The notes under the pieces were generated by a model. The model did no database searches and was not told the DNA's origin. It was given only the letters and a program-made list of their open reading frames with translations. A DNA stretch of 64,000 bases from Ruficoccus sp. ZRK36 (GTDB taxonomy: Bacteria; Verrucomicrobiota; Verrucomicrobiia; Opitutales; Cerasicoccaceae), in the NCBI RefSeq assembly GCF_019603315.1, contig NZ_CP080649.1, forward strand, positions 387,501 through 451,500, read 5' to 3'. Position 1 is the stretch's first letter. Each line of letters begins with the position of its first letter. The position numbers and the translations under genes were made by a program. Shown here piece by piece: positions 1-64,000 of the stretch.

Positions 1-2
1 TG

Positions 3-554
3 ACCGCGCTACTGGCCGTCCCGGCCTTTGGCATGAACGTCCTCAACTCGCTCGCCGAAACCGATCGCTATGCCTACTTCGCCGTGCCGATGGCCTTCGC
101 CTTCTACACGCTGGTCAACATCAAGATCCTCCGCAGCGTCGTCACGGCAAAGGAAGTTAACTGGGACATCCTCTGCGGCGCGATCAGCGTGTACCTGCTA
201 CTGGGGATGAACTGGACGCTGATCTATACCTTTATAGATATGTTCGATGCCAACGCCTTCAGCATCCATAGCTCACTCGCTCCCGAGGAAAGCGTGATCG
301 GCAACCGCGACTATTTCTTTTTCAGCTTCGTCACACTAACCACCCTCGGCTACGGCGACATCGTCCCACTGACCGTGCCCGCCCGTGTCTTTGCCGTCCT
401 GGAGGCGATCACCGGGCAGCTCTACATCGCCGTCATCATCGGTAAGATCATTTCTGTCTCGCCCCTACGCAATGTCATGCCCGCCCCCATGGAGCGGCAT
501 AACAAATTCCATAAGACCGACGAGCACACCAACACCCCGACCGACGCCTCATGA
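3..554 (+). CDS. Two-TM potassium channel family protein (5' end outside window)
   Basis: The reading frame is open to the left edge (first full codon at base 3), so the true start probably lies upstream; the first ATG in the window is at 33. The protein has hydrophobic segments near its start and around the pore helix, and carries the K+ selectivity filter TLGYGD following a FFFSFVTLT pore helix, then a second hydrophobic segment. This is the layout of the Ion_trans_2 (KcsA-like) family of inner-membrane potassium channels. The C-terminal tail is short and polar, with no visible RCK or cyclic-nucleotide domain. Its TGA overlaps the ATG of the next gene (ATGA), so the two are probably translationally coupled. 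Function as a K+ channel is inferred from the filter. Confidence 0.85.
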   Translation, partial: TALLAVPAFGMNVLNSLAETDRYAYFAVPMAFAFYTLVNIKILRSVVTAKEVNWDILCGAISVYLLLGMNWTLIYTFIDMFDANAFSIHSSLAPEESVIGNRDYFFFSFVTLTTLGYGDIVPLTVPARVFAVLEAITGQLYIAVIIGKIISVSPLRNVMPAPMERHNKFHKTDEHTNTPTDAS

Positions 555-1867
555 AACGACTCCCTAAAGGTGCGCTGTCCTGGGCGCTCTACGACTGGGC
601 CAATACCGGCTACGCTATGATCGGCCTGGCGCTGATCTTTCCGCGCCTTTATAAAACGTACTGGGGCAGCGGCCTGAGCGACGCCGACCAGACGTTCTGG
701 TTTACGCTGACGGTCGGCGTGGCCAGCTTCTGCGTCTTCGTACTCGCCCCCATTCTGGGAAGTGTGGCCGAGCTGGGCGGCATCCGTAAAAAGCTCCTCC
801 TGCGCTTTGCCACGGTCGGGATGGTGGCCTGCGCCGGGATGTACCTGATCGGCGAGGGCGACTATGTGCTGGCAACCCTTGTGTATCTAGTGGGCACGGT
901 CTGCTTTTACAGCGGAAATATTTTCTTCGACTCGATGCTGGACCGCGTTTCCACCGTCGAGAACCGGCACACGATCAGCGGACTGGGTTTCTCCTTCGGA
1001 TACGCGGCGGGCTTTGCCATCCTCCTGATGATTTTCGGGGTGACGACTTTTTATGAAAAGCTCGGCTTTTCAAATGTCGGCGATGCGAGTCGCTTCCTGT
1101 TTGTGCTGGCTGCCCTGTGGTGGGCGGTCTTCACCCTGCCGCTTGCCCTGTGCTTTCATGAGGAGCGCAAACACAACCCGCACAACCTCAAGCGGACGGC
1201 CGCCCTCGGACTGAAGGAGGCCTGGGCGACGCTCAAGGACATCATCCGCAACCGGAACATCCTCTGGTTTCTGATCGCCTATCAGTGCTACATCGACGGG
1301 GTGAACACCATCATCACCACCGCTGCCAACTACGGCAGCACCATCGGGTTTACCCAGAACCAGATCTACGCCGCCTTTTTCCTCGTGCAGATCGCAGGCG
1401 TGCCCTGCGCCCTTCTCTTTGGGGTGCTCGGCCAGAGGATAGGGCCGCGAAAGATGATCTTTGTCGCTATCCTGATCTATCTCGGGGTGAGCTTTTTCGG
1501 GGCATTTATCGACACCACGCCGATGGTCATCTTCGGGTTCAGTGTTTCGGAAATCTACATCCTGGCGGTGTTGATCGGGATGTGCCAGGGCGGCATCCAG
1601 GCACTGAGCCGCAGCTACTTCCTGAGCCTTGTCCCCCCGGACAAGGCGGTGGCGTACTTCGGGTTCTACTCCATGATCGGTAAAAGCGCGGCCATCCTTG
1701 GGCCGATGCTAATGGCGCTTTCGGCCCTGATTTTCAACAACCCGGAGCATCCGGTCCTGAGCACCCGCATCGGCATGGGCATGATTTCGATCCTGTTTTT
1801 CCTCGGAGCGGGCTTCCTCGCCATTGCCGGGCGCCGGTCAAAAGCTGCGGCATCCCAGCCTCTCTGA
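551..1867 (+). CDS. MFS transporter, UMF1 (Atg22-like) family
   Basis: A 438-residue polytopic inner-membrane protein with about 12 hydrophobic segments. The N-terminus LSWALYDWANTGYA (about residues 9-22) is the signature of the UMF1 family within the major facilitator superfamily, related to the yeast vacuolar effluxer Atg22. The bacterial members are mostly uncharacterised transporters, so the substrate cannot be named. The ATG overlaps the stop of the preceding channel gene by 4 bases. Length is normal for the family and the frame is intact. Confidence in the family is high; nothing in the context fixes the substrate. Confidence 0.88.
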   Translation: MKRLPKGALSWALYDWANTGYAMIGLALIFPRLYKTYWGSGLSDADQTFWFTLTVGVASFCVFVLAPILGSVAELGGIRKKLLLRFATVGMVACAGMYLIGEGDYVLATLVYLVGTVCFYSGNIFFDSMLDRVSTVENRHTISGLGFSFGYAAGFAILLMIFGVTTFYEKLGFSNVGDASRFLFVLAALWWAVFTLPLALCFHEERKHNPHNLKRTAALGLKEAWATLKDIIRNRNILWFLIAYQCYIDGVNTIITTAANYGSTIGFTQNQIYAAFFLVQIAGVPCALLFGVLGQRIGPRKMIFVAILIYLGVSFFGAFIDTTPMVIFGFSVSEIYILAVLIGMCQGGIQALSRSYFLSLVPPDKAVAYFGFYSMIGKSAAILGPMLMALSALIFNNPEHPVLSTRIGMGMISILFFLGAGFLAIAGRRSKAAASQPL

Positions 1868-1895
1868 TACCCGACCAGCAAGGGCTTTGAAAAGA

Positions 1896-2753
1896 TCAGC
1901 CCAGCTCGAACGTCGTGACGCCGTAGATATTCTCCCAGGGCAGTGCCGGAGCCTCACCGAGGTACATGCGCGCACACCCGAAGACCTCCTTCAGGCCGTG
2001 ACGCTCAGCCAGGGCGAGCGCGGCGGGATTGTTCTCAGGCGTATCGAGATAGACCGGGTACCCGCTGGCCCTGTCCGCCAATGCACGGTAAAGGTCATCC
2101 GCAATCTCTGAGGTCTCGGCAAAGAGCGGCCCGATCTTATAGCCCTCCCGGCACGGACGCACTACGCCGTACCCCGTGAGCCTCCCCTCACTCACCGCAC
2201 CGAGAGCCAGACCGCCCGCGGGCTTGATCCAGCGCTCAAGAAATCTGCGGCGGGAAAACCCGAAGTGCCGAAAATCGCAGGCTTCCACCTCGCTGAAGGG
2301 CACGCGCGACAGTTCGCTCAAATATCCGGCGGGCGTCGCCGCTTGCCCAATCCCGGCCATGCGCAGATTTCGGTGCGAAAAGACAAAACCGTAGCGGGCA
2401 TACGCCTCCTGAGCCGCGAAAACTCCGTCGATCCCGACCGGTGCCGACGGCTTCAGGCGCTTTCTGGCACTCTCCAGCAGAGCGCCACCCAGATGGGGAA
2501 AACCAATGCCCTCGTGACGCCGCCCCGGCTCGACGATAAAGAAACCGACAAAGCCGTAGTCACCGTCGTAGGAGACCATCGAGCCACACCCGACCATGCG
2601 ACCATCGGCTTCGGCGGCGAGAAAGCCCTCAGGATCTGTCTCCCAGAACACATCGGCATCCCGCAGACCGGGGTTCCAGCCCTCACGGGCTGCCCACTCC
2701 ACAGCAGTCTCGAGCTCGTCGCGGAGCATGGGCCGTACCGTCAGCTTATCCAT
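1896..2753 (-). CDS. GNAT family N-acetyltransferase (two-domain)
   Basis: A 285-residue cytoplasmic protein. The first 140 residues carry a GNAT fold, with the acetyl-CoA loop recognisable as VEPGRRHEGIG preceded by the beta-strand GFVGFFIV. Residues from about 165 to the end look like the second acetyltransferase-like domain found in YitH-type GNAT proteins (Acetyltransf_18). Substrate unknown. It converges on the UMF1 gene and lies 65 bp downstream of the PLP enzyme on the same strand, so it may be the last gene of that transcript. The ATG start follows a short leader. Confidence 0.8.
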   Translation of the reverse strand: MDKLTVRPMLRDELETAVEWAAREGWNPGLRDADVFWETDPEGFLAAEADGRMVGCGSMVSYDGDYGFVGFFIVEPGRRHEGIGFPHLGGALLESARKRLKPSAPVGIDGVFAAQEAYARYGFVFSHRNLRMAGIGQAATPAGYLSELSRVPFSEVEACDFRHFGFSRRRFLERWIKPAGGLALGAVSEGRLTGYGVVRPCREGYKIGPLFAETSEIADDLYRALADRASGYPVYLDTPENNPAALALAERHGLKEVFGCARMYLGEAPALPWENIYGVTTFELG

Positions 2754-2818
2754 GCCGGGAATCTAGCCCCGGTCTCCACCGACGGCAAGGCCCTTGGCGA
2801 ATCAAAAAAGCAGACGAC

Positions 2819-4300
2819 TTACAGTCCCAGAGCCTCGATAATTTCCTCGACCGGCTCAGTCCCGACGGACAGGCGGATCAGCTCGGGGTTCAGACCGCGA
2901 GCCTGCAGGTGACTGCGCCCCTCGGGCGTACTGACCAGATCGTAATGGGCCAGATACAGGAAGGGGCACATCATGGTGTAGCTGGTGCCAAAGCTCGGCC
3001 CCTTAACTACGCGCGCATGGTCATAAAAGTCCGCCAGAGGCCCGCTGAGATCAAAGGTCAGGATCGCACCGACTGAGGTATCGCTGCGGGCGATACGGCG
3101 GAAGTTCGCCGCCGATTTCCCCTCCAGCGGGGTAAAGAGCTTGGCCACTGCCGCCGAGCGGGAAAGGTGCTCAGCCAGAGCGAGGGCGTTGGCGTTGACT
3201 TGCGCAGCCACAGCAGGCATGTCCCCGATCTGCACGGCCAGCCGCGCGACGTCACCGGCATAGGGGGTCTCACACTCGACCGCTGCGCAGGCGCTCAACT
3301 CGTCATAAAAAGGGGACTCGGGGTTCAGGGCGAGCACGCCACTCATGACATCGCCCTCATGCGCGGCATACTTGGTCAGGCTCGTCACCAGCATGTCTGT
3401 ATGCGGCAGCAGGTCGACATTGACCAGTCCGGCCAGACTCGGATCGTAGATGCGGATCACCCCGTGCTTTTCACAGAGCTCACCCAGCCGATCCACATCG
3501 AGCGTGTGCACAAGCGGATTCGTCGGCAGCTCGGTCACGACTCCCGCCAACCGGTCCCCGTGCTCGGCAAAAATTTTCTCAATCGCCGCCCCGTCAAAAA
3601 CATCCGTCTGCACGATGACGTCCTCGTCCGGCCCGAGAAATTTCTCCAAGATCTTCATCGTGTCCAGGTAGAGCCAGCCGAGCTGGAGGTAGAGCCTGCG
3701 GCCACGCGGGGCCTGCACCTTTCGGGCTGCCTTGAGCGCCGCGTAAAAGGCGTTCATGCCGCTGCTGCACAGGTGCAGAGAAGGCGTGGGCAGATACTCC
3801 TGTAGTGTGGTGAGAACGGTTTCCTGAGCCCCGGCATCCTGGCGTACTTCAGGCTGAATCTTGTCGAGCAGACCTTCCTGCCGCAAGTACGCCTCGGACT
3901 GACGGGAGGAAATACTCGTCCCGGTGTGCTGGAGAAAGGCCTTGGCGGCATCGCAAGCGACGGGCGTATCCGGGAAGTGGATCAGGACAAAATCACCCTC
4001 CGGCACGATGGCAAACTCTGGCAGCTTCATCCAGGTGGCCATCTCGCGGGCAGACTGCTCGGAGGCGACCGCATAGACCGCTCGCCCGGCCAGCCCATGC
4101 TTTTTCGCCCCCTGTGCCGCGGCCTGCAGCACATAGTCGTGGAAGACAAAACGCGGGTACGCGAACTTGACCTCGGCCAGTGTCTCGGGGCGTTTTTCCT
4201 CGTAGCCCATGACGTCGCGCATCGTGGGCAGGCTCACGCAGACGGCGTGAACGCTGTCGGGGACGGGCTTACCGAGGGGATGGTGGGTCAGGTTGGACAC
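2819..4300 (-). CDS. Cys/Met-metabolism PLP-dependent enzyme (cystathionine gamma-synthase-like)
   Basis: A 493-residue fold-type I PLP enzyme. The SLTKYAAHEGD motif holds the predicted Schiff-base lysine (K310), and YDPSLAG contains the aspartate that would bind the pyridine nitrogen. These mark the trans-sulfuration (Cys_Met_Meta_PP) family, which makes cystathionine or homocysteine from activated homoserine, or cleaves such thioethers. About 160 residues precede the conserved core; similar long N-terminal extensions are known in fungal-type cystathionine gamma-synthases. The exact reaction is not settled by sequence. The chosen start is a GTG at 4300. The 186-bp leader to its right holds a GCGGAA-type hairpin and no riboswitch I could recognise. 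Confidence 0.8.
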   Translation of the reverse strand: MSNLTHHPLGKPVPDSVHAVCVSLPTMRDVMGYEEKRPETLAEVKFAYPRFVFHDYVLQAAAQGAKKHGLAGRAVYAVASEQSAREMATWMKLPEFAIVPEGDFVLIHFPDTPVACDAAKAFLQHTGTSISSRQSEAYLRQEGLLDKIQPEVRQDAGAQETVLTTLQEYLPTPSLHLCSSGMNAFYAALKAARKVQAPRGRRLYLQLGWLYLDTMKILEKFLGPDEDVIVQTDVFDGAAIEKIFAEHGDRLAGVVTELPTNPLVHTLDVDRLGELCEKHGVIRIYDPSLAGLVNVDLLPHTDMLVTSLTKYAAHEGDVMSGVLALNPESPFYDELSACAAVECETPYAGDVARLAVQIGDMPAVAAQVNANALALAEHLSRSAAVAKLFTPLEGKSAANFRRIARSDTSVGAILTFDLSGPLADFYDHARVVKGPSFGTSYTMMCPFLYLAHYDLVSTPEGRSHLQARGLNPELIRLSVGTEPVEEIIEALGL

Positions 4301-4486
4301 GGGCTGGGAAGGGTTTTGGAAACGCAGACAGCGGAAACTCGTTCCGCCGCCGTATAGTTAGTTTATCTATGCAAGATAGTATAGAATAGAGAAACAGCGT
4401 AGGAAAAAGCCAGCCCGATGCGAGCCACAGCAGCACTTTTTTATCCGAAATACAGAGGCGGAAGCGGATAGATGTTGCCCGCACTT
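4301..4486 (-). promoter_or_regulatory. Leader/promoter region of the PLP enzyme gene
   Basis: An AT-richer stretch between the beta-helix gene and the PLP gene. On the minus strand it has TATACT- and TATACG-like -10 candidates, then a hairpin with arms GCGGAA and TTCCGC about 50 bp before the start codon. No SAM riboswitch consensus was recognised by eye. Promoter assignment is tentative. Confidence 0.3.
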
Positions 4487-6205
4487 TTACTTTTTATCGG
4501 TAAAGCCCGAGTCCTTTTCAGGCGCGGACGGCAAAGTCTCGAAAGGATCGGGCACAGTCGGCCCGTGCGCGTCGCTGGTATTTGCCTGCGGCAGATAGGA
4601 CTCGCGCGCCGCCGCCATTTCACCCTCGGCCAATTCGCGCACGGGCCACGTCTTCTGCTGATACCAGATACTCTCGCCCAGCGGAATAAACTCGAAGCTG
4701 GCCGGGTCGTTAAACATCGGGTCGCCCCAGGCCGAGTCCAGGTCCTGCCCACTCACCGCCTGCCAACCGGCGAAGTCGAGCGACGGCCGCCCCCGGTCGC
4801 CTGCCTTATCCGGGATAATATCCGCAAAAATAAACGGCTCATCCGAACCCCAGTAAAGATTACCCGAAATCTCCCCCAGCACGCCGAGATCGTCGATAGC
4901 CAGCAGCGGTATGTCCGCCTGTGTCGCGGATACGATGCAGTGCTTGAACGACAGCTTCGCCCCATCCATCGCCGCCAGTTGAGCTACATATACACCGGAT
5001 TCCCGACCACCGTTTCCTGTAAAGATCGACCACATCGCAGTGCAGTCCGAGCCCATCGCCATAAGCCCGCCCGAGGAGTTAGCGGCGACGATAGTTTCCT
5101 TTAGAGTGACGTTCTTATCGTGGTAAAAAACCGCGCCAAGCCGGTTGTTGAGCAGCTTGCTGCTGCGCAGGCTCACCGTATCGGCATAGTACGCGCCCAG
5201 CCCGGCCCCCAGATTATCCGCTGCCTGAAAATTGCGCAGACTGAGTTCCTTGACCGACTGGCACTGCATGCCAAAGGCGTCAGCAGACATCATGTCCACG
5301 CCCGTGCGATAGCCATTGTTCGAAGTGGCCCCGCCGATCACGTCCATCGCGGCGACGTTGGCGGCTTTGATGCCCTCCTTGCCGTTGCGCAGGGCGTCGG
5401 CGTTGATGAGCTTCAGCTCGGTAATGTCCTCAAAACGATAGCCCGAAATGTGCTGATGTTCGCTGGTGGCGTGCTCGACACGCACCCGGCGGCAATCTTT
5501 CACAAGCACGCCAATCCCGCCGCCTTGCCGCAGGTACAGCCCGGAAAGCGTAACCGTATCCAAATCTCGAATACGCAAAATGCCGCCCGGAACTTCCGTC
5601 GCCACCTCGACCAGCCCGTCGGCCACCGTGGCATTCTCAGGCTGAATCATCTGCACCTGGTAACCTTCGAAGGGAGAGCCCTCTTGCACGACCCGGAACT
5701 GGCCCTGCCGCAGCCTGCGGTCCGCACGCACTTGCTCAACCCGCACGCTCTGCACGTACAGGCCGACCACACGTTCGCCCGCAGGGAAATCCATCTGAAA
5801 ATAACCGCTGTCACCGACCTCCCAGCCGTCCACTACCCGACTGCCGCAGAGGATGGCGCGTCCCGGCTCCTCCGCCTCGATACTGATCGGTGCATACTCG
5901 TTTCCGGGCAACCCCTGCAATGAAAACTCCCCACGGTACATCCCCGGCCCAACGAGCACGCGCACGCTTTTTCCGGACTCGGCCTCCTGCACGGCACGGT
6001 CCAGCGCTGGCTGGAGCGCCGCATAATCCGCCTCAGCCTTTTCGAGGGACACGGTCAGCGTCAGCTCATAGTCCTCCGGCCACGGCTCGGGCGGCTGAGC
6101 CGCGTGCGCAAACGCCGCACACAGCATGGTCAGACTGACCAGCAGGAGCGCATGTTTAGCCAGGCGGCACACGCGCCGTGAGAAACGGTGAGAAAAGCAG
6201 GACAC
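4487..6205 (-). CDS. Secreted right-handed parallel beta-helix protein
   Basis: A 572-residue protein. The N-terminus has basic residues followed by a hydrophobic stretch ending LCAAFAHAAQ, a good Sec signal peptide with cleavage near AHA-A, so it is exported. The mature part has the repeated short strands and Asn/Gly turns of a pectate-lyase-type beta helix (for example LNNRLGAVFYHDKNVTL and SGLYLRQGGGIGV, about residues 200-400), as in the beta_helix and NosD-like families that bind or cleave polysaccharides. No catalytic residues could be assigned. A second, unrelated beta-helix lipoprotein lies at 17-19 kb. The C-terminal 80 residues are polar and proline-rich. Confidence 0.75.
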   Translation of the reverse strand: MSCFSHRFSRRVCRLAKHALLLVSLTMLCAAFAHAAQPPEPWPEDYELTLTVSLEKAEADYAALQPALDRAVQEAESGKSVRVLVGPGMYRGEFSLQGLPGNEYAPISIEAEEPGRAILCGSRVVDGWEVGDSGYFQMDFPAGERVVGLYVQSVRVEQVRADRRLRQGQFRVVQEGSPFEGYQVQMIQPENATVADGLVEVATEVPGGILRIRDLDTVTLSGLYLRQGGGIGVLVKDCRRVRVEHATSEHQHISGYRFEDITELKLINADALRNGKEGIKAANVAAMDVIGGATSNNGYRTGVDMMSADAFGMQCQSVKELSLRNFQAADNLGAGLGAYYADTVSLRSSKLLNNRLGAVFYHDKNVTLKETIVAANSSGGLMAMGSDCTAMWSIFTGNGGRESGVYVAQLAAMDGAKLSFKHCIVSATQADIPLLAIDDLGVLGEISGNLYWGSDEPFIFADIIPDKAGDRGRPSLDFAGWQAVSGQDLDSAWGDPMFNDPASFEFIPLGESIWYQQKTWPVRELAEGEMAAARESYLPQANTSDAHGPTVPDPFETLPSAPEKDSGFTDKK

Positions 6206-6282
6206 AGCCCTACCCTACAACACATCCGAGCCACGAATCACGCCCAAAGCAACGGTACTCACAAAAGGGCCGCCGAACGCGC

Positions 6283-7545
6283 CTACTCGTCCACTTCGTT
6301 TTGGAATATCTGGTCGAGCGTCTGGCGTTGGCGGATGAGCCGCACGGTGCCCTTGAGCCCGACAAGCACCTCCGGCGCTTCAGGGAAAGAGTTGTAGTTC
6401 TTCGCCGTCATAGCTGCGCAATATGCGCCCGCCCCCTCGACCACGCAGAGGTCGCCGGGCAGTGTCTCGGGCAGTGTGCGGGGCTGGAGAGCCTCCGGAT
6501 CGTCGCTGCCCGTGGTCAGGATGTCCCCCGACTCGCAGCAGTGGCCGACCACGAGATAGTCCTGCTCAGGGCCAGCGGCACGCTCCTGCGCCGGGACGAT
6601 GACGATCGGATGCTGCGCCGCGTAGAGCGAGGGCCGCAGGATCTCCGTCATCCCGGAGTCGAGCTTGAGGAAGTTCATGCCGTCGGGGCCGCCGGTGCGG
6701 ACCACGTCGCGGACCGTCGCCAGCAGTGCCCCGGCATTAGCCATCAGGAACGTGCCGGGCTCGATCTCGAGCTTGAGCTTGCGGCCGGTTTCCTCCGCCA
6801 GCTTTTCAAACGCGGCCTTCACCGGTGCGCCGATCACCTGGAGGTCGGTAGCCTTTTCGGTCGCCATGCGGGCCACCTTGTAGCCGCCCCCGAGGTTGAG
6901 GGTCACGACATCGGGGAAACGCTTGACCGTCTCCAGGCTCATCAGCGCTACGCGCTCCCATACCTCCGGGTCGCTGCCCGACCCGATGTGCGTGTGGATG
7001 CGGATCACGCTCAGCCCGTACTTGGCGATGATCTTCTCGGCCTCGCCCAGCCACTCGTGCCAGATCCCGAAGCTCGAATTCGGGCCGCCGACGTTGGTCT
7101 TACCGGTACCACCGGAGCCGAGACCGGGGTTCACGCGCAGGCCACAGCGGCAGCCGGGGAAGAGCTGCCCGAAGCGCTCGAGCTGAGCCAGTGAGCAGGC
7201 GTTGAAGCGGATGCCGTGCTTGTAGAGCGGCGCAAAGTCTTCCGGGAACTCCTGCGTGCTGAGCGAAATGTGCTCGGCGGGGATGCCCGCGTGCAGCGCG
7301 CGGCGCACCTCGAAGCCGCTGGAGGCATCGATGTGCAGCCCGAGCCGGTGGAAGACACGCAGGATAGCAGCGTTCGGGGAGGCCTTCATGGCGAAGCGCA
7401 CCGTCAGCCCAAAGGCATTCGGAAAGGCCAGCGCAGCCTCGGCATGGCGCTTGAGCGATGCCTCATCGTACACGTAAACGGGAGTGCCGTAGTCTGCCGC
7501 AATCTGGCGGGCGAGCTCCGGCGTCAAAAACTTCAGGGTCTCCAT
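6283..7545 (-). CDS. lysA: Diaminopimelate decarboxylase
   Basis: A 420-residue fold-type III PLP decarboxylase catalysing the last step of lysine synthesis, meso-diaminopimelate to L-lysine. Visible landmarks are FAMKASPN near residue 52 (PLP lysine), [10 protein letters not shown] (the family HxGS motif), [11 protein letters not shown] (phosphate-binding glycine loop), [16 protein letters not shown] (the active-site cysteine supplied across the dimer) and [16 protein letters not shown] (the family GAY...NYN motif). Length fits the family. Ornithine and arginine decarboxylases share the fold, but CESGD plus the C-terminal GAY motif favours LysA. It stands alone between the beta-helix gene and the FkbH gene. 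Confidence 0.88.
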
Positions 7546-7606
7546 GACTACCCCGGAAAATGAACCACCCGCCGAAAAAACGAAAGCACAATCGGGAGGC
7601 GTAACT

Positions 7607-7644
7607 GCACAGGACGTTGATGGGACTCTACCAGGACAGAGTCC
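7607..7644. repeat. Dispersed repeat copy A with hairpin
   Basis: Starts GCACAGGACGTTGATGGGAC and ends in a hairpin with arms GGACTCT (7623-7629) and AGAGTCC (7638-7644). The first 27 bases match 16847-16873 with six differences. It lies in the gap between the FkbH gene and lysA. Confidence 0.45.
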
Positions 7645-7653
7645 GAGGAATCA

Positions 7654-9873
7654 TCAGCTTGCAGTAACCACCTCAAAAAGGCCGTCTGGCACGGTGGGGA
7701 GTTCCTGTTTCTGAACCTCGAAGACAAAATGCCGAGGGGCTCCGGCCCGGATCTGCTCAGCGGGATCGAGTCGGGCGGCAAACCCGTAGCGGAAATAAAA
7801 ATCCGCCACCATGGCGTTTTTCTCCGTCGGGATATAGAGGCCGGTCACGCGGGTGACGCCGTTGTCCCGGGCGGCCCGCAAAAGCGTCGCCGCCATGTAG
7901 TCCGCAAGCCCGCGACCAATCACGCGGCAGCTCATTAAAAACGTATCGACCTCCCATACCTTCTCACCCCCCAGCGTGGCCACGACCACACCGACCAGGC
8001 CGCTGTCCCCGTAGGCATCCTTGAGCGAAAAAGCCTGCGTCCACGCCGTGGATGAGGACGCGAAACGCTCCAGCACCTCCATCGAGTGGCGACGCGTGGT
8101 CAGGTTAAACTGGTTGGTCTTGCCCACGAGCTGGGCGACGCGGGCGAGGTTATTTTCGTTAAACGGCCCGTGCGAGACGCGCATGCGCAGCTGGCGCAGA
8201 AAGGCGTTCACATCCGTGGCCGTGGAGGCGAGCTCACGGCGCGTGGCCTCGGCCCGGTAGGCGGCAGCGCGGGTGCGGTCCTCACCCGAAAGGCTAAGCG
8301 CCTCAAACCACCGCCCGCGATCAAGGATCTCGACGTAGCGCGCGGGGTCACTCCCCAGCTCCGGCACGGCGACCTCGGGCAACTCACGGCGCACGCGGGC
8401 GCGCTCCACCGGGCTATCATCGACAAAGACAAAACTCTCCAGCCCGAGGTTCAGCTCCTCAGCGATGCGGCGCAGGTTGGCGGGCTTATCCTCCCAGTTG
8501 GCGACAAAGGCCGCAAAATCGTCCAGCCCGAGCACCATGCCCTCGTGCTGCTCAAAAGGCAGGAGCGCGTCAGCCTCGTTGTTTTTCGAGCAGACGGCCA
8601 GCAGCACGCCGCGCTCCTTCAGCTCGCGGGCGTAGTACTGGAGCATGACAAAGGCTTCTCCATCGGCATGCGGCGGTCCCACACGAATGCCCGCCAGCCC
8701 GTCCTCCCCGATCACACCACCCCAGAGGGTATTGTCCAGATCGAGCACGAGCACTTTTTTGGCAGCACCCATTGCGGCCCTGATAAGGGACTGGCAAGCA
8801 TCGGCGAGCGGCGGCAGCGCGGCCATCGCCGGATGCTGCTTGTGCATCAGCCACTGGCGCGCATCGCTCCACTTACCGGGCGCGGCAGCGGCAAGCGCCT
8901 CCAGATCCATCAGCGTGACGCCCGCCGGAGCTTCACGGCGGAGGGCTTCGTTTAACCCACGCAGGCGACGGATGCGCCCGGCTGGGTCGCTCGCACTGAG
9001 CGCACCGCCAGACTCGGGCACGGGCAGATCAAAGGCGAACTGCAACACCGTGCAGGGGCATCGCTCCAGCAGGAGGCTCCAGAGATTTTTAAAATCATCC
9101 ACCAACTGCGCATCAGCCTCTACGGGCGCTTCCCCCTCTCCGGCAAAAGCCGGTAGCGCAGCATCCCGCCCATGCGTGGCGATCACCGTCACGTTGGGCT
9201 TAAACGCATACAGCCCCGAGTCGGGATCGAGTATCTCCTGCCGCCACGCGCCGTAGGGGCCTTCGTAGACCGTGGGTGCGAAACCATCCCGCACTGCTAC
9301 CATGCGCAGGCAGGCTGCAAAAAACGTCGTCGTGGACGAGCCAACAACCGCGACCTTTAGAGGCTGACCCGGGGCCGGGTGTTTACGGGAGAGCCTTTGA
9401 TAAAAACGATCTGCGCGGGTCCAGAAATCCACATCAGGTATGCCTAGGCGTAAGGCTTGCCGCAGAGACACATAGGCAGCATCCGGCTGCACCAAACGCC
9501 CCTGCACCCGAGCCAGCGCCAGCAGCGCCTCACCGGGCAGCCCGTAGCCGTCGGCCCCGGTAATCACTTCCCACACGGGGAGCGCAAGTGCGTCCTCGCC
9601 CAGATGCTCGCGGATGCAGGCCGTCAACCACAGCCCCATGGGCGTGGGGGCAGACTCCTTGGCCTGCTCGTCCAGCCAGGCGCGGTAAACCTCGTCCCCG
9701 CCGACATCGAGCGCATCAAAAAGCGCCTCGACCAACGGCAGGTCCACCGTCTCTCTCTCCGCGACAACCGGCCAGAGCGCCTTAAACGAGTCCGTCCCCG
9801 GCGCGGCACGCAGCAACGCGGTAAGCGCATCGGCATCGAGCTGGCGCAGGGCGGTTTCGGAGAGGTTTAACAT
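7654..9873 (-). CDS. FkbH-like HAD-IIIC family protein with C-terminal GNAT domain
   Basis: A 739-residue multidomain protein. Residues 1-165 are helical and TPR-like; about 170-365 is an alpha/beta region starting KVAVVGSSTT. At 374-393 lies the HAD motif I VLVLDLDNTLWGGVIGEDG (DxDxT), followed by FVFVDDSPVERARVR as a later HAD motif. The last 150 residues form a GNAT-like domain (GLVGVVVATLGG ... DFYFRYGF). FkbH enzymes dephosphorylate 1,3-bisphosphoglycerate and load a glyceryl unit on an ACP. It is the last gene of the operon, 18 bp after an ACP gene, which fits that job. In polysaccharide clusters related proteins supply acyl decorations, so glyceryl specificity is inferred. Confidence 0.85.
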   Translation of the reverse strand: MLNLSETALRQLDADALTALLRAAPGTDSFKALWPVVAERETVDLPLVEALFDALDVGGDEVYRAWLDEQAKESAPTPMGLWLTACIREHLGEDALALPVWEVITGADGYGLPGEALLALARVQGRLVQPDAAYVSLRQALRLGIPDVDFWTRADRFYQRLSRKHPAPGQPLKVAVVGSSTTTFFAACLRMVAVRDGFAPTVYEGPYGAWRQEILDPDSGLYAFKPNVTVIATHGRDAALPAFAGEGEAPVEADAQLVDDFKNLWSLLLERCPCTVLQFAFDLPVPESGGALSASDPAGRIRRLRGLNEALRREAPAGVTLMDLEALAAAAPGKWSDARQWLMHKQHPAMAALPPLADACQSLIRAAMGAAKKVLVLDLDNTLWGGVIGEDGLAGIRVGPPHADGEAFVMLQYYARELKERGVLLAVCSKNNEADALLPFEQHEGMVLGLDDFAAFVANWEDKPANLRRIAEELNLGLESFVFVDDSPVERARVRRELPEVAVPELGSDPARYVEILDRGRWFEALSLSGEDRTRAAAYRAEATRRELASTATDVNAFLRQLRMRVSHGPFNENNLARVAQLVGKTNQFNLTTRRHSMEVLERFASSSTAWTQAFSLKDAYGDSGLVGVVVATLGGEKVWEVDTFLMSCRVIGRGLADYMAATLLRAARDNGVTRVTGLYIPTEKNAMVADFYFRYGFAARLDPAEQIRAGAPRHFVFEVQKQELPTVPDGLFEVVTAS

Positions 9874-9890
9874 GACGAGCGGTTTCTCTA

Positions 9891-10115
9891 TTATAATAGA
9901 CGCAGGATGTCGGCCACGGACTTAATCTCTGCGACCTCGGCCATCTCCAGCTCCACCCCAAACTCCTGCTCCACGGCCAGAACGATCTGGACCATGGCGA
10001 CCGAGTCCCACTCGGGATGGTCTGCGGTGGAGTAGTCCTCCGTGAGCCGCAAGGCGGGCTCGTCGAGAACTTCACGAAAAATGCGCTGCAGGCGCGTCAG
10101 CTGGGCCGAAGACAT
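9891..10115 (-). CDS. Acyl carrier protein (partner of the FkbH protein)
   Basis: A 74-residue protein with the four-helix ACP pattern. The motif EWDSVAMVQIV holds the serine expected to carry 4'-phosphopantetheine; V-A-M after the serine replaces the usual L-x-x, as is common in stand-alone carriers of FkbH systems. The C-terminus IKSVADILRLL is the usual helix IV. It sits immediately upstream of the FkbH gene, so it is the likely carrier of the glyceryl or acyl group. A second ACP gene opens the operon at 13.4 kb, which suggests two carriers with different cargo. Confidence 0.88.
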   Translation of the reverse strand: MSSAQLTRLQRIFREVLDEPALRLTEDYSTADHPEWDSVAMVQIVLAVEQEFGVELEMAEVAEIKSVADILRLL

Positions 10116-10243
10116 GAAAGATGGAGTCAGAGGTGAACCGGGAATTGTTCCCTTCTATTAATAGAACCGTCCGCCACCGGGCAATGCCGGAAATGCAGGG
10201 CACCTGCACTAGAGCGCTTTCGGTTTAGCGCATCGCGGCGGCG

Positions 10244-10717
10244 CTACCGACGCCCGCCATCCGCAAGCGATGCCAGCGAGAGATCTCCCTCGCCTGCCTC
10301 GACCAGCTCGATGAGCAGACGGCGCTCATCCATAAACCACGCGATTTTGCGTCCGGAGAAGGCCGCCGCCGCGACAGGGGACGCCAGCGGAAACATCCCA
10401 CCGGCCCGCAGGTGCGCACAGGCCGCCTCGATGTCGGCCACCTCGTAGCAGAGGTGGTGCAGGCCACCGCCTTTGGACAGGGCGTTGCTGAGTTTGCTCT
10501 TTTCCGAGGCGGGGCTGATCAGCTCCAGCCAGCTATCGGCTCCCGGCAGGCGCAGGAACTGGACGTGCGCGGTCTGCACCGGGTCCTCGATCACCGGGGA
10601 CTCGATCCGGTAGCCCAGCAGCCCGGTGTAGCTGCTCGCGGCCTTCTCAATATCAGCCACCAGGTAGCCGGTATGGTGCAGGGTAAAGACAGGCGTGTCC
10701 ATGGCCGGGGCGCTCAT
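10244..10717 (-). CDS. VOC (glyoxalase/epimerase) superfamily protein
   Basis: A 157-residue cytoplasmic protein with two beta-alpha-beta-beta-beta modules. LHHTGYLVADIEKAASSY opens the first module and GGGLHHLCYEVADIEAAC the second, with WLELISP and LIELVEAGE ending them. The His and Glu residues at these places are the usual VOC metal ligands. The pattern is close to methylmalonyl-CoA epimerase, so an acyl-thioester epimerase or related role in the operon is plausible. The start was placed at the ATG at 10717, which has GAGG about 8 bases upstream, rather than an earlier in-frame codon inside the preceding gene. Confidence 0.78.
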   Translation of the reverse strand: MSAPAMDTPVFTLHHTGYLVADIEKAASSYTGLLGYRIESPVIEDPVQTAHVQFLRLPGADSWLELISPASEKSKLSNALSKGGGLHHLCYEVADIEAACAHLRAGGMFPLASPVAAAAFSGRKIAWFMDERRLLIELVEAGEGDLSLASLADGGRR

Positions 10718-10722
10718 CGCTT

Positions 10723-11799
10723 TCAATCCTCGGGAGAATAGTCCACCGGCGCCGCCGAGCAATCAGCGAGGGAGTCCGGCAGGCGAATCAGCGCAGCCCC
10801 CCAGGACAGCCCGACCCCAAAGGCCGCCACTGCAATGAGGGTGCCGGGCTTGAGGCGGCCACTGCGCCAGGCTTCAGCCAGCGCCATCGGCGAGGACGCA
10901 CCGCTCATATTGCCGACCTTCTCCATAAAGAAAAACTGCTGCTCCGGCCCGATACCCGCTTTCTTATAGATAAGGTCGAGCATCATCCGGTTGGCCTGGT
11001 GAAGGACGAGCAGGTCCAGCTCAGCGGGAGCGATTTGCCATTTCTCAAAGGCGCGCTTGAGGGCAGCCGGCACCTCGCGAATGGAAAACTGGAAAACGGC
11101 CGGGCCGTTCATATGCAGGTGCTCATCCGTCGTGACCGAGCCGGAGGTGTCCACGATTTCCCGCGAAGTCTCCGCCGTGCGCGGTCGACGCGCACCGGAA
11201 GCAGGGACCACCAGATGCTCGGCACCTGAGCCATCCGAGCCCAGCTCAAATCCGAGCAGCCCGTCCTCCCCGGTGGTCGGCTCCAGCAGGGCAGCCACGG
11301 CACCATCGCCGTGCAGCGGGACTAGCCCGCGATCCTGCGGGTGGATGATATGCGTCAGGGTATCGGCATTGATCAGGAGCACGCGCCCCTTTACTGTACC
11401 GGAGGCGATCAGGCCATTGGCCACGCTCAGGGCATAGGGAAAGGCCGAACACCCCAGGCCGATGTCGAAAGCACCACAAGTTTTCGGCAGGCCGAGACGA
11501 CCGTGCAGCACGCAGGCCGAAGCCGGGAGCTGGTAATCCCCGGTCTGGCTGGCAAATATAATCATCTCGATGGTGTCCGGCTCGATAGCGTGGGCGGCCA
11601 TCAGGCGTCGCGCCGCACACTCGGCCAGGTCAACGGAGGTCACATCCGGCTCGGCGATGCGGCGCTCGGTGATGCCGGAGAGCTTGGCAATGTCCGCGAC
11701 CTGCTTCTCACCAAAGCGGGCCGCCAGCTCCTCCTGCCCCAAGACACGGGGAGGCAGGCAGTATTGCATCGCAGTGATGGTGGCACGGGGAGTGGTCAT
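10723..11799 (-). CDS. 3-oxoacyl-ACP synthase III family protein (KAS III-like)
   Basis: A 358-residue thiolase-fold condensing enzyme. The Cys-His-Asn triad is visible as GLGCSAF (C117), LVLHQANRMM (H267) and EKVGNMSGASSP (N297), where housekeeping FabH has GNTSAAS. It would condense an acyl-CoA or acyl-ACP primer with an extender on an ACP. The start at 11799 (MTTPRATITA) has a GAGG-type ribosome site and begins 4 bp after the NeuD-like gene; the longer frame upstream would overlap that gene. In tetronate pathways a KAS III-like enzyme joins glyceryl-ACP to a beta-ketoacyl chain, and FkbH, ACP and KAS III occur together here. Substrate unknown. Confidence 0.88.
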   Translation of the reverse strand: MTTPRATITAMQYCLPPRVLGQEELAARFGEKQVADIAKLSGITERRIAEPDVTSVDLAECAARRLMAAHAIEPDTIEMIIFASQTGDYQLPASACVLHGRLGLPKTCGAFDIGLGCSAFPYALSVANGLIASGTVKGRVLLINADTLTHIIHPQDRGLVPLHGDGAVAALLEPTTGEDGLLGFELGSDGSGAEHLVVPASGARRPRTAETSREIVDTSGSVTTDEHLHMNGPAVFQFSIREVPAALKRAFEKWQIAPAELDLLVLHQANRMMLDLIYKKAGIGPEQQFFFMEKVGNMSGASSPMALAEAWRSGRLKPGTLIAVAAFGVGLSWGAALIRLPDSLADCSAAPVDYSPED

Positions 11800-11803
11800 A
11801 GGA

Positions 11804-12466
11804 TTAACCTCGCATAAAGGGTTTGGCCGGGACGCCGAGGACACGACTGTCGGCAGGCAGATGAGTAACCACCGCTGAGGCCGCCCCGATATTGGAACCA
11901 GCGCCGACCCTGCGGCCCGGAACGACTGTGGCGTGTGATCCCATAAAGACCCGCTCCCCCAGCTCAGCAAAACCGGTGATACCGCTGTAGGGGCTCAGCG
12001 TGGAGTAGTCGCCGATGCTGGCATCGTGGCCACAGCTGGCATAACAATTAAGAAAAACAAAATCCCCGACCTTGGCATCTGGAGCCACCAGAGAATACGG
12101 ACCCAGCACCACTCCCTCGCCGACAGCAGCATTGTGCCCCACCATGGCAGTCGGGTGGGCCAGAGTCAGAAAGCGTGCGCCCCGCTCTTTCAGGACGGGA
12201 CAAACCTTCGCCTTGATCGCGGGCGAGCCGATCGCGCAGACCAGCAGCTGGTGATCCGCAGGCTCATAGTCGGCGATGCTCCCGATAATGCCGCCCGGAT
12301 AGTCATATCCGTCGAGCGCGTGGGGGTCGTCGTCCAGAAAGCCCTTGGGGCGGCAGGTCGCGGCAAAGTGCGCGTCCACCCGGCGCTTGTGCTCCAGATA
12401 GTCCCAGACTTCACGGCCCATGCCGCCAGCCCCGACGATCAATACATCTGTTTTTGAGTTACTCAT
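11804..12466 (-). CDS. NeuD/PglD-like sugar O- or N-acyltransferase
   Basis: A 220-residue protein. The N-terminal part (VLIVGAGGMGREVWDYL) is the Rossmann-like PglD substrate-binding domain. From about residue 105 hexapeptide repeats form a left-handed beta helix (VGHNAAVGEGVVLG, VGDFVFLNCYASCGHDASIGDY, VGAGSNIGAASAV). Its HDASIGDY segment contains the catalytic-base histidine of the NeuD/PglD family. The family transfers acyl groups from CoA or ACP to nucleotide sugars or sialic acids. Its place among ACP and condensing enzymes suggests an acyl transfer to a sugar. Its ATG overlaps the SDR stop (ATGA). Confidence 0.87.
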   Translation of the reverse strand: MSNSKTDVLIVGAGGMGREVWDYLEHKRRVDAHFAATCRPKGFLDDDPHALDGYDYPGGIIGSIADYEPADHQLLVCAIGSPAIKAKVCPVLKERGARFLTLAHPTAMVGHNAAVGEGVVLGPYSLVAPDAKVGDFVFLNCYASCGHDASIGDYSTLSPYSGITGFAELGERVFMGSHATVVPGRRVGAGSNIGAASAVVTHLPADSRVLGVPAKPFMRG

Positions 12467-13233
12467 GTCAGGGTATAGCCGCCGTCCACGACGATGTTCT
12501 GCCCGGTGATCCAGGAAGCGCCCTCGCCGAGTAAAAAGAGGACCGTCGCGGCGACTTGCTCAGGCGTCCCCTGCCCGAGCGGATAAAGAGATTCATTACG
12601 GGCCAGGACGTCGGCCGACAACTGGGCGGCATTAGCCTCAGTCATGGCGGTCTTGACCTGGCCGGGGGAGACGACATTAGCGCGGATACGCTGGCGGGCC
12701 AGCTCCAGCGCCAGCACACGCACACTGGAGACAAGCGCCCCCTTCGAGCCTGCGTACAGGGCATTACCCACGGTGGCCACATCCGCCGCAATCGACCCCA
12801 GGTAAACCAACGAGGCCCCGGCGGAAAGTTTCTTGGCCTTCAGCAGAGCGGTGGTCAGCAGGCAGGGAGCGCGGTGGTTGACGGCAAACGTTTCCTCCCA
12901 CCCGGCATCATCGAGGAACTTGGCGGGCTTGATCCGGTGCAGGCCAGCGGCAAAGACCACCCCGTCGAGAGTGGGCACCGCATCGGCCAGAGAACGGCGC
13001 GCGTCAGCCTCGGTCAAGTCTCCGGCGAAGACCGTATGCCCCTCCCCCGGAAGCCCGGAGAGCGTCTGCTCCAGACGTGCCTGATCGCGGCCATTGAGCA
13101 CCAGCGCCGCTCCCGCAGCGGCGGCGGCCTGCGCACAGGCCAAACCGAGGCCCGATGAGGCTCCGCAGATCAACAGGTGCTTTTGAGCGAGATCGGCCAC
13201 GAGGAGGTTATTGTTTGGCTGCCACGGCTTCAC
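12463..13233 (-). CDS. SDR family oxidoreductase (FabG-like)
   Basis: A 256-residue short-chain dehydrogenase. ICGASSGLGLA is the TGxxxGxG-type cofactor loop, VVFAAGLH corresponds to the NAG motif, and YLGSIAADVATVGNALYAGSKGAL holds the catalytic Ser, Tyr and Lys (YxxxK). The end WITGQNIVVDGGYTLT is typical of FabG-like SDRs. Expected job: NAD(P)H reduction of a keto group, probably on an ACP-bound intermediate. The start is uncertain: a GTG at 13233 overlaps the ACP gene by 26 bases, and a GTG at 13200 would leave 7 bases; neither has a clear ribosome site. Confidence 0.85.
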   Translation of the reverse strand: MKPWQPNNNLLVADLAQKHLLICGASSGLGLACAQAAAAAGAALVLNGRDQARLEQTLSGLPGEGHTVFAGDLTEADARRSLADAVPTLDGVVFAAGLHRIKPAKFLDDAGWEETFAVNHRAPCLLTTALLKAKKLSAGASLVYLGSIAADVATVGNALYAGSKGALVSSVRVLALELARQRIRANVVSPGQVKTAMTEANAAQLSADVLARNESLYPLGQGTPEQVAATVLFLLGEGASWITGQNIVVDGGYTLT

Positions 13234-13438
13234 TGAGCTTACCGAGCGTACCGGCAGCCAGAAGTTCGTCGCCGGGGATTTCTACGCCGTACTCACCATC
13301 GATCATGGCCAGAATGCTCAGGAACGCCAGGGAGTCCCACAGCTCAAGCTCACGGAAACGGGTTTCAGCGGTGAGCTGGGCGGCGTCCAGACCGTCAATG
13401 GCATCCGCGAAGTTCTGGATAAAGGCTTGGGTGTCCAT
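13208..13438 (-). CDS. Acyl carrier protein (first gene of the FkbH operon)
   Basis: A 76-residue ACP. The ELWDSLAFLSILAMID segment has the DSL motif whose serine takes the phosphopantetheine arm. Helix IV is GTLGKLSEAVAAK. It differs clearly from the ACP at 9.9 kb, so the two are not recent copies. The start was placed at the ATG at 13438; a TTG five codons upstream is the alternative. It is the first gene of a seven-gene minus-strand set with gaps under 130 bp and several overlaps. Upstream is an AT-rich region with a TATAAG -10 candidate. Confidence 0.85.
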   Translation of the reverse strand: MDTQAFIQNFADAIDGLDAAQLTAETRFRELELWDSLAFLSILAMIDGEYGVEIPGDELLAAGTLGKLSEAVAAKQ

Positions 13439-13453
13439 AGTCTTAGAGATCAA

Positions 13454-13684
13454 ATAGATAGCGGTATTTTAGGGGATAGCGCCTTATACCTTTTAAAGGA
13501 AACGAAAAAACGCCATACTTCAAGCACCGATCTGGGTGCTGACGCCACGGGCATATCAGGCCTCGCAAAAGCATTGCTTTGCGCAACAATAAGCCTCTCT
13601 TAAAGACGCAGCGGGCGACGCGTAAAGAGACTCAGTATCGAATGACTGGCACACCCCCTGCAATACACGGAGTCATAATTAAAG
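13454..13684. promoter_or_regulatory. Divergent intergenic region, FkbH operon / cupin gene
   Basis: About 230 bp separate the divergent operon and cupin gene. On the minus strand there is a TATAAG box about 45 bp before the ACP start. No clear operator palindrome or terminator was seen. Confidence 0.3.
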
Positions 13685-14170
13685 ATGAACGCCGAGGACA
13701 TCATCCGCACACTTGAGCTCGAACCGCTCCCCGACGAGGGCGGCTATTTCCGGCGTATTCATACTCACCCCGAGACGCTGCCCGGCAGCGATCGCCCACT
13801 TTCGACCTGCATCTATTATCTCATTACGCCCGAGACCTGCTCGCTCATGCACCGGATCGATGCGCTGGAAACTTACCATTTCCACGGGGGCGACCCGGTC
13901 GAGATGCTGCAGCTCCACCCGGACGGCTCTGGTGAAACCGTACGGCTCGGCTCCTCCCCCACAAACGGAGAGCGCCCCTTTGCCGCAGTCCCGCCCCATT
14001 CCTGGCAGGGCAGCCGTCTGGCCGAAGCTCCGCGCCAAGGCTACGCGCTATTTAGCGTGACCGTCACACCGGGGTTTGTATGGGAGGGCTTCGAGATGGG
14101 GCAACGAAGTGCTCTGATCCAGCAATGGCCTGCCTTTGCAGAGGATATCAATACTCTTACTTTAAATTAG
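13685..14170 (+). CDS. Cupin domain protein (DUF985 / cupin_5)
   Basis: A 161-residue single-domain cupin. The opening EDIIRTLELEPLPDEGGYFRRI and the central HRIDALETYHFHGGDPVEML segment, with clustered His and Glu, are typical of the DUF985 family. Members form a beta barrel and often bind a metal; their reactions are mostly unknown. The C-terminal part PGFVWEGFEMG is also family-like. It is divergent from the FkbH operon and followed closely by feoA, whose possible operator overlaps this gene's stop codon. Confidence 0.85.
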   Translation: MNAEDIIRTLELEPLPDEGGYFRRIHTHPETLPGSDRPLSTCIYYLITPETCSLMHRIDALETYHFHGGDPVEMLQLHPDGSGETVRLGSSPTNGERPFAAVPPHSWQGSRLAEAPRQGYALFSVTVTPGFVWEGFEMGQRSALIQQWPAFAEDINTLTLN

Positions 14171-14199
14171 GAAAACTAATCGTAGACACTTACGACTAA
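14166..14199. promoter_or_regulatory. Two inverted repeats upstream of feoA (candidate metal-regulator operator)
   Basis: ATTAG (14166-14170) and CTAAT (14176-14180) flank GAAAA as a perfect 5-5-5 dyad. CTAATCGTA (14176-14184) and TACGACTAA (14191-14199) form a 9-6-9 dyad with two mismatches. The position, 40-75 bp before the feoA start, suits a Fur- or DtxR-type operator. Which regulator binds is not known. Confidence 0.4.
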
Positions 14200-14239
14200 A
14201 ATTTTGTTGAAATTAAGTCTCAATCGCCACAAGATACCA

Positions 14240-14485
14240 ATGAACACCATGGCAAGCACCTGCATACTCTCAGAGATGAAGCCCGGAGAAGGCGGCATTC
14301 TCGACTCTTTCAATGCCCGCAACGGCACACTGCTGCGGCTGCACGAACTGGGGCTGACGCCAGGGCAAAACCTGAAGGTCGTCCGCATCTCCCCGCTGGG
14401 AGACCCTATCGAGATTAAACTGCCAGGTTTTCACCTTTGCCTGCGCAAAACAGAAGCGAGCGCCATCGAGGTTCGCCGCGCCTGA
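14240..14485 (+). CDS. feoA: FeoA family ferrous iron transport protein
   Basis: An 81-residue SH3-like domain protein. MKPGEGGILDSFNARNG, RLHELGLTPGQ and LPGFHLCLRKTEASAIEV follow the FeoA pattern. FeoA is a small cytoplasmic partner needed by FeoB for Fe2+ uptake. The start was set at ATG 14240; ATG 14249 and a TTG at 14204 are alternatives and no strong ribosome site decides. It ends 6 bp before feoB, so the two form an operon. A second feo locus with FeoA domains fused to a regulator lies at 41-44 kb. Confidence 0.88.
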   Translation: MNTMASTCILSEMKPGEGGILDSFNARNGTLLRLHELGLTPGQNLKVVRISPLGDPIEIKLPGFHLCLRKTEASAIEVRRA

Positions 14486-14491
14486 GGTCCT

Positions 14492-16606
14492 ATGCCAACT
14501 GCTACCGTCCAGCCTGCCGCTGCCACCAAGACCGCGGCCGCGGAGAAAGTCTTCGTCGTCGTCGGTAATCCGAACTCCGGCAAGACCACGCTCTTTAACG
14601 GCCTGACCGGCCTGCGCCAGAAAGTCGGGAACTATCCGGGCGTGACCGTCGAGCGCAAGGAAGGCCTGTGCTACTCGCAGCATGGCAAGCCCATCCGCCT
14701 GATCGACCTGCCCGGAGCCTACACGATCACCGCGCACTCACCGGACGAAGCGATTACGCAGGACATTCTGATGGGCCGCCGCACGGACACCCCGCGCCCG
14801 AGCGGCATCATCTGCGTGGCCGATGCCACCAATCTGGAGCGCCACCTTTTTCTGACGACCCAGCTGCTTGAGCTGGGCCTGCCCGTCATTCTCGTCCTCA
14901 ACATGATTGACGACGCCGACGCGGCCGGAGTTACCATCGACGCCAAAGTCCTTGAGGACGCCCTCGGCGTGACCGTCATCAAGACGCAGGCCCGTACCGG
15001 CAAGGGCCTGACCGAGCTGCGCCTGGCCATGAGCCGGGATAACCTCCCGCTGCCCAAGTGGCGCTTTGCCCTGCCGGAAGATTTTCAGGCGGCTCTGGAC
15101 GAAACCGCCTCCCATCTCTGTCAAGCCTGCGACATGTCGCAGGCACAGGCCCGCGCCGAGGCCTGGCTCATGCTGACCGAGTCCACACCGGAGGAGCTTC
15201 ACCGCAACGTCCTGGAGCTGCCCGCCGCCGCCCGCCAGTTCGCCGCAGAGCGTACAGCCCGTCTTTCAAAATCCGATCCGACCTGGAAGGAAAAACTCGT
15301 CGGTGAGCGCTATGTGCAGCTCGGCAAGATCGTCCAGGAGACGATTAAGCGCGGTCCTGAAAAGACCCCCACCCTGACTGACCGTATCGATGCGGTGCTT
15401 CTGCACCCGGTCGGTGGCTGGTTCTTCCTCGGCCTGATCATGGCCACGATTTTCTATACGATCTTCACCCTCTCCAGCATCCCCATGGACTGGATCGACG
15501 GGGCCTTTGGCTGGCTCGGGGGTGTCGTCCAGGAGCACATGCCCGCGGGCACCCTGCGCGACCTGATCGTAGACGGTATGATCGCCGGTGTGGGCGGCGT
15601 GGTGATCTTCCTGCCGCAGATTTTGATCCTGTTTTTCTTCGTAGCCCTGCTGGAAGGCACCGGCTACATGGCCCGAGCGGCCTTCCTGCTGGACCGAGTC
15701 ATGCACAAGGTCGGGCTGCACGGTCAGTCCTTCATTCCGCTGCTGAGCGCCTACGCCTGCGCCATCCCCGGCATCATGGCCGCGCGCACGATCGACTCGC
15801 GCAAGGACCGGCTCGTGACCATCCTCGTCACCCCGTGGATGAGCTGTTCGGCCCGCCTGCCCGTTTACTTCCTGATGATCGCCGCGCTCGCCCCTGGAGC
15901 CCCATGGATCAAGACCGCGCTGATGTTCTTCGTCTATGCGCTCGGAACGGTGTCGGCCTTTGTCTTCGCCTGGATCTTCAAAAAGACCCTGATGCGTGGC
16001 GAGAGTCCGACCCTGATCATGGAAATGCCGCCCTACCGCCTGCCCACCACCCGCAGCGTGGTGATGGACATGCTGGAGCGCTCCAAGCTCTTCCTGCGCA
16101 AGGCCGGTACGATCATCCTCGGGGTCTCCATCCTGCTGTGGTTCTTCGTGTCGTACCCGAAAAACAGCGAGGGCGAAACCGAGATCGCGCAGAGCTACGC
16201 CGGCCAGGTCGGCCACATGCTCACTCCGGTCACCGATCCGCTCGGCTACGACTGGAAGATCAATATCGGCCTGCTGGCTTCCTTCGCCGCACGTGAAGTC
16301 TTCGTCAGCACGATGGCCATCATCTACAAGGTCGACGACGAGGATCCCGAAGAGGGCGGCCCGCTCGCCCAGGTGCTTCAGAACGAAAAGCGCGCAGACG
16401 GGGCCGCGGTCTTCACACCGTTAACCTGCCTCAGCCTGATGGTCTTCTACGTCTTTTCCCTCCAGTGTTTGAGTACGCTGGCGGTGGTCAAACGAGAGAC
16501 CAACTCGTGGCGATGGGCGCTGTTCCAGCTCGGATACATGACAGCCGTCGCCTATATCGCCTCCCTAGTCGTCTATCAGGGCGGCCACCTGCTGGGCTTC
16601 AGCTAA
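14492..16606 (+). CDS. feoB: Ferrous iron transporter FeoB (locus 1)
   Basis: A 704-residue inner-membrane Fe2+ transporter. The N-terminal G domain has G1 GNPNSGKTTLFN (about 27-38), G2 NYPGVTVE, G3 DLPG and G4 NMID. A helical linker follows to about residue 290, then the membrane part with two Gate regions; its cysteines and acidic residues, such as LSAYACAIPGIMAARTI, are typical of FeoB. A GAGG ribosome site lies just before the ATG. The operon continues to a FeoB-associated small protein. The window's second FeoB has a different leader and linker, so the two are not a recent duplication. Confidence 0.93.
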   Translation: MPTATVQPAAATKTAAAEKVFVVVGNPNSGKTTLFNGLTGLRQKVGNYPGVTVERKEGLCYSQHGKPIRLIDLPGAYTITAHSPDEAITQDILMGRRTDTPRPSGIICVADATNLERHLFLTTQLLELGLPVILVLNMIDDADAAGVTIDAKVLEDALGVTVIKTQARTGKGLTELRLAMSRDNLPLPKWRFALPEDFQAALDETASHLCQACDMSQAQARAEAWLMLTESTPEELHRNVLELPAAARQFAAERTARLSKSDPTWKEKLVGERYVQLGKIVQETIKRGPEKTPTLTDRIDAVLLHPVGGWFFLGLIMATIFYTIFTLSSIPMDWIDGAFGWLGGVVQEHMPAGTLRDLIVDGMIAGVGGVVIFLPQILILFFFVALLEGTGYMARAAFLLDRVMHKVGLHGQSFIPLLSAYACAIPGIMAARTIDSRKDRLVTILVTPWMSCSARLPVYFLMIAALAPGAPWIKTALMFFVYALGTVSAFVFAWIFKKTLMRGESPTLIMEMPPYRLPTTRSVVMDMLERSKLFLRKAGTIILGVSILLWFFVSYPKNSEGETEIAQSYAGQVGHMLTPVTDPLGYDWKINIGLLASFAAREVFVSTMAIIYKVDDEDPEEGGPLAQVLQNEKRADGAAVFTPLTCLSLMVFYVFSLQCLSTLAVVKRETNSWRWALFQLGYMTAVAYIASLVVYQGGHLLGFS

Positions 16607-16653
16607 TTACCATACGACGCCTCCCGCGCACACATCTCTAAACGGACACCGAC

Positions 16654-16836
16654 ATGGACATCCTAGGCACGCATCTGGACACACAGGAACTCATCGCCCT
16701 GGGCATCGTGGGGGTGACGCTGATCATCTTCTGCTTCCTGGCGGTCCGCAAGCTCCGCTCCAAAGGCTGCTGCAGCTCGGACTGCGGCTGCCCGACGGTC
16801 AAGAAGGGCAAACTCGTCCCCAAGAAAAAGAGCTAG
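16654..16836 (+). CDS. FeoB-associated Cys-rich membrane protein
   Basis: A 60-residue peptide with one transmembrane helix (ALGIVGVTLIIFCFLAV) followed by a Cys cluster, GCCSSDCGCP, and a lysine-rich tail. This is the layout of the FeoB-associated Cys-rich membrane protein family, found next to feoB in many bacteria. The cysteines may bind Fe2+ or tune FeoB at the membrane; the role is not established. It lies 47 bp after feoB with no terminator between, so it is part of the feo operon. Confidence 0.9.
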   Translation: MDILGTHLDTQELIALGIVGVTLIIFCFLAVRKLRSKGCCSSDCGCPTVKKGKLVPKKKS

Positions 16837-16846
16837 GTGCGTGACC

Positions 16847-16877
16847 GCACGGGACACTGATGGGGCTCTGCCCCATC
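16847..16877. repeat. Dispersed repeat copy B with triplet-loop hairpin
   Basis: Starts GCACGGGACACTGATGGGGC, matching copy A at 7607 over 27 bases with six differences. It contains the hairpin GATGGGGC (16859-16866), TCT loop, GCCCCATC (16870-16877). A second hairpin, AACTCTG/CAGAGTT, follows at 16909-16929. There is no T tract, so a standard terminator is unlikely. Confidence 0.45.
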
Positions 16878-17018
16878 GCTCACTGCGTTCACTGCCCCGG
16901 GAATAGATAACTCTGTTACTTGCAGAGTTTAGGGCACTTCGCTTTAGCGGAGGCATCACAGGTCCAGGATATGTCCTGGCCATGACTCAGTTTTGATGCC
17001 CAGCTCAAACTCTTCATA

Positions 17019-18887
17019 CTAACGCACACGCGACAGCCGTTTATTGAGCTGGTCGAGATAGAGGGACTGCGGCTGCAGGAGGGCTCCCTCGCCAACGCCC
17101 TCGACATGGTCCACCGGGTCAGTCACGGACTGGCGCTCGGGGTACAGCACCTCTGTTTTCACTGCGCTGACCGGCCCCTGTGTGCCGATGACATAGCCGT
17201 AGTCGCCCTGATTGCTGTACACGACAAAGGATTCCAGTGAGTTCGAGAGGCCAGTCGTATTCCAGAAAACCGTATGGGCTGAGGTCGTACCATGCTTGGG
17301 CTTGGTCGGGCCGGGACCATAACGGTCACGCGCTTCGAACCAGCTGTTGTCGGCCACGCACCCGTCATAGAGATTGGAGTGGCTGAAGTACATATGACTG
17401 TCGCTACCGCGGGCGATACCACCCTCGTGTGGAGCGGCCTGGGTGGCCGTGTCCTTATCCGAGCAGCGCAGGAAGACATTTCCCGACGAGCCCATGCCAG
17501 AGATGGAGTAGCCATGGCGCGAGGCCTCGGCCTTGCAGTCGACGAAGAGGCATTCGTTCGCATCGTCGAGGCGGTACATGTAGCCATTACCGCCACCTCC
17601 GCCGTACAGCGCATGGGAGAAATCGCAATCGATGACCGAGATACCACGACACTCCTTGATGCGGATGCCGTTGGAGAGCAGATGGCTGCCGCGTGCGTTA
17701 CCCTCGGCCTGGAACGTATGCACGTTCTCGATCCATCCGTCGATGACCTCGTTGAAGTAGATGGCGAAGGAGAAATACACGTGGTAGGCGTTTTTGATCT
17801 TCTTGGCCTCAGCCGGATCGAGGTTGTACTTGATGATGAGGTGCTTCGTATAGGCACTGTCCGGGGCCGTAAAATCAAGCGGCTCCCAGCCGTCCTCGCC
17901 GGGGTGCTCCACGTTACCGATGGAGAAGCCCTCGACGCCGACATTTTCCAGCAGGCCGGTCTTGGCGTAGACCTTGGCGTTGTCACGCGTCTTCAGCGTG
18001 TAGCGCGTGGGGATGTCGATAGTCAGCTCGTTGGTATCCGGGTCCACCTTCACGAGGCGGCGCAGGTACATGATGTTGCCGATCTTCTTCTCCACTCCGA
18101 GCCAGCTATCCTCCTCGCCACGCTCGACGATCCACTCCGGCGTAGTATCCTGGCCGACAACCACCGTGTCCCCGACCTTAAAGCCATCCGTACTCTCGAC
18201 TGGGATCACCGTAGTGGGGCCAGTCAAATCGCGGGTGATCAGACTGACGGGCTGCTCCTCGTCCTTCCAGGAAGGGACCTTCACGGGGCTGACCTTGATG
18301 ATCTGGCTGGCCCGCATCGAGATGGAGGTATTGAGAATAAAGGTCTTATCCGGCCCGGCTCCCCGCAAAACGGTGTTGCTGGAGTGAATGAGCAGGCAGC
18401 GAGTGGTCCCCTCCGGGCGGGAAACATGGTAAGTCCCCTCCGGCAGGTAAACGACGACAGGCTCCTCGAAGTTAGCGGCCTTGTGAAGTGCCTGCTGGAT
18501 GGCCGTGGTGCTGTCTTTCTCACCCGTCGGGTCCGCTCCGAAGTCAACCACGTTGAGCACAGGGGCATTTTCCCAGCTCGGGACCGGCTTCTCACCACGC
18601 GCATAGCCCGCGTAGGAAAAGTCCTGGATCATCTTGTCCGCCGCATAAGTCTTCTCTGCGGGAGGCGTCCAGTCCTCACCGTAGAGCTCACTGCGCCAGG
18701 AACCTTCCGGAGCAGCAGGACTCACCTGCTGATTTGTTTCCGGCTGTTGATCAGTTTCTACAACCGGAGCAGGAGCACGGCAGCCCGCCAGGCCTACAAG
18801 CAGAGCCGACAGGCAGGCAGCGGCCTTAAAGTTAGCACGCTGTGCACGAGCATGCGGGGAAAGACTCTTAATAAAAGACATCATCAA
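17019..18887 (-). CDS. Pectate-lyase-superfamily beta-helix lipoprotein
   Basis: A 622-residue exported protein. A basic N-terminus and the hydrophobic stretch ending LLVGLAGC form a type II signal peptide; the Cys would be lipidated. After a Pro/Gln linker, VVDFGADPTGEKDSTTAIQQAL (about 112-133) is the start of the Pectate_lyase_3 domain shared by GH28- and phage-tailspike-like proteins. PEGTYHVSRP and SNTVLRGAG follow, then beta-helix turns to about residue 520. The role is probably binding or cleavage of a polysaccharide at the outer membrane. Catalytic residues could not be assigned and no transporter or glycosidase neighbours it. Confidence 0.8.
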   Translation of the reverse strand: MMMSFIKSLSPHARAQRANFKAAACLSALLVGLAGCRAPAPVVETDQQPETNQQVSPAAPEGSWRSELYGEDWTPPAEKTYAADKMIQDFSYAGYARGEKPVPSWENAPVLNVVDFGADPTGEKDSTTAIQQALHKAANFEEPVVVYLPEGTYHVSRPEGTTRCLLIHSSNTVLRGAGPDKTFILNTSISMRASQIIKVSPVKVPSWKDEEQPVSLITRDLTGPTTVIPVESTDGFKVGDTVVVGQDTTPEWIVERGEEDSWLGVEKKIGNIMYLRRLVKVDPDTNELTIDIPTRYTLKTRDNAKVYAKTGLLENVGVEGFSIGNVEHPGEDGWEPLDFTAPDSAYTKHLIIKYNLDPAEAKKIKNAYHVYFSFAIYFNEVIDGWIENVHTFQAEGNARGSHLLSNGIRIKECRGISVIDCDFSHALYGGGGGNGYMYRLDDANECLFVDCKAEASRHGYSISGMGSSGNVFLRCSDKDTATQAAPHEGGIARGSDSHMYFSHSNLYDGCVADNSWFEARDRYGPGPTKPKHGTTSAHTVFWNTTGLSNSLESFVVYSNQGDYGYVIGTQGPVSAVKTEVLYPERQSVTDPVDHVEGVGEGALLQPQSLYLDQLNKRLSRVR

Positions 18888-19134
18888 CGGGGTGTTTGAG
18901 GGGTTGGAGATAATAGCACCTTCATCGGGCGCGACATCGAGCCTCGCAGGACGAGGCGGATGAACCGGAAAAAGGGCCGAGTGCGAACAAAGTTATTCCA
19001 TCCAGCGTGAAAAACAAGGCGTCTGACAGCCAGTCATGATTCACTAGACACGTTGATTTTTCACCGGGGTAGCAGAGATCGGGGATTCTTCTGTCGGCTT
19101 GCCACGGTCTGTAAGGATCTTCAAAGTCACCAGA

Positions 19135-19770
19135 ATGGACCTGGCCGATATGCGCCGTAATTACACCCGCGACGGGCTCTCCGAGGAGAGTGCCAGCGCG
19201 GACCCTATCACGCAGTTCCGCACCTGGTTTGAGCAGGCGCTCAAGGCCGACCTGGCCGAGCCTAACGCCATGGCGCTGGCCACCGTGAGCCCTGAGGATA
19301 AACCGAGCCTGCGCACCGTTCTGCTCAAAGCCTATGACGCCAAGGGCTTCGTCTTTTATACCAACTACACCAGCGCCAAAGCCGACGACATCGAGCAAAA
19401 CCCGCAAGTCTGCCTGCTCTTTACCTGGCTTGAGCTGGAGCGACAGATCAAGATCCAGGGGACTGCCGAAAAGATCGGAGCCGCCGAGTCCCTGCGCTAC
19501 TTCGCCAGTCGACCCTTTGGCAGCCGCCTGGGCGCATGGGTATCCCATCAGAGCAGCGTCATCTCCTCGCGTAAATTACTGGAGATGAAACTCAGCGAGA
19601 TGAAACGCAAATTTGCCGGCGGCGAGGTCCCCCTGCCCTCCTTCTGGGGCGGGTACCGCGTGCGTCCCGAGCTGTTTGAGTTCTGGCAGGGCCGCGAAAA
19701 CCGCCTGCATGACCGGCTCCAGTACACGCCCGACGGTGAGCAGTGGAAAATCGAGCGCCTCGCCCCGTAG
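19135..19770 (+). CDS. pdxH: Pyridoxamine 5'-phosphate oxidase
   Basis: A 211-residue FMN enzyme that oxidises pyridoxine/pyridoxamine 5'-phosphate to pyridoxal 5'-phosphate. Motifs are [23 protein letters not shown] (FMN phosphate region), [16 protein letters not shown], the RQIKIQG strand, PSFWGGYRV and the C-terminal family signature [12 protein letters not shown]. Start set at ATG 19135; the family length (about 210) agrees. It is a single gene with a long AT-rich gap after it. It may serve the many PLP enzymes nearby, but that is general metabolism. Confidence 0.95.
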
Positions 19771-19868
19771 CAAACGTTCCTGCGCTTGATCTGAACTGAG
19801 AAGGCTTTGCCTGTCGGCATGGCGGGCACTCATATTGCTGTTCTTTTGCGCGGCCATTCTCTGCGTGC

Positions 19869-19901
19869 AAAAAAATAGAGGCCCCCATCCCTGGGGGCCT
19901 C
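19869..19901 (-). terminator. Strong intrinsic terminator, minus orientation
   Basis: A ten-base-pair stem GAGGCCCCCA (19878-19887) / TGGGGGCCTC (19892-19901) with loop TCCC. On the minus strand it is followed by TATTTTTTT. On the plus strand only scattered T follows, so pdxH would be served weakly. No minus-strand gene is known upstream of it. Confidence 0.7.
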
Positions 19902-20119
19902 CCGCCATCTCTACTGTTTTATCATTCCTTCGGTGTTAACCGGGAAAGTCTATGTCTAAAACTATGTAGAACCTATAAATCCAGAAGTTACAGAAATGCA
20001 ACAACGAAAAGGTGATTTTTGTTAAAAGTCACTATCCGCAAAGGAGTTGCGTTAAATCTGCACCCTACAACAAAGCCCATTTTATCATAATATATAGCCG
20101 CTAAATCCCAAGTCCGAGA

Positions 20120-20148
20120 TTGCGCAAGTCAGCGAGGCTGAGCATAAT
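20120..20148 (+). promoter_or_regulatory. Promoter of sixA, probably leaderless
   Basis: TTGCGC (20120-20125), 17-bp spacer, CATAAT (20143-20148). Transcription would start at or within 2-3 bases of the ATG at 20157. There is no ribosome site. Confidence 0.5.
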
Positions 20149-20156
20149 ATATCTCT

Positions 20157-20642
20157 ATGCGAGTGTATTTGATGCGCCACGCCGAAGCCGAGGACAGCTA
20201 TCCCGATGAATCCCGTGAACTGACCTCAAAGGGCGAAAAAACAATCCGTAAACTCTGCCAGTCCCTCAAGGCCCGCGAGTTTGAAAATGTCCAGGCCCTG
20301 TGTCATAGCCCGCTCACCCGAGCCGTCCAGACGGCCACGCTCTTCAAGAAGTACCTGGAGCTGCCGCAACCCCTCCAGGAACGCTCCGGCCTGCGTCCCG
20401 GTGACAACCCCTTTGTGTGGCTGCGGGAGCTGGCCGAGGCCCAGACCGACAAGATGCTCATCGGGCACAATCCGCACCTATCCATCCTCGCAGACGCCCT
20501 CATGCTAAAATCTCGCGACGGAGGCCTCATTTCCTTCAAGAAAACCGGTTTACTTTGCCTGAGGCAGGTATGTCCGCCCTCCACGGCCCTGCCCTATGGA
20601 GAGTGGACACTGGAGTGGTTTTTGGTGCCCCGCATCCTCTAG
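20157..20642 (+). CDS. sixA: Phosphohistidine phosphatase SixA family
   Basis: A 161-residue member of the histidine phosphatase superfamily. MRVYLMRHAEAED holds the RHG-type catalytic His. CHSPLTRAVQTATLF contains the second conserved Arg, and LIGHNPHLSILA the second His. The family removes phosphate from His-phosphorylated proteins such as HPt domains, in the cytoplasm. Length matches E. coli SixA. It is monocistronic, with AT-rich DNA on both sides. Substrate in this organism is unknown. Confidence 0.88.
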   Translation: MRVYLMRHAEAEDSYPDESRELTSKGEKTIRKLCQSLKAREFENVQALCHSPLTRAVQTATLFKKYLELPQPLQERSGLRPGDNPFVWLRELAEAQTDKMLIGHNPHLSILADALMLKSRDGGLISFKKTGLLCLRQVCPPSTALPYGEWTLEWFLVPRIL

Positions 20643-20833
20643 CCCTTACGCTGCCCCCCTCCCGAAAGGGACTCTAACTAGCCTTGAAATGAGGCTTAAT
20701 AAGGCCTTGAAGATAACAGTATCCTATGCATATAGGCGCTAGTCTTTTTTGGATTATAAAAAGTGTTCAAACGCATACAAAAAGTGAGAATGGGCACGAC
20801 ATTTGGTTATTTAGGGGATACATAAATAATAGA

Positions 20834-20862
20834 TTGACGGCCTGTTCAGGCACTTGCATTAT
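20834..20862 (+). promoter_or_regulatory. Predicted promoter of the Fur-family gene
   Basis: TTGACG (20834-20839), 17-bp spacer, CATTAT (20857-20862). This is the best -35/-10 pair in the gap and leaves a leader of about 100 bases before the ATG. Confidence 0.55.
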
Positions 20863-20864
20863 TC

Positions 20865-20887
20865 AAGTATTTATAATAATAATACTT
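20865..20887. promoter_or_regulatory. Inverted repeat over the fur-type gene transcription start
   Basis: AAGTATT (20865-20871), TATAATAAT, AATACTT (20881-20887): perfect 7-9-7 dyad directly after the -10 box. The AT-rich 23-bp form resembles Fur-family boxes, so autoregulation is plausible. Confidence 0.5.
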
Positions 20888-20957
20888 ACAAGATATTAAT
20901 ACATGGGGCATGCACGTCTTAGCTACACTGATGTCACAGGCTCCCGCAAAACCAAGG

Positions 20958-20972
20958 TGCAATCCTTTTCGA
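20958..20972. promoter_or_regulatory. Degenerate Zur-box-like site
   Basis: TGCAA-TCCTT-TTCGA, matching 8 of 10 palindromic positions of the sites before znuA and the CobW gene. It lies 4 bp before the ATG. Weak on its own. Confidence 0.25.
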
Positions 20973-20976
20973 CCAT

Positions 20977-21354
20977 ATGCCATCACCGGTCAGAGAAACT
21001 CGTCAACGAACAGCCATCCGCAACGCTTTAGAAACGCAAAGACGTCCCCTTAAACCCAAAGAAATTCTGGAGTACGCCCAGCTGGAATGCAAAGGGCTGG
21101 GCATCGCTACCGTCTATCGCAATCTGCATACCATGGTCGATGAAGGCACGCTGGAGGTCATCGACATCCCCGGCCTGACCACCTGCTACTGCATCCCCCG
21201 GAAAACCAAGCAACCCATCCTGGTCTGCCGCCAGACAGGTGAGATGCATTGGCTGGACAGCAAGCCCGTCAACGTCGAGCTCGACCACCTCCCGCCGCAA
21301 TTCGAGTATGCCGGGCACGAAATCATCGTGTACGGACATTTCCGCAGCGAATAG
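20977..21354 (+). CDS. Fur-family transcriptional regulator (probable Zur)
   Basis: A 125-residue protein. Residues 1-70 form the winged helix of Fur proteins (RQRTAIRNALETQRRPLKPKEIL and IATVYRNLHTMVDEGTLEVI). The dimerisation half is short: PILVCRQTGEMHWLD stands where Fur has an HHHxxCxxCG segment, and it ends YGHFRSE without the usual second CxxC. So both structural-zinc Cys pairs are missing (a single Cys remains), while GHEIIVYGH keeps one His-containing strand. It is followed by znuA-znuC-znuB, so zinc-responsive repression of uptake is the likely job. How it senses metal is unclear. Confidence 0.82.
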   Translation: MPSPVRETRQRTAIRNALETQRRPLKPKEILEYAQLECKGLGIATVYRNLHTMVDEGTLEVIDIPGLTTCYCIPRKTKQPILVCRQTGEMHWLDSKPVNVELDHLPPQFEYAGHEIIVYGHFRSE

Positions 21355-21424
21355 CGTCCACACCGCTAAATAACTCGCGATAACCTTCCAAGGCATGGTG
21401 TGTCCACCCCTTGTGGGTAATTCA

Positions 21425-21439
21425 TGCAAACAACTTGCG
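21425..21439. promoter_or_regulatory. Candidate Zur box before znuA
   Basis: TGCAA-ACAAC-TTGCG, a 5-5-5 dyad with one end mismatch, 15 bp before the znuA ATG. The same form occurs before the CobW-type gene at 39428. Confidence 0.5.
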
Positions 21440-21451
21440 TTTAAGGCCTCA

Positions 21452-21472
21452 ACATGCCATTTTGCGGCATGT
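21452..21472 (+). repeat. Inverted repeat containing both possible znuA start codons
   Basis: ACATGCC (21452-21458), ATTTTGC, GGCATGT (21466-21472): perfect 7-7-7. ATG 21454 is in the left arm and ATG 21469 in the right arm, so the folded mRNA would hide the start. It could also be a DNA operator. Confidence 0.45.
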
Positions 21473-22458
21473 CTATTTGGAAATATTTAGTGCTGGCCTT
21501 GGCCTGGGTTGCCCTGATCGGTCAAACGCATGCCGAAAAGCCGCACGTCGTCGCCAGCTTTGGGATACCCGCCGACTGGGTCAAGCAGGTGGCCGGCGAC
21601 GAAGTAGAGCTGCAAGTCCTGGCTGGTAACGGGCAAGACATCCATGCCTTTGAGCCTGCCCCGCGCGACCTCGCCATGCTTGCCCAGGCCGATCTGGTTG
21701 TAGCAATCGGAGCCGACCTGGAATACTGGCTACCCGGCATGGTGAAGGCCTCGGGCTTCAAGGGACGCGTCCTCCCCCTCAGTGATGTCATTACCCTGCA
21801 CAAGAATAACGGTGACGAACATCAGCATGAAGGCCACGAGCATGAGCACCATGAAAGCCATGAGCACGCCGCACATACCGATCACCATGACCATGATCGC
21901 CATGTTCATGGCGAGTACGACCCCCACATCTGGATGGACCCGGAGAACGTCAGCCGCATGAGCGAGTCACTGACCGAGGCCCTCTGCGAGCTCGACCCCT
22001 CGAGTGCCGAGACCTTCCGGGCCAATCAGGCCAAGTGGGCGCAGCGCCTCGATGAGCTGGATGCCTACGCAAAGAAACGCTTCTCGGCCATCCCTCCGGC
22101 CTCGCGTGCGATCATCACCTACCATGATAATTTAAGCTACTTCGCGGAGCGCTACGACATCTTCATCCCCGCCACCATCCTGGGCTCGACCAGCACCGAT
22201 GGCGGCGAGCCCTCCGCCCGCCAGATGGCACAGCTCATCCAGCTGATTAAAAAGGACCACGTAGCCGCTGTATTCACCGACCCCGGCTCAAACCCCCGCC
22301 TGGCGCAGCAGGTATGCCGCGAGGCCGGGCTCCCCGCGCCGCAACCGCTGTACGTCGGCTCCTTTGCACGGGACAAAAACGGCCCCCAGGACTATGAAGC
22401 GCTCTTTATCTACACAGTGGACACGATCGCTGATTCGATGCAAACTCCGGCCCATTGA
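21454..22458 (+). CDS. znuA: Zinc ABC transporter substrate-binding protein
   Basis: A 334-residue periplasmic metal-binding protein (cluster A-I). The signal peptide ends near IGQTHAEK. IPADWVKQVAGD and GQDIHAFEPAPRD provide the first metal His. A His/Glu/Asp-rich loop at about residues 120-150 is the mark of zinc rather than manganese binders. YDPHIWMDPENV, ITYHDNLSYFAERY and FTDPGSNPR hold the remaining His/Asp ligands. The start at 21454 has AAGG upstream; ATG 21469 is an alternative. The stop overlaps the znuC start, so the transporter genes are coupled. Confidence 0.9.
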   Translation: MPFCGMSIWKYLVLALAWVALIGQTHAEKPHVVASFGIPADWVKQVAGDEVELQVLAGNGQDIHAFEPAPRDLAMLAQADLVVAIGADLEYWLPGMVKASGFKGRVLPLSDVITLHKNNGDEHQHEGHEHEHHESHEHAAHTDHHDHDRHVHGEYDPHIWMDPENVSRMSESLTEALCELDPSSAETFRANQAKWAQRLDELDAYAKKRFSAIPPASRAIITYHDNLSYFAERYDIFIPATILGSTSTDGGEPSARQMAQLIQLIKKDHVAAVFTDPGSNPRLAQQVCREAGLPAPQPLYVGSFARDKNGPQDYEALFIYTVDTIADSMQTPAH

Positions 22459-23180
22459 GTCATAGTTTTATCAACGACCTGCTCTCCTACCGGGGAAATT
22501 GCGGAGGATGCCACTATCCAGAAGCTTCGGCCATCAAGACCGTAGACGTGGTCGCCCGGTACGGATCTTCCGGGCCGCCGGCGCTCAATGGCGTATCGCT
22601 GAATGTCCGTCGCGGCGAGAGGCTCGCTCTGGTTGGGGACAATGGATCGGGTAAGTCCACCCTGCTCAAGTGCATCGCGGGCCTGCTCCCCTACGATGGC
22701 GAGATTCGCGTGCTCGGGCACCCACCCGGCATCTGCCGCCATGAGGCAGCTTACCTGCCACAGCGCAGCAGCCTGGACTGGGAGTTTCCCATCAGCCTGA
22801 GCCGCTTTGTCCTCACCGGCACGTATGTGCGTCTGGGCTGGTTTCGCCGTCCCGGGCGCCAACAGCGGACGATGGCCGCCGCCGCCCTGGATCAGCTCGG
22901 CCTCACCCCGTACGCCGGGCGACAGATCAACGGCCTGTCCGGCGGGCAACAGCAGCGCGCCCTGCTCGCCCGAACCCTCCTGCACGAGGGTGAACTGGTG
23001 CTGCTCGACGAGCCCTTTAACGCCGTGGACGAAACCAGTCGCACCCTCATCTGGGAAGCCCTTGACCGCCTGCGCGAGCGCGGCTGCACCGTGGTGATGG
23101 CCACCCATGACATCGCCCACTACATCCAGCATTTTGATCGCGTACTCACCCTCGAAAACGGTCGCGTCGATCCCGATTAA
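22455..23180 (+). CDS. znuC: Zinc ABC transporter ATP-binding protein
   Basis: A 241-residue ABC ATPase. Walker A GDNGSGKST, Q-loop LPQRSS, signature LSGGQQQRALLARTL, Walker B LVLLDEPFNAVDE and the switch His in MATHD are all intact. It would power Zn2+ import with the permease that follows. A TTG start at 22455 overlaps the znuA TGA; the first 30 residues (with C16 and C19) are not typical, so a later start near VDVVARYG cannot be excluded. The family includes Mn and Fe importers, but the His-rich ZnuA beside it points to zinc. Confidence 0.9.
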   Translation: MSHSFINDLLSYRGNCGGCHYPEASAIKTVDVVARYGSSGPPALNGVSLNVRRGERLALVGDNGSGKSTLLKCIAGLLPYDGEIRVLGHPPGICRHEAAYLPQRSSLDWEFPISLSRFVLTGTYVRLGWFRRPGRQQRTMAAAALDQLGLTPYAGRQINGLSGGQQQRALLARTLLHEGELVLLDEPFNAVDETSRTLIWEALDRLRERGCTVVMATHDIAHYIQHFDRVLTLENGRVDPD

Positions 23181-23192
23181 TTTCCCGCTGCC

Positions 23193-24011
23193 ATGGATTT
23201 TCTGACTGAACCGTTTTCCTACGCCTTTTTGCAGAAGGCACTTATCGCGGTGCTGCTAGCGGGCCTCAACTGCGCACTGGTGGGGACCTATGTGGTGCTG
23301 CGGCGCATGGCCTTCCTCGGTGGCGCCCTTGGGCACACGATTTTACCGGGTGTGGCCTTTGCTTTTCTAAAAGGCTTCAATCTGTTCTTCGGGGCGCTCG
23401 GTGCCAGCCTCGCCACCGCTCTGGGCGTAGCCGCCCTGTCCTCCCAGAAACGCATGCGCGAGGATACCGCCATCGGCGTTGTGCTGGCCGGTATGTTTGC
23501 GCTGGGCATCCTGCTGATGAGCATGGCCAGCTCCTACCGGGACTTTGAGGCGATCGTCTTCGGGAGTGTGCTCGGGGTAACCGGCGCTGATCTTGCCATC
23601 GTCGCCTCCGTGACCGTGATCATCTTAGTGATCCTGTGCCTCTGGCATAAAGAGCTGGAGCTCACCTCACTCGACCCCGAGTACGCGCGCGTGATCGGGA
23701 TCGAGCCGAACCGCATGCGCCTGCTCGTGCTGTTGCTGGCCTCGCTGGCCGTCGTCTCCGCCGTGCAAGTCGTCGGTGCACTGCTGACCATCGCCCTGCT
23801 CATCACACCGGCCGCCTGCGCTACCCTGCTCATGCGCAGCGTATCCGGCATCATGATCCTGGCCTCGGTGGTCGCCGTGCTGTCCGGCTTCGTCGGGCTG
23901 CTGCTCTCGTACCATTTCGATCTTTCCTCCGGCGCTTGCATCGTGCTCGTGGCCACCGGCTGCTTCCTGCTGGTTTGGGTTTACCGCTTCATACGCCCAC
24001 TCGGGCACTGA
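23193..24011 (+). CDS. znuB: Metal ABC transporter permease (ABC-3 family)
   Basis: A 272-residue inner-membrane protein with about eight hydrophobic segments. MAFLGGALGHTILPGVAFAF is the family signature near the N-terminus, and SLDPEYARVIGIEP the cytoplasmic coupling region. It forms the channel of the ZnuABC importer. It starts 12 bp after znuC and ends the operon; miaA converges on it 33 bp downstream. Confidence 0.92.
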   Translation: MDFLTEPFSYAFLQKALIAVLLAGLNCALVGTYVVLRRMAFLGGALGHTILPGVAFAFLKGFNLFFGALGASLATALGVAALSSQKRMREDTAIGVVLAGMFALGILLMSMASSYRDFEAIVFGSVLGVTGADLAIVASVTVIILVILCLWHKELELTSLDPEYARVIGIEPNRMRLLVLLLASLAVVSAVQVVGALLTIALLITPAACATLLMRSVSGIMILASVVAVLSGFVGLLLSYHFDLSSGACIVLVATGCFLLVWVYRFIRPLGH

Positions 24012-24044
24012 TGCAGATCAGGGCTTACTGAATCCCTGTAAAAG

Positions 24045-24938
24045 CTACCCCAGTTCCACCACTTCGTCGGGGGCGATCTGGTGGCGAAACCACTTGCGCT
24101 GCTTGGCGACGAGACGGCGTGTGGCCTGATTGATGGCGGGCTCAAGTTCGGAGCCTGGCAACTCGCCGCGCAGGAACGCCAAAGCCTCCCGGGTACCGAT
24201 GGACCCGGCAGCACTCGGATTATTCTCCAGCCCCTCGGCAAGCAGGCGTTCGGTTTCCTCGATCAGGCCGTCGGCCAGCATCTGCTGCGTGCGCGCAGCG
24301 ATACGCGCGTGCAGGCTCTCCTCGGTGCGCTGGAGCAGGATGATATGCTTGGGAAAGGCATCGAAGACACCGGCCTTTTCCCGAAAGGCGCGCTCAAGCT
24401 CCGCCACAGTCTGCCCGGAGGCCAGACAACGTTCCAGCGCGCGCACCACACGGCGGGGATTCTGCACATCCAGCGAACCGGTGTCGGGGCTCACCTCACG
24501 CAGGCGCCGCAGCAGGCCCGGTAGCCCCTCAGCCGCATCGAGCACCCTTACCTCGGCTCGCACCTCATCGGAGATGGGGACATCGTCCGCCACCGCGGCG
24601 AAAAAGCCTTTTAAGTAAAACCCACTGCCTCCGGTCACGAGTACGCGCTTACCGCGGGCATGAATACCCGCCACCGCCGCGCGCGCCATCTCCAGGTAAT
24701 CGACGACGGATAACTGGCAGGCGACCGGCACGACATCAATCAAGTGATGCGGCACTTGTGCCAGCTCCTCCTGGGTCGGCTTGGCCGTGGCAATGTCCAG
24801 CCCGCGATAGACCAGCGTGGAGTCGCACGAGACGATCTCGGCCTCATGCTCACGCGCCCACGCCAGCGCCAACGCGGTCTTACCGACGGCAGTCGGACCG
24901 GTCAGGATCGTGAGCGTATGCGGATCGTTGGCAGACAT
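24045..24938 (-). CDS. miaA: tRNA dimethylallyltransferase
   Basis: A 297-residue enzyme adding a dimethylallyl group to N6 of A37 in tRNAs reading UNN codons. Visible are the P-loop GPTAVGKTALAL, CDSTLVYRGLDIATAKPT (usually DSxQVY), PHHLIDV, VTGGSGFYLKG, LDVQNPRRVVRALE and the tail RRLVAKQRKWFRH. The S-T-L at the DSMQ position is a small departure from the usual motif. The start at ATG 24938 (MSANDPHTL) was preferred over one 22 codons upstream because the family begins just before the P-loop; no clear ribosome site separates them. Confidence 0.92.
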   Translation of the reverse strand: MSANDPHTLTILTGPTAVGKTALALAWAREHEAEIVSCDSTLVYRGLDIATAKPTQEELAQVPHHLIDVVPVACQLSVVDYLEMARAAVAGIHARGKRVLVTGGSGFYLKGFFAAVADDVPISDEVRAEVRVLDAAEGLPGLLRRLREVSPDTGSLDVQNPRRVVRALERCLASGQTVAELERAFREKAGVFDAFPKHIILLQRTEESLHARIAARTQQMLADGLIEETERLLAEGLENNPSAAGSIGTREALAFLRGELPGSELEPAINQATRRLVAKQRKWFRHQIAPDEVVELG

Positions 24939-25016
24939 GAAAGGATGCCCATGATGCCACTGCGAGGAGCCGCTTTTGGCAATGGCAAAGCCCGCAGCTC
25001 GCAATCTCTTGCAACG

Positions 25017-25061
25017 AAAACGTCACAATAGAGCCATTGCTGTTTGTTACAAAGACGTTTT
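25017..25061. repeat. Inverted repeat between divergent miaA and glycosyltransferase genes
   Basis: AAAACGTC (25017-25024) and GACGTTTT (25054-25061), a perfect 8-bp pair with 29 bp between. Further pairing (ACAA/TTGT) is possible inside. No T tract suits a terminator; the role is unknown. Confidence 0.35.
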
Positions 25062-25168
25062 GATGCGCAGTCAATGGCCGGAAACATTCCCAGCGAACGG
25101 CGCCCGGCTCGCACCAACCCGGCTCTGCCTGATTCAGGCCAGAGTCTTTACCATCAGGAAACAGCCGC

Positions 25169-26296
25169 GTGAAAATCGCCCTTGTCACTGAGACCTTTCC
25201 ACCCGAAGTCAACGGCGTGGCCATGACACTTCACCGGCTCGTCACCGGTATGAACGCCCGCGGGCACGCCATGAACGTCGTGCGCCCCCGCCAGAAGGCC
25301 GACTCCGAGGGTCCGATCCACGACTTCCCGGAGGATTTCGTGCGCGGCTATCCGATCCCCGGCTACGCGGGCCTGCAATTCGGCGGGCTGTGCACGGGAC
25401 GCCTCAAGCGCCTCTGGAGAGAGCAACAGCCTGACTGCATCCACATCGCCACCGAGGGGCCGCTCGGCGTCGCCGCCCTGCGCGCGGCCAAGCAGTTGAG
25501 CATCCCCGCCGTCTCCAGCTACCATACGAATTTCCACTCCTACGGACGCCACTACGGCTACGGCTGGTTTCAAAAGCCCCTGATGGGTTTCTTCCGCTGG
25601 TTTCACAATGGCACCCGCGCCACCTTTGTTCCCTCCGAGGATGTGCAGAGCACGTTGGAGGGGGAAGGCTTTGCCAATGTTAAGATTTTCAGCCGCGGGG
25701 TGGATACGCAGCTTTTCGGGCCGCACCGTCGCAGCGAAGCCCTGCGTGAGAGCTGGAAGGTGAGCCCGGATACGCCCGTCGTCGCCTACGTCGGCCGCGT
25801 GGCTGCGGAGAAGAACATCCCCCTGACTATTCAGGCTTTTCTGCGCTTCCGCGAAAGGCATCCCGGCGCAAAGCTCCTCATCGTGGGCGATGGTCCCGAG
25901 CGCAAGAAACTGGAGCAGAAGCACCCCGAGTTTATCTTTGCAGGCATGCGGCGGGGCAAAGACCTGGCCGCGCACTACGCCTCGGCCGACCTGTTCTTTT
26001 TCGCCAGCACGACCGAAACCTTTGGCAATGTCATCACCGAGGCCATGGCGAGCCATCTCGTCGTATTGGCCTATGACTACGCTGCCGCGCTTCGGCATAT
26101 CGAGGACGGGCAGAACGGGTTCAAGGCTACCTACGAAGACGAGGCTGCCTATCTCGCCGCTATAGATCGGCTCTGCGAAGAGCAAGGTCGCTGGCCGCAG
26201 ATCGCCGATGAGGCCGTGCTCACGGCACAAGGACTCTCCTGGGATGCCATCCTCGCCCAATACGAGGCCGACGTCACGGACGCCATAAAAAGGTAA
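25169..26296 (+). CDS. Glycosyltransferase family 4 protein
   Basis: A 375-residue GT-B enzyme. The N-terminus MKIALVTETFPPEVNGVAMT is typical of GT4 mannosyl- and glucosyltransferases acting on lipids (MgtA/PimB-like). SSYHTNFHSYG follows in the acceptor domain. VAYVGRVAAEKNI starts the donor domain and FFFASTTETFGNVITEAMAS is the EX7E motif. It acts at the cytoplasmic face of the membrane. It lies 147 bp before an LpxH-like phosphatase gene; the two families are often adjacent, which hints at a shared role in glycolipid or lipid A metabolism. Donor and acceptor are not known. Confidence 0.85.
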   Translation: MKIALVTETFPPEVNGVAMTLHRLVTGMNARGHAMNVVRPRQKADSEGPIHDFPEDFVRGYPIPGYAGLQFGGLCTGRLKRLWREQQPDCIHIATEGPLGVAALRAAKQLSIPAVSSYHTNFHSYGRHYGYGWFQKPLMGFFRWFHNGTRATFVPSEDVQSTLEGEGFANVKIFSRGVDTQLFGPHRRSEALRESWKVSPDTPVVAYVGRVAAEKNIPLTIQAFLRFRERHPGAKLLIVGDGPERKKLEQKHPEFIFAGMRRGKDLAAHYASADLFFFASTTETFGNVITEAMASHLVVLAYDYAAALRHIEDGQNGFKATYEDEAAYLAAIDRLCEEQGRWPQIADEAVLTAQGLSWDAILAQYEADVTDAIKR

Positions 26297-26384
26297 AATC
26301 AGCCTTAGACTATGTTCAACTTAACGATCCGGTCACGCGCTCGTTACGAAGAGGTTAATTCGCGGCTTATACACAGGTAACACT

Positions 26385-26413
26385 TTGACCTTGTGAATAA
26401 CTGGCACTAATAA
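26385..26413 (+). promoter_or_regulatory. Predicted promoter of the LpxH-like gene
   Basis: TTGACC (26385-26390), 17-bp spacer, TAATAA (26408-26413), 30 bp before the ATG. Confidence 0.45.
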
Positions 26414-26443
26414 GGTTGTCCATAGTAAGCAATAGCGCCTGAG

Positions 26444-27310
26444 ATGAAAAAGCCGGTCCTCAAGTTTAAGTCTGTCATCCTGTCGGACGTCCACCTGGGC
26501 ACCCCCGATTGTAAAATCGATGAGGTGAACCACTTCCTGAAGCATACCCGCTGCGAGCGGCTCATCCTCAACGGCGACATCATTGACGGCTGGAGCCTGA
26601 AGCGAAAGCTGAGCTGGGAGAAGGGGCACACCAAGTTTGTACGCCGCATCCTGAAGATCGCCGAAAAGAAAGACACCGACGTCATCTACATCCGCGGTAA
26701 CCACGACGACTTTCTGGCCAACTACCTGCCGCTGGTTTTCGACCGCATCCAGCTCGTCGAGGAGTACACGCTGAAGACCTCCGGCGGCGACTACCTGTGT
26801 ATCCACGGGGACTGCTTCGACGCCATCACCACCCACTCGAAGTTTATCTCCATCCTCGGAGACATCGGCTACCAGAGCCTGCTCAAGTTCAACCGCTACT
26901 ACAACAAGTACCGCTCCCTGCGCGGTAAGGAGTACTTCTCGGTCAGCAAGGCCATCAAGGCCAAGGTCAAAAACATCGTCAACCACATCAGCGACTTTGA
27001 AAAGCACCTGCAAAGCCTCGCTGAAAAACGCCAGTGCGTGGGCATCATCTGCGGCCACATCCACACCGCCGAGGACAAGATGATCGGCGACATCCGCTAC
27101 CTCAACTCAGGCGACTGGGTCGAGTCGATGACCGCCATCGTCGAGCACTTCGACGGACGCTTTGAGCTGATCGACTACAAAGAATTTTGCGAGCGTCTGG
27201 AGGCCAAGAGCATTGCCCAGGCCCAGAAAAAAGCCGACCGTTTCGCGGCGGCAAATGCCGCGCAGGAGCAAGTCCTGTGGCTGAGCGAGGATGAACTCGC
27301 GCAGGCCTGA
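26444..27310 (+). CDS. UDP-2,3-diacylglucosamine diphosphatase-like metallophosphoesterase
   Basis: A 288-residue calcineurin-fold phosphoesterase. The metal-site motifs are SDVHLG (DxH), NGDIIDGW (GDxxD), IRGNHDD (GNHD), IHGDCFD (HGD) and CGHIHTAED (GHxH). This set and the length match the LpxH/YbbF-like branch, which cleaves UDP-diacylglucosamine to lipid X in lipid A synthesis. Related enzymes of this branch can act on other substrates, so the exact role is inferred. The lysine-rich C-terminal 35 residues are extra. Shares context with the GT4 gene upstream. Confidence 0.82.
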   Translation: MKKPVLKFKSVILSDVHLGTPDCKIDEVNHFLKHTRCERLILNGDIIDGWSLKRKLSWEKGHTKFVRRILKIAEKKDTDVIYIRGNHDDFLANYLPLVFDRIQLVEEYTLKTSGGDYLCIHGDCFDAITTHSKFISILGDIGYQSLLKFNRYYNKYRSLRGKEYFSVSKAIKAKVKNIVNHISDFEKHLQSLAEKRQCVGIICGHIHTAEDKMIGDIRYLNSGDWVESMTAIVEHFDGRFELIDYKEFCERLEAKSIAQAQKKADRFAAANAAQEQVLWLSEDELAQA

Positions 27311-27396
27311 TAAGCCCGTCTCGCATTAGTGAGGGCGGCGCATCCTATCAGTTGCTTTGACATCCGCCAAAGTCGTCCATGATAAAAGCTTACGAC

Positions 27397-27424
27397 TTGA
27401 AACACTGTCTGGACGTGATATAGT
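27397..27424 (+). promoter_or_regulatory. Promoter of dps, probably leaderless
   Basis: TTGAAA (27397-27402), 16-bp spacer, TATAGT (27419-27424), part of TGATATAGT (extended -10). The predicted start falls about 2 bases before the ATG at 27433. No ribosome site. A second -35-like TTGACA is at 27356. Confidence 0.55.
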
Positions 27425-27432
27425 AAGCGTCT

Positions 27433-27900
27433 ATGGCTAAGAAAAAAACTAATACCTCTTCCGCCAATAAGAAGGTCGTCGAAGCCCTTCGTGTTGTGGT
27501 CGCTGACACATATGCATTGATGGGCCAAACCCATCTGTGCCACTGGAACGTCGAGGGGCCGAGCTTCTTCGCCCTCCACACTGCTTTCGAAGAGCAATAT
27601 ACCGAGCTCTTCACAGCCGTTGACGAAATCGCTGAGCGCATCCGTGCTCTCGACGCCTACTCTCCCGGTGGCCTCAAGTCCCTCTCGGACATCGCCGGCA
27701 TGAACAACCTGCCCGAGAAGGTCGGCGCCGAAAAGATGGTGGCCAGCCTCGTCGAGGACCACGCCAAGCTGATCAAGGATGCCGGTAAGGCCCGCGATCT
27801 CGCCGGTGACGCTGATGACAACGAAACCGAAGACCTCATGATCGCCCGCATCCAGGTCCACGAAAAGACCGTGTGGATGCTCAAGAGCTTCCTCAAGTAG
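27433..27900 (+). CDS. dps: Dps family DNA-protecting ferritin-like protein
   Basis: A 155-residue ferritin-fold protein. HWNVEGPSFFALHTAFEEQYTELFTAVDEIAER carries the inter-subunit ferroxidase ligands His37, His49, Asp64 and Glu68. The N-terminus is lysine-rich (MAKKKTN), as in Dps proteins that bind DNA through a basic tail. It would form a 12-mer that oxidises and stores Fe2+ and limits peroxide damage. It sits alone between a leaderless-type promoter and a strong terminator. It is one of several iron-handling genes in the window. Confidence 0.93.
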   Translation: MAKKKTNTSSANKKVVEALRVVVADTYALMGQTHLCHWNVEGPSFFALHTAFEEQYTELFTAVDEIAERIRALDAYSPGGLKSLSDIAGMNNLPEKVGAEKMVASLVEDHAKLIKDAGKARDLAGDADDNETEDLMIARIQVHEKTVWMLKSFLK

Positions 27901-27923
27901 GCTCGGGGATATCCTCCTTTAAC

Positions 27924-27960
27924 AAAGCGGCACAGGTTCGAAAACCTGTGCCGCTTTTTT
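27924..27960 (+). terminator. Intrinsic terminator of dps
   Basis: Fifteen-base-pair perfect stem (27924-27938 with 27943-27957), loop CGAA, followed by T residues to 27960. Lies 24 bp after the dps stop. Confidence 0.9.
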
Positions 27961-27993
27961 GTCTCCGCAGAGCACTGAAATGTAACGCCGGTA

Positions 27994-30792
27994 CTATTTC
28001 TTTTCCGGTACAACCGTCACCTTAAGGCCTTCGGTGTCGCCCAGGTATTCACGGGTCAGTTCATTGAGCTCATCCACGCTGATCGCGTTATAGTCACTGG
28101 AGATCGTGCGCGCCCACTCCAGCACCTGTGGCTTCTCCTGAGAGCGCAGCAGCACGCGGTTGAGCCAGTAGCCGTTGGTGCGCAGGTAGTCCTTCAGCAT
28201 GTTGAGGATGGGCTTGATCGCCCGCTCGGTCTCATCCTCGGTGACGTTGCCCGTCCCCAGATCCTTACCGAGATTATCCAGCAGGACGGCCAGCTCCTGC
28301 GCCTTGTCCGGGGCGCAGATATTGAGCGCAAAGAGATAGCCGTAGTCCTTAAAGGTTTCGCTGCTGATATTTCGCGCATAGGGGCTGTAGCCCTCGCCGA
28401 GCTTCTCGCGCACTTCCACCCGCAGGCGATCCGCCAGCACATAGGAGAGCACATTCAGACGGCGCGTGCGCTCGATGTCCCAGAAATCCACGGTCGGCCA
28501 GTAGACGACCGCGGCGGCCCGGGGGATGTCTGTCGCGTAGGGGAAGTTTTTCTCCGTCACCCCTGTAGGGAATGCCACACTCTCGCGCTCGGCGATATCG
28601 GCAGCCGGTGCATCCGCACGCTTCGGCAAGGCCCCGAACGTAGCAGCCACAGCCTTCAGCGCCGTCTCGTAGTCGATGTCACCGACCACGGAGATCTCCA
28701 GATACGCATCAGCAAGCGGCTGGGCCAGCCAGGCCTTTACCTCTTCCATCGTCCGCGCATCGAATTGCTCCTTATCCGGCATCCCGAAGAAGCGGCTCCC
28801 ATCGGCCAGAAAACGGCTCACCTGGTTCCCCATCACTCCCTCCATCGTATGGTCGAGCCGCAGGGCCACCTCGGCATATTGCTGGCGAGCGAGGCGGGCC
28901 GCCTCCTCCCGATAGCCGGGCTCCGTCAGGGCCGCTGCCAGCAGCTGCACCTGCGTCGTAAAATCCGCCGGGGAGCAATTACCGCTGAGCAGAAAGGCAT
29001 CCGTATCGACATCAAAGCCCAGCCCCACGTCCTTACCGGCGAGGGTCTGCTGCAGCTCGTCCGCGCTGAGCTTTTCCAGACCACCGGCCGCGAACACCAT
29101 CCCTGTAAATTCCGCCAAGCCCGGCTGGTCTGCCGGGGACGTCAGCTTGCCGCCACCGAAGCGTACGGCCACCGAGACGCTACCCGCCTCGAAGTCGGTT
29201 TGCTTGAAATTGAAGCGTACGTTGTTAGCGAAAACCACTTGATGGATATCTAGGTCTTCGACGGTGCGTTCCTTCACGACCTCACCCGCCGGGCCAAAGT
29301 CCGTGTACGGCCATGGCTTGGCCTCGACCATCTCCGGCGGCTGAACATCGGCAGCGGCGCTGGCCATGAAAACATCCTCGATTGTGGGGTCGTCCGCGCC
29401 AAGCTCGAGGTTGCCACTGACAAAGACGTAGCGGTTATCCACCGTCCACAGTAGTCGCAGGGCGGCGAGCGCCTCGGCTGGGCCAAAGTCCGCCATCGCG
29501 GCCTGCGCCAGCTCCAGGTCCGTCTGCGGCGAGGTGAAAACCTCGTCCCGCGAGAGTGAGCGCACAATCGCGCTGGAGAGCGAACGGTCAAGCCGCGTAG
29601 GAGCTTCCTGCACGGCACGCTCGTAGCCCTTGAGCAGATCGGCCTTGATCTCATCCACCTCAGCGGGGGTAAAGCCGTACTGGAGCGCGCGGCGCAGCTC
29701 CTGCTCAGCAACCGTGAGAGCAGCCTGCCACTGCTCCGGGCGGCACGTCATCTCCACGCCACCCAATTCAAAGAAATCCAGATAATCATAGGCGTAGGCG
29801 GCCCCCTCGGAGAAGGGAGCGTCCGGCTCCTTGGCCAGCTTCTCAAAGCGGCGGGTGAGAATGCGGCTGGCAGCTGCGGCCTGGATATCCCCGATGCGCA
29901 CATCGGCGCTGTCCGCAGGCTTCGAGTAGGGGCGCAGGCTCTCAATGCTGATCACGGTCGCGGGAGCCTCCGGCTCACTGTGAAGCGTCGTGTGCAGGCC
30001 GGGCGCTCCCACCGTGCCCAGATCAGGTTCGCTGAGCGGCGTCTCCGGGTTTTTCAGCGGCCCAAAGGCGGCCTTGAGCAGCGGCTCGACTTGCTCCGGT
30101 GTCACGTCCCCGACCACGACGACAGCGAGGTTATCCGGGCGATACCAGTCCGTGTAAAAATCAACAAAAGCCGTGCGGGGGGCACCCTCGATGACCTTTT
30201 CCAGCCCGATGGGCAAGCGCTGTGGCAGCAGTGAGTCGGGGAAGAGGAACTCCCAGTTTGCAACAAACGTGCGGTAATCCACCGAATCGCGGGCACGCAG
30301 CTCACTGAGGATGACGCCGCGCTCGTGGTTGATCTCTTCTTCACCCAGCAAAAGCTCACCCGCGTAGTCGGAGAGCACCTGAAAGCCCTCCTTGAGCAGC
30401 GCGTCGGTGTTGCCGGGCAGCTCCAGCTTATAGACAGTCTCGTCAAAGCCGGTATGGGCGTTGGTGTCGGCCCCGAAGCTCATCCCGATGCGCTGGAGGT
30501 ACTCCACCAGCGAGCCGGGCGGATAGTGCTTGCTGCCGTTAAAGGCCATGTGCTCCAGAAAGTGTGCCAGCCCTCGCTGGTCCTCCCGCTCCATGAGTGA
30601 GCCGGCCTTGACCAGCAGACGCAGGCTGACCTTACCGGGGGGCTCGGCATTGGGCATGATCGCGTAATCCAGGCCGTTATCGAGCTGCCCCCAGGTGACG
30701 GCAGGGTCGGGCTGCAGGTCGCTGGAGACCGGTTGCGCAGCCACCCACAGCGGCAGCAGACAGGCGAGAGAGAGGAGAGCGGAGTGTTTCAT
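27994..30792 (-). CDS. M16 family zinc peptidase (pitrilysin/insulinase-like), secreted
   Basis: A 932-residue protein with signal peptide MKHSALLSLACLLPLWVAAQ. The inverted zinc motif HFLEH is at residues 77-81, with the distal Glu in EEINHERGVILSEL. Two further M16_C-type domains follow, and an inactive second M16 repeat fills the C-terminal half, as in periplasmic PqqL-like peptidases of about 930 residues. Expected to degrade peptides in the periplasm. It converges on dps and is divergent from waaA. The frame is complete. Confidence 0.9.
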   Translation of the reverse strand: MKHSALLSLACLLPLWVAAQPVSSDLQPDPAVTWGQLDNGLDYAIMPNAEPPGKVSLRLLVKAGSLMEREDQRGLAHFLEHMAFNGSKHYPPGSLVEYLQRIGMSFGADTNAHTGFDETVYKLELPGNTDALLKEGFQVLSDYAGELLLGEEEINHERGVILSELRARDSVDYRTFVANWEFLFPDSLLPQRLPIGLEKVIEGAPRTAFVDFYTDWYRPDNLAVVVVGDVTPEQVEPLLKAAFGPLKNPETPLSEPDLGTVGAPGLHTTLHSEPEAPATVISIESLRPYSKPADSADVRIGDIQAAAASRILTRRFEKLAKEPDAPFSEGAAYAYDYLDFFELGGVEMTCRPEQWQAALTVAEQELRRALQYGFTPAEVDEIKADLLKGYERAVQEAPTRLDRSLSSAIVRSLSRDEVFTSPQTDLELAQAAMADFGPAEALAALRLLWTVDNRYVFVSGNLELGADDPTIEDVFMASAAADVQPPEMVEAKPWPYTDFGPAGEVVKERTVEDLDIHQVVFANNVRFNFKQTDFEAGSVSVAVRFGGGKLTSPADQPGLAEFTGMVFAAGGLEKLSADELQQTLAGKDVGLGFDVDTDAFLLSGNCSPADFTTQVQLLAAALTEPGYREEAARLARQQYAEVALRLDHTMEGVMGNQVSRFLADGSRFFGMPDKEQFDARTMEEVKAWLAQPLADAYLEISVVGDIDYETALKAVAATFGALPKRADAPAADIAERESVAFPTGVTEKNFPYATDIPRAAAVVYWPTVDFWDIERTRRLNVLSYVLADRLRVEVREKLGEGYSPYARNISSETFKDYGYLFALNICAPDKAQELAVLLDNLGKDLGTGNVTEDETERAIKPILNMLKDYLRTNGYWLNRVLLRSQEKPQVLEWARTISSDYNAISVDELNELTREYLGDTEGLKVTVVPEKK

Positions 30793-30891
30793 GGATACGA
30801 AAAATCCCAGCCTAGCAGCCTCCGCCGAGGCCGCAAGCGAGAGAATTGTGTTTCATTCGTCCGCTTATGGTGTCAAAAAGTTCCTTTTCCC

Positions 30892-32193
30892 ATGATTTGG
30901 TTTTACCGGCTGCTCTTCCTGCCCGTGCTGCTCTTCGCCCTGCCCTACTACGGCTGGCGGATGTATCGGCGCGGCGGCTACCGCCACGACTTCCACCACC
31001 GCTTTGGGCTGATCGACCGCCCCCCCCCGAAACGCCCCGGTATCAAGCGCGTGTGGATTCAGGCCGTCAGCGTGGGCGAGATCCGCGCCCTCACCCCACT
31101 GGTGGATGCCCTGCACGCCCTGCCGGGCGTCGAGCTGATCATCACCACGACCACGAGCACCGGCTACAAGATCCTGCGCGAGGAGTTCGCCCCCAAGGTG
31201 CTGAAGGTGGGTATCTTTCCGCTGGATTTCTGCCCTTTCAGCCGCAACTCCTGGCGTCGTCTCGACCCGGACCTGGCCATCCTGATGGAGGCCGAGCTCT
31301 GGCCTGAACACCTTTACCAGGCCCACCGCCGAAAAGTGCCCGTACTGCTGATCAACGGCCGCATGTCCGACCGCTCATTCCGGCGCTACCAAAAGCTGCC
31401 CATCGTCAGCCGCCGCCTGATGAAGCGCCTCTCCGGGCTGCTCGCCGCCACCCCGAACGACGGCAAGCGCTTCCTCGCGCTCGGTGCGAATCCGGCCACT
31501 ACCGCCGTCACCGGCAGCATGAAGCTCGACGTCGAGGTCGCCCCCGTGCTCAGCCCCGACGAGGTCACCACTCTGCACCGCGAGATGGGCTTTACGACGG
31601 AGGGTCAGCCCGCGCCGCTCGTCCTACTCGGCTCCAGCACCTGGCCCGGCGAAGAGAAACTGCTCGTCGAAACCCTCAAGGATGCGCTTACCGCCGGGAT
31701 CGACGCGCGCCTGCTCATCATCCCCCGCCACGCAGAGCGACGGGGTGAAATCATCGAGCTGCTGGACAAGCAGCCCCTACCCTGGCATCTGCGTACCCGC
31801 GATAAGCAGGCCCCGGCTGCGACTAAAATTTACGTCGCCGACACCACCGGCGAGATGGTCCGCCTCAGCCAGGCCGGGACTCTGGCCTATATCGGGAAAA
31901 GCCTGCCCCCCAACGACGGCGGGCAAACCCCGGTCGAGGCCGCCGCACTCGGTCTGCCGCTGGTTTACGGACCTCACATGAGTAATTTCCGGCACATCTG
32001 CCGTCAGCTTGAGGAAGCCGGCGCCGCCCGCAAGTGCCCCGACGCTGCCACCGTCAAAGCCGTCCTGCTGGAGCTGTTGAAAAACTCAGCCCGCCGCGAG
32101 GAAATGGCCACCGCCGGTCGCGCCTGGCACGCCGCCAACCGCGGCGCTACCGCCCGCATCGTCGAACGCGTCCGCCAGCAACTGGGGAAGTAA
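30892..32193 (+). CDS. waaA: 3-deoxy-D-manno-octulosonic acid transferase
   Basis: A 433-residue inner-membrane-anchored GT30 enzyme that adds Kdo from CMP-Kdo to lipid IVA. The N-terminal helix IWFYRLLFLPVLLFALPYY is the membrane anchor. WIQAVSVGEIRALTPLV, LMEAELWP, INGRMSDRSFRRYQK, TGSMKLD and GGQTPVEAAALGLPLVYGPHMSNF are all family motifs. The start was set at ATG 30892, since 53 upstream codons overlap the divergent peptidase gene and are not family-like. It shows that the organism makes lipopolysaccharide. Confidence 0.94.
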   Translation: MIWFYRLLFLPVLLFALPYYGWRMYRRGGYRHDFHHRFGLIDRPPPKRPGIKRVWIQAVSVGEIRALTPLVDALHALPGVELIITTTTSTGYKILREEFAPKVLKVGIFPLDFCPFSRNSWRRLDPDLAILMEAELWPEHLYQAHRRKVPVLLINGRMSDRSFRRYQKLPIVSRRLMKRLSGLLAATPNDGKRFLALGANPATTAVTGSMKLDVEVAPVLSPDEVTTLHREMGFTTEGQPAPLVLLGSSTWPGEEKLLVETLKDALTAGIDARLLIIPRHAERRGEIIELLDKQPLPWHLRTRDKQAPAATKIYVADTTGEMVRLSQAGTLAYIGKSLPPNDGGQTPVEAAALGLPLVYGPHMSNFRHICRQLEEAGAARKCPDAATVKAVLLELLKNSARREEMATAGRAWHAANRGATARIVERVRQQLGK

Positions 32194-32207
32194 AAGGGTA
32201 TCGTTTT

Positions 32208-32440
32208 CTGGGGCTACGCGCCCCAGCCCCGCGGCAGCCGCAGGCTGCACTTTCGATGCTGCGCATCGTGTCAGCGATCAGAGCATCAAAACTGGATCGC
32301 CCCCATCATGGGACGCTTCATAAAGGTGGGCCAGGTCAAGGGAGACCTCAATAGCGGTCCAGCGTTTGGGCGAAGCCCGGACGCTGGACCGAAAGTGCAG
32401 GCTTCGCCTGCCGAGGGTGCAGGGCTGCGCAAGCCCTGCA
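32208..32440. repeat. Cluster of six palindromic hairpins (REP-like)
   Basis: Arms and loops: CTGGGGC/GCCCCAG (32208-32226); GCAGCC-GCA-GGCTGC (32234-32248); CGATGC-TGC-GCATCG (32254-32268); GGTCCAGCGT/ACGCTGGACC (32356-32390, with an inner GGGC-GAA-GCCC); GCAGGC-TTC-GCCTGC (32397-32411); TGCAGGGCT/AGCCCTGCA (32418-32440). Three have three-base loops. It lies in the gap between the converging waaA and pgl genes. No T tract follows. Confidence 0.65.
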
Positions 32441-32466
32441 AACAACAAACCATCCTCCCCTCCCCG

Positions 32467-33198
32467 CTACAGCAGGGCTGCGGCGGCTTCGTCCACGAGC
32501 CAGACGGTCTTGTCGGCGTGGGCGCGCAGGAGCTGGATCGGCTTATGCGTGGGGTTAAAGTCTTCCTTGAGGGCAGCCTTGAGGGGGCCGGCTTTATTCG
32601 CACCGGGGCAGCAGACCACGATGCGCTTGCACTTGGTCAAGCCGTGCGGGGTAAGCGTCACCCGCCAGCCGCGTGAAGGCCAGAGCGTGGCGGCAAAGCT
32701 CTCCGTGAGCCCGGCACCGATCAAGGGGCACTCCGGAAACAGCGAAAGGGTGTGGTTATCATCACCCATCCCGACGAAGCACACATCGTAGGCGCGCTCC
32801 TCGCCGACCTTGTCATTCCAGGCCTTGGTGTAGGCGTCGGCGCAGGCCGCAGGCTCCAGCTCCGTGGGCCACGGGAACTTGTTCTCCGCCGGCACGCCAA
32901 GCGGGGTCAGCATCTCGCGGTCGGCGTGGCCGAAGTTGCTGTCGTCATCCTCCTGGGGGACGCAGCGCTCATCACTGGTGGACCAGAGAACCTTTTTCGC
33001 CACCTCGGGCGAGAGGGTTTTGTTCTCCCCCACCCACTTGAAAAACGCCTTCGGGGTGGAGCCACCACTGAGCCCGACCGTCGCCAGCCCATCGCCAGCC
33101 TCATCCACCGCCTGGTGGATGTACTTAAGCATCTCGGCATAGAGTTCTTCTTCGGCCAATACGTGGACCTGTCCGTATTCAGTCGGGATGGTTTTCAT
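32467..33198 (-). CDS. pgl: 6-phosphogluconolactonase
   Basis: A 243-residue DevB-type lactonase hydrolysing 6-phosphogluconolactone in the oxidative pentose phosphate pathway. GLSGGSTPKAFF is the phosphate-binding loop, SDERCVPQEDDDSNFG the family SDER motif, and VGMGDDNHTLSLFP the GxGxDGHxxSLFP motif, with D-D-N in place of the usual D-G. It lies downstream of opcA and zwf on the same strand, so the three make one pathway operon. Confidence 0.92.
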   Translation of the reverse strand: MKTIPTEYGQVHVLAEEELYAEMLKYIHQAVDEAGDGLATVGLSGGSTPKAFFKWVGENKTLSPEVAKKVLWSTSDERCVPQEDDDSNFGHADREMLTPLGVPAENKFPWPTELEPAACADAYTKAWNDKVGEERAYDVCFVGMGDDNHTLSLFPECPLIGAGLTESFAATLWPSRGWRVTLTPHGLTKCKRIVVCCPGANKAGPLKAALKEDFNPTHKPIQLLRAHADKTVWLVDEAAAALL

Positions 33199-33249
33199 CT
33201 AAAGTCGTCAATATTCGTGGTTCGCAATGCTCGGGCCGGATGACCCGGC

Positions 33250-34248
33250 TCAGTTAAAAAACAGCGCTTCGGCCAGGGCGTTAACCGGCTCCAAAAAGCC
33301 GACCTGCATCGGTGTGCTGACTCGGCCTGAGCCAAAGTCTGCCGTCACCCGTGCGTCCAGCCCCTTGTTTTCGTGGGTCCATAGGAAGTGCCGTGAGTCG
33401 TCGTAGGTCCACTCAATCTCCAGGCAGTTCGAGCACTCGCTCTTGTGCTGGGTAAACTCGGTATTGAGGTCGAGCTTGGCATCTTTGGCACATGCCTGCA
33501 GGCAGGACTCAGTCCACTTGAGCAGGTTGCGGGCTTCGCCCTCGCGACCGTCGGTGTAGCGCACCTGCACGCCTTGAAGGCCACCGGCGAGCTTGGCCGT
33601 CTCGTAACGGCTGAGGAACTGCCCCAGCGATTGGCGGATGGGAAGGATACGCGCGTGCGCGAGGTCGACAGCGGCCTCCGGACGCGGCCACTTCACCTTG
33701 AGAATATCCGCCTCCTCGATGTCCGAGTCGTAGATGACCCGGCGGCAGCGCTTGACGAAGTCCAGGTGCATGCCGGTGATGCGCTCGGCCGGGATGCGGT
33801 TAAACCAGTGGTAGGTCGGCAGGTCATTCTCCAGCCAGATCGAGACCTGATTAGCGAGAAAACCGGCCTCACGTGTCGGGTAGCCGAGCATGAGCGCCTC
33901 ACAGCAGCACATGTCACGCATCGACGAGCCGACATAGCACTGGGCAAAGAGCTTACCCTGCAGCAGGCGGTCGCTGGACTCGCGCCCCATCGGGCACAGC
34001 ACAACGATCCGGCACGGGTAGCGCTGGGCAAAAGCGATGGCGGTGTTGAAGCGGTCAAAGGCCTCGTCGGGCGAGGTTTTCAGCCCGAAGTGCAGCACGA
34101 TATTCATCTGCGAGGCCCGAAACTCTGACGGTGCCTCCTGGTCGGGATTTACCGTGCCCGCCCACATCTGAGTGAGCGAATGCGTCACCTCGGAGACATC
34201 CATGAGCTGTCCCGGTAACGCGTCGAAAATGGTCATATCTTCTGTCAT
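33250..34248 (-). CDS. opcA: Glucose-6-phosphate dehydrogenase assembly protein OpcA
   Basis: A 332-residue cytoplasmic protein. The segments NIVLHFGLKTSPDEAF, CRIVVLCPMGRESSD and FLANQVSIWLENDLPTYHWF follow the OpcA pattern; the last corresponds to the DLPVxLWW region. OpcA is best known in cyanobacteria and actinobacteria as an activator or assembly factor of Zwf. It starts at ATG 34248 with AAAGGAG upstream, directly after zwf, and precedes pgl. A CCC cluster (about residue 130) and other cysteines could carry a redox response, as cyanobacterial OpcA does; that is inference. Confidence 0.82.
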   Translation of the reverse strand: MTEDMTIFDALPGQLMDVSEVTHSLTQMWAGTVNPDQEAPSEFRASQMNIVLHFGLKTSPDEAFDRFNTAIAFAQRYPCRIVVLCPMGRESSDRLLQGKLFAQCYVGSSMRDMCCCEALMLGYPTREAGFLANQVSIWLENDLPTYHWFNRIPAERITGMHLDFVKRCRRVIYDSDIEEADILKVKWPRPEAAVDLAHARILPIRQSLGQFLSRYETAKLAGGLQGVQVRYTDGREGEARNLLKWTESCLQACAKDAKLDLNTEFTQHKSECSNCLEIEWTYDDSRHFLWTHENKGLDARVTADFGSGRVSTPMQVGFLEPVNALAEALFFN

Positions 34249-34270
34249 GACGGTACTCCTTTGTTCGGCG

Positions 34271-35815
34271 TTACGGGCCAGCGCGGCGCCATTCGTGATT
34301 ACTGTCCCACAGCAGGCGGTCAGCCGAGAGCGGGCCCCAGGAGCCACAGGCGTAGGTATCCAGGCCCTTGCGGCCACACTTTTCCCAGTACTCCAGCAGC
34401 GGCGTGTAGAGCTTCCACGAGGTCTCCGTCTCATCCCCGCGGATGAACAGCGTGGAGTCGCCCACCATCGCATCGAGGATGAGTCGCTCGTAGGCCTCAG
34501 GCGTATTCGAGCCAAAGGTCGTGGCGTAGCGGAAGTGCATCTTCACCGGCTGGGTACGCGTCTCCAGACCGGGGATCTTCGAGTTCATGAGCAGCGTCGT
34601 GCCCTCGTCCGGCTGGATCTGGATGACCAGGGTGTTCGAGGCCATGTCGAAGCGCGAGGGGTCCGTAAAGAGCCCACCCGGGGGCTGCTTGAACTGGATG
34701 GCGATCTCGGAAACCCGGCGGGCAAGGCGCTTACCCGAGCGCAGGTAGAACGGTACCCCCTGCCAGCGCCAGTTGTTAATCGAGAACCGGATCGCGGCAA
34801 AGGTCTCAGTGGAGGACGTCGCAGGGATGTCCTTTTCGTCCATGTAAGCGGGAACCTTCTCGCCCCCGATCAGACCCTCGGAGTACTGCGCACGCACGGC
34901 GTCGCCTTCCTTGGGGTCGAGCTTGAGCGGGAGGATGGATTTGAGGAGCTTAACCTTCTCGTCGCGGATATCCTCGGCCCCGAGCGAAACCGGAGCCTCC
35001 ATCGCGGTGAGAGCGAGCAACTGCATGGTGTGGTTTTGCAGCATATCGCGGGTCGCGCCGCTGGTGTCGTAGTAGCCGCCGCGCGTGCCCACGCCGAGGT
35101 CTTCCGCCACGGTGATCTGGACACAGTCCACGTAGCGGCGGTTCCAGATCGGCTCAAAAATCGTATTGGCGAAGCGCAGCACCATGAGGTCCTGCACGGT
35201 CTCCTTACCGAGGTAGTGGTCGATACGGTAGACCTGCTGCTCGTCAAATTGGTTGGCGATGATGCGGTTGAGCTCCTGAGCCGTGGCCAGGTCGCGCCCG
35301 AAGGGCTTCTCGATAATCATCTTCGAGGCCAGTGCGGTGCCCTTGCCATGAGCGGCCAGGCCGCTTGAGCCGAGGTTCTCCAGGATCGGCTTAAAGACGG
35401 TCGGAGGAGTGGAGATGTAGAACACGAACTGTAAGTCGCGGCCGGACTTATTTTCGATGTCGAGGCACTTTTCACGCAGTTCCTCGAAGGCTTTCGGGTC
35501 ATCGTAACCGCCTGCGTGGTAGTGGATGTTACCCTTAATCTGGGGCCAGATATCGGTGTTGAGCGGACGGCGTGAGAACTTCTCGATGTCCTTCTCGGCA
35601 TCGGCCTGAAACTCCTCGTCGGGGATCGGCTTGCGGCCGTAGCCGATGAGGTGGAAATCGCCCGGCAGCAGGTTGTCGAGGCCAAGGTTGTAGAGGGCGG
35701 GGATGAGCTTACGGGCGGTCAGGTCGCCGGATGCCCCGAAGATCACGATGATCGTGGGCGGCGCGCCGCGGTGCTTGCTCAGTCCCTGCAGGAACGGGTG
35801 ACGGTCTTCGCTCAT
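34271..35815 (-). CDS. zwf: Glucose-6-phosphate 1-dehydrogenase
   Basis: A 514-residue NADP-type enzyme oxidising glucose 6-phosphate to 6-phosphogluconolactone. IIVIFGASGDLTARKLIPAL is the Rossmann loop (GASGDLxxRK), IDHYLGKETVQDLM the catalytic signature, and FYLRSGKRLARR and IQIQPDEG later family motifs. First gene of zwf-opcA-pgl; its end and the opcA start are 22 bp apart. Length is normal. Confidence 0.96.
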   Translation of the reverse strand: MSEDRHPFLQGLSKHRGAPPTIIVIFGASGDLTARKLIPALYNLGLDNLLPGDFHLIGYGRKPIPDEEFQADAEKDIEKFSRRPLNTDIWPQIKGNIHYHAGGYDDPKAFEELREKCLDIENKSGRDLQFVFYISTPPTVFKPILENLGSSGLAAHGKGTALASKMIIEKPFGRDLATAQELNRIIANQFDEQQVYRIDHYLGKETVQDLMVLRFANTIFEPIWNRRYVDCVQITVAEDLGVGTRGGYYDTSGATRDMLQNHTMQLLALTAMEAPVSLGAEDIRDEKVKLLKSILPLKLDPKEGDAVRAQYSEGLIGGEKVPAYMDEKDIPATSSTETFAAIRFSINNWRWQGVPFYLRSGKRLARRVSEIAIQFKQPPGGLFTDPSRFDMASNTLVIQIQPDEGTTLLMNSKIPGLETRTQPVKMHFRYATTFGSNTPEAYERLILDAMVGDSTLFIRGDETETSWKLYTPLLEYWEKCGRKGLDTYACGSWGPLSADRLLWDSNHEWRRAGP

Positions 35816-35936
35816 AAAAGGATGATTAGTCTGAAGTTACGGCCTCGTATGCACGCAGCAGCACAGCCAGCCCACAGACGCGACGCATCCGGGAGAACGG
35901 TTGAAGCAACCTTGCGAACATGAGAGAGAGTTGGGC

Positions 35937-36362
35937 CTAGTTAAACAGAGAAACGTTCGGGTGATGATATAGTGCGAAATCCCCGTCATGGCCAAGCCTA
36001 AGTTCGACAATATCAAAACGCGTGTGCACAGGCAAGCGCCCGAGGCTTTTTAAATACGCTTTGCAGACACGGCGCAGGCGGGTCTTTTTCTCCTCCGTCA
36101 CCGAGTGAAAGCCGCCCACCAGCGCGGATTCGTCCCGCGAGCGTACCTCGACAAACACCAGGACCTGCCCGTCCTGGCAGACCAGGTCGATCTCGTCGTT
36201 ACCGGCGCGCCAGTTACGCGCCAAGATGCGATAGCCCTGCTTGCGCAGATAGGACGCCGCCCGACGCTCGCCAAAACGCCCCCGCCCCGCACGGTCCGCT
36301 GGAGCCCGCAGGCCGAGTTTTTCCAGAATCAGTCGACGCCAGTCCATGAGAGGATGAGGCAT
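35937..36362 (-). CDS. yraN: YraN family protein (UPF0102)
   Basis: A 141-residue predicted nuclease-fold protein. GRFGERRAASYLRKQGYRILARNWR opens the domain and the restriction-endonuclease-like core is NDEIDLVCQDGQVLVFVEVRSR (E-x-D ... ExK-like, here E-V-R). The YraN family is widespread; activity is not established. It follows rsfS by 17 bp, so it may be the last gene of the sigma-nadD-rsfS-yraN transcript. Confidence 0.88.
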   Translation of the reverse strand: MPHPLMDWRRLILEKLGLRAPADRAGRGRFGERRAASYLRKQGYRILARNWRAGNDEIDLVCQDGQVLVFVEVRSRDESALVGGFHSVTEEKKTRLRRVCKAYLKSLGRLPVHTRFDIVELRLGHDGDFALYHHPNVSLFN

Positions 36363-36379
36363 CGCGCCCCACAGGCGGT

Positions 36380-36754
36380 TTATAGATCCACCGGGAGGGC
36401 GTCCTTCCAGAGGACTTCGAGCCGGTAGTTGTCGCGCACATCTGTCGTAAAGACATGCACCATAATGTCATAGGCATCGACGACGACCCAGCCACTTTCG
36501 GGATGGTTGTCCGTGCCGAGCACTTCGGACCCTTTGTCGGCGAAGGCTCTCTCGGCGGCCACACGCAGGGCCCGCAGGTGGGGCTGGGAGTTACCGGTGG
36601 CCAGGATCAGGAAGTCCGTGACCGATGACTGGCCGCGCACGTCCAGCACCTTGAGGTTTTCGGCCTTGCGGTCTTCCAGCGCGTCCAGGCAGTGCCGGAT
36701 GCGCTCTTTATCCTGAGGGGAAATGGGCTGGGTGTCGGTGGTGGATTCAGTCAC
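36380..36754 (-). CDS. rsfS: Ribosomal silencing factor RsfS
   Basis: A 124-residue RsfS/DUF143 protein that binds ribosomal protein uL14 and blocks joining of the subunits when nutrients are short. ENLKVLDVRGQSSVTDFLILATGNSQPHLRA and GWVVVDAYDIMVHVF are the family core. The start was set at GTG 36754, giving an 8-base overlap with nadD; the longer frame from 36793 would overlap it by 47. The nadD-rsfS pairing is widely conserved. Confidence 0.92.
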   Translation of the reverse strand: MTESTTDTQPISPQDKERIRHCLDALEDRKAENLKVLDVRGQSSVTDFLILATGNSQPHLRALRVAAERAFADKGSEVLGTDNHPESGWVVVDAYDIMVHVFTTDVRDNYRLEVLWKDALPVDL

Positions 36755-37358
36755 AATAAAGTCTGTGAGTTTCGATATAGGCCTCAACCGCACGCGGCAA
36801 GAAAAACCGCGCCCCCATTCCCTGGGAGATGCGCTTACGCAGTTCGCTGGAACTCACCTCAAAGGGGTGGCCGTGGACCAGATGAAAGCGCTCCGGGGGG
36901 AATCCCGCAGGCACGGTCAGGGCCTTTCCGGGGCGTCCCACCACGATCAACTCCGCCAGCTCAAGCAGCCGGTGGGGTTGGCGCCAACGGGCAAATTTTG
37001 TCACATGGTCGGCCCCGACGATCCAGAACAGCCGCGCATCACGGTACTTCACCCGCAGGCGCTCCAGCGTATCCACGGTATACGAGGGTGCAGGCAGGCG
37101 GATTTCACAGTCCTCCACGCGCATCTGCTTATCGCCCCGCAGCGCCAGATCCAGCATGGCTACCCGGTGGACGGCCTCGACGGCCGGGGCAGTCTCACGC
37201 AAGGGCGTATGCGGAGAGGGGACAAAGTAGACCTTGTCCAGTTCCAGCTGCTCAATCGCATCCTGTGCCACGAGCAGGTGGCCATTGTGAACCGGATCAA
37301 AACTACCGCCGAGAAAACCGATTCGAGAAGGAGATGGGGGGGCTTTCGCCTCAATCAT
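36747..37358 (-). CDS. nadD: Nicotinate-nucleotide adenylyltransferase
   Basis: A 203-residue enzyme joining nicotinate mononucleotide to AMP in NAD synthesis. GFLGGSFDPVHNGHLLVA has the GxFDPxHxGH nucleotidyltransferase motif, LFWIVGADHVTKFARWRQ the central motif and FEVSSSELRKRISQG the ISSTxIR-type motif. It overlaps the sigma factor gene by 8 bases upstream and rsfS by 8 downstream, so all three are coupled. Confidence 0.94.
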   Translation of the reverse strand: MIEAKAPPSPSRIGFLGGSFDPVHNGHLLVAQDAIEQLELDKVYFVPSPHTPLRETAPAVEAVHRVAMLDLALRGDKQMRVEDCEIRLPAPSYTVDTLERLRVKYRDARLFWIVGADHVTKFARWRQPHRLLELAELIVVGRPGKALTVPAGFPPERFHLVHGHPFEVSSSELRKRISQGMGARFFLPRAVEAYIETHRLYCD

Positions 37359-38472
37359 AGATCTCCTGATAGACCGGCTTTAGCGCTGATTCAAGCTTCT
37401 GTAGGGCACGTTTTTCACGCATGCTCACCTGCTGGTGGGAAATACCAACCTCCGAGGCAATGCTGGCCAGGGTTCGCGGGTCGGTCCCCGGCTCCAGGCC
37501 GAAGCGCAGGGCGAGCACCTCACGCTGCTTGTCCGTCAGGCCGTTCAACACCTCCAGCAGGGTCCGGTAGAGATCCTTTTCACTCAGCGAGTCAGAGGGT
37601 GCAACCGCTTCTTCATCACTCAAATGGCGGGGTGCATTACCGTCCGAATCGTCCGCCATATCGTCCAGCGACAGGCGGGGCTTGAGCAGCCCCTCATACG
37701 GAGAAGGTTCTTTGTCCTTTTTATCTTCGGGCGGAGTGGGCTCGCCCTTACTGGACTCAGTCAGGATGCGAGAGGCCAGATTGATCGGGACATGCACCGG
37801 AAAGTGTTCCTCCATCAGGTAGTTACGGATATGCCGGGTGATCCAGGTACGGGCATAACTACCGAAGGATGCCTTGTTGTCCTCGACCTTGTCGATGGCA
37901 TGGAGCAGGCCAAGGCTGGCCTCCTGAAACGCGTCGGGGCGCAGGTTGGGATCGAAAACCTGACGGTTGACCAGCTTGTGAGTCAGCGACTGGTAGCGGC
38001 GGAAGAGCACCGTCTGCGCCCGCTTGTAGCGGCGATGGCGCGTGCCGATGGAAAAAATCGCCTGATGCTGAAACTCGGCCCACTGCGTAGTGGTCAGGGA
38101 TACGTCCAGCTCGTGACTGGTCCACAGATCCAGCCCGAAACGATCACTGAATGACAAGGCGATCTTGGCGGGAAAACGTTGGTCGTAGTGCTCCAGCAGC
38201 CATACGATGAGCCGCTGCTTGTTTTCGAGCAGGAGCGAGTCTACAACTGAGCGGAGGTTAATCCCGCGTCGCGGCTGAGGGAGACCCAGCTCTTTCAGTC
38301 CCTCTGCATCCAGCTTTTCCCACAGGGGCAATTGCAATACCCAGTCCAGTCTGCGACGGTACGCAGCAATGACTCCCCGACAGCCTCTTTCGCTCAAGGC
38401 ACGGTCTTTACCGGTCATCCGGGGTAAGACCGAATCGCTATCAAATGGGGTAACTGGAGTGGCCTCAGCCAT
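37351..38472 (-). CDS. Sigma-70 family RNA polymerase sigma factor (atypical)
   Basis: A 373-residue protein. The first 150 residues are not typical of RpoD. Region 2 is at about 160-225 (RPDAFQEASLGLLHAIDKVEDN and ASFGSYARTWITRHIRNYL, the -10-reading helix). Region 3 is short and followed by an acidic, charged insert (EPTPPEDKKDKEPSPYE). Region 4 is at about 305-365 (LTDKQREVLALRFGLEPG ... GISHQQVSMREKRALQKL, the -35 HTH). It is probably an alternative or accessory sigma; the regulon is unknown. It overlaps nadD by 8 bases. It starts 8 bases after an extended -10 box. Confidence 0.85.
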   Translation of the reverse strand: MAEATPVTPFDSDSVLPRMTGKDRALSERGCRGVIAAYRRRLDWVLQLPLWEKLDAEGLKELGLPQPRRGINLRSVVDSLLLENKQRLIVWLLEHYDQRFPAKIALSFSDRFGLDLWTSHELDVSLTTTQWAEFQHQAIFSIGTRHRRYKRAQTVLFRRYQSLTHKLVNRQVFDPNLRPDAFQEASLGLLHAIDKVEDNKASFGSYARTWITRHIRNYLMEEHFPVHVPINLASRILTESSKGEPTPPEDKKDKEPSPYEGLLKPRLSLDDMADDSDGNAPRHLSDEEAVAPSDSLSEKDLYRTLLEVLNGLTDKQREVLALRFGLEPGTDPRTLASIASEVGISHQQVSMREKRALQKLESALKPVYQEIYD

Positions 38473-38480
38473 AAGTCAGG

Positions 38481-38489
38481 ATTATATCA
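38481..38489 (-). promoter_or_regulatory. Extended -10 promoter of the sigma gene, probably leaderless
   Basis: On the minus strand TGATATAAT, a full extended -10, ends 8 bases before the ATG. The -35 is weak. Transcription would start about at the ATG. Confidence 0.5.
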
Positions 38490-38556
38490 TTCCGGTGCTT
38501 GGGCTAAAACTGTTAAACGTTTTTTTGCGAACGCGCAAAGGATTTTTTTGCAGAAC

Positions 38557-38574
38557 ATATGCAATATCGCATAT
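38557..38574. promoter_or_regulatory. Palindrome between the sigma and exoD genes
   Basis: ATATGC (38557-38562), AATATC, GCATAT (38569-38574): perfect 6-6-6. Lies between divergent genes; a candidate operator with no known binder. Confidence 0.35.
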
Positions 38575-38688
38575 TACAGCCCCTCAACCCTAACTGAGGA
38601 TGAACTTTAGCGCGTTTTTTACGGGGGTAATACGCCACTGTCTTGTAAAATATCCCTTTTTTCACCAATTTTCAACGCCACCACCACT

Positions 38689-39351
38689 ATGAGCCAACAC
38701 AGCGCCGCGCATCACAGCCTTTCCGAAAGCCTTCGGTCCATCGTATCGGGCCAGAGCGAAAAAGTCAGCCTCGGGGAAATCGTCGATGCGATCGAGGACA
38801 AGCAGTTCGGCATGCTCCTGATCCTGCTGTCCATCCCCAGCGCGCTGCCAGTCCCCGCCGCCGGCTACAGCACCCCATTCGGGATAGCTATCCTCATCCT
38901 GGGGCTGCAGATGCTGGCCGGACGCCGTATCCCCTGGCTGCCGCAGAAGATGCGGGAGAAGAGCTTTAGCCGACAGAAGCTCTCAGGCATGATCGGCAAG
39001 GCCAGCGGTTTCTTTCGCTGGGTGGAGAAGCTCGTCCGCCCTCGGCTCAGCTGGCTCAGCGGGCGTGCAGGCTACCGCCTGATTGCCCTGCTGGTTATCT
39101 TCATGAGCCTCCTCATGTGCCTGCCCATCCCCAGCACCAACACCGCTCCCGCCATGGTCATCTTTCTGATCGGGATCGGTCTGTGCGAGGACGACGGGCT
39201 TTTCGCCCTGGGCGCCTGTGCACTGGGGATCGTAGCTGCCCTGCTCTATGTGGTCGTGATTTACTTTGCCATCGTTCTGATCCGTGAACACGGCTGGGAC
39301 GGCATCAACCAGCTCAAGGAATTCATCAAGCAGAAGCTCGGGCTCGGTTAA
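38689..39351 (+). CDS. Exopolysaccharide synthesis protein ExoD family
   Basis: A 220-residue inner-membrane protein with four or five hydrophobic segments. KVSLGEIVDAIEDKQFGMLLILLSIPSALPVPAAGYSTPFG and the second hydrophobic pair LLMCLPIPSTNTAPAMVIFL are the ExoD repeat pattern. ExoD affects exopolysaccharide production in rhizobia; its biochemical role is unknown. It is monocistronic and divergent from the sigma gene. Confidence 0.87.
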   Translation: MSQHSAAHHSLSESLRSIVSGQSEKVSLGEIVDAIEDKQFGMLLILLSIPSALPVPAAGYSTPFGIAILILGLQMLAGRRIPWLPQKMREKSFSRQKLSGMIGKASGFFRWVEKLVRPRLSWLSGRAGYRLIALLVIFMSLLMCLPIPSTNTAPAMVIFLIGIGLCEDDGLFALGACALGIVAALLYVVVIYFAIVLIREHGWDGINQLKEFIKQKLGLG

Positions 39352-39427
39352 GCCACGCTCCGCCAAGTCTATCGGACCACAGCCGTAGCGCACCGGAACC
39401 CCCTCTGGCCACCGACAGGCACCCTAT

Positions 39428-39442
39428 TGCAACTTAATTGCA
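39428..39442. promoter_or_regulatory. Candidate Zur box before the CobW-type GTPase gene
   Basis: TGCAA-CTTAA-TTGCA, a perfect 5-5-5 palindrome 70 bp before the ATG. It matches the site before znuA (TGCAA-N5-TTGCG). Confidence 0.55.
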
Positions 39443-39512
39443 CTTGACTCGCAGCCCCGTGCGGGCAACGTTTGCAAAACGCCCAAGCGTCCCACGTAGC
39501 CTAAATTGAAGC

Positions 39513-40820
39513 ATGAGCTTTCTCCTCTGGAATCCTGACGAAGTCCCCTCTCTGAGACAGCGTACGCCCGTCACGGTCGTAAGCGGTTTCCTCGGGGCCG
39601 GTAAGACGACCCTTCTCAACCACATCCTCAAGCATTCCGCCACTGAGCAGCTTGCTGTCCTCGTCAACGACCTGGGCGAGGTAAACATCGACGCTTCGCT
39701 GATCCGCTCTCAAGTCGAAACGCTGCCCGGTGCGATCGGGGGCGTCGTCGAGCTGACCAGTGGCTGCATCTGCTGCTCGATCCAGACCGAGCTGATGGAT
39801 GCCCTACTCTCGATCTACGAGCGCTACCGCCCTGCCCATATCATCATCGAGGCAACTGGCGTAGCCGAGCCCAAGTCGATCCTGGAAACTCTTTACGCCG
39901 GTAACTACCACGGGCGGCACGGCACGGACTTTCTGCGCGTGGCCAATATGGTAACGCTCGTCGACGCCTCCAATCTGGAGCAGTATTTAGCGCCCCCCGC
40001 AGAGGCAGACTCCGGCAAACGGACTCACCTGCTCTCCGCAGATCCCCGCAAGCCCCTGCAGGAGCTCCTGATGGAGCAGATCGAGTGCGCAGACGTACTG
40101 GTGATGAACAAGGCCGAGTGTTTGAACGAGTACGACCGCGACCGGCTCAGCGTCTATTTGAAAAAGCTGAATGCCCAGGCTGAGGTCTGGGAAGCCAGCT
40201 TCGGGGCTATCGACGTCGACGCACTCATGCTCGAATCGCGTTTCTCCGAGGAGCGCACCCTGACCGGCGCACTCTGGCGGCAGGAGCTTTTATCCAATAC
40301 CCATGGCCGGCGGATGCATGAGCATGACCACGCCCATGATCACGATGAAAAGCACACGTGCTCATGCGGGGGTGACGGTCACTCCCATTCCAAGCATGAG
40401 CATGATTGCGGGCATACCCACGAAGACTTCCATCAGGACTACGGCCTTGAAACATTCGTCTTTAACGCGCGCCGCCCCTTCGACGAAGCACGCCTCTACA
40501 AGACCCTCCGCAACGGCCTGCCCGGTGTAATCCGCGCCAAGGGGTTCTACTGGGTCGAGCGCTGCTCTGATCGTGTGGGACTACTCTCCATCTGCGGAAA
40601 AATCCTGCGCACGGAGTTTCTCGGCGAGTGGTGGCATACCATGGTCGAGCAGGGGCGAGCCCCTGAGGACACGCTCCCCGTGGAAGTCCGGGAGGCCTGG
40701 CTGCCAGGTGTCGGAGACCGCAGACAGGAGATCGTCTTCATCGGCATCGACATGGACCGCTCCGCCATCACCAAGGCCCTCGCCAGCTGCTTTATTGATG
40801 AGCCCAAGGCATCCGCCTGA
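39513..40820 (+). CDS. CobW/COG0523 family GTPase, probable zinc metallochaperone
   Basis: A 435-residue G3E GTPase. VVSGFLGAGKTTLLNHIL is the P-loop, NDLGEVNID switch I, ELTSGCICCSIQ the metal-binding GCICC motif and MNKAE the N-K-x-E base motif. At about 265-310 lies a long His/Cys/Asp-rich loop (HEHDHAHDHDEKHTCSC). The CobW_C domain ends the protein. Members such as ZigA and ZNG1 hand zinc to client enzymes under zinc shortage. The Zur-like palindrome upstream supports zinc rather than cobalt or nickel. No cobalamin gene is nearby. Confidence 0.85.
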   Translation: MSFLLWNPDEVPSLRQRTPVTVVSGFLGAGKTTLLNHILKHSATEQLAVLVNDLGEVNIDASLIRSQVETLPGAIGGVVELTSGCICCSIQTELMDALLSIYERYRPAHIIIEATGVAEPKSILETLYAGNYHGRHGTDFLRVANMVTLVDASNLEQYLAPPAEADSGKRTHLLSADPRKPLQELLMEQIECADVLVMNKAECLNEYDRDRLSVYLKKLNAQAEVWEASFGAIDVDALMLESRFSEERTLTGALWRQELLSNTHGRRMHEHDHAHDHDEKHTCSCGGDGHSHSKHEHDCGHTHEDFHQDYGLETFVFNARRPFDEARLYKTLRNGLPGVIRAKGFYWVERCSDRVGLLSICGKILRTEFLGEWWHTMVEQGRAPEDTLPVEVREAWLPGVGDRRQEIVFIGIDMDRSAITKALASCFIDEPKASA

Positions 40821-40999
40821 GCACAGCTTTTTGCTACCTGCAGGAGCCCTATACCTTAACAGGCTATGAAGCGCTGCTTCTGTATGACAATCTCGGACAA
40901 CCTCCAGATTGACAGGTCTGCGGCAGCGTTGATACTCTCAGGAAAAGGAGCTTACCCGTCATCAAACACCCCGACTTAAACCACTCCGGCCACCCCTAC

Positions 41000-41230
41000 T
41001 TGGCAACCCCCTCCCACCCCTCCGTGGTTAAGCGATGCCCTCGCTGCGGCCACGTCTTTGAATGTCGCTCCAACGACATCGCCCACTGTCAGTGCACACG
41101 CGTGCTGATGCCTCATGGGCTGCCCTCCTGGGTCAAGGAGCTCTACAACGAGTGTCTCTGTGAGGACTGCCTGCGGGCTCTGGCCAAGGAAGCCAGCGAC
41201 GAAGCCGAGAGCTCGTCCAAGTCTTCCTGA
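41000..41230 (+). CDS. Cysteine-rich CWC family small protein
   Basis: A 76-residue protein of the CWC (PF14375-like) type. KRCPRCGHVFECRSNDIAHCQC and ELYNECLCEDCLRAL contain paired Cys that should bind a metal such as zinc. The function of the family is unknown. The start is uncertain: the TTG at 41000 was used, but AAAGGAG at 40944-40950 is followed 7 bases later by no ATG, GTG or TTG, so a non-standard start (ATC 40961, in frame) is possible. It lies between two metal-related genes. Confidence 0.72.
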   Translation: MATPSHPSVVKRCPRCGHVFECRSNDIAHCQCTRVLMPHGLPSWVKELYNECLCEDCLRALAKEASDEAESSSKSS

Positions 41231-41288
41231 CCTGCAATATCCTCACCGCGCTCTTGACTTTGAGTGAGAGGGAGTGAATGATACTCGC

Positions 41289-41308
41289 AATGTAACCTAG
41301 GCTACATT
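41289..41308. promoter_or_regulatory. 20-bp palindrome, candidate DtxR-type operator
   Basis: AATGTAACCT-AGGCTACATT: perfect twofold symmetry except one base pair. It lies 22 bp before the ATG of the DtxR-FeoA fusion, where a repressor of its own operon would bind. Resembles DtxR/MntR boxes in length and symmetry. Confidence 0.6.
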
Positions 41309-41330
41309 GGTATTTTTTCCTCCACAACTG

Positions 41331-42296
41331 ATGGCAGAACCTTCTCCACTCTCACAGTACCGATCCACTGACTCCCTCGACCGCGTCTGCACCGAGGACA
41401 CCCTGAAGTATCTGCACGAGTGCGAATACGAGGGGGAGCAAAAGCTTGCCTCGATTGAAGGCGTCGCCGGGGTGCTCAACCGCTCGCTCAATGAGACCGT
41501 GGACCTGCTCAAGCGCATGCGACAGGCCGGGCTTGTCACGCTGCAGGGCTCCGGAGTCGCTATGACCGACGAGGGCCGCAACTACGCCCGTCAGGTCATC
41601 CGCGCCCACCGCTTGTTCGAGACCTACCTGGCCCGCATGACCCAGGAGCGCCCGACGCACTGGCACCGCAAGGCAGACGAGGCCGAGCACAAGATTTCTC
41701 CCGAAGATGTGGACGCGCTCTCCCAGCAGTTGGGACATCCGCGCTATGACCCGCATGGCGACCCGATCCCGACCCGCGCGGGTGAACTGCCGGAGCTGAC
41801 CGGGGTCGCCCTCGACAGGGTGCCCGACGGCACCATCGTGCAGGTTGTCCACGTCGGCGATGAGCCGGAAGCATTGGGCCACCTTTTGGTCGAGCTGGGT
41901 CTCGCGCCCGGCATGCTGCTCAAGGTCATGGCCCACGAGGCCGATATGCTGAGCGTCTGGGTCGAGGGTCGCGAGTGCTTGCTCGACCGTGCGGCAGCCG
42001 CCTTGGTCCGCGTCGTAGAAACCGACAGCAAGGAGCTTCCCCGCGTCACCCGTCTGTCCAGCCTGGCCGAGGGTGAGTCCGCCACCGTTTCCCGGCTCCT
42101 GGCATCCTGCACCGGGTCCGAGCGCACACGCATGCTCGACCTGGGCTTCGTCCCCCCGAGCCGCGTCAGCGTGGAGCTGAAAAGCCCGATGGGCAGCCCC
42201 ATCGCCTACCGCATCCGAAACACCCTCGTGGCGCTACGCCCCGAGCAGGCCGATCAGGTCGTCATCGATATACCAGAAGAGGAGGCCCGCTCATGA
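41331..42296 (+). CDS. DtxR-type regulator fused to two FeoA domains
   Basis: A 321-residue protein. Residues 25-85 are a winged helix (EDTLKYLHECEYEGEQKLASIEGVAGVLN, LLKRMRQAGLVTLQ). Residues 86-150 are the DtxR metal-binding/dimer region (RAHRLFETYLAR ... HRKADEAEHKISPEDVDALSQQLGHPRYDPHGDPIP). Two FeoA-like SH3 domains follow at about 155-230 and 240-315 (DRVPDGTIVQVVHV; GESATVSRLLAS). Its ATG start is at 41331, and its stop overlaps the start of feoB 2 (ATGA). It probably senses Fe2+ and represses this operon; the FeoA parts may also serve FeoB. Known fusions usually have one FeoA domain. Confidence 0.87.
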   Translation: MAEPSPLSQYRSTDSLDRVCTEDTLKYLHECEYEGEQKLASIEGVAGVLNRSLNETVDLLKRMRQAGLVTLQGSGVAMTDEGRNYARQVIRAHRLFETYLARMTQERPTHWHRKADEAEHKISPEDVDALSQQLGHPRYDPHGDPIPTRAGELPELTGVALDRVPDGTIVQVVHVGDEPEALGHLLVELGLAPGMLLKVMAHEADMLSVWVEGRECLLDRAAAALVRVVETDSKELPRVTRLSSLAEGESATVSRLLASCTGSERTRMLDLGFVPPSRVSVELKSPMGSPIAYRIRNTLVALRPEQADQVVIDIPEEEARS

Positions 42297-44527
42297 AGTG
42301 CTCCCAGTGCGCATCCACTTCCTGCCATTGCCCGACGACAGCGACGCCGCGCCCCCTGGGGCTGCGCGCCGAAAACTGCGACGCGGTCATCGCGCTGGCG
42401 GGTAACCCCAACACCGGCAAGAGCACCGTCTTTAACCGCCTGACCGGCCTGCACCAGCACACCGGCAACTGGCCCGGCAAGACCATCGCCCGCGCCGAGG
42501 GAGCTTTTTCCTATGAGGATAAAACGTACCGGCTGGTGGACCTGCCCGGCACCTATTCGCTGCTCTCAGCCTCACCGGACGAGGAGGTCGCCCGCGACTT
42601 TGTGCTCTTCGGCCGCCCGGACGTAACGCTCGTCGTGGTGGACAGCACCGCAGTCGAGCGCAACCTCAACCTCGTCCTGCAAATCCTCCAGATCACCCAG
42701 CGCGTGGTCGTCTGCTTAAACCTGATGGACGAGGCCCGCGCGCACCAGATCGAGATCGACGTGCCCGCACTGGAGGCCGAGCTCGGCGTCCCCGTCGTTC
42801 CCTGCTCCGCCCGTCGCGGCGAAGGCATGGACGAGCTACTGAAGGCCATCTCCCGCGTCGCCGGAGGTGAACGCCCCGAGGGTCGCCGCCTGCCGCTCGA
42901 CATCCCGGAGATCCAGCAGCCCCTCGCTTCACTTTCCGAGGCCATCCGCGAGGCCTTCCCCACCCTGCGCCACGTACCCTGGATCGCCCTGCGTCTGCTC
43001 TGCGCCGACGAAACCGTGACCGTCTCCATGCGCTCCGGCGAAATTGGCCAACTGGCCGCCGACCACGCCGCCTCCAGCGGTAAAGCCGATGACCACGAAA
43101 ACAGCGAACGCGACCGCGAGGCCGGGGAGCACATCTGCAAGCTGGCCGAGTCTTTCCGCTGGCACACACCGGTCAACCTGCACGACCGCCTGACTGAGCA
43201 GATATACGCCGAGTCGGCCCAGATATTTACGGCCAGCGTTAAACAGGCTTCCGACTCGCCCCGCGCACGCTGGCAGGCAAGGCTCGACCGCGTCCTGACC
43301 CACCCGCTGATCGGCTATCCGGTCATGCTGCTGATCTTCGCGGTCATCCTATGGCTGACCATCGTGGGCGCGAACTACCCCAGCAGCATGCTCGCCAGCA
43401 TCCTGCTGGACTGGGGGCATCCCCATCTGCGCGAGCTGACGGTGAGCCTCGGTTTCCCCTCCTGGCTGACGGGGCTCACGGTGGACGGCATGTACCTGTC
43501 CTGCGCATGGGTGATCAGCGTGATGCTGCCGCCGATGGCGATCTTTTTCCCCATGTTTACCCTGTTGGAAGACCTCGGCTACCTGCCGCGCGTGGCCTTC
43601 AACCTGGACCGCATCTTCCAGGCCGTGGGGGCGCACGGCAAGCAGGCGCTGACCATGTCAATGGGGCTGGGCTGTAATGCCGCGGGGATCATCGCCTGCC
43701 GTGTCATCGACTCGCCCCGTGAGCGGCTGATCGCGATGATCACGAATAACTTCGCGGTCTGCAACGGCCGCTGGCCGACCCTGATCCTGATCGCCACGAT
43801 CTTCTTTGGGTCGCTTGTTTCACCGCAGTTCTCGACCTTTGCGGCCACGGGTGTGGTCTTCGGGGTCGTCACGCTGGGCTTCGGGCTAACCTTCCTCAGC
43901 TCCTGGATACTCAGCCGCACCGTACTGCGCGGCGAGGCCTCAACATTTAGCCTGGAGCTGCCTCCCTACCGTCCGCCGAACTTCTGGAAGACCCTCTACA
44001 CCTCGCTGATAGATCGCACCCTGTTTGTGCTGTGGCGGGCTATCGTCTTCGCGGTACCGGCTGGAGCCATCATCTGGCTCGTCGCCAATGTCCATGTCGA
44101 CGGAGAAGCCCTGGCCACGATCTTCAGCGGCTGGCTGCAACCGCTGGGCTGGGCCATGGGGCTGAGCGGGCTGATCCTGCTGGCCTACATCATCGCCATC
44201 CCGGCCAACGAGATCGTGATCCCGACCATCCTCATGCTCACCGTGCTACAGACCGGCATGACCGACCTGGGGGCGGGCGCGGGTGTGATGTTCGAGGCCG
44301 ACGACGGCATCGTCCACCAGATCCTCATTGCCGGAGGCTGGAGTACCATGACTGCCGTGTGCCTGCTGCTATTCTGCCTCTGCCACAACCCATGCAGCAC
44401 CACGATCTACACCATTTACAAGGAGACGCGTAGCGCCGGCTGGACCGCCCTGGCCGTCCTCCTGCCTTTTGCCTTTGGGGTGCCCCTGTGCATAGCAGTC
44501 GCCTTCATCTGGAGGTACGTCGTCTAA
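42293..44527 (+). CDS. feoB: Ferrous iron transporter FeoB (locus 2)
   Basis: A 744-residue Fe2+ transporter. The G domain shows GNPNTGKSTVFN (G1), NWPGKTIARAEG (G2), DLPGTYS (G3) and NLMDE (G4). A linker with an acidic/His stretch runs to about 330, then two Gate regions such as MSMGLGCNAAGIIACRVID and CLCHNPCSTTIYTIYKE. It differs from FeoB 1 by an N-terminal Cys-rich head, MKCSQCASTSCHCP, ahead of the G domain; this could bind iron. It is coupled to the DtxR-FeoA gene by a 4-base overlap, so regulation is local. Confidence 0.93.
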   Translation: MKCSQCASTSCHCPTTATPRPLGLRAENCDAVIALAGNPNTGKSTVFNRLTGLHQHTGNWPGKTIARAEGAFSYEDKTYRLVDLPGTYSLLSASPDEEVARDFVLFGRPDVTLVVVDSTAVERNLNLVLQILQITQRVVVCLNLMDEARAHQIEIDVPALEAELGVPVVPCSARRGEGMDELLKAISRVAGGERPEGRRLPLDIPEIQQPLASLSEAIREAFPTLRHVPWIALRLLCADETVTVSMRSGEIGQLAADHAASSGKADDHENSERDREAGEHICKLAESFRWHTPVNLHDRLTEQIYAESAQIFTASVKQASDSPRARWQARLDRVLTHPLIGYPVMLLIFAVILWLTIVGANYPSSMLASILLDWGHPHLRELTVSLGFPSWLTGLTVDGMYLSCAWVISVMLPPMAIFFPMFTLLEDLGYLPRVAFNLDRIFQAVGAHGKQALTMSMGLGCNAAGIIACRVIDSPRERLIAMITNNFAVCNGRWPTLILIATIFFGSLVSPQFSTFAATGVVFGVVTLGFGLTFLSSWILSRTVLRGEASTFSLELPPYRPPNFWKTLYTSLIDRTLFVLWRAIVFAVPAGAIIWLVANVHVDGEALATIFSGWLQPLGWAMGLSGLILLAYIIAIPANEIVIPTILMLTVLQTGMTDLGAGAGVMFEADDGIVHQILIAGGWSTMTAVCLLLFCLCHNPCSTTIYTIYKETRSAGWTALAVLLPFAFGVPLCIAVAFIWRYVV

Positions 44528-44600
44528 TTAATCCCCACCATCGCGCGTGAAGCCGACTAGGATCTTGTCAACCGCCGCAGCCGCGCTTTTCCTATAAAAC

Positions 44601-45020
44601 ATGCCGCCAGAACACACCGCCCAACGGCACGAACGCGTCCGCCGACAACACTCCGATGAGCTGGCGCAGGACTACGTGGAGGCCATCCACGAACTTCGCG
44701 AGGAAACGGGTGTGGCGCGGGTTGTTGACCTGACGAAAATTTTCGGCGTCTCCCACGTCTCGGTCATCCGCGCGCTGGCCCGACTGGAAAAGCGCGGCCT
44801 CGTCAGTCGCTGCCCGGATGAAGGGATTGTGTTAACCGAGGAGGGCACCGAGTGGGCCATCGCCTCGGCTGCCCGGCACACCCTGGTGGTCCGTTTTCTG
44901 TGCGGGATCGGTGTCTCCGAAGCCCAGGCCAACGCCGACGCCGAAGGGATCGAACACCACCTCAGCACCGAATCCCTCAAGGCCATCAAGCAGTTCCTTA
45001 AGAACAACCCGCAGCACTAG
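44601..45020 (+). CDS. mntR: MntR-like manganese-responsive regulator (DtxR family)
   Basis: A 139-residue protein. SDELAQDYVEAIHELREETGVARVVDLTKIFGVSHVSVIRALARLEKRGLV is the winged helix. LTEEGTEWAIASAARHTLVVRFLCGIGVSEAQANADAEGIEHHLS carries the metal ligands (His, Glu, His). Length and layout match the Gram-negative MntR. It follows feoB 2 by 73 bp. Which metal it reads and which genes it controls are not shown; no mntH or mntP gene is in the window. Confidence 0.87.
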   Translation: MPPEHTAQRHERVRRQHSDELAQDYVEAIHELREETGVARVVDLTKIFGVSHVSVIRALARLEKRGLVSRCPDEGIVLTEEGTEWAIASAARHTLVVRFLCGIGVSEAQANADAEGIEHHLSTESLKAIKQFLKNNPQH

Positions 45021-45153
45021 ACGCTCACTCGTCGAGCCCGCTCAAAATACGTAAAACAGCCGCGCCCTTACCCGGCCTTTTGGGGCACCCGCTTGACATC
45101 AGTGCTGGCCCATCCATCCTTACTGCGAAAGCCTCGTCAGAGAACCTATTCCC

Positions 45154-45912
45154 ATGCATCCGCCCTCTCACCCATCCGCGTCTACCCGTCGTCACTTCCT
45201 GCGATGGGCACTGGGTATCGGCGCGGCGCTCACCCTCCCGGCGGTTAGTTCACTGGGGGCAAGCTCTTCCCAGCGCACCTACCGCGTGCAGCGCGGAGAT
45301 ACCCTGAGCGAAATTGCCCGGCGCTTTGGCGTAAAGGTCCGCGACATTCAACAGGCTAACCGCCTGAAAGGCGACCGCATCCTGGCCGGGCAGTCCCTGA
45401 TCATACCGGGCACAGGTCCGCAGACAGATGCACTCGCGCCGGTCATCGCGGCCACCCAGAGACTCTCAGTAGACCGATCCCGCTGGCAGTACATCGTCGC
45501 GCACCATAGCGCGATCGAGCAGGGCAATGCCGAGATCTACGGCTCCACCCACACGCGCCGTGGCATGGAAAACGGCCTCGCCTACCACTTTGTCATCGGT
45601 AACGGCATCGACTCCGGCGACGGCGAAATCGAGATCGGCCCGCGCTGGTACAAGCAGCTGCGCGGCGGCCATGTCCGCAGCACACACGTCAACGACGTGG
45701 GCATCGGCATCTGCATGGTCGGCAACTTTGAGAACCACCCGCCGACCGACCGCCAGCACGCTTCCTTTGTCCAGCTCGTGGACTACCTGAGCAAGCACTG
45801 CGTCGCCCCCGACTACACCTTTACCGTGCACAAGTGGGTGGACCGCAACCACACGCTCTGCCCCGGTAAGCACTTCCCCTATCAGGAGATGAGCCGCCGC
45901 TACCGCGCGTAA
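45154..45912 (+). CDS. LysM-containing N-acetylmuramoyl-L-alanine amidase
   Basis: A 252-residue exported protein. STRRHFLRWALGIGAAL has the twin-arginine shape (RRxFL), so Tat export is likely. YRVQRGDTLSEIARRFGVKVRDIQQANRL (about 43-71) is a LysM peptidoglycan-binding repeat. Residues 110-250 form an Amidase_2/PGRP fold with YIVAHHSA, GLAYHFVIGNG and CPGKHFP (zinc-binding His and Cys/His). It would cut the amide bond between N-acetylmuramate and the stem peptide in the periplasm. Confidence 0.88.
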   Translation: MHPPSHPSASTRRHFLRWALGIGAALTLPAVSSLGASSSQRTYRVQRGDTLSEIARRFGVKVRDIQQANRLKGDRILAGQSLIIPGTGPQTDALAPVIAATQRLSVDRSRWQYIVAHHSAIEQGNAEIYGSTHTRRGMENGLAYHFVIGNGIDSGDGEIEIGPRWYKQLRGGHVRSTHVNDVGIGICMVGNFENHPPTDRQHASFVQLVDYLSKHCVAPDYTFTVHKWVDRNHTLCPGKHFPYQEMSRRYRA

Positions 45913-46073
45913 TCCATGAGGACTGCCGTGGTCCGCAGGGATGAGCTATCGCACTGCATCGCCACTTCACAGCAGACAAGCTCTCGCCGCCCAGAAGGTT
46001 AAGACCGTCAGGTATCCGTTTTTAAGGATTGCCCGCTGCAGGCAATTCCCCAATCTTCACGGCTTTCCCACTT

Positions 46074-46158
<85 letters not shown>

Positions 46159-46171
46159 ATTTTTAAAAAAC

Positions 46172-46196
46172 CCGCAGCGATCACTGCGGTTTTTTT
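46172..46196 (+). terminator. Intrinsic terminator of tRNA-Leu
   Basis: CCGCAG (46172-46177), loop CGATCA, CTGCGG (46184-46189), then seven T. An A-run on the left allows weak bidirectional use for the aryl polyene operon. Confidence 0.85.
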
Positions 46197-46240
46197 AATG
46201 TGCTACGCTGAGATAGGTACGACTCTCGCGAGTCGGGCAC

Positions 46241-47587
46241 TCACTGGCACAGCGCTTGCCGCAGGGCCCGAATATCAATCTTCCCCCTCCCGGTTCGGGG
46301 GATTACATCCAGCCGCCGCACATGCAGGCGCCGACTCAATCGCGGAAACGCTGCGCTCAGGCAACTCGCTATCTGCTCGACCTCCAGGCCCCCCTCATAG
46401 GCCAGGTAGACCCGCTCGCCAGCAGGCTCATAAAAGGCCGCTACCTGCCGCACATGAGCTTCGCGGGCGGCCACCTGCTCCAGACGAGCCAGATCGAGCC
46501 GCACCCCCGCGCACTTGACGATCCGGTCGGCACGCCCGCGGATCACCAGCCCACCCTCGTCCGTAAAGCTAACCCGATCGGCGAGCGCAATGCTTGCGGC
46601 TCCGCATTTCTCACGCCCACGGCCATATCCGCTAACCGCACGAGACGTAACCTTCAGCCGTCCGTCAGCAGTTTGCCCCAACCGAACGCCGTCCATCACC
46701 GTGCCCACAGAGTCACCCCGCAGCCCCGCCTGAGCATCCCGGTCATAGGCGATGCCGCCGGTCTCACTGGAGCCATAAAAATTATGCACGAGCAGACCTG
46801 TCGTTTCGTGGAACCGGCGAGCCAACTCCGGGCTCAATGCCGCAGCCGCCGAGATGACGAGTCGCAGGGGTTTGAGAGAAAGTGCGCCTGTTCGCGCGAT
46901 ACCTTCCAACACCGCAGGCACCGTCGGCAAAACCGTCGCGCCCGTCCGGGCAACTTCCTCCGCAATCACATGCGGGAAGGCAGCGCTCCCGATCACCACA
47001 GGCACGCCATACGCCAGCAACGGCAGGACGAGATTTCCCAGCGCGTAGGAATGCGCAAAGGGCAGCAAGGCAAAATTCCGGTCACGCGCATCGAAGGCCA
47101 TCGTCGAGAGAATGTTCTCGGCATCTGCGCACAGCTCGGCCTCGGCAAAAGGAATTGGCTTGGGAGCTCCAGTCGAGCCCGAGGTCAGCTTTATCAGGGC
47201 CACATCCGACTTCCAGCGCCGCGATCCAGGCTGAGCGACAATCCCTGCGCTCGTTATCTGCAGGACCGTGCCGAGCAGTTCAGCGGCCGTCTCCAGCTCC
47301 GAGTCCGGCGCGCCATTATCCAGCGGCACCACGACTGCGCCCACTCTGCGCAGAGCCAGAAATGCAGCCAGCCAATCCGCACCATTGGGAAGGCGGAGCG
47401 TGACTGCGCGGCGGCGCAGCGCGTAGCCCCGCAGCCGCTCTTCCCATTCGCGGGCGAGTTGTTCCAGCCCGGCAAAGCTCACCGTCTCTCCGCCAGCCGC
47501 ATCGATCACCGCAGGTTTATCCTTAAACTGCCGACAGAAGCGCTCCCATGCCAGCTGCATGGGCTCCCTTTCCATTGCGTGCGTCAT
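46241..47587 (-). CDS. AMP-forming acyl/aryl ligase of the aryl polyene cluster
   Basis: A 448-residue adenylate-forming enzyme. LIKLTSGSTGAPKPIPF is the P-loop, NFYGSSETGGIAY the A5 motif, RGRADRIVKCAGVRLD the A8 hinge and GRGKIDI the A10 lysine. Such enzymes (ApeH/XanA2-like) activate the aromatic starter acid and load it on an ACP. Here the starter is probably a hydroxybenzoate made by the chorismatase in the same cluster. It is the last gene of the operon and its start overlaps the dehydratase stop by 4 bases. ACP versus CoA as acceptor is not decided by sequence. Confidence 0.85.
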   Translation of the reverse strand: MTHAMEREPMQLAWERFCRQFKDKPAVIDAAGGETVSFAGLEQLAREWEERLRGYALRRRAVTLRLPNGADWLAAFLALRRVGAVVVPLDNGAPDSELETAAELLGTVLQITSAGIVAQPGSRRWKSDVALIKLTSGSTGAPKPIPFAEAELCADAENILSTMAFDARDRNFALLPFAHSYALGNLVLPLLAYGVPVVIGSAAFPHVIAEEVARTGATVLPTVPAVLEGIARTGALSLKPLRLVISAAAALSPELARRFHETTGLLVHNFYGSSETGGIAYDRDAQAGLRGDSVGTVMDGVRLGQTADGRLKVTSRAVSGYGRGREKCGAASIALADRVSFTDEGGLVIRGRADRIVKCAGVRLDLARLEQVAAREAHVRQVAAFYEPAGERVYLAYEGGLEVEQIASCLSAAFPRLSRRLHVRRLDVIPRTGRGKIDIRALRQALCQ

Positions 47588-48003
47588 GAGGCGTAAATCG
47601 TCAACTGCCCCCCTGCGAGCAGGTTCCCGGCAGCATCCTCCAGGTGCCCATTAAAGCGAAAAACGCCCGCCTCACTCCACGTATCCAGTTTTGAATACAC
47701 GCGCATCATTTCTCCACACGGGAGTGGTCGAGGCCCCATCGTCCATCGTGTTGCTTTAATCAGACGACCCGAGCGCCAACCCCGCTCGCGATGATGCCAG
47801 CCGACAAAAACACCGGCAGCCTGCGCCACGACTTCAAGCGACCATGCCTGAGAGGCCACCATCGTGGCCGGGGCCCCTGAGTCCGGGACAAACACTGCCT
47901 CAGCCTGCACAAGATCATCTCCCATCTCGACAATCCGCCGCAGCAGGCACATCGGTCCGCGGTGCGGGATTAATTCTTCAATAGGTGGAAAAGCGTCAGA
48001 CAT
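47584..48003 (-). CDS. Hot-dog 3-hydroxyacyl-ACP dehydratase (ApeP-like)
   Basis: A 139-residue hot-dog protein. IEELIPHRGPMCLLRRIVEMG is the FabA/Z-like motif of the ApeP group of aryl polyene dehydratases. In that group the active pair works with a partner such as ApeI; the cluster carries an ApeI-like gene at 51.7 kb. It would remove water from the 3-hydroxyacyl-ACP in each chain-extension round. It overlaps its neighbours by 4 and 8 bases. Confidence 0.82.
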   Translation of the reverse strand: MSDAFPPIEELIPHRGPMCLLRRIVEMGDDLVQAEAVFVPDSGAPATMVASQAWSLEVVAQAAGVFVGWHHRERGWRSGRLIKATRWTMGPRPLPCGEMMRVYSKLDTWSEAGVFRFNGHLEDAAGNLLAGGQLTIYAS

Positions 48004-50326
48004 CGTTTCGACTATCTTGTGTGGATGAATCCCCTTGTGTCCAACCTATCAGCTCCGCACCCATCCAGGCAAAGAAAACAGACACGGAGACCACGATACC
48101 CAGATCACTCAGTGCCTTGATATCACTCATACCCAGCAGGGCAAAGGCGCTTGCCGTGGTCAGCGCAGAGACGCGAACGGATACCGGCGCCTGACCGCGA
48201 AAATGCACCGCAAAGGCTCCGTAGTCCAAGCCGAGGCAATAGGCGAGAATCGCCCCGATAACCGCCAGCAGACTTAGTCCGCCACCAGTCAGCGTAGCCA
48301 CAGCCAGCCCGAAGGTCACTGCGAAGGCAGGCAGCAATGCGACCGTCACCCCATCACGCCAGCCGAACACCGCGACCAAAACAACGACTACCGCCAGAAA
48401 GCCGATAGCCGCATTTTTCAGAACAGCCCGGCGGGCCGTCTCCAGGATGTGGTTGATGGCGACCCGCCCGTCGACCACATGCGTCGTCGACTCCAGTGAC
48501 GCCGGGACCTCGACACGATCCCGTACCCCAAACGTCCCGACCCACTCCGCACCGTCCTCCATCAGGGCAGCTCGCATGGGACCGCGCAGACGGGCTGCCA
48601 GCTCGCGGATCGCCTCGCCCGCGGCCGGATCAGCCACGGCCTCGGGCATATCGTCGAGGCTATCCACAAACCCCTCGAAGGCGGAGGAGTCAAAGCCCTG
48701 CGACTCGAATTCCTTCAGCAGTGCCTCCCCGTAGGCTTCCCGCTGTTGACTGAAAACTTCCCATGCCTCGCTGCCATCCGCTCTCCCGAGCAGTGAGGCC
48801 GGGCCCGCCAGCTCCACCCCGCTTGAGCGAACATCGTTTAGCTGTTGAAGCAGCGTCACCGGGCTCTCGGCGACGGTGAACCACTGGCTCTTGATCTGAG
48901 ACTGCGTCTGCCCAAACTCTTTTAGTAATGCCTCATAGCGATCCATCGTCGCCCCCACAGGGATCTGGTAGCTTTTGATCTCGTCGTCGAAGCGATGCTG
49001 AACGAGCAGAGCAGTCAGCGCACCGGCCCAGAGCAAACCTGGCACCACCAGCCAGGCACGGGGGAGCGGCCTTCTAAATTTGAGATATAGCGGTTTCCGT
49101 AGAGGTGAGCCGTCGCCGCTTGGAGCCATGTATGGCAGGATCCACCGCACCGCAGCCAGCGCCCCCAGCAGGCCAGCGGGCACCATCACCCCTGCCTGCT
49201 GAATGGCGGGCAAAGGCGCCAACCAGAGAAACGCCAACCCCAGGCACGAGGACAAGCAACCGGCCAGTAGTGGTTTTCGGATACACTTCCACGATCTAAG
49301 CAGACTCCCGCTATCGCGGTTTGCCACCAGATGCACGGCATAGTCCACGGCCAGACCGAGAACCACACTGGCGATCCCCAGCGCGAGCACGTGGATTTTC
49401 CCAAAAACAAGCAACCCCACCACCACCGATGCCAGTACAGACACCAGCAGCGGCACAAGCGCCAGCAGCAGATCTGCGAAGCGGCGCACGAGCAGCACCA
49501 GCAGGATTACCACCACCGCAAACATGGCGACATTCAGCACCGTGACCTCATGCCGAGTCAGTTCCTCGCTCAGCTCGGCGATTTCGTAAACACCGCCACT
49601 TTCTATCTGCGCATCCGGCCAGCGCTCGGCGAGGGAGGCGCACACAGCATCCACCGCCTCAGCGATTTTTCGCTGTCCGGCAGGGCTGAGCGAATCCGCC
49701 TCCACGGGCAGCCAGGCCAGGACCGCACCGCTATCCCCCACCGCGGTCCCTGGCAGAGCCTCACGGGCACGCGGGATCAGCAGCCACGGATCTTTCGGCA
49801 CTAGATCCGTGTAGGCGGTGGCCTCGGATCGGTTCAAAAAGCTATCCAGCTCGGCCACCGTTTCCTGAGCCAACCATTGGTTGAAGGCCTCAGGCGGTTG
49901 CCCTGTTTCCTGAAAGCGTGACCAGTGCGTCTGCAGCCAGCCGGGCGCGAAGAGCGTTTCCCGGTGCTCGTAGATAAAGCGCCCCAGCTCCTTCATCGGC
50001 TCAGGGTCGTCAGGGAAAAATACCTCTCCGAAAACTGGCTGCGCACCGGCCGCCTCTCGTATGGTCACGCGAACCTCTTCCGCATCGGCTGACGGGGCCA
50101 CAACCTTCAGCAGGACACTGTCGGTGGCCATCGACTGGAGCTTATCCCGGATCTCGTGCGTCCGGGCAGACTCCACCAGCTCGGGCAGCGAGCTGCGGAT
50201 ATCCTCATTGAGAACCTCTTCCCAATCACGCGTCAGCAGGTACGCCAGGGGCAGCCCGATCAGCGCCAGCACCGTCACCATCAGCGTGAATACCCGGCGG
50301 TGCACACTAAGCCTCTCCGCACTCAT
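47996..50326 (-). CDS. MMPL/RND family exporter
   Basis: A 776-residue inner-membrane protein of the MMPL family with two halves, each one TM helix, a periplasmic loop and a five-TM bundle (for example LLLALVPLLVSVLASVVVGLLVFG; LGLAVDYAVHLVAN). The GLAVDYAVH and GLDYGAFAVH segments carry the family's proton-relay Asp-Tyr. Aryl polyene clusters usually encode such an exporter to carry the lipid-linked pigment toward the outer membrane. It overlaps the LolA-like gene by 4 bases, which suits a shared export path. Confidence 0.86.
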   Translation of the reverse strand: MSAERLSVHRRVFTLMVTVLALIGLPLAYLLTRDWEEVLNEDIRSSLPELVESARTHEIRDKLQSMATDSVLLKVVAPSADAEEVRVTIREAAGAQPVFGEVFFPDDPEPMKELGRFIYEHRETLFAPGWLQTHWSRFQETGQPPEAFNQWLAQETVAELDSFLNRSEATAYTDLVPKDPWLLIPRAREALPGTAVGDSGAVLAWLPVEADSLSPAGQRKIAEAVDAVCASLAERWPDAQIESGGVYEIAELSEELTRHEVTVLNVAMFAVVVILLVLLVRRFADLLLALVPLLVSVLASVVVGLLVFGKIHVLALGIASVVLGLAVDYAVHLVANRDSGSLLRSWKCIRKPLLAGCLSSCLGLAFLWLAPLPAIQQAGVMVPAGLLGALAAVRWILPYMAPSGDGSPLRKPLYLKFRRPLPRAWLVVPGLLWAGALTALLVQHRFDDEIKSYQIPVGATMDRYEALLKEFGQTQSQIKSQWFTVAESPVTLLQQLNDVRSSGVELAGPASLLGRADGSEAWEVFSQQREAYGEALLKEFESQGFDSSAFEGFVDSLDDMPEAVADPAAGEAIRELAARLRGPMRAALMEDGAEWVGTFGVRDRVEVPASLESTTHVVDGRVAINHILETARRAVLKNAAIGFLAVVVVLVAVFGWRDGVTVALLPAFAVTFGLAVATLTGGGLSLLAVIGAILAYCLGLDYGAFAVHFRGQAPVSVRVSALTTASAFALLGMSDIKALSDLGIVVSVSVFFAWMGAELIGWTQGDSSTQDSRNDV

Positions 50327-51006
50327 AGCTGCGCGGGAGGCTGTCCGAACTGCTCACGGGGCACCCATGTCAGCTCTTCAAAAAAGTAGCGGCGCACCAC
50401 CCCGTCACTGAGATATACTTTGACCGCGGCCACCCGCCCCTTTTCCACAGTGACCTCGACGCGCTTGAGGGATCGCTCCAGCTCAGGAGCTTGCGGGTAG
50501 AGCACAAAGCCGTCCGCTTGTGGCTCGATCCGCCAATCCCTGCGCAGCGCCTCCTGATCCCCGCCGATCAGATCCCGCAGCACGCGCACATACCCGGCCT
50601 CTGCGGGCAGACGCTGCCGGTGCCCCCCGGAGTCCTCAAAGTATATGCCGTCCTCCAGCAGGAGCAGGCGCTCCAAGCTGGACCCCGTATAGCACAGGAT
50701 CAGCTCCCCATTTGGGGCACGATCAATGGTGCCACTGAAACGCTTGGGAAACCGTCGAAAGGGAAATTGCCGCTCCTCGCTGAAGGCAACCCGCGCGACC
50801 TGCTCTCCCTCCGGCCAGGCCAAGGCCTCAAGCTCGGGCGCAGCAGCGGTCGTCTCCGCCTCCGCAGAAGCGTCATCGGCCGCGGTCAGATTTTTCTGCG
50901 CATGAAGCGGACAGGCAGCCAGCAGCAGTAGCATCAGCAGCAGGCATCCGCGCCGCCGTTCCTGAGACGGCGAAAACGGCGACTGAGTCGGGCGACAGAA
51001 AGACAT
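50323..51006 (-). CDS. LolA-like outer-membrane lipoprotein carrier
   Basis: A 227-residue protein. The hydrophobic LLLMLLLLAACPLHA stretch near residue 25 looks like a signal peptide. The mature part (FRRFPKRFSGTIDRAPNGELILCYTG, LVLYPQ-like and VEVTVEKGRVAAVKVYLSDG) has the LolA-type half-barrel pattern seen in the LolA-like gene of aryl polyene clusters. It may carry the polyene or its lipid anchor across the periplasm. The start at 51006 implies a 73-base overlap with the glycosyltransferase gene; no shorter start keeps a full signal peptide. Confidence 0.72.
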   Translation of the reverse strand: MSFCRPTQSPFSPSQERRRGCLLLMLLLLAACPLHAQKNLTAADDASAEAETTAAAPELEALAWPEGEQVARVAFSEERQFPFRRFPKRFSGTIDRAPNGELILCYTGSSLERLLLLEDGIYFEDSGGHRQRLPAEAGYVRVLRDLIGGDQEALRRDWRIEPQADGFVLYPQAPELERSLKRVEVTVEKGRVAAVKVYLSDGVVRRYFFEELTWVPREQFGQPPAQL

Positions 51007-51725
51007 CTTGGTAAAAAAGCGAGCAGGAGCCTGATATGGAGCCAGACCATAAAGACATTGTCACGCAGATAGTGAAAGTGGCTCACCCCGCCCTCTTCGG
51101 CGGAGACATAGCGCACGGGCACGCGATGCTTCACGGGTGGTACTCCAGCCCAGAACAACCGCACCGCGACCTCCGGGTCGAAATCATAGCGCCGGGCAAA
51201 CTGCGTCTGCGCCATCACCTGCCGCAGGGCGGCTACCGGGTAGACCCGCATACCGAAAAGCGGATCTGCCAGACCTCCCCAGAGGGTCTCGAACTGTGTC
51301 AGCCCGATGCTCAGCTGCCGCCCGGCCAGCCGCACCCATGGCGCGTCCGGGCCAAAGTCCGGCTGCCCCATGACAACTGCCTCAAGCTGCCCGCAAGATT
51401 GCTCCATCAGCTCGGGCACAGACTCCGCCGGGTGCTGCCCGTCGGCATCCATCAGTAGCAGGTGTGTAAACCCCGCCTGTGCGGCCTCATCCGCAGCCCT
51501 GGCCGCCGTGCCGCCCTTACCGCGGTTTTCCTCACTGACAAAGACGCGCAGCCCTGGCCAGTCCTCCGGGTGCTCCAGGAAACACGCATGTGCCCCGTCC
51601 GTGGACCCATCGATGAAGAGCCAGACCGGCTGCCAGCAGGCCAGCGCCGCCTCGACCGTCCGCCTCAGGATGGGGCCGGTATTATAGGAGGGCAGGACAA
51701 GCACGTGGGTCGAGGAGCTATTCAT
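50934..51725 (-). CDS. Glycosyltransferase family 2 protein
   Basis: A 263-residue GT-A enzyme. VLPSYNTGPILRRTVEAAL is the donor site start and LLMDADGQHP the DxD metal motif. Two basic, hydrophobic segments at the C-terminus (FMVWLHIRLLLAFLPRCL) suggest membrane contact. GT2 enzymes with this layout occur in aryl polyene clusters and may add a sugar to the head group or anchor. The start at ATG 51725 was preferred because the frame upstream overlaps the dehydratase gene. Donor and acceptor unknown. Confidence 0.82.
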   Translation of the reverse strand: MNSSSTHVLVLPSYNTGPILRRTVEAALACWQPVWLFIDGSTDGAHACFLEHPEDWPGLRVFVSEENRGKGGTAARAADEAAQAGFTHLLLMDADGQHPAESVPELMEQSCGQLEAVVMGQPDFGPDAPWVRLAGRQLSIGLTQFETLWGGLADPLFGMRVYPVAALRQVMAQTQFARRYDFDPEVAVRLFWAGVPPVKHRVPVRYVSAEEGGVSHFHYLRDNVFMVWLHIRLLLAFLPRCLSVARLSRRFRRLRNGGADACC

Positions 51726-52017
51726 GCGGCACCCAAAGCATATCCGCATATACCCCCTCAGCGTCAACCACCTGTGCACGCCAGCCGCGTTTATCCGGCC
51801 TCAGGTTCAGCTCGACCGTGCGGCCCGGCTTCAGCTCACGCAGAAATTTCCCCTGCCGCAGCTCCCAGCTCTCGGCACCCTTAATCTGGCGCTCCAGCGC
51901 AGCCAGCGCCCACTGCACCTGCACAGCCGCAGGCACGAGCGGATACCCCGGGAAGTGGCCCTCGCAGCAGCCATTGGTCTCGGTCACCTCGATGCGCTCT
52001 GTTATTACTTCGGCCAT
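51718..52017 (-). CDS. Small hot-dog dehydratase (ApeI-like)
   Basis: A 99-residue FabA/Z-like protein. CCEGHFPGYPLVPAAVQVQWAL carries the GHFPGxP motif with the catalytic His. The usual Glu or Asp of the second position is not obvious, as in ApeI-type partners. It would act with the ApeP-like dehydratase on the growing polyene. It overlaps the acyltransferase stop by 13 bases and the glycosyltransferase by 8. Confidence 0.8.
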   Translation of the reverse strand: MAEVITERIEVTETNGCCEGHFPGYPLVPAAVQVQWALAALERQIKGAESWELRQGKFLRELKPGRTVELNLRPDKRGWRAQVVDAEGVYADMLWVPHE

Positions 52018-52790
52018 TGGGCAAAGTCCTCCGACGTAAACTGCTCACGGTAGAAGCTCTCCAGCCTGCGGGCGAATACGGCTGGCTGCTCATCCTCTAC
52101 CGGCTGAAAAGCTTTCAGATAGCTGTACTCACAGTGGAAGGGTAAAGCGTAGCGGCCGAAGAGCCCTCCCCGCTTACTCAGCAAACCGGAGGGGTTGCGG
52201 ATGATCAATGCACAGACAGGTGCGTGCGTCCGCTTAGCCACCCAGGCAAACCCGGCCTTGAACCGGTTGAGAGGAGGCACCTCGGTGCGCGTGCCCTCTG
52301 GAAAGACTAACACCTGACGGCCGTCGTTAAGCGCCTTCTCCATCGCATGCAGCGACTCCATACCGTCGTCGTTGGCGATAAATCCCCCCTGCCTGATCAT
52401 GTAGCGGAAAAACGGATTACGGCTCAGTCCGGCCTTAAAGACGCAGACGACCTCGGGGATCTCAATCAACAAGAAGAGCGCATCCAGCAGCCCCGTATGG
52501 TTGGCCACGATCAGGCACGGCCCCTTCGGCAAGCGATCCATATCGCGAAATCGCACACGCCCGACGCCCGTGATTTCAAGCAGGCGCGTGTATCGCCTCA
52601 TCGAGTCTGCCAGGATACGCCGGACAAGACCGGGGTGGCGCTTCTCGACGCCTAGAGGTAGCAGCACCGCGCAAAGCACATTCAGGGCGAACGCCCACAG
52701 CCCAAACAGGAGCACGATCGCGACATACCGTAGATAGCTAAAGGTCGAGGATGCTTTTTGCGGTGACGGGCCGGACATGACAATAACCAT
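52005..52790 (-). CDS. PlsC-like 1-acylglycerol-3-phosphate acyltransferase family protein
   Basis: A 261-residue membrane-bound acyltransferase. An N-terminal TM helix (VAIVLLFGLWAFALNVLCAVLL) is followed by VANHTGLLDALFLL, the HX4D-type catalytic motif, and LVFPEGTRTEVPPLNRFK, the EGTR motif. Aryl polyene clusters have such enzymes, which may attach the polyene chain to a glycerolipid at the inner face of the inner membrane. It may start at MVIV (52790) or MSGP (52778). Confidence 0.87.
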   Translation of the reverse strand: MVIVMSGPSPQKASSTFSYLRYVAIVLLFGLWAFALNVLCAVLLPLGVEKRHPGLVRRILADSMRRYTRLLEITGVGRVRFRDMDRLPKGPCLIVANHTGLLDALFLLIEIPEVVCVFKAGLSRNPFFRYMIRQGGFIANDDGMESLHAMEKALNDGRQVLVFPEGTRTEVPPLNRFKAGFAWVAKRTHAPVCALIIRNPSGLLSKRGGLFGRYALPFHCEYSYLKAFQPVEDEQPAVFARRLESFYREQFTSEDFAQWPK

Positions 52791-52798
52791 TAAACCTC

Positions 52799-53683
52799 CT
52801 AGGAGTCGGAGGGGTTGAGCGGGAGAAAATTAAACCACTGGAGTGGTTGCTGGCGCAAGAGCGCTTCCAGCCAATGCAAGACCTCCTGAAAATGCTCGTA
52901 CCCGCTGCGAATATCCTCCCGGTGATTTTTCCCTGAGGGCACAAAGGGGTGGCATGCATGCACCTCGTACCCCTTAGCCGCCGGAAGCGCCAGGCAGAAC
53001 TGCACGGGCCGCTGATAGAGAGCCGCCAGGCGGTAAATCGTAACGGGAAAAAGCCGCCGCTCCCCCAGGAAATCGAAGGCCGCAGTCTTCGAGGTATGCT
53101 CCAGTCGATCGCACTGCAGGGCCAGAGTCTTACCCGCCTCCAGCGCGTCACGCAGGCTAAAGATCACCTCGCGCGGATCGTTGACCCACATAATTTCGAC
53201 CTGACTGGACGCCTGCCGCATCAGCCGATCAATGTCTGCCGAGTTACGCACGCGCTGCCTCACCATGCAGATGGGGCGGTTGAACTGCCCCAGCCCAAAG
53301 CCCAGCAGATCCGAGGCGCCGACGTGAAAGGTCCCGACCAGGATGGGTTCGCTCCCGAGAATTAAGCTGCCCCGCTGTCGGCTGTCCTCATCCGCCCACT
53401 CCATGGGGACAGATTCGCCACGCCCGGCGCGCAGCTTAACCAGAAGCATGTCAGCCAAAGCTCGAAAATGCCGGAACGAGTCCCGCCAGCTCACAGGCCG
53501 ATCCATCATCAACTCCAGATACTGCCGGGAGTACAGGCGCTGTTTCTTCATCAGGCAAAAGGCGATGAAGGTCCCCGTCTGCATCATCGCCTCAAACAGC
53601 CAGCCCGGCAGCCAGCGGTCGAACGCATACATAAAGAAATAGCCACCCCAGGGGCCGGGGTTTCTGGGTTCTTTTACGTCCAT
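52799..53683 (-). CDS. LpxL/HtrB-like lauroyl acyltransferase family protein
   Basis: A 294-residue protein. The motif GTFHVGASDLLG holds the HX4D-type catalytic pair, and RICMVRQR-like and QCDRLEHTSKTAAFDFLGERRLFPVT segments follow as in LpxL/HtrB acyltransferases (last part the D-x-x-G/F-F loop). With the PlsC-like protein it could couple the finished chain to a lipid acceptor. It overlaps the chain-length-factor gene by 10 bases. Confidence 0.82.
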   Translation of the reverse strand: MDVKEPRNPGPWGGYFFMYAFDRWLPGWLFEAMMQTGTFIAFCLMKKQRLYSRQYLELMMDRPVSWRDSFRHFRALADMLLVKLRAGRGESVPMEWADEDSRQRGSLILGSEPILVGTFHVGASDLLGFGLGQFNRPICMVRQRVRNSADIDRLMRQASSQVEIMWVNDPREVIFSLRDALEAGKTLALQCDRLEHTSKTAAFDFLGERRLFPVTIYRLAALYQRPVQFCLALPAAKGYEVHACHPFVPSGKNHREDIRSGYEHFQEVLHWLEALLRQQPLQWFNFLPLNPSDS

Positions 53684-54336
53684 GTGAGGCGAAAGACTCC
53701 GCGTTCGGGCTGGTAAAAATCTAAAGGCTGACGGTCAGACAGCGCAGTGTGAAAAGCGGGTAACTCCGGTACGGGCGCATCGTTGTGCTCATCCGGGGTT
53801 AGGCTCAGCTCGCCCAACGCACCGGAGGACACCCCGGCCTCCAGACGCAGGTAAAAGGCAAAGGTTGTCTCTCCACCCCAGCCCTGCCCGGAAGACCACG
53901 GCTCGAACTCGTCACCACCCACCACATGCACAACGGTATCAGCGGGCACAAGAAGCGCAGCCAGCAGGGCATCTGCGACCAGTGAATCCAGCCCGCACAG
54001 CGGTGTAAGCATACCCGAGCGACGCCGCCGCGCCACGCTGACGAGGTCAAAAGCGCCGGGATGGATCGAGTTCTGAAAATGCAAGGGGCTGGGCGTGGGA
54101 AAGCTCCCCAGGTAACGCTCCAGGCTCTGAGTCCCCCCAAAGCGCGAGGCGTAAACCCACTCGTCGTGCTTGCCGCCCTCGACACCATCCGTCACCTCCC
54201 CGATCATCAGAGACAGGTCACTCATGCGCCGGACTGCCAGCGGATTAAACAGTTTACGCAGGCTCTTGCGCCGCTCCGGATCAAGTTCACGGGACGGCTC
54301 AGCAACGGCCAAATGAGTGATGGAACGCTTAATCAC
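53674..54336 (-). CDS. Beta-ketoacyl synthase chain-length factor-like protein (ApeC-like)
   Basis: A 220-residue protein of the truncated ketosynthase family (Ketoacyl-synt_2). RRMSDLSLMIGEVTD, FQNSIHPGAFDLVSVARR and LLVPADTVVHVVGGDE show the partial KS fold; no catalytic Cys is visible. Such a protein pairs with the KS subunit encoded just upstream (KS-CLF-type heterodimer) and sets chain length. The start was set at GTG 54336, which overlaps the KS stop by 8 bases; a TTG at 54369 is an alternative. Confidence 0.82.
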   Translation of the reverse strand: MIKRSITHLAVAEPSRELDPERRKSLRKLFNPLAVRRMSDLSLMIGEVTDGVEGGKHDEWVYASRFGGTQSLERYLGSFPTPSPLHFQNSIHPGAFDLVSVARRRRSGMLTPLCGLDSLVADALLAALLVPADTVVHVVGGDEFEPWSSGQGWGGETTFAFYLRLEAGVSSGALGELSLTPDEHNDAPVPELPAFHTALSDRQPLDFYQPERGVFRLTWT

Positions 54337-55435
54337 GGGTAACGAGATGGGCGGCTTGAGCGCCGCCAAATGCGCTGCTTAAGAGAACCACACCGCCAAA
54401 ATCCTTGGCAGAGAAATTCTCCCGGTGAACATTTGAGGTAAAATAAGGCGGCTCGGCGCCGACATTACCGGGGACTTCGCCTGTGCGCATGGCCTCCAGT
54501 ACGATAGCCAGCTCTACCAGCCCGCACGAGCCCAGGGTATGGCCCAGAGCCCCCTTCCAGGAGACCAGAGGGCTATCCGGCAGTTGCCACGCCACGGCCT
54601 CCGCCTCCAGACGGCCTGCCTCCAGCGTGCCCGTCCCGTGCCCCTTGACCCAGACTCCCTGCCGGGGGAATGAATCAGCGAGCGGCGCAAGCACACCTCG
54701 AAAACCAGCCCCCGAGGAATCGTTGGCCGTCATGTGGAAATTCTCCGACAGGCAGGCAGCCGCCGCGATCCGATACGGGGCAGGGTTCCGGCTGAGGACC
54801 GCAAAGGCGGCTCCGTCGCCGAGCCCGATCGAGCCGGTCTCACGATCCGCGTAGGGCTGTGGGAAGTCTGAGTTCAGAATTTTCAGGGCATAAAAGCCGC
54901 CCACCACAAAGGGGCTGAGAAAGTCGAACGAAAAGACCAGAACCCGCTCGGCCAGCGACGACTCCAGCAGCCGCTGGGCCTGAATCATCGCGAGCTGTGC
55001 GGATACGCACGCATTGGAGACGATGAAGCGGTTCGGCCCCCACCCGCATGCCTCGGCCAGTGTTTGGACCGCATGGGCAGGCGTTGCGCTGCCATGATAG
55101 CGTTCCTCGCCCGTCGTGTAAGCCGCCAGCATCTGGTCGATGCCGAAGTTACTGCTGGAGATAACGACAGGGTACTTCGCCGTCCCCCAAGGCTCATCGG
55201 GGGCCTTTTTCAGCAGTTCGAGGGAGGGCTTCAGCCAGCGGGGGGGCGTCGTAGGCTCGAGCGTCCCCGTTAGAGCCAGCGGCACCGGCTCAGAATCGTT
55301 TTCGAGGGCAGGATGGGGCTTCAGGGCCACTTCACCCTTTTTCAATCGCTCACAGGTACTCGCGGCATCGCCGAGGGCGGTCAGGCAGTCGCAGGCATCG
55401 ATCGAAACCTGGGTACTCCCTGCATGACTCACCAT
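54329..55435 (-). CDS. 3-oxoacyl-ACP synthase (KAS I/II fold, ApeO-like)
   Basis: A 368-residue condensing enzyme. VSNACVSAQLAM has the catalytic Cys, VKGHGTGTLEAG the first His and GALGHTLGSCGLVE the second His. It is short for a KAS II, typical of the KS partner in aryl polyene KS-CLF pairs. It would extend the aryl starter with malonyl-ACP. The other KS usually found in aryl polyene clusters (ApeR-like) is not in this window. Confidence 0.88.
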   Translation of the reverse strand: MVSHAGSTQVSIDACDCLTALGDAASTCERLKKGEVALKPHPALENDSEPVPLALTGTLEPTTPPRWLKPSLELLKKAPDEPWGTAKYPVVISSSNFGIDQMLAAYTTGEERYHGSATPAHAVQTLAEACGWGPNRFIVSNACVSAQLAMIQAQRLLESSLAERVLVFSFDFLSPFVVGGFYALKILNSDFPQPYADRETGSIGLGDGAAFAVLSRNPAPYRIAAAACLSENFHMTANDSSGAGFRGVLAPLADSFPRQGVWVKGHGTGTLEAGRLEAEAVAWQLPDSPLVSWKGALGHTLGSCGLVELAIVLEAMRTGEVPGNVGAEPPYFTSNVHRENFSAKDFGGVVLLSSAFGGAQAAHLVTRD

Positions 55436-55466
55436 AAAACAGAAATAAGCTTATCGCGCAGAAAGC

Positions 55467-55733
55467 TCAAGCTGAAGCTGCCTGGCGCTCGCGGATAAAT
55501 TGCGCCAGCGTGTCAATACTGCGCAGGGCGGATCGCGCCTCTTCGCTGTTCTTGATCTTGATCGAGAACTCCTTCTCGACGCTCACGACCAGCTCAAGCG
55601 CATCAATGGAATCGAGCCCCAGCCCGGATTCCATCAAAGGGGTATCATCGGCCAAATCATCCGGCTCCACGTCCTCCAGAGACAACGCCTCGATGATCAG
55701 CGTTTTTAAACGGTTTTTAAAGTCATCGCCCAT
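55467..55733 (-). CDS. Acyl carrier protein of the aryl polyene cluster
   Basis: An 88-residue ACP. ESGLGLDSIDALELVVSVEKEF carries the phosphopantetheine serine in a GLDSIDALEL context, the form seen in aryl polyene ACPs. It starts at ATG 55733. Only this one ACP is in the cluster, whereas characterised aryl polyene clusters use two. It lies 31 bp before the KS. Confidence 0.9.
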   Translation of the reverse strand: MGDDFKNRLKTLIIEALSLEDVEPDDLADDTPLMESGLGLDSIDALELVVSVEKEFSIKIKNSEEARSALRSIDTLAQFIRERQAASA

Positions 55734-55774
55734 AAGCAACCGCTAGAAATAGCGAACACACAAATAGCCACAAG

Positions 55775-56473
55775 TCAAATACGCCTCCCGCGCCAACGTC
55801 GCCACGCTAAGCGAAGGCTGACAATCACGACCAGTACCGCCAAACCGCCCCAAAAGGCCTGGGTAGAATCCCGGCCCATCACCCCCCGTGTAGTCAGGAC
55901 GACCCCGGTCAGAAAGAGGAACTGGACGCCCCAGGAAATCCCCAAATACAGGTAAAATGGCACTGCGAGCACCCCGAGCAGGTAATTCTGGGCGGCATAG
56001 GGGACCCCCGGCACCGCCCGCACCAGCAGTGTCACCTGGGCACTGGCATTACGGTCCAGGGTGAAGAGGTGGGGCCAGCGGGCCTCCAGCCGTCGCTTCA
56101 GAGGCTCACGCCAGACAGTCCGGGCCAGCCAATACCCGAGCACCATATTTACCGCGAGGGCCACGCCCCCAGAGCCCAAAGCATAGGGCACGCTGAACGT
56201 CAGCCCCGCAAAGACATAAAAGGCCGAAATCGGGAACCCCGCCAGCGGGAGCAGAATCATCAATACACAAAAGATCAACACACCAGCGTGGGGATGCCCC
56301 TCGATCCAGCCTCGCCAGTCCACTCCGCTTAAAGCAAGCACCCAGCACAGGGCGACGACAACCAGCAGCACCAGGCTCCAGAGCTTCCAGCGAGTCGATG
56401 GTCGTCCCTCGTCCACTGTCTGCCTCAGAGTTTGACCGGCGGCACCATCGGCAGGTGCCGATTCAGGCGGCAT
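55775..56473 (-). CDS. VTT domain (DedA/TVP38-type) membrane protein
   Basis: A 232-residue inner-membrane protein. A TM helix (LVLLVVVALCWVLALSG) is followed by the VTT pattern PLAGFPISAFYVFAGLTFSVPYALGSGGVALAVNMVLGYWLAR, then VRAVPGVPYAAQNYLLG and two further TM helices. Related proteins are lipid scramblases or flippases. Its position between the flavin enzyme and the ACP gene suggests a role in moving or placing the lipid-linked product; that is inferred from location only. Confidence 0.8.
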   Translation of the reverse strand: MPPESAPADGAAGQTLRQTVDEGRPSTRWKLWSLVLLVVVALCWVLALSGVDWRGWIEGHPHAGVLIFCVLMILLPLAGFPISAFYVFAGLTFSVPYALGSGGVALAVNMVLGYWLARTVWREPLKRRLEARWPHLFTLDRNASAQVTLLVRAVPGVPYAAQNYLLGVLAVPFYLYLGISWGVQFLFLTGVVLTTRGVMGRDSTQAFWGGLAVLVVIVSLRLAWRRWRGRRI

Positions 56474-57663
56474 ACGAGCAGAAACAGCAGATAACGCCAG
56501 CGGAGCCCAAAGCTCATCTGCGTATTTCCCCCCACCACGGCATTGACCGCCGAGAACAACCGGAAGCTGTCCGTCGGATGCATAAAGACTGCGAAGGAGC
56601 GGTCGTCATAGTACATCTGTACCATCTCCAGCATGACCTTCATCCTTGCCCACACCTGACGCTCGTAGCGGTTTCGGGCGTGCCTGCCCAGAGAGTTGCC
56701 CGCCTTAAGAATCGCTGTCGCGGCGAGGTCTGCGGACTCAAGCGCCAGATAAACGCCCGATGAGAAAACCGGGTCGATAAAGCCTGCCGCATCCCCCAGC
56801 ATGAGCCAGCGATCTCCGGCGAAATGCTGGTGGACAAAGGAATAGTCGGACTCGACACGAAAACGATCCTCCAGCTTGGCCTCAGCCATACAGGCCCGCA
56901 TGTAGGGATTTGTCGCTACACGCCGGTCAAAAATTCTCTCCGGCGTAGCTCGCTCACCCTCGTGTTGAGCGACCAGCCCAACCGACGTCCGCTCTTCATC
57001 CAGTGGGATCATCCAGAACCACCCCTTGGGGATGCGCGTGAGAATGACATTACCGCCCTCGGGCCCCTCCGCACGGGCCACACCCGTGAAGTGGCCATAG
57101 ACCGTAAAACGCTTGTGCAGGGGCAGTGGCTCCGTAGGCACACTTAACTGACGCCCCAGCCAGCGCCCACGACCAGCCGCATCGAGCAGCCAGCTCGCCT
57201 CTACAGTCCGGGGGCTGCCATCTACATCCAGCTCGACCTGCCAGCCTGTATCGGTCTGGGTCAACGTACGCGCCTCTGCGGGCTGGAGTACCTCGCACCC
57301 AGCCTCCCTCGCGCGCGCTAAAAGCAGTCGGTCAAACTGGGAACGCTCCACCTGATAGGTGTAGTCGAGGCCCGGCACCCAGCCATCCTCGAATCGGTTG
57401 TGGACCCGTTTTTCTCCGGTACCGAAGGTAAATTCCGCCCCCTCCTTGCGGACAAAGCCAGCGCGCTCGACCTCGTCCCACACGCCCATCTTGCGCAGGA
57501 CGCGGTTGGCAGCAGGGATCAGAGACTCGCCGATGTGGAAGCGCGGAAAAGGCGCCTTGTCCACAATCAATACCCGACGCCCGGCCTGAGCCAAGAGCGT
57601 CGCGGCTGCGGTGCCCGCAGGCCCGGCACCGATCACCAGACAATCATACACGCTCGCAGCCAT
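56425..57663 (-). CDS. FAD-dependent oxidoreductase with halogenase-type motif
   Basis: A 412-residue flavoprotein. GAGPAG (12-17) is the dinucleotide loop, PFPRFHIGESLIP (38-50) and GDAAGFIDPVFSSGVYLALE the FAD-binding motifs of the tryptophan-halogenase-like family. GWFWMIP at 214-220 matches GWxWxIP, which distinguishes halogenases from monooxygenases. K73 in VRKEGAEF is at about the place of the halogenase lysine. Xanthomonadins are brominated aryl polyenes, so halogenation or hydroxylation of the aryl head is plausible. Some members with this motif are not halogenases. Start set at ATG 57663, overlapping the chorismatase by 20 bases. Confidence 0.78.
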   Translation of the reverse strand: MAASVYDCLVIGAGPAGTAAATLLAQAGRRVLIVDKAPFPRFHIGESLIPAANRVLRKMGVWDEVERAGFVRKEGAEFTFGTGEKRVHNRFEDGWVPGLDYTYQVERSQFDRLLLARAREAGCEVLQPAEARTLTQTDTGWQVELDVDGSPRTVEASWLLDAAGRGRWLGRQLSVPTEPLPLHKRFTVYGHFTGVARAEGPEGGNVILTRIPKGWFWMIPLDEERTSVGLVAQHEGERATPERIFDRRVATNPYMRACMAEAKLEDRFRVESDYSFVHQHFAGDRWLMLGDAAGFIDPVFSSGVYLALESADLAATAILKAGNSLGRHARNRYERQVWARMKVMLEMVQMYYDDRSFAVFMHPTDSFRLFSAVNAVVGGNTQMSFGLRWRYLLFLLVCRLNRHLPMVPPVKL

Positions 57664-58627
57664 AAGTATCAGCGTGATCGCAGCCGTCACGCTCGGCGAG
57701 CGTGGAGCGCGAATTTAAAGTGTTCATTAAACCGCCGGGCCAGGACAGCTCGACCTCGACCATCAGCTCCTGCCGGCAGATGTCTGCCTGCACCACAGAT
57801 GTCAGCTCTGCGGCGTACCAAGGCTGCTCCTCCAGCCAGGCAAGAGCAGTCAGTGTGTCCTCGGCTCGCCGCAGATAGACTCGGCCGATAGGTTTGCCCA
57901 GCGCACGAAAGGTATCTGCGCCCAGCGCGTGCTCCGTCTGCTTCTGCATGCGGTCGAGGTTTTCACCGGTGGTCTTGAGCTGCGCCTCCAGCATGCCAGG
58001 GGCCACGCTGGCCGAGCCAAGCACAGCCGATGTCCCGGAGACATAGACGACCGGTTCACCGCCCGCCACCAGACTGGCGCGGCTGAAGCTCGGCGGGCGA
58101 GGCCCGTACTCCTCAGGATATTCATAGGCCGGGCACTGGAATGGGTTTTCGAGTTGGACGACCGAGCGCTCGCTAGCCAGTGCGACAACCGTCAGCCGTG
58201 GCTCTTCAATGCCGACAGCCGAGGCCGCGCAGAAATGCCGCTCGGGGACGCCTTTAAAATGAGCGCTGAATGCCTCATGACGCCCCAGACAAAACGCACG
58301 GTAATTCTCCAGCCCATCCCTGTGCTCGTTGATCCATGGGACGAAGTTCCAGATACGCAGACAGTGGTCCGTACCAAGCTCACCGAGTAAACGCCCGAAA
58401 GCCAGACGTGTGGCTTCGGCCAAGTCATCCCCCGTCGGCATGCTTAGAGCGATACAACGCCACGGGCCCTGCCTGCCCTGCCACAGCAGGTCGTCAGCCG
58501 ATGTCAGCTCGCCCGACCAGAGAAACTCCTGACCTGACCCCGCCAGTAACGGCAGTGCCAGATCAAGAACACTCTGCTGCGGCGAATAAGCGGAACGACT
58601 CGCCCCGAATCGGACGCTGACAGACAT
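57644..58627 (-). CDS. Chorismatase (FkbO/Hyg5/XanB2 family)
   Basis: A 327-residue protein. RIWNFVPWINE (91-101) and GLENYRAFCLGRHEAF (105-120), with FCAASAVGIEEPRLTVVALA and YVSGTSAVLGSASV further on, are the signature segments of the chorismatase family. These enzymes turn chorismate into 3- or 4-hydroxybenzoate, or into dihydroxycyclohexadiene acids. XanB2, in Xanthomonas, supplies the aryl starter of xanthomonadin, the role inferred here. It ends 20 bases inside the flavin enzyme gene. Confidence 0.83.
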   Translation of the reverse strand: MSVSVRFGASRSAYSPQQSVLDLALPLLAGSGQEFLWSGELTSADDLLWQGRQGPWRCIALSMPTGDDLAEATRLAFGRLLGELGTDHCLRIWNFVPWINEHRDGLENYRAFCLGRHEAFSAHFKGVPERHFCAASAVGIEEPRLTVVALASERSVVQLENPFQCPAYEYPEEYGPRPPSFSRASLVAGGEPVVYVSGTSAVLGSASVAPGMLEAQLKTTGENLDRMQKQTEHALGADTFRALGKPIGRVYLRRAEDTLTALAWLEEQPWYAAELTSVVQADICRQELMVEVELSWPGGLMNTLNSRSTLAERDGCDHADTYGCERV

Positions 58628-58644
58628 GGTGGGGCGCCCCGCGC

Positions 58645-59067
58645 TTAGCGCTGGAGATTGGCGATGCGCTCGGGCAGGTCCTTTTGCAGGTTTTCCAGCC
58701 AGCCCAACGGAACAGCCGGTACCGGCTTGCCGGTTTTGAAGTCCTCCAGCTGCGTGGAGTCCGAATAAAGCTTAACCACATTACCTTCGCGCTTCATGGT
58801 GACCTTGGCCTCGAAACCACGGTGATCCAGGGTCCCGACAACTTCGTTCGGAGAAGATGAAACAACCGTCCACTGGCGCTCCTGGAAGGTATCAACCATG
58901 GCCTCCTGCAGCACCTGCGGGGAAACATCCGGGGCCACGGACACCGTCAGCGGATCGGCATTGTACTCAGCCACATCGTCGCTACCGGAGATGGTGGTAT
59001 TGCAGCCAGTAAAGGCAAAGGCACTCAGAAGGAGAACACTAGAAACGAAAACAGCTTTTATAATCAT
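58645..59067 (-). CDS. Small lipoprotein of unknown function
   Basis: A 140-residue protein with a type II signal peptide ending FAFTGC. The mature part (LQEAMVDTFQERQWTVVSSSPNEVVGTLDHRGFEAKVTMKREG) looks like a small alpha/beta domain found in other hypothetical bacterial lipoproteins. Not recognised further. It is the first gene before the chorismatase on the same strand, 18 bp away, so it may be part of the aryl polyene operon. Start set at ATG 59067; a 12-codon-longer frame is possible. Confidence 0.7.
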   Translation of the reverse strand: MIIKAVFVSSVLLLSAFAFTGCNTTISGSDDVAEYNADPLTVSVAPDVSPQVLQEAMVDTFQERQWTVVSSSPNEVVGTLDHRGFEAKVTMKREGNVVKLYSDSTQLEDFKTGKPVPAVPLGWLENLQKDLPERIANLQR

Positions 59068-59211
59068 AGGAACAAGCGTGCACGATCCCGACATAAGTAT
59101 CAAGCTTGTATGGCGTTTTATAACGGTCTGATAGCGTTAATATCGAAGCATCGCTACCCCTGTGCGGCACGCTTAACGCCGAGCGACATGCGTATGCCTA
59201 CGCACACCTGA

Positions 59212-60378
59212 TTACCCCTGCAGGGGCGTCCAGGCTGCGTTGCTCTGGCTGCTTTTGACACAGGCTTCAATGAAGGCCAGTCCACGGACCCCGTCCTCAA
59301 TCCCCGGATAGTCGGCGCTCGACTCCGAGCCCGCATCGCCACTGAGGACACGCCGCAGGTCCGCCGCAAAGCTGCGGTAGATATTGGCGAAAGCACCGAG
59401 GTAGCCCTCCGTGTGCCCGGCGGGAAGCCGGCACATACTGCTGGCCGCCGGGCTGAGGTAGTCCTGCCCACTGCGGTAAATCTGACTGGGCTGGCCAAGA
59501 CGGTGAACGATCAGCGTATTGGGCTCCTGCTGTTTCCACTGCAGGCCGCCCTTTTCACCATAGAGGCGGATGTTCAGATCGTTTTCCTCACCGGTGGAAA
59601 TCTGCGAAGCATGCAGGACGCCCTTGGCTCCGCCCTCGAAGCGCAGGAGGACGTTACCGTCGTCATCGAGTGTACGCCCTTCGCCGAACCGGCTCAGGTC
59701 AGCGGCCAGCTCCTTGAGCCTCAAGCCGCTGATGTGCTCGGCCAGATTCTCGGCATGGGTGCCGATGTCTCCCATACAGTTTGAGCTTCCAGCGCGTGTG
59801 GGATCCGTGCGCCATCCCGCCTGTTTCTGCCCGGTCTGCTCGACCATGCTGGCCAGCCACCCCTGCGGATACTCGACCACGATCTTGCGAATGGCCCCCA
59901 GCTCGCCACTGGCCACCAGGTCACGGGCCTGGCGCACCATGGGGTAGCCGGTATAGTTATGGGTCAGGCAGTACTTAAGGCCGCTGGCCCGGACCCGGTC
60001 GCGGAGCGCACAGGCCTGCTCGAGGCTGACGGTGGCGGGCTTCTCCGACAATACATGGAAGCCGGCCTTCAGCGCGCACTCAGCGATCGCAAAGTGCATG
60101 TGGTTAGGCGTAACAATCGCGACAAAGAGCATCCGCCGCTCGGGCGGCAGTGCAGCCTCACGCGCGATCATGGTCTGAAAATCCGGGTAGCAGCGCTCCG
60201 GCTCCAGCCCGAGGCTATGCCCGAAGGACTCGGAGCGGGCAGGGTCTGAGCAAAACGCGCCGCAGACCAGCTCTATCTGCCCATCCATCGCGGCGACACA
60301 GCGGTGAACTTGACCGATGAAGGCATCGGGACCACCGCCAACCATTCCCATGCGAATTTTGGTTTCCGGGGTAATCAT
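59212..60378 (-). CDS. Gfo/Idh/MocA family oxidoreductase (copy 1)
   Basis: A 388-residue NAD(P)-dependent sugar dehydrogenase-like protein. GMVGGGPDAFIGQVHR is a Rossmann loop (GxGxxxxxG-like) and LSEKPATVSLEQA holds the EKP motif. WRTDPTRAGSSNCMGDIGTHAEN has the G-D-x-x-x-H metal/catalytic motif. The family oxidises or epimerises sugars and cyclitols. It forms a set with a second Gfo/Idh/MocA and a ThuA gene, and is divergent from an AraC gene, so a sugar pathway is likely. Substrate unknown. Confidence 0.87.
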   Translation of the reverse strand: MITPETKIRMGMVGGGPDAFIGQVHRCVAAMDGQIELVCGAFCSDPARSESFGHSLGLEPERCYPDFQTMIAREAALPPERRMLFVAIVTPNHMHFAIAECALKAGFHVLSEKPATVSLEQACALRDRVRASGLKYCLTHNYTGYPMVRQARDLVASGELGAIRKIVVEYPQGWLASMVEQTGQKQAGWRTDPTRAGSSNCMGDIGTHAENLAEHISGLRLKELAADLSRFGEGRTLDDDGNVLLRFEGGAKGVLHASQISTGEENDLNIRLYGEKGGLQWKQQEPNTLIVHRLGQPSQIYRSGQDYLSPAASSMCRLPAGHTEGYLGAFANIYRSFAADLRRVLSGDAGSESSADYPGIEDGVRGLAFIEACVKSSQSNAAWTPLQG

Positions 60379-60432
60379 AAGAGAGAAGGGGTTGAGAGTT
60401 TTTGAAGTAGGAGAAGTTGCCCGACGTAAGAC

Positions 60433-61551
60433 TCAGGCACCTGTCGAAAGTCCGCCCGAGGGCATAGCCTCAGACTGTACGCAGGGCGTGCTCAGGTCAA
60501 CCCTGCGCCCGGTGCGCTCGGCCTCATCAAAGGCGAGCATGGCCTCAAGGATGTGGCAGGCTTTTTCACCACTGGCCCGGTGCGGACGCCCCTCGCGAAT
60601 GGCCAGCGCCATATCGGCCAGCCCCAGTCCGCGCCCGGCCGGATAGGCATGGGTGGCGGGAAGCTCGGTATAGTTTTCTTCACCGGCCCGGCGAAGATAA
60701 ACCGTCCCGTCAAAGCGGTTCGGGTCGGAAGACTTGAGCGTCCCCAGCGTGCCGATGATTTCAGGCATCTTGTCAAATTCACCACGCCCGGGCATGTCAA
60801 AGCTCATCAGCGTGAGAGCATGGGCACCACTCCGGGTCTCCACGACACCGGAATAATGCGTGGGAACCTCGACGGGGACGCGCGTGCCATTCAGCGGCTC
60901 ACTCGTGATCAAGCGCTCGCTCAAAGCCTGGCGGGAGCGACCCGTGACCGAGCGCAGCGGCCCGAGCAGCTCAACCAGCGCGGTCAGGTAGTACGGTCCC
61001 ATGTCCAGCATAGGGCCGCCACCGACCTGATAATAAAAGGCGGGATTGGGATGCCAGGATTCGTGGCCACCCCCGCCCCACATCAAGCGCGCTGCTACCG
61101 GCTCCCCGATCAGCCCATCGGCGATCGCCTGCCGCGCGGTTTGCGTACCGGGGCCCAGGACGGTATCCGGAGCACAACCGACCCGCAGCCCCTTTTCCTC
61201 TGCGACCTGCAAGACACGCTTCCCATCATCTAGGTTGAGCGCGAAGGGCTTCTCGCAGTAGACGTGCTTGCCGTTTTCCAGCGCTTGCAGGTTTATCTCA
61301 GCGTGCGCAGCCGGATGCGTGAGGTTCAGGACCATGTCGATCTGTGGATCGGCCAGGAGCGCATCGACAGATAACACTCTCGGGATTTCGAAATCGGCGG
61401 CAAGCGCCTGTGCCATATCGGCGCGCAAATCAGCGCAGGCAACGATGCGAAAATCTTCACAGGTGGCCGCGAACGGCAGGTAGGCCTTGCGGGCGATGTC
61501 GCCACAGCCGATGAGGCCGACGCGCAGAGGTTCAGGGGTATGCTTAGTCAT
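60433..61551 (-). CDS. Gfo/Idh/MocA family oxidoreductase (copy 2)
   Basis: A 372-residue protein of the same family. RVGLIGCGDIARKAYLPF is the NAD(P) loop, VYCEKPFALNLDDGKR the EKP motif and GGGPMLDMGPYYLTALVELLGP the D-x-x-x-Y motif (tyrosine replaces histidine). It is not close in sequence to copy 1. It starts 80 bp after the ThuA gene end, with a palindrome between them. The two oxidoreductases may act in sequence on one sugar, for example oxidation then reduction; that is inferred. Confidence 0.87.
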   Translation of the reverse strand: MTKHTPEPLRVGLIGCGDIARKAYLPFAATCEDFRIVACADLRADMAQALAADFEIPRVLSVDALLADPQIDMVLNLTHPAAHAEINLQALENGKHVYCEKPFALNLDDGKRVLQVAEEKGLRVGCAPDTVLGPGTQTARQAIADGLIGEPVAARLMWGGGGHESWHPNPAFYYQVGGGPMLDMGPYYLTALVELLGPLRSVTGRSRQALSERLITSEPLNGTRVPVEVPTHYSGVVETRSGAHALTLMSFDMPGRGEFDKMPEIIGTLGTLKSSDPNRFDGTVYLRRAGEENYTELPATHAYPAGRGLGLADMALAIREGRPHRASGEKACHILEAMLAFDEAERTGRRVDLSTPCVQSEAMPSGGLSTGA

Positions 61552-61595
61552 ACAAGATCAATAGTTAGGAGTGATAATCCGGGGGGGGATATTTA

Positions 61596-61615
61596 TGTCA
61601 TGATTTTCCATGACA
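61596..61615. promoter_or_regulatory. Palindrome upstream of the second Gfo/Idh/MocA gene
   Basis: TGTCATG (61596-61602), ATTTTC, CATGACA (61609-61615): perfect 7-6-7. Lies 45 bp before the gfo start in the short gap, after a run of eight G. Could be an operator or a weak attenuator. Confidence 0.4.
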
Positions 61616-61631
61616 AGCAGGCGTTGAGCAT

Positions 61632-62282
61632 TTAGCGGCAGGCCCAGACCAGGCCGCGCACTGTCATATCCCAGACGTGAGGATATTTTTTGAACTCGTC
61701 GGACTTATGGCCGAGAGCCGAGCAGAAGACCCGCCCCTGCCCCCAGGACTTCGTCCACACGACCGGCATATTCACGCACTGCCCCTCGCGCTCATAAACG
61801 GTGCTCGCGAGGACGCGAATGCCCGGGTCAACCTGCAGGTAATACTGCTCGGAGTCGTAGTCGAAAGAGGCAGCCAGTCCCGCCATGATCGGGTGCTCAG
61901 CATCCATGACATGCACGCGATAGGGCCCGACATAAGGGTGCCCGACAAAACGCCCGCCGACCATCCACTCGTAGTTGAGGCTGCCCCGAAAGGCATCGGC
62001 CATGCCCCCGTGAAAACCTGCCAATCCCGTACCTGTCCGCACGGCTTCGCAGAGATTTTTCTGACGCTCGGGGGTCAGCTCACCCATCGTCCAGACCGGG
62101 ACAATGAGGTCAAATGCCTGAAGTGCCGTCAGATCATCCAGACAATCCAGCGAGCTCTGCGACTGGACCTCGTAACCGGCCTCGCGAAGTGCGATCGCGG
62201 TCAACTCGGACATAGGGCCGGGCTCGTGGCCGTCCCATCCGCCTTGGAAAATCAATGCTTTCTTAGTAGGGGTGTTATTCAT
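61632..62282 (-). CDS. ThuA domain-containing protein
   Basis: A 216-residue protein of the ThuA family (glutamine-amidotransferase-like fold). ALIFQGGWDGHEPGPM, GLAGFHGGMADAF, GPYRVHVMDAEHPI and FCSALGHKSDEF are the expected segments. ThuA proteins act in trehalose or 3-keto-sugar metabolism. In Verrucomicrobiota and Planctomycetota they often sit beside Gfo/Idh/MocA genes, as here. It is divergent from the AraC regulator. Confidence 0.85.
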   Translation of the reverse strand: MNNTPTKKALIFQGGWDGHEPGPMSELTAIALREAGYEVQSQSSLDCLDDLTALQAFDLIVPVWTMGELTPERQKNLCEAVRTGTGLAGFHGGMADAFRGSLNYEWMVGGRFVGHPYVGPYRVHVMDAEHPIMAGLAASFDYDSEQYYLQVDPGIRVLASTVYEREGQCVNMPVVWTKSWGQGRVFCSALGHKSDEFKKYPHVWDMTVRGLVWACR

Positions 62283-62299
62283 AAATAGACTTTTTAGCT

Positions 62300-62308
62300 A
62301 CTATATCA
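62300..62308 (-). promoter_or_regulatory. Extended -10 promoter of the thuA-gfo operon
   Basis: On the minus strand TGATATAGT, 17 bases before the ATG at 62282; the same box as the dps promoter. A GCCC...GGGC imperfect palindrome follows at 62317-62334, between the divergent genes, a possible AraC target. Confidence 0.4.
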
Positions 62309-62348
62309 GCATTGCGGCCCCTTTAAAATAGGGCTTTTATTCAAACTC

Positions 62349-63218
62349 ATGGATAATTTATCCATTCATTCCGGACAAACGCCTCGCCTGCTACGCGGCG
62401 CGGAGGAGATCCAGCACGCAGGCTATCTGCCCGCCAAGCAAGACGTTATCGACTGGAGCTTCGACAGCTTCAACTACTCGTTCATCCTCTCCGGGGGCGG
62501 GTTTTATTCCATCGATGGACGACGTGTGCAGATCAAAGCCCCCTGCGTACTCACCCAGTGGCCGGGCGTGCACTTCCACTATGGGCAGGATGAACAACAG
62601 GCCGGGTGGGAAGAGCTTTTCTTCATTTTCCCCAAGCGCAGTCAGGCGCAATTCCAGAGCAAGGGCATGTGGAGAAAAGACCGCCCCTGGTGGCCGATTG
62701 CGATGGCCGAGACGACCCGCCGCCTCGCGGACGCGGTCACTACGCTGATGAGGCATCCCCGCACCGTCGAAGTCATCGATCTACTGGACCGACTGGCGGA
62801 GGCGATGGTCGTCGCCAGTCTGGGCGCAAATCTCCATATCCGCGAAAAGCAGGACGAGCGCTCCAGCCGCATCGCCCAAGTGCGTGAAGAGCTCGCTGAA
62901 AACCCACGAAGACAACTCGACTGGGAGCGCTGCGCGCAAGACTGCGGGTGCAGTCTATCGACATTTCGGCGACTGTGGATCGAGCAGGTCGGCATCCCGC
63001 CACAGCGCTATGTCATGCAAATCCGGATACAGGAAGCGGCGCGCATGCTCCTGGAGACAGACCTGACCATCGCGGATATTTCAGCCGCTATCGGCGTGGA
63101 CGATCCGCTGTATTTCTCGCGACTCTTCCGCCAGCAGACGGGAGAGTCCCCCACCCTTTACCGTGAGAACAAGCGTACCATCTTCGCCAAGCTCGGCGGG
63201 CACACCTACGACGCATAG
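62349..63218 (+). CDS. AraC family transcriptional regulator
   Basis: A 289-residue regulator. The first 160 residues form a cupin-like sensing domain. Residues 190-280 have two helix-turn-helix units (DWERCAQDCGCSLSTFRRLWIEQVG and TIADISAAIGVDDPLYFSRLFRQQTGESP), the AraC/XylS DNA-binding pattern. It is divergent from thuA and the two oxidoreductases, so it probably controls them in response to a sugar. The ligand is unknown. Confidence 0.9.
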   Translation: MDNLSIHSGQTPRLLRGAEEIQHAGYLPAKQDVIDWSFDSFNYSFILSGGGFYSIDGRRVQIKAPCVLTQWPGVHFHYGQDEQQAGWEELFFIFPKRSQAQFQSKGMWRKDRPWWPIAMAETTRRLADAVTTLMRHPRTVEVIDLLDRLAEAMVVASLGANLHIREKQDERSSRIAQVREELAENPRRQLDWERCAQDCGCSLSTFRRLWIEQVGIPPQRYVMQIRIQEAARMLLETDLTIADISAAIGVDDPLYFSRLFRQQTGESPTLYRENKRTIFAKLGGHTYDA

Positions 63219-63230
63219 ACCGATCACCGT

Positions 63231-64000
63231 TTACTCGGATGAGCGCACAAGCTCTTGATCGAAGAAAACCTTTAGCGCGGCCTGCTCGGCCTCCAGCGTG
63301 AGCGGGGTCTCCCCAGCCACATCGCCATCGAGGATAAAGCTCTGCGCAGGCTCAGTCTCGATACGGATTTTCTTTCCCGAGAAGTGAAGCACGGTCTGGT
63401 CGCGACTTTCGCTCTCGGCATAGGTGCCCACAAAGAGTTTGCTCATCGTCTCGACGGCGTGTGCGCGGGATTTGAAGTCGGTCACGATCGTGACGTCGAG
63501 CTTACCATCTGCCAGATCGGGCGTCCCCCGCCCCTGAGCAAAAACCGATGAGGGGGGAGCGGCGTTGGCCACGGTCACGCAGCTGGCCTCCAGTTTTTCC
63601 TCCTGTCCATCAACCTCCAAGCGAAGCTGAAAGGGCTTCTGCTCGTCAATCTGCTGCCAGGCTCCGACCAGATAGGCGAGCACGCCCCACTGGTCTTTGG
63701 CCTCGCGCTCGGCCTTTTCGATCATACCGGCCTCGATCCCGATGCCAGCCAGCAGCACCATCACGCGCCCGTCACAGCGAGCGATGTCAATCGCCCGCGT
63801 GCTGCCCGCCAGGATATGACGGCAACAGGTCCCGACCGGGTCCGCCTGCACAGAGAGTCCGTAGAGGCAGGTGGCCAGAGCGTTGGCGGTACCGCGCGGG
63901 ATGATCCCCATCGGCACATCGGTGCCAGCGAGAACTCCCGCCACCGCCGCCACCGTGCCATCACCACCGGCAGCCAGCACCTGGTCGGCCTTTTCCTCGA
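63231..64000 (-). CDS. Diacylglycerol kinase-like lipid kinase (YegS/BmrU family), 5' end outside window
   Basis: The reading frame runs off the right edge, so the N-terminus is missing. AAGGDGTVAAVAGVLAG is the GGDGT nucleotide-binding motif, GIIPRGTANALAT the second glycine-rich motif and DGDVAGETPLTLE the late D-G-E motif of the family. Members phosphorylate diacylglycerol or related lipids at the membrane. About 250 codons are visible; the family is usually 290-330 residues. Convergent with the AraC gene. Confidence 0.88.
   Translation of the reverse strand, partial: EEKADQVLAAGGDGTVAAVAGVLAGTDVPMGIIPRGTANALATCLYGLSVQADPVGTCCRHILAGSTRAIDIARCDGRVMVLLAGIGIEAGMIEKAEREAKDQWGVLAYLVGAWQQIDEQKPFQLRLEVDGQEEKLEASCVTVANAAPPSSVFAQGRGTPDLADGKLDVTIVTDFKSRAHAVETMSKLFVGTYAESESRDQTVLHFSGKKIRIETEPAQSFILDGDVAGETPLTLEAEQAALKVFFDQELVRSSE

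Follow-up and report, generated by a model that had tools for sequence, protein, structure and literature searches.

The window analysed here, a 64,000-nucleotide stretch of the Ruficoccus sp. ZRK36 genome, carries a run of seven minus-strand open reading frames from position 13438 to 7654, in the order ACPa, SDR, NeuD, KAS III, VOC, ACPb and FkbH (Table 1). A preliminary description of this DNA had listed the same run, and assignment of the reading frames to families with Pfam and NCBIfam profiles supports each of the seven genes with the same coordinates. Catalytic motifs are kept throughout the cassette, and the recurrence of this gene set across phyla argues that the combination is not a product of chance. 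A gap of 128 bp separates VOC from ACPb; a scan of the putative operon for promoters and terminators gave no signal above shuffled sequences and no convincing candidate. The GC content of the operon (0.64) resembles that of neighbouring DNA and so gives no sign of recent foreign origin.

Table 1. Genes of the cassette, with coordinates in the window and supporting sequence features
Feature	Position	Strand	Evidence and remarks
ACPa	13208..13438	-	PF00550 E 5e-9; DSL serine
SDR (FabG-like)	12463..13200	-	GTG start; PF13561 (adh_short_C2) E 3e-47; YxxxK present
NeuD/PglD/VioB-type left-handed beta-helix amino-sugar N-acyltransferase	11804..12466	-	TIGR03570 above cut-off
KAS III (clade b)	10723..11799	-	PF08541/PF08545 (ACP_syn_III N + C); C117-H267-N297
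VOC, methylmalonyl-CoA-epimerase-like	10244..10717	-	Glyoxalase_4 E 3e-21; optional part of cassette
ACPb	9891..10115	-	PF00550 (PP-binding) E 7e-9; FkbH neighbour in relatives
FkbH-type glyceryl-ACP synthase	7654..9873	-	TIGR01686 E 4e-83; PF21211; FkbH_N, HAD-IIIC, GNAT-like C-terminus

Downstream of the cassette lies lysA (6283-7545), which we place outside the module because it is the only close homologue of DAP decarboxylases in the genome. It was rejected as a module gene, being 89-91% conserved within the genus where NeuD and FkbH reach 60-67%, and a role as exosortase-A decarboxylase was rejected too (TIGR03099, 106 bits; cut-off 478).

Catalytic proteins and their two carriers

FkbH matches TIGR01686 at 279 bits (curated cut-off 147) and retains the DLDNTLWGG, SKNN, VDD and SCRVIG motifs, with D378, D380, S429-K430, D485 and S648-C649-R650 invariant across nine sequences; the loss of catalytic residues that the preliminary description had named as grounds for abandoning its reading is thus not seen. 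Planctomycete FkbHs, which a pattern match had wrongly set down as lacking the HAD motif, carry it as DLDNTAWGG. From its family, the substrate is assumed to be 1,3-bisphosphoglycerate. A dedicated stand-alone ACP is expected for this family, and ACPb indeed adjoins FkbH in relatives and is fused to it in one lineage (Lentisphaerae L132); ACPb is probably the carrier protein of FkbH, bearing the glyceryl group.

The two ACPs, described earlier as unlike, can be aligned over 21 residues only. Across loci, the identity of ACPa follows that of NeuD and not that of FkbH, and the blocks FkbH-ACPb-KASIII and NeuD-ACPa diverge separately. Both carriers are kept in cassettes of only five genes, which lack SDR and VOC (L112, L117, L124, L130). 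We infer that ACPa is the NeuD-paired carrier and bears the finished acyl group.

The KAS III triad C117-H267-N297, already noted as intact, is invariant in the 26 members of its clade (clade b, SH-aLRT 100), and in 20 of these an FkbH gene lies no more than 6 kb away; of the other six, three are cut by contig ends. The Trp found at the CoA-binding position of housekeeping FabH is replaced in all 26, but it is also missing from KAS IIIs that do not belong to the clade; its loss might point to an ACP donor but is counted as weak support. KAS III would join the FkbH-loaded starter to malonyl-ACPa, and the SDR is predicted to reduce the resulting 3-oxo group. The SDR is missing from several minimal versions of the cassette, in which reduction may therefore fall to housekeeping FabG or not be needed. 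VOC aligns to the methylmalonyl-CoA epimerase (MMCE) structures 6qh4 and 3rmu and is related in sequence to solved MMCEs, yet scores below the threshold for that enzyme (TIGR03081, 58 bits against 115); it is possibly an acyl epimerase.

Distribution of the cassette and the amino-sugar genes

The cassette occurs in Verrucomicrobiota, Acidobacteriota, Chloroflexota, Chlorobi, Planctomycetes and Lentisphaerae, frequently in the order NeuD-ACPa-KASIII-[SDR]-[VOC]-ACPb-FkbH, and NeuD is present in nearly all KAS III clade b loci not truncated at a contig end. Variants include a Chloroflexi version in which an AMP ligase takes the place of FkbH and FabD and AcpS accompany KAS III, a clade b cassette with a MaoC dehydratase (L126), and loci with KAS III, SDR, ACP and NeuD but no FkbH (for example L151 and L166). 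A PglE/LegC-type aminotransferase lies beside the module in G005, G030, L114, L126 and L132; in the first two, DegT is adjacent to the cassette or one gene away, and in the Lentisphaerae locus L132 DegT and PglF follow it directly.

The operon's own NeuD matches TIGR03570 at 168 bits (cut-off 161), and its relatives in the PDB are VioB (7txp), WeeI (4m9c), PerB (4ea7) and PglD (3bss). It is the only full-length NeuD in its genome, as is the cassette NeuD in the relatives G001, G002 and G005; G004, G017 and G046 do not follow this pattern. Other hexapeptide acyltransferases of the genome, with partial matches to TIGR03570, could also serve the amino sugar. PglF-like, WecA-like and DegT (LegC/PglE-type) genes stand together at about 814-818 kb of contig C1, some 420 kb from the cassette, and no PglD or NeuD is encoded at that locus. 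The DegT protein scores below the cut-off of the LegC model, so its exact product is uncertain. The earlier statement that no sugar-nucleotide gene is attached thus holds for the window but not for the genome as a whole.

Family members without FkbH have a complementary distribution of NeuD loci: in five of six (G003 and G006-G009) NeuD and DegT are at most about 8 kb apart, with a different acyl cassette alongside, and in the sixth (G004) the NeuDs are located elsewhere. The absence of NeuD from the PglF-like/WecA-like/DegT locus, together with the operon NeuD being the sole full-length one, points to a link between the cassette and an amino sugar. The same observation, along with DegT, and in L132 also PglF, beside the module in relatives, supports the preliminary suggestion of a short acyl unit passed to a sugar.

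A candidate pathway and its alternatives

On balance we consider it probable that the cassette serves as acyl donor to an amino sugar within a surface polysaccharide, acting through the whole of the following pathway, whose catalytic steps, acyl structure and final glycan are predictions read from gene content, intact motifs, conserved association, the NeuD distribution and the ACPb-FkbH fusion. FkbH would take 1,3-bisphosphoglycerate, remove phosphate and load D-glyceryl on ACPb; KAS III would condense this glyceryl with malonyl-ACPa to 3-oxo-4,5-dihydroxypentanoyl-ACPa; and the SDR would reduce that to 3,4,5-trihydroxypentanoyl-ACPa, with VOC perhaps setting a stereocentre. NeuD would then stand in for the missing PglD and hand the ACPa-bound acyl group to UDP-4-amino-4,6-dideoxy-GlcNAc at its 4-amino group. 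This sugar nucleotide would be a product of the distant (about 420 kb) PglF-like and DegT genes, and the WecA-like transferase, whose gene is next to DegT, would start the glycan. The proximity of clade b KAS IIIs to FkbH, the ACPb-FkbH fusion and a precedent proposed for tetronate pathways (PMC7489565) point to FkbH as the source of the starter, and a 3-hydroxyacyl intermediate fits the MaoC dehydratase of L126.

Whether the chain is extended at all is the step most open to another reading, in which FkbH-loaded glyceryl is shuttled from ACPb to ACPa by KAS III, or bypasses it, NeuD adds a plain glyceroyl group to the amino sugar and VOC epimerises the alpha carbon. N-glyceroyl sugars do exist, as in Pse5Am7Gra of Tannerella forsythia (PMC6120980), the SDR is dispensable in several versions, and VOC also occurs in the AMP-ligase/LuxC cassettes of G006-G009, as would fit a common alpha-hydroxyacyl substrate. 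We nonetheless hold this to be unlikely: every clade member keeps the complete Cys-His-Asn condensing triad, in Chloroflexi the KAS IIIs of this clade are joined by FabD and AcpS, and a MaoC dehydratase and SDRs stand beside them elsewhere. The intact triad and the FabD/AcpS pair are likewise what argues for extension in the pathway that we favour.

The operon could instead serve two acyl groups, with KAS III, SDR, ACPa and NeuD making and transferring 3-hydroxybutyryl from acetyl-CoA, and FkbH and ACPb supplying glyceryl for another acceptor. Indeed, KAS III, SDR, ACP and NeuD alone form the Flavobacterium R-group arrangement (PMC6519341), to which L151 and L166 are similar. That KAS III clade b tracks FkbH rather than the SDR, that FkbH, ACPb and KAS III evolve as one block and that the operon holds a single transferase make such a division of labour decidedly improbable. 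Methoxymalonyl-ACP synthesis also begins with FkbH and an ACP (PMC7489565), and by analogy the SDR might oxidise glyceryl-ACPb towards hydroxymalonyl-ACP for use by KAS III as an alpha-hydroxy extender; the partners of FkbH in methoxymalonyl-ACP operons, two dehydrogenases (an acyl-CoA and a 3-hydroxyacyl-CoA dehydrogenase) and an O-methyltransferase, are absent from the operon proteins and the SDR is dispensable, leaving this very unlikely. Least probable is the tetronate-like product raised in the preliminary description, or another secreted small molecule with NeuD acting on something else: FkbH, ACP and a FabH-like protein do make up three of the five tetronate glycerate-utilisation genes (PMC7489565), but the operon has no PKS and no homologue of the Agg4 acyltransferase or Agg5 hydrolase, NeuD is in nearly all uncut loci of the clade, and DegT/PglF is linked in several.

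Relation to known acyl cassettes

The closest parallel to the favoured pathway is wfpC-wfpG of Flavobacterium psychrophilum, which occurs with PglE and PglF homologues and for which the O-polysaccharide R1 group has been solved as 3,5-dihydroxyhexanoyl; the hydroxyacyl group is predicted to go onto UDP-Qui2NAc4N, and the R group varies by strain (PMC6519341). Both systems have a 3-ketoacyl-ACP synthase, a reductase, a dedicated ACP and a PglD-type acyltransferase, and PglE/PglF genes are present in our genome as well. wfpC-G, however, has two synthases and no named FkbH (PMC6519341), whereas the present cassette has a second, FkbH-linked ACP and a different predicted product. It also lies about 420 kb from the polysaccharide genes and not inside their cluster, although the two are close in G005, G030 and L132.

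Our literature search for FkbH with O-antigen returned nothing specific, and no known O-antigen cassette with a solved product, which the preliminary description had allowed for, was found in the literature searched. The cassette seems to be an unstudied form, spread across phyla, of the cassettes behind O-antigen side groups in some bacteria. We see an even chance that it represents a previously undescribed two-ACP mini fatty-acid route, primed by the glycolytic intermediate 1,3-bisphosphoglycerate, to 3,4,5-trihydroxypentanoyl (or 3-oxo) amides on 4-amino-4,6-dideoxy sugars in surface glycans, found in at least six bacterial groups and exchangeable with other acyl cassettes that feed the same sugar pathway. 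FkbH/KAS III and AMP-ligase/LuxC acyl-making cassettes are swapped around one amino-sugar pathway, and on this basis gene content by itself predicts diverse surface glycans in phyla that are little studied.

With the PglF-PglE-PglD bacillosamine pathway the genome shares PglF-like and PglE/LegC-like genes, to which the operon adds a PglD-family acyltransferase. The donor of PglD is acetyl-CoA, whereas the dedicated ACPs of the cassette suggest an ACP-bound donor. Among tetronate systems, tetromadurin Mad7/Mad8/Mad16 resembles it in combining an FkbH-like enzyme, a stand-alone ACP and a FabH-like protein, and a FabH-like protein using glyceryl-ACP has been proposed for tetronate pathways (PMC7489565); the sugar N-acyltransferase and the second ACP set the cassette apart from those operons.

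By gene type it can also be likened to the flagellin-modification locus of Campylobacter jejuni, which includes the fkbH-domain gene cj1302 in a species that has dimethylglyceric-acid-Pse and whose flagellin can bear a glycerate-derived group; that group is lost on mutation of cj1295 and is not assigned to cj1302 in that source (PMC7099621). For the N-glyceroyl pseudaminic acid of Tannerella forsythia the responsible gene "remains elusive" (PMC6120980), and the cassette suggests a testable way in which groups derived from glycerate could reach surface sugars.

Genes and distribution of the cassette

Re-reading of the sequence agreed with the coordinates that the preliminary description gave for the seven genes, and family scans assigned all seven proteins to families. 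In FkbH (739 residues) a variable N-terminal region precedes the FkbH_N and HAD-IIIC domains, and the C-terminus is GNAT-like; the protein's only sequence relative in the PDB is 3slr (uncharacterized protein BF1531). PDB comparison placed NeuD with VioB, WeeI, PerB and PglD; the nearest matches of the KAS III are FabH-type structures, and the genome's housekeeping FabH is a distinct gene.

Coordinates of the cassette and of other loci discussed
Feature	Location	Strand
Seven-gene cassette	window 13438-7654	-
PLP enzyme	window 2819-4300	-
Candidate aryl-polyene-like cluster	window 46241-58627	-
Masked sequence left of window	G000:C1 (own genome) ~380-387.5 kb	
PglF-like, WecA-like, DegT locus	own genome ~814-818 kb	
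Housekeeping FabH	G000:C1:3413489-3414469	
FkbH-ACPb pair beside flagellin	L030:14299-18250 (G021)	
ACPb-FkbH fusion with the DegT and PglF genes after it	L132:11882-17026 (Lentisphaerae)	

Relatives were gathered in two independent ways, by an FkbH search and by scanning named genomes with a KAS III profile, and their neighbour genes were mapped with custom-built profiles. The usual order, NeuD-ACPa-KASIII-(SDR)-(VOC)-ACPb-FkbH, recurs in Verrucomicrobiota, Holophagaceae, Acidobacteriales, Oscillochloris, Chlorobiaceae and Lentisphaerae; planctomycete loci carry KASIII-ACPb-FkbH at a contig start. The KAS III tree comprises 123 rows, 26 of them in the window's clade (SH-aLRT 100); in 20 of these, FkbH lies no more than 6 kb from KAS III. 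Of the remaining six, two Chloroflexi loci have an AMP ligase in place of FkbH, contig ends truncate three, and L127 shows no FkbH across its 9-kb contig. The tree also contains a separate second KAS III lineage with FkbH, mostly from gut Opitutales. Five-gene versions free of SDR and VOC occur in sister genome G001 (L112) and at L117, L124 and L130, so FkbH, KAS III, NeuD and the two ACPs form the core of the cassette, judged by gene content.

Identity to the window in G017 is 53% for KAS III and 62% for ACPb, against 27% for NeuD and 28% for ACPa; the corresponding values in G005 are 54% and 54% against 29% and 25%. ACPb is naturally fused to the FkbH N-terminus in L132 (47% over 70 residues). 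We read the cassette as two blocks, a putative loading block (FkbH-ACPb-KASIII) and a putative delivery block (ACPa-NeuD).

Downstream lysA was rejected as a member, being the genome's only close diaminopimelate decarboxylase homologue; its identity in sister genomes G001 and G002 is 89-91%, versus 60-67% for FkbH and NeuD. FkbH is absent from sister genome G003, where lysA and DUF985-feoAB stand 80 bp apart, compared with 6.1 kb in the window with the cassette in between, and so the cassette behaves as one unit gained or lost at this site. The 7.5 kb left of the window is masked (N), hiding its genes.

Proposed acyl group and amino-sugar acceptor

The KAS III condensing triad is kept in 26/26 clade members, the Chloroflexi version includes FabD and AcpS genes, and in L126 the SDR is followed by a MaoC dehydratase. 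These features fit, we infer, a single malonyl extension; one round by KAS III would give a 3,4,5-trihydroxypentanoyl group, and versions without SDR would give its 3-oxo form. The main rival is plain glyceroyl transfer without extension. Besides the window's operon, all four AMP-ligase/LuxC loci of G006-G009 carry a VOC gene, and its substrate may therefore be something common to both cassette types.

Two Chloroflexi loci of the window's KAS III clade (L118, L119) have an AMP ligase in place of FkbH, with AcpS and FabD also present and DegT close by, and G017 (L027) carries two complete convergent KAS III-ACP-NeuD cassettes, one with FkbH, the other with AMP ligase.

Elsewhere in the genome, genes of PglF-like, WecA-like (transferase) and DegT (aminotransferase) type adjoin one another, with no NeuD at that locus. 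LegC is the best family model for this DegT (376 bits, below the cut-off of 420), PseB-type models lie nearest the PglF-like dehydratase with scores below cut-off, and the top PDB matches of DegT include the aminotransferases 1o61 and 4ztc (Campylobacter PglE). A genome-wide TIGR03570 search found one full-length NeuD each in the own genome, G001, G002 and G005, always inside the FkbH cassette. Among family members without FkbH (G003, G006-G009), NeuD lies within ~8 kb of DegT, accompanied by genes for AMP ligase, ACP, iron alcohol dehydrogenase and a LuxE-LuxC fusion (L076 in G003, L192-L195 in G006-G009; the last two genes called by scan in G003 and G006, by eye in G008), a set presumably similar to the tetronate genes rfbKLMNO of Vibrio cholerae O1. 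The FkbH cassette is itself located at DegT in G005 and G030, and in L132 is followed directly by DegT and PglF genes; the pattern is less tidy in G004, G017 and G046. From these arrangements, one and the same amino sugar seems to be served by differing acyl cassettes.

Relation to known systems and other window genes

Among systems already understood, the R-group cassette of the F. psychrophilum O-polysaccharide comes closest (PMC6519341). We file the window's operon as a putative FkbH-primed new variant of such an acyl R-group cassette rather than among the tetronate operons. A search of a literature collection covering only a minority of subscription journals returned nothing linking FkbH to O-antigen. 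The C. jejuni flagellar modification locus contains an fkbH-domain gene, cj1302 (PMC7099621), and in G021 an FkbH-ACPb pair adjoins a flagellin gene, with no KAS III or NeuD partners nearby; a flagellin-glycan role is therefore possible in some lineages.

Elsewhere in the window, a PLP enzyme kept across the genus is nearest BesB (L-2-amino-4-chloropent-4-enoate dechlorinase/desaturase), at 377 bits, far under the 800-bit cut-off. The candidate aryl-polyene-like cluster, a by-eye call on ORF length and N-terminal sequence, appears to contain an AMP ligase, a small hotdog-like protein, a large exporter, a glycosyltransferase, an ACP, a ketosynthase-like protein and a flavoprotein.
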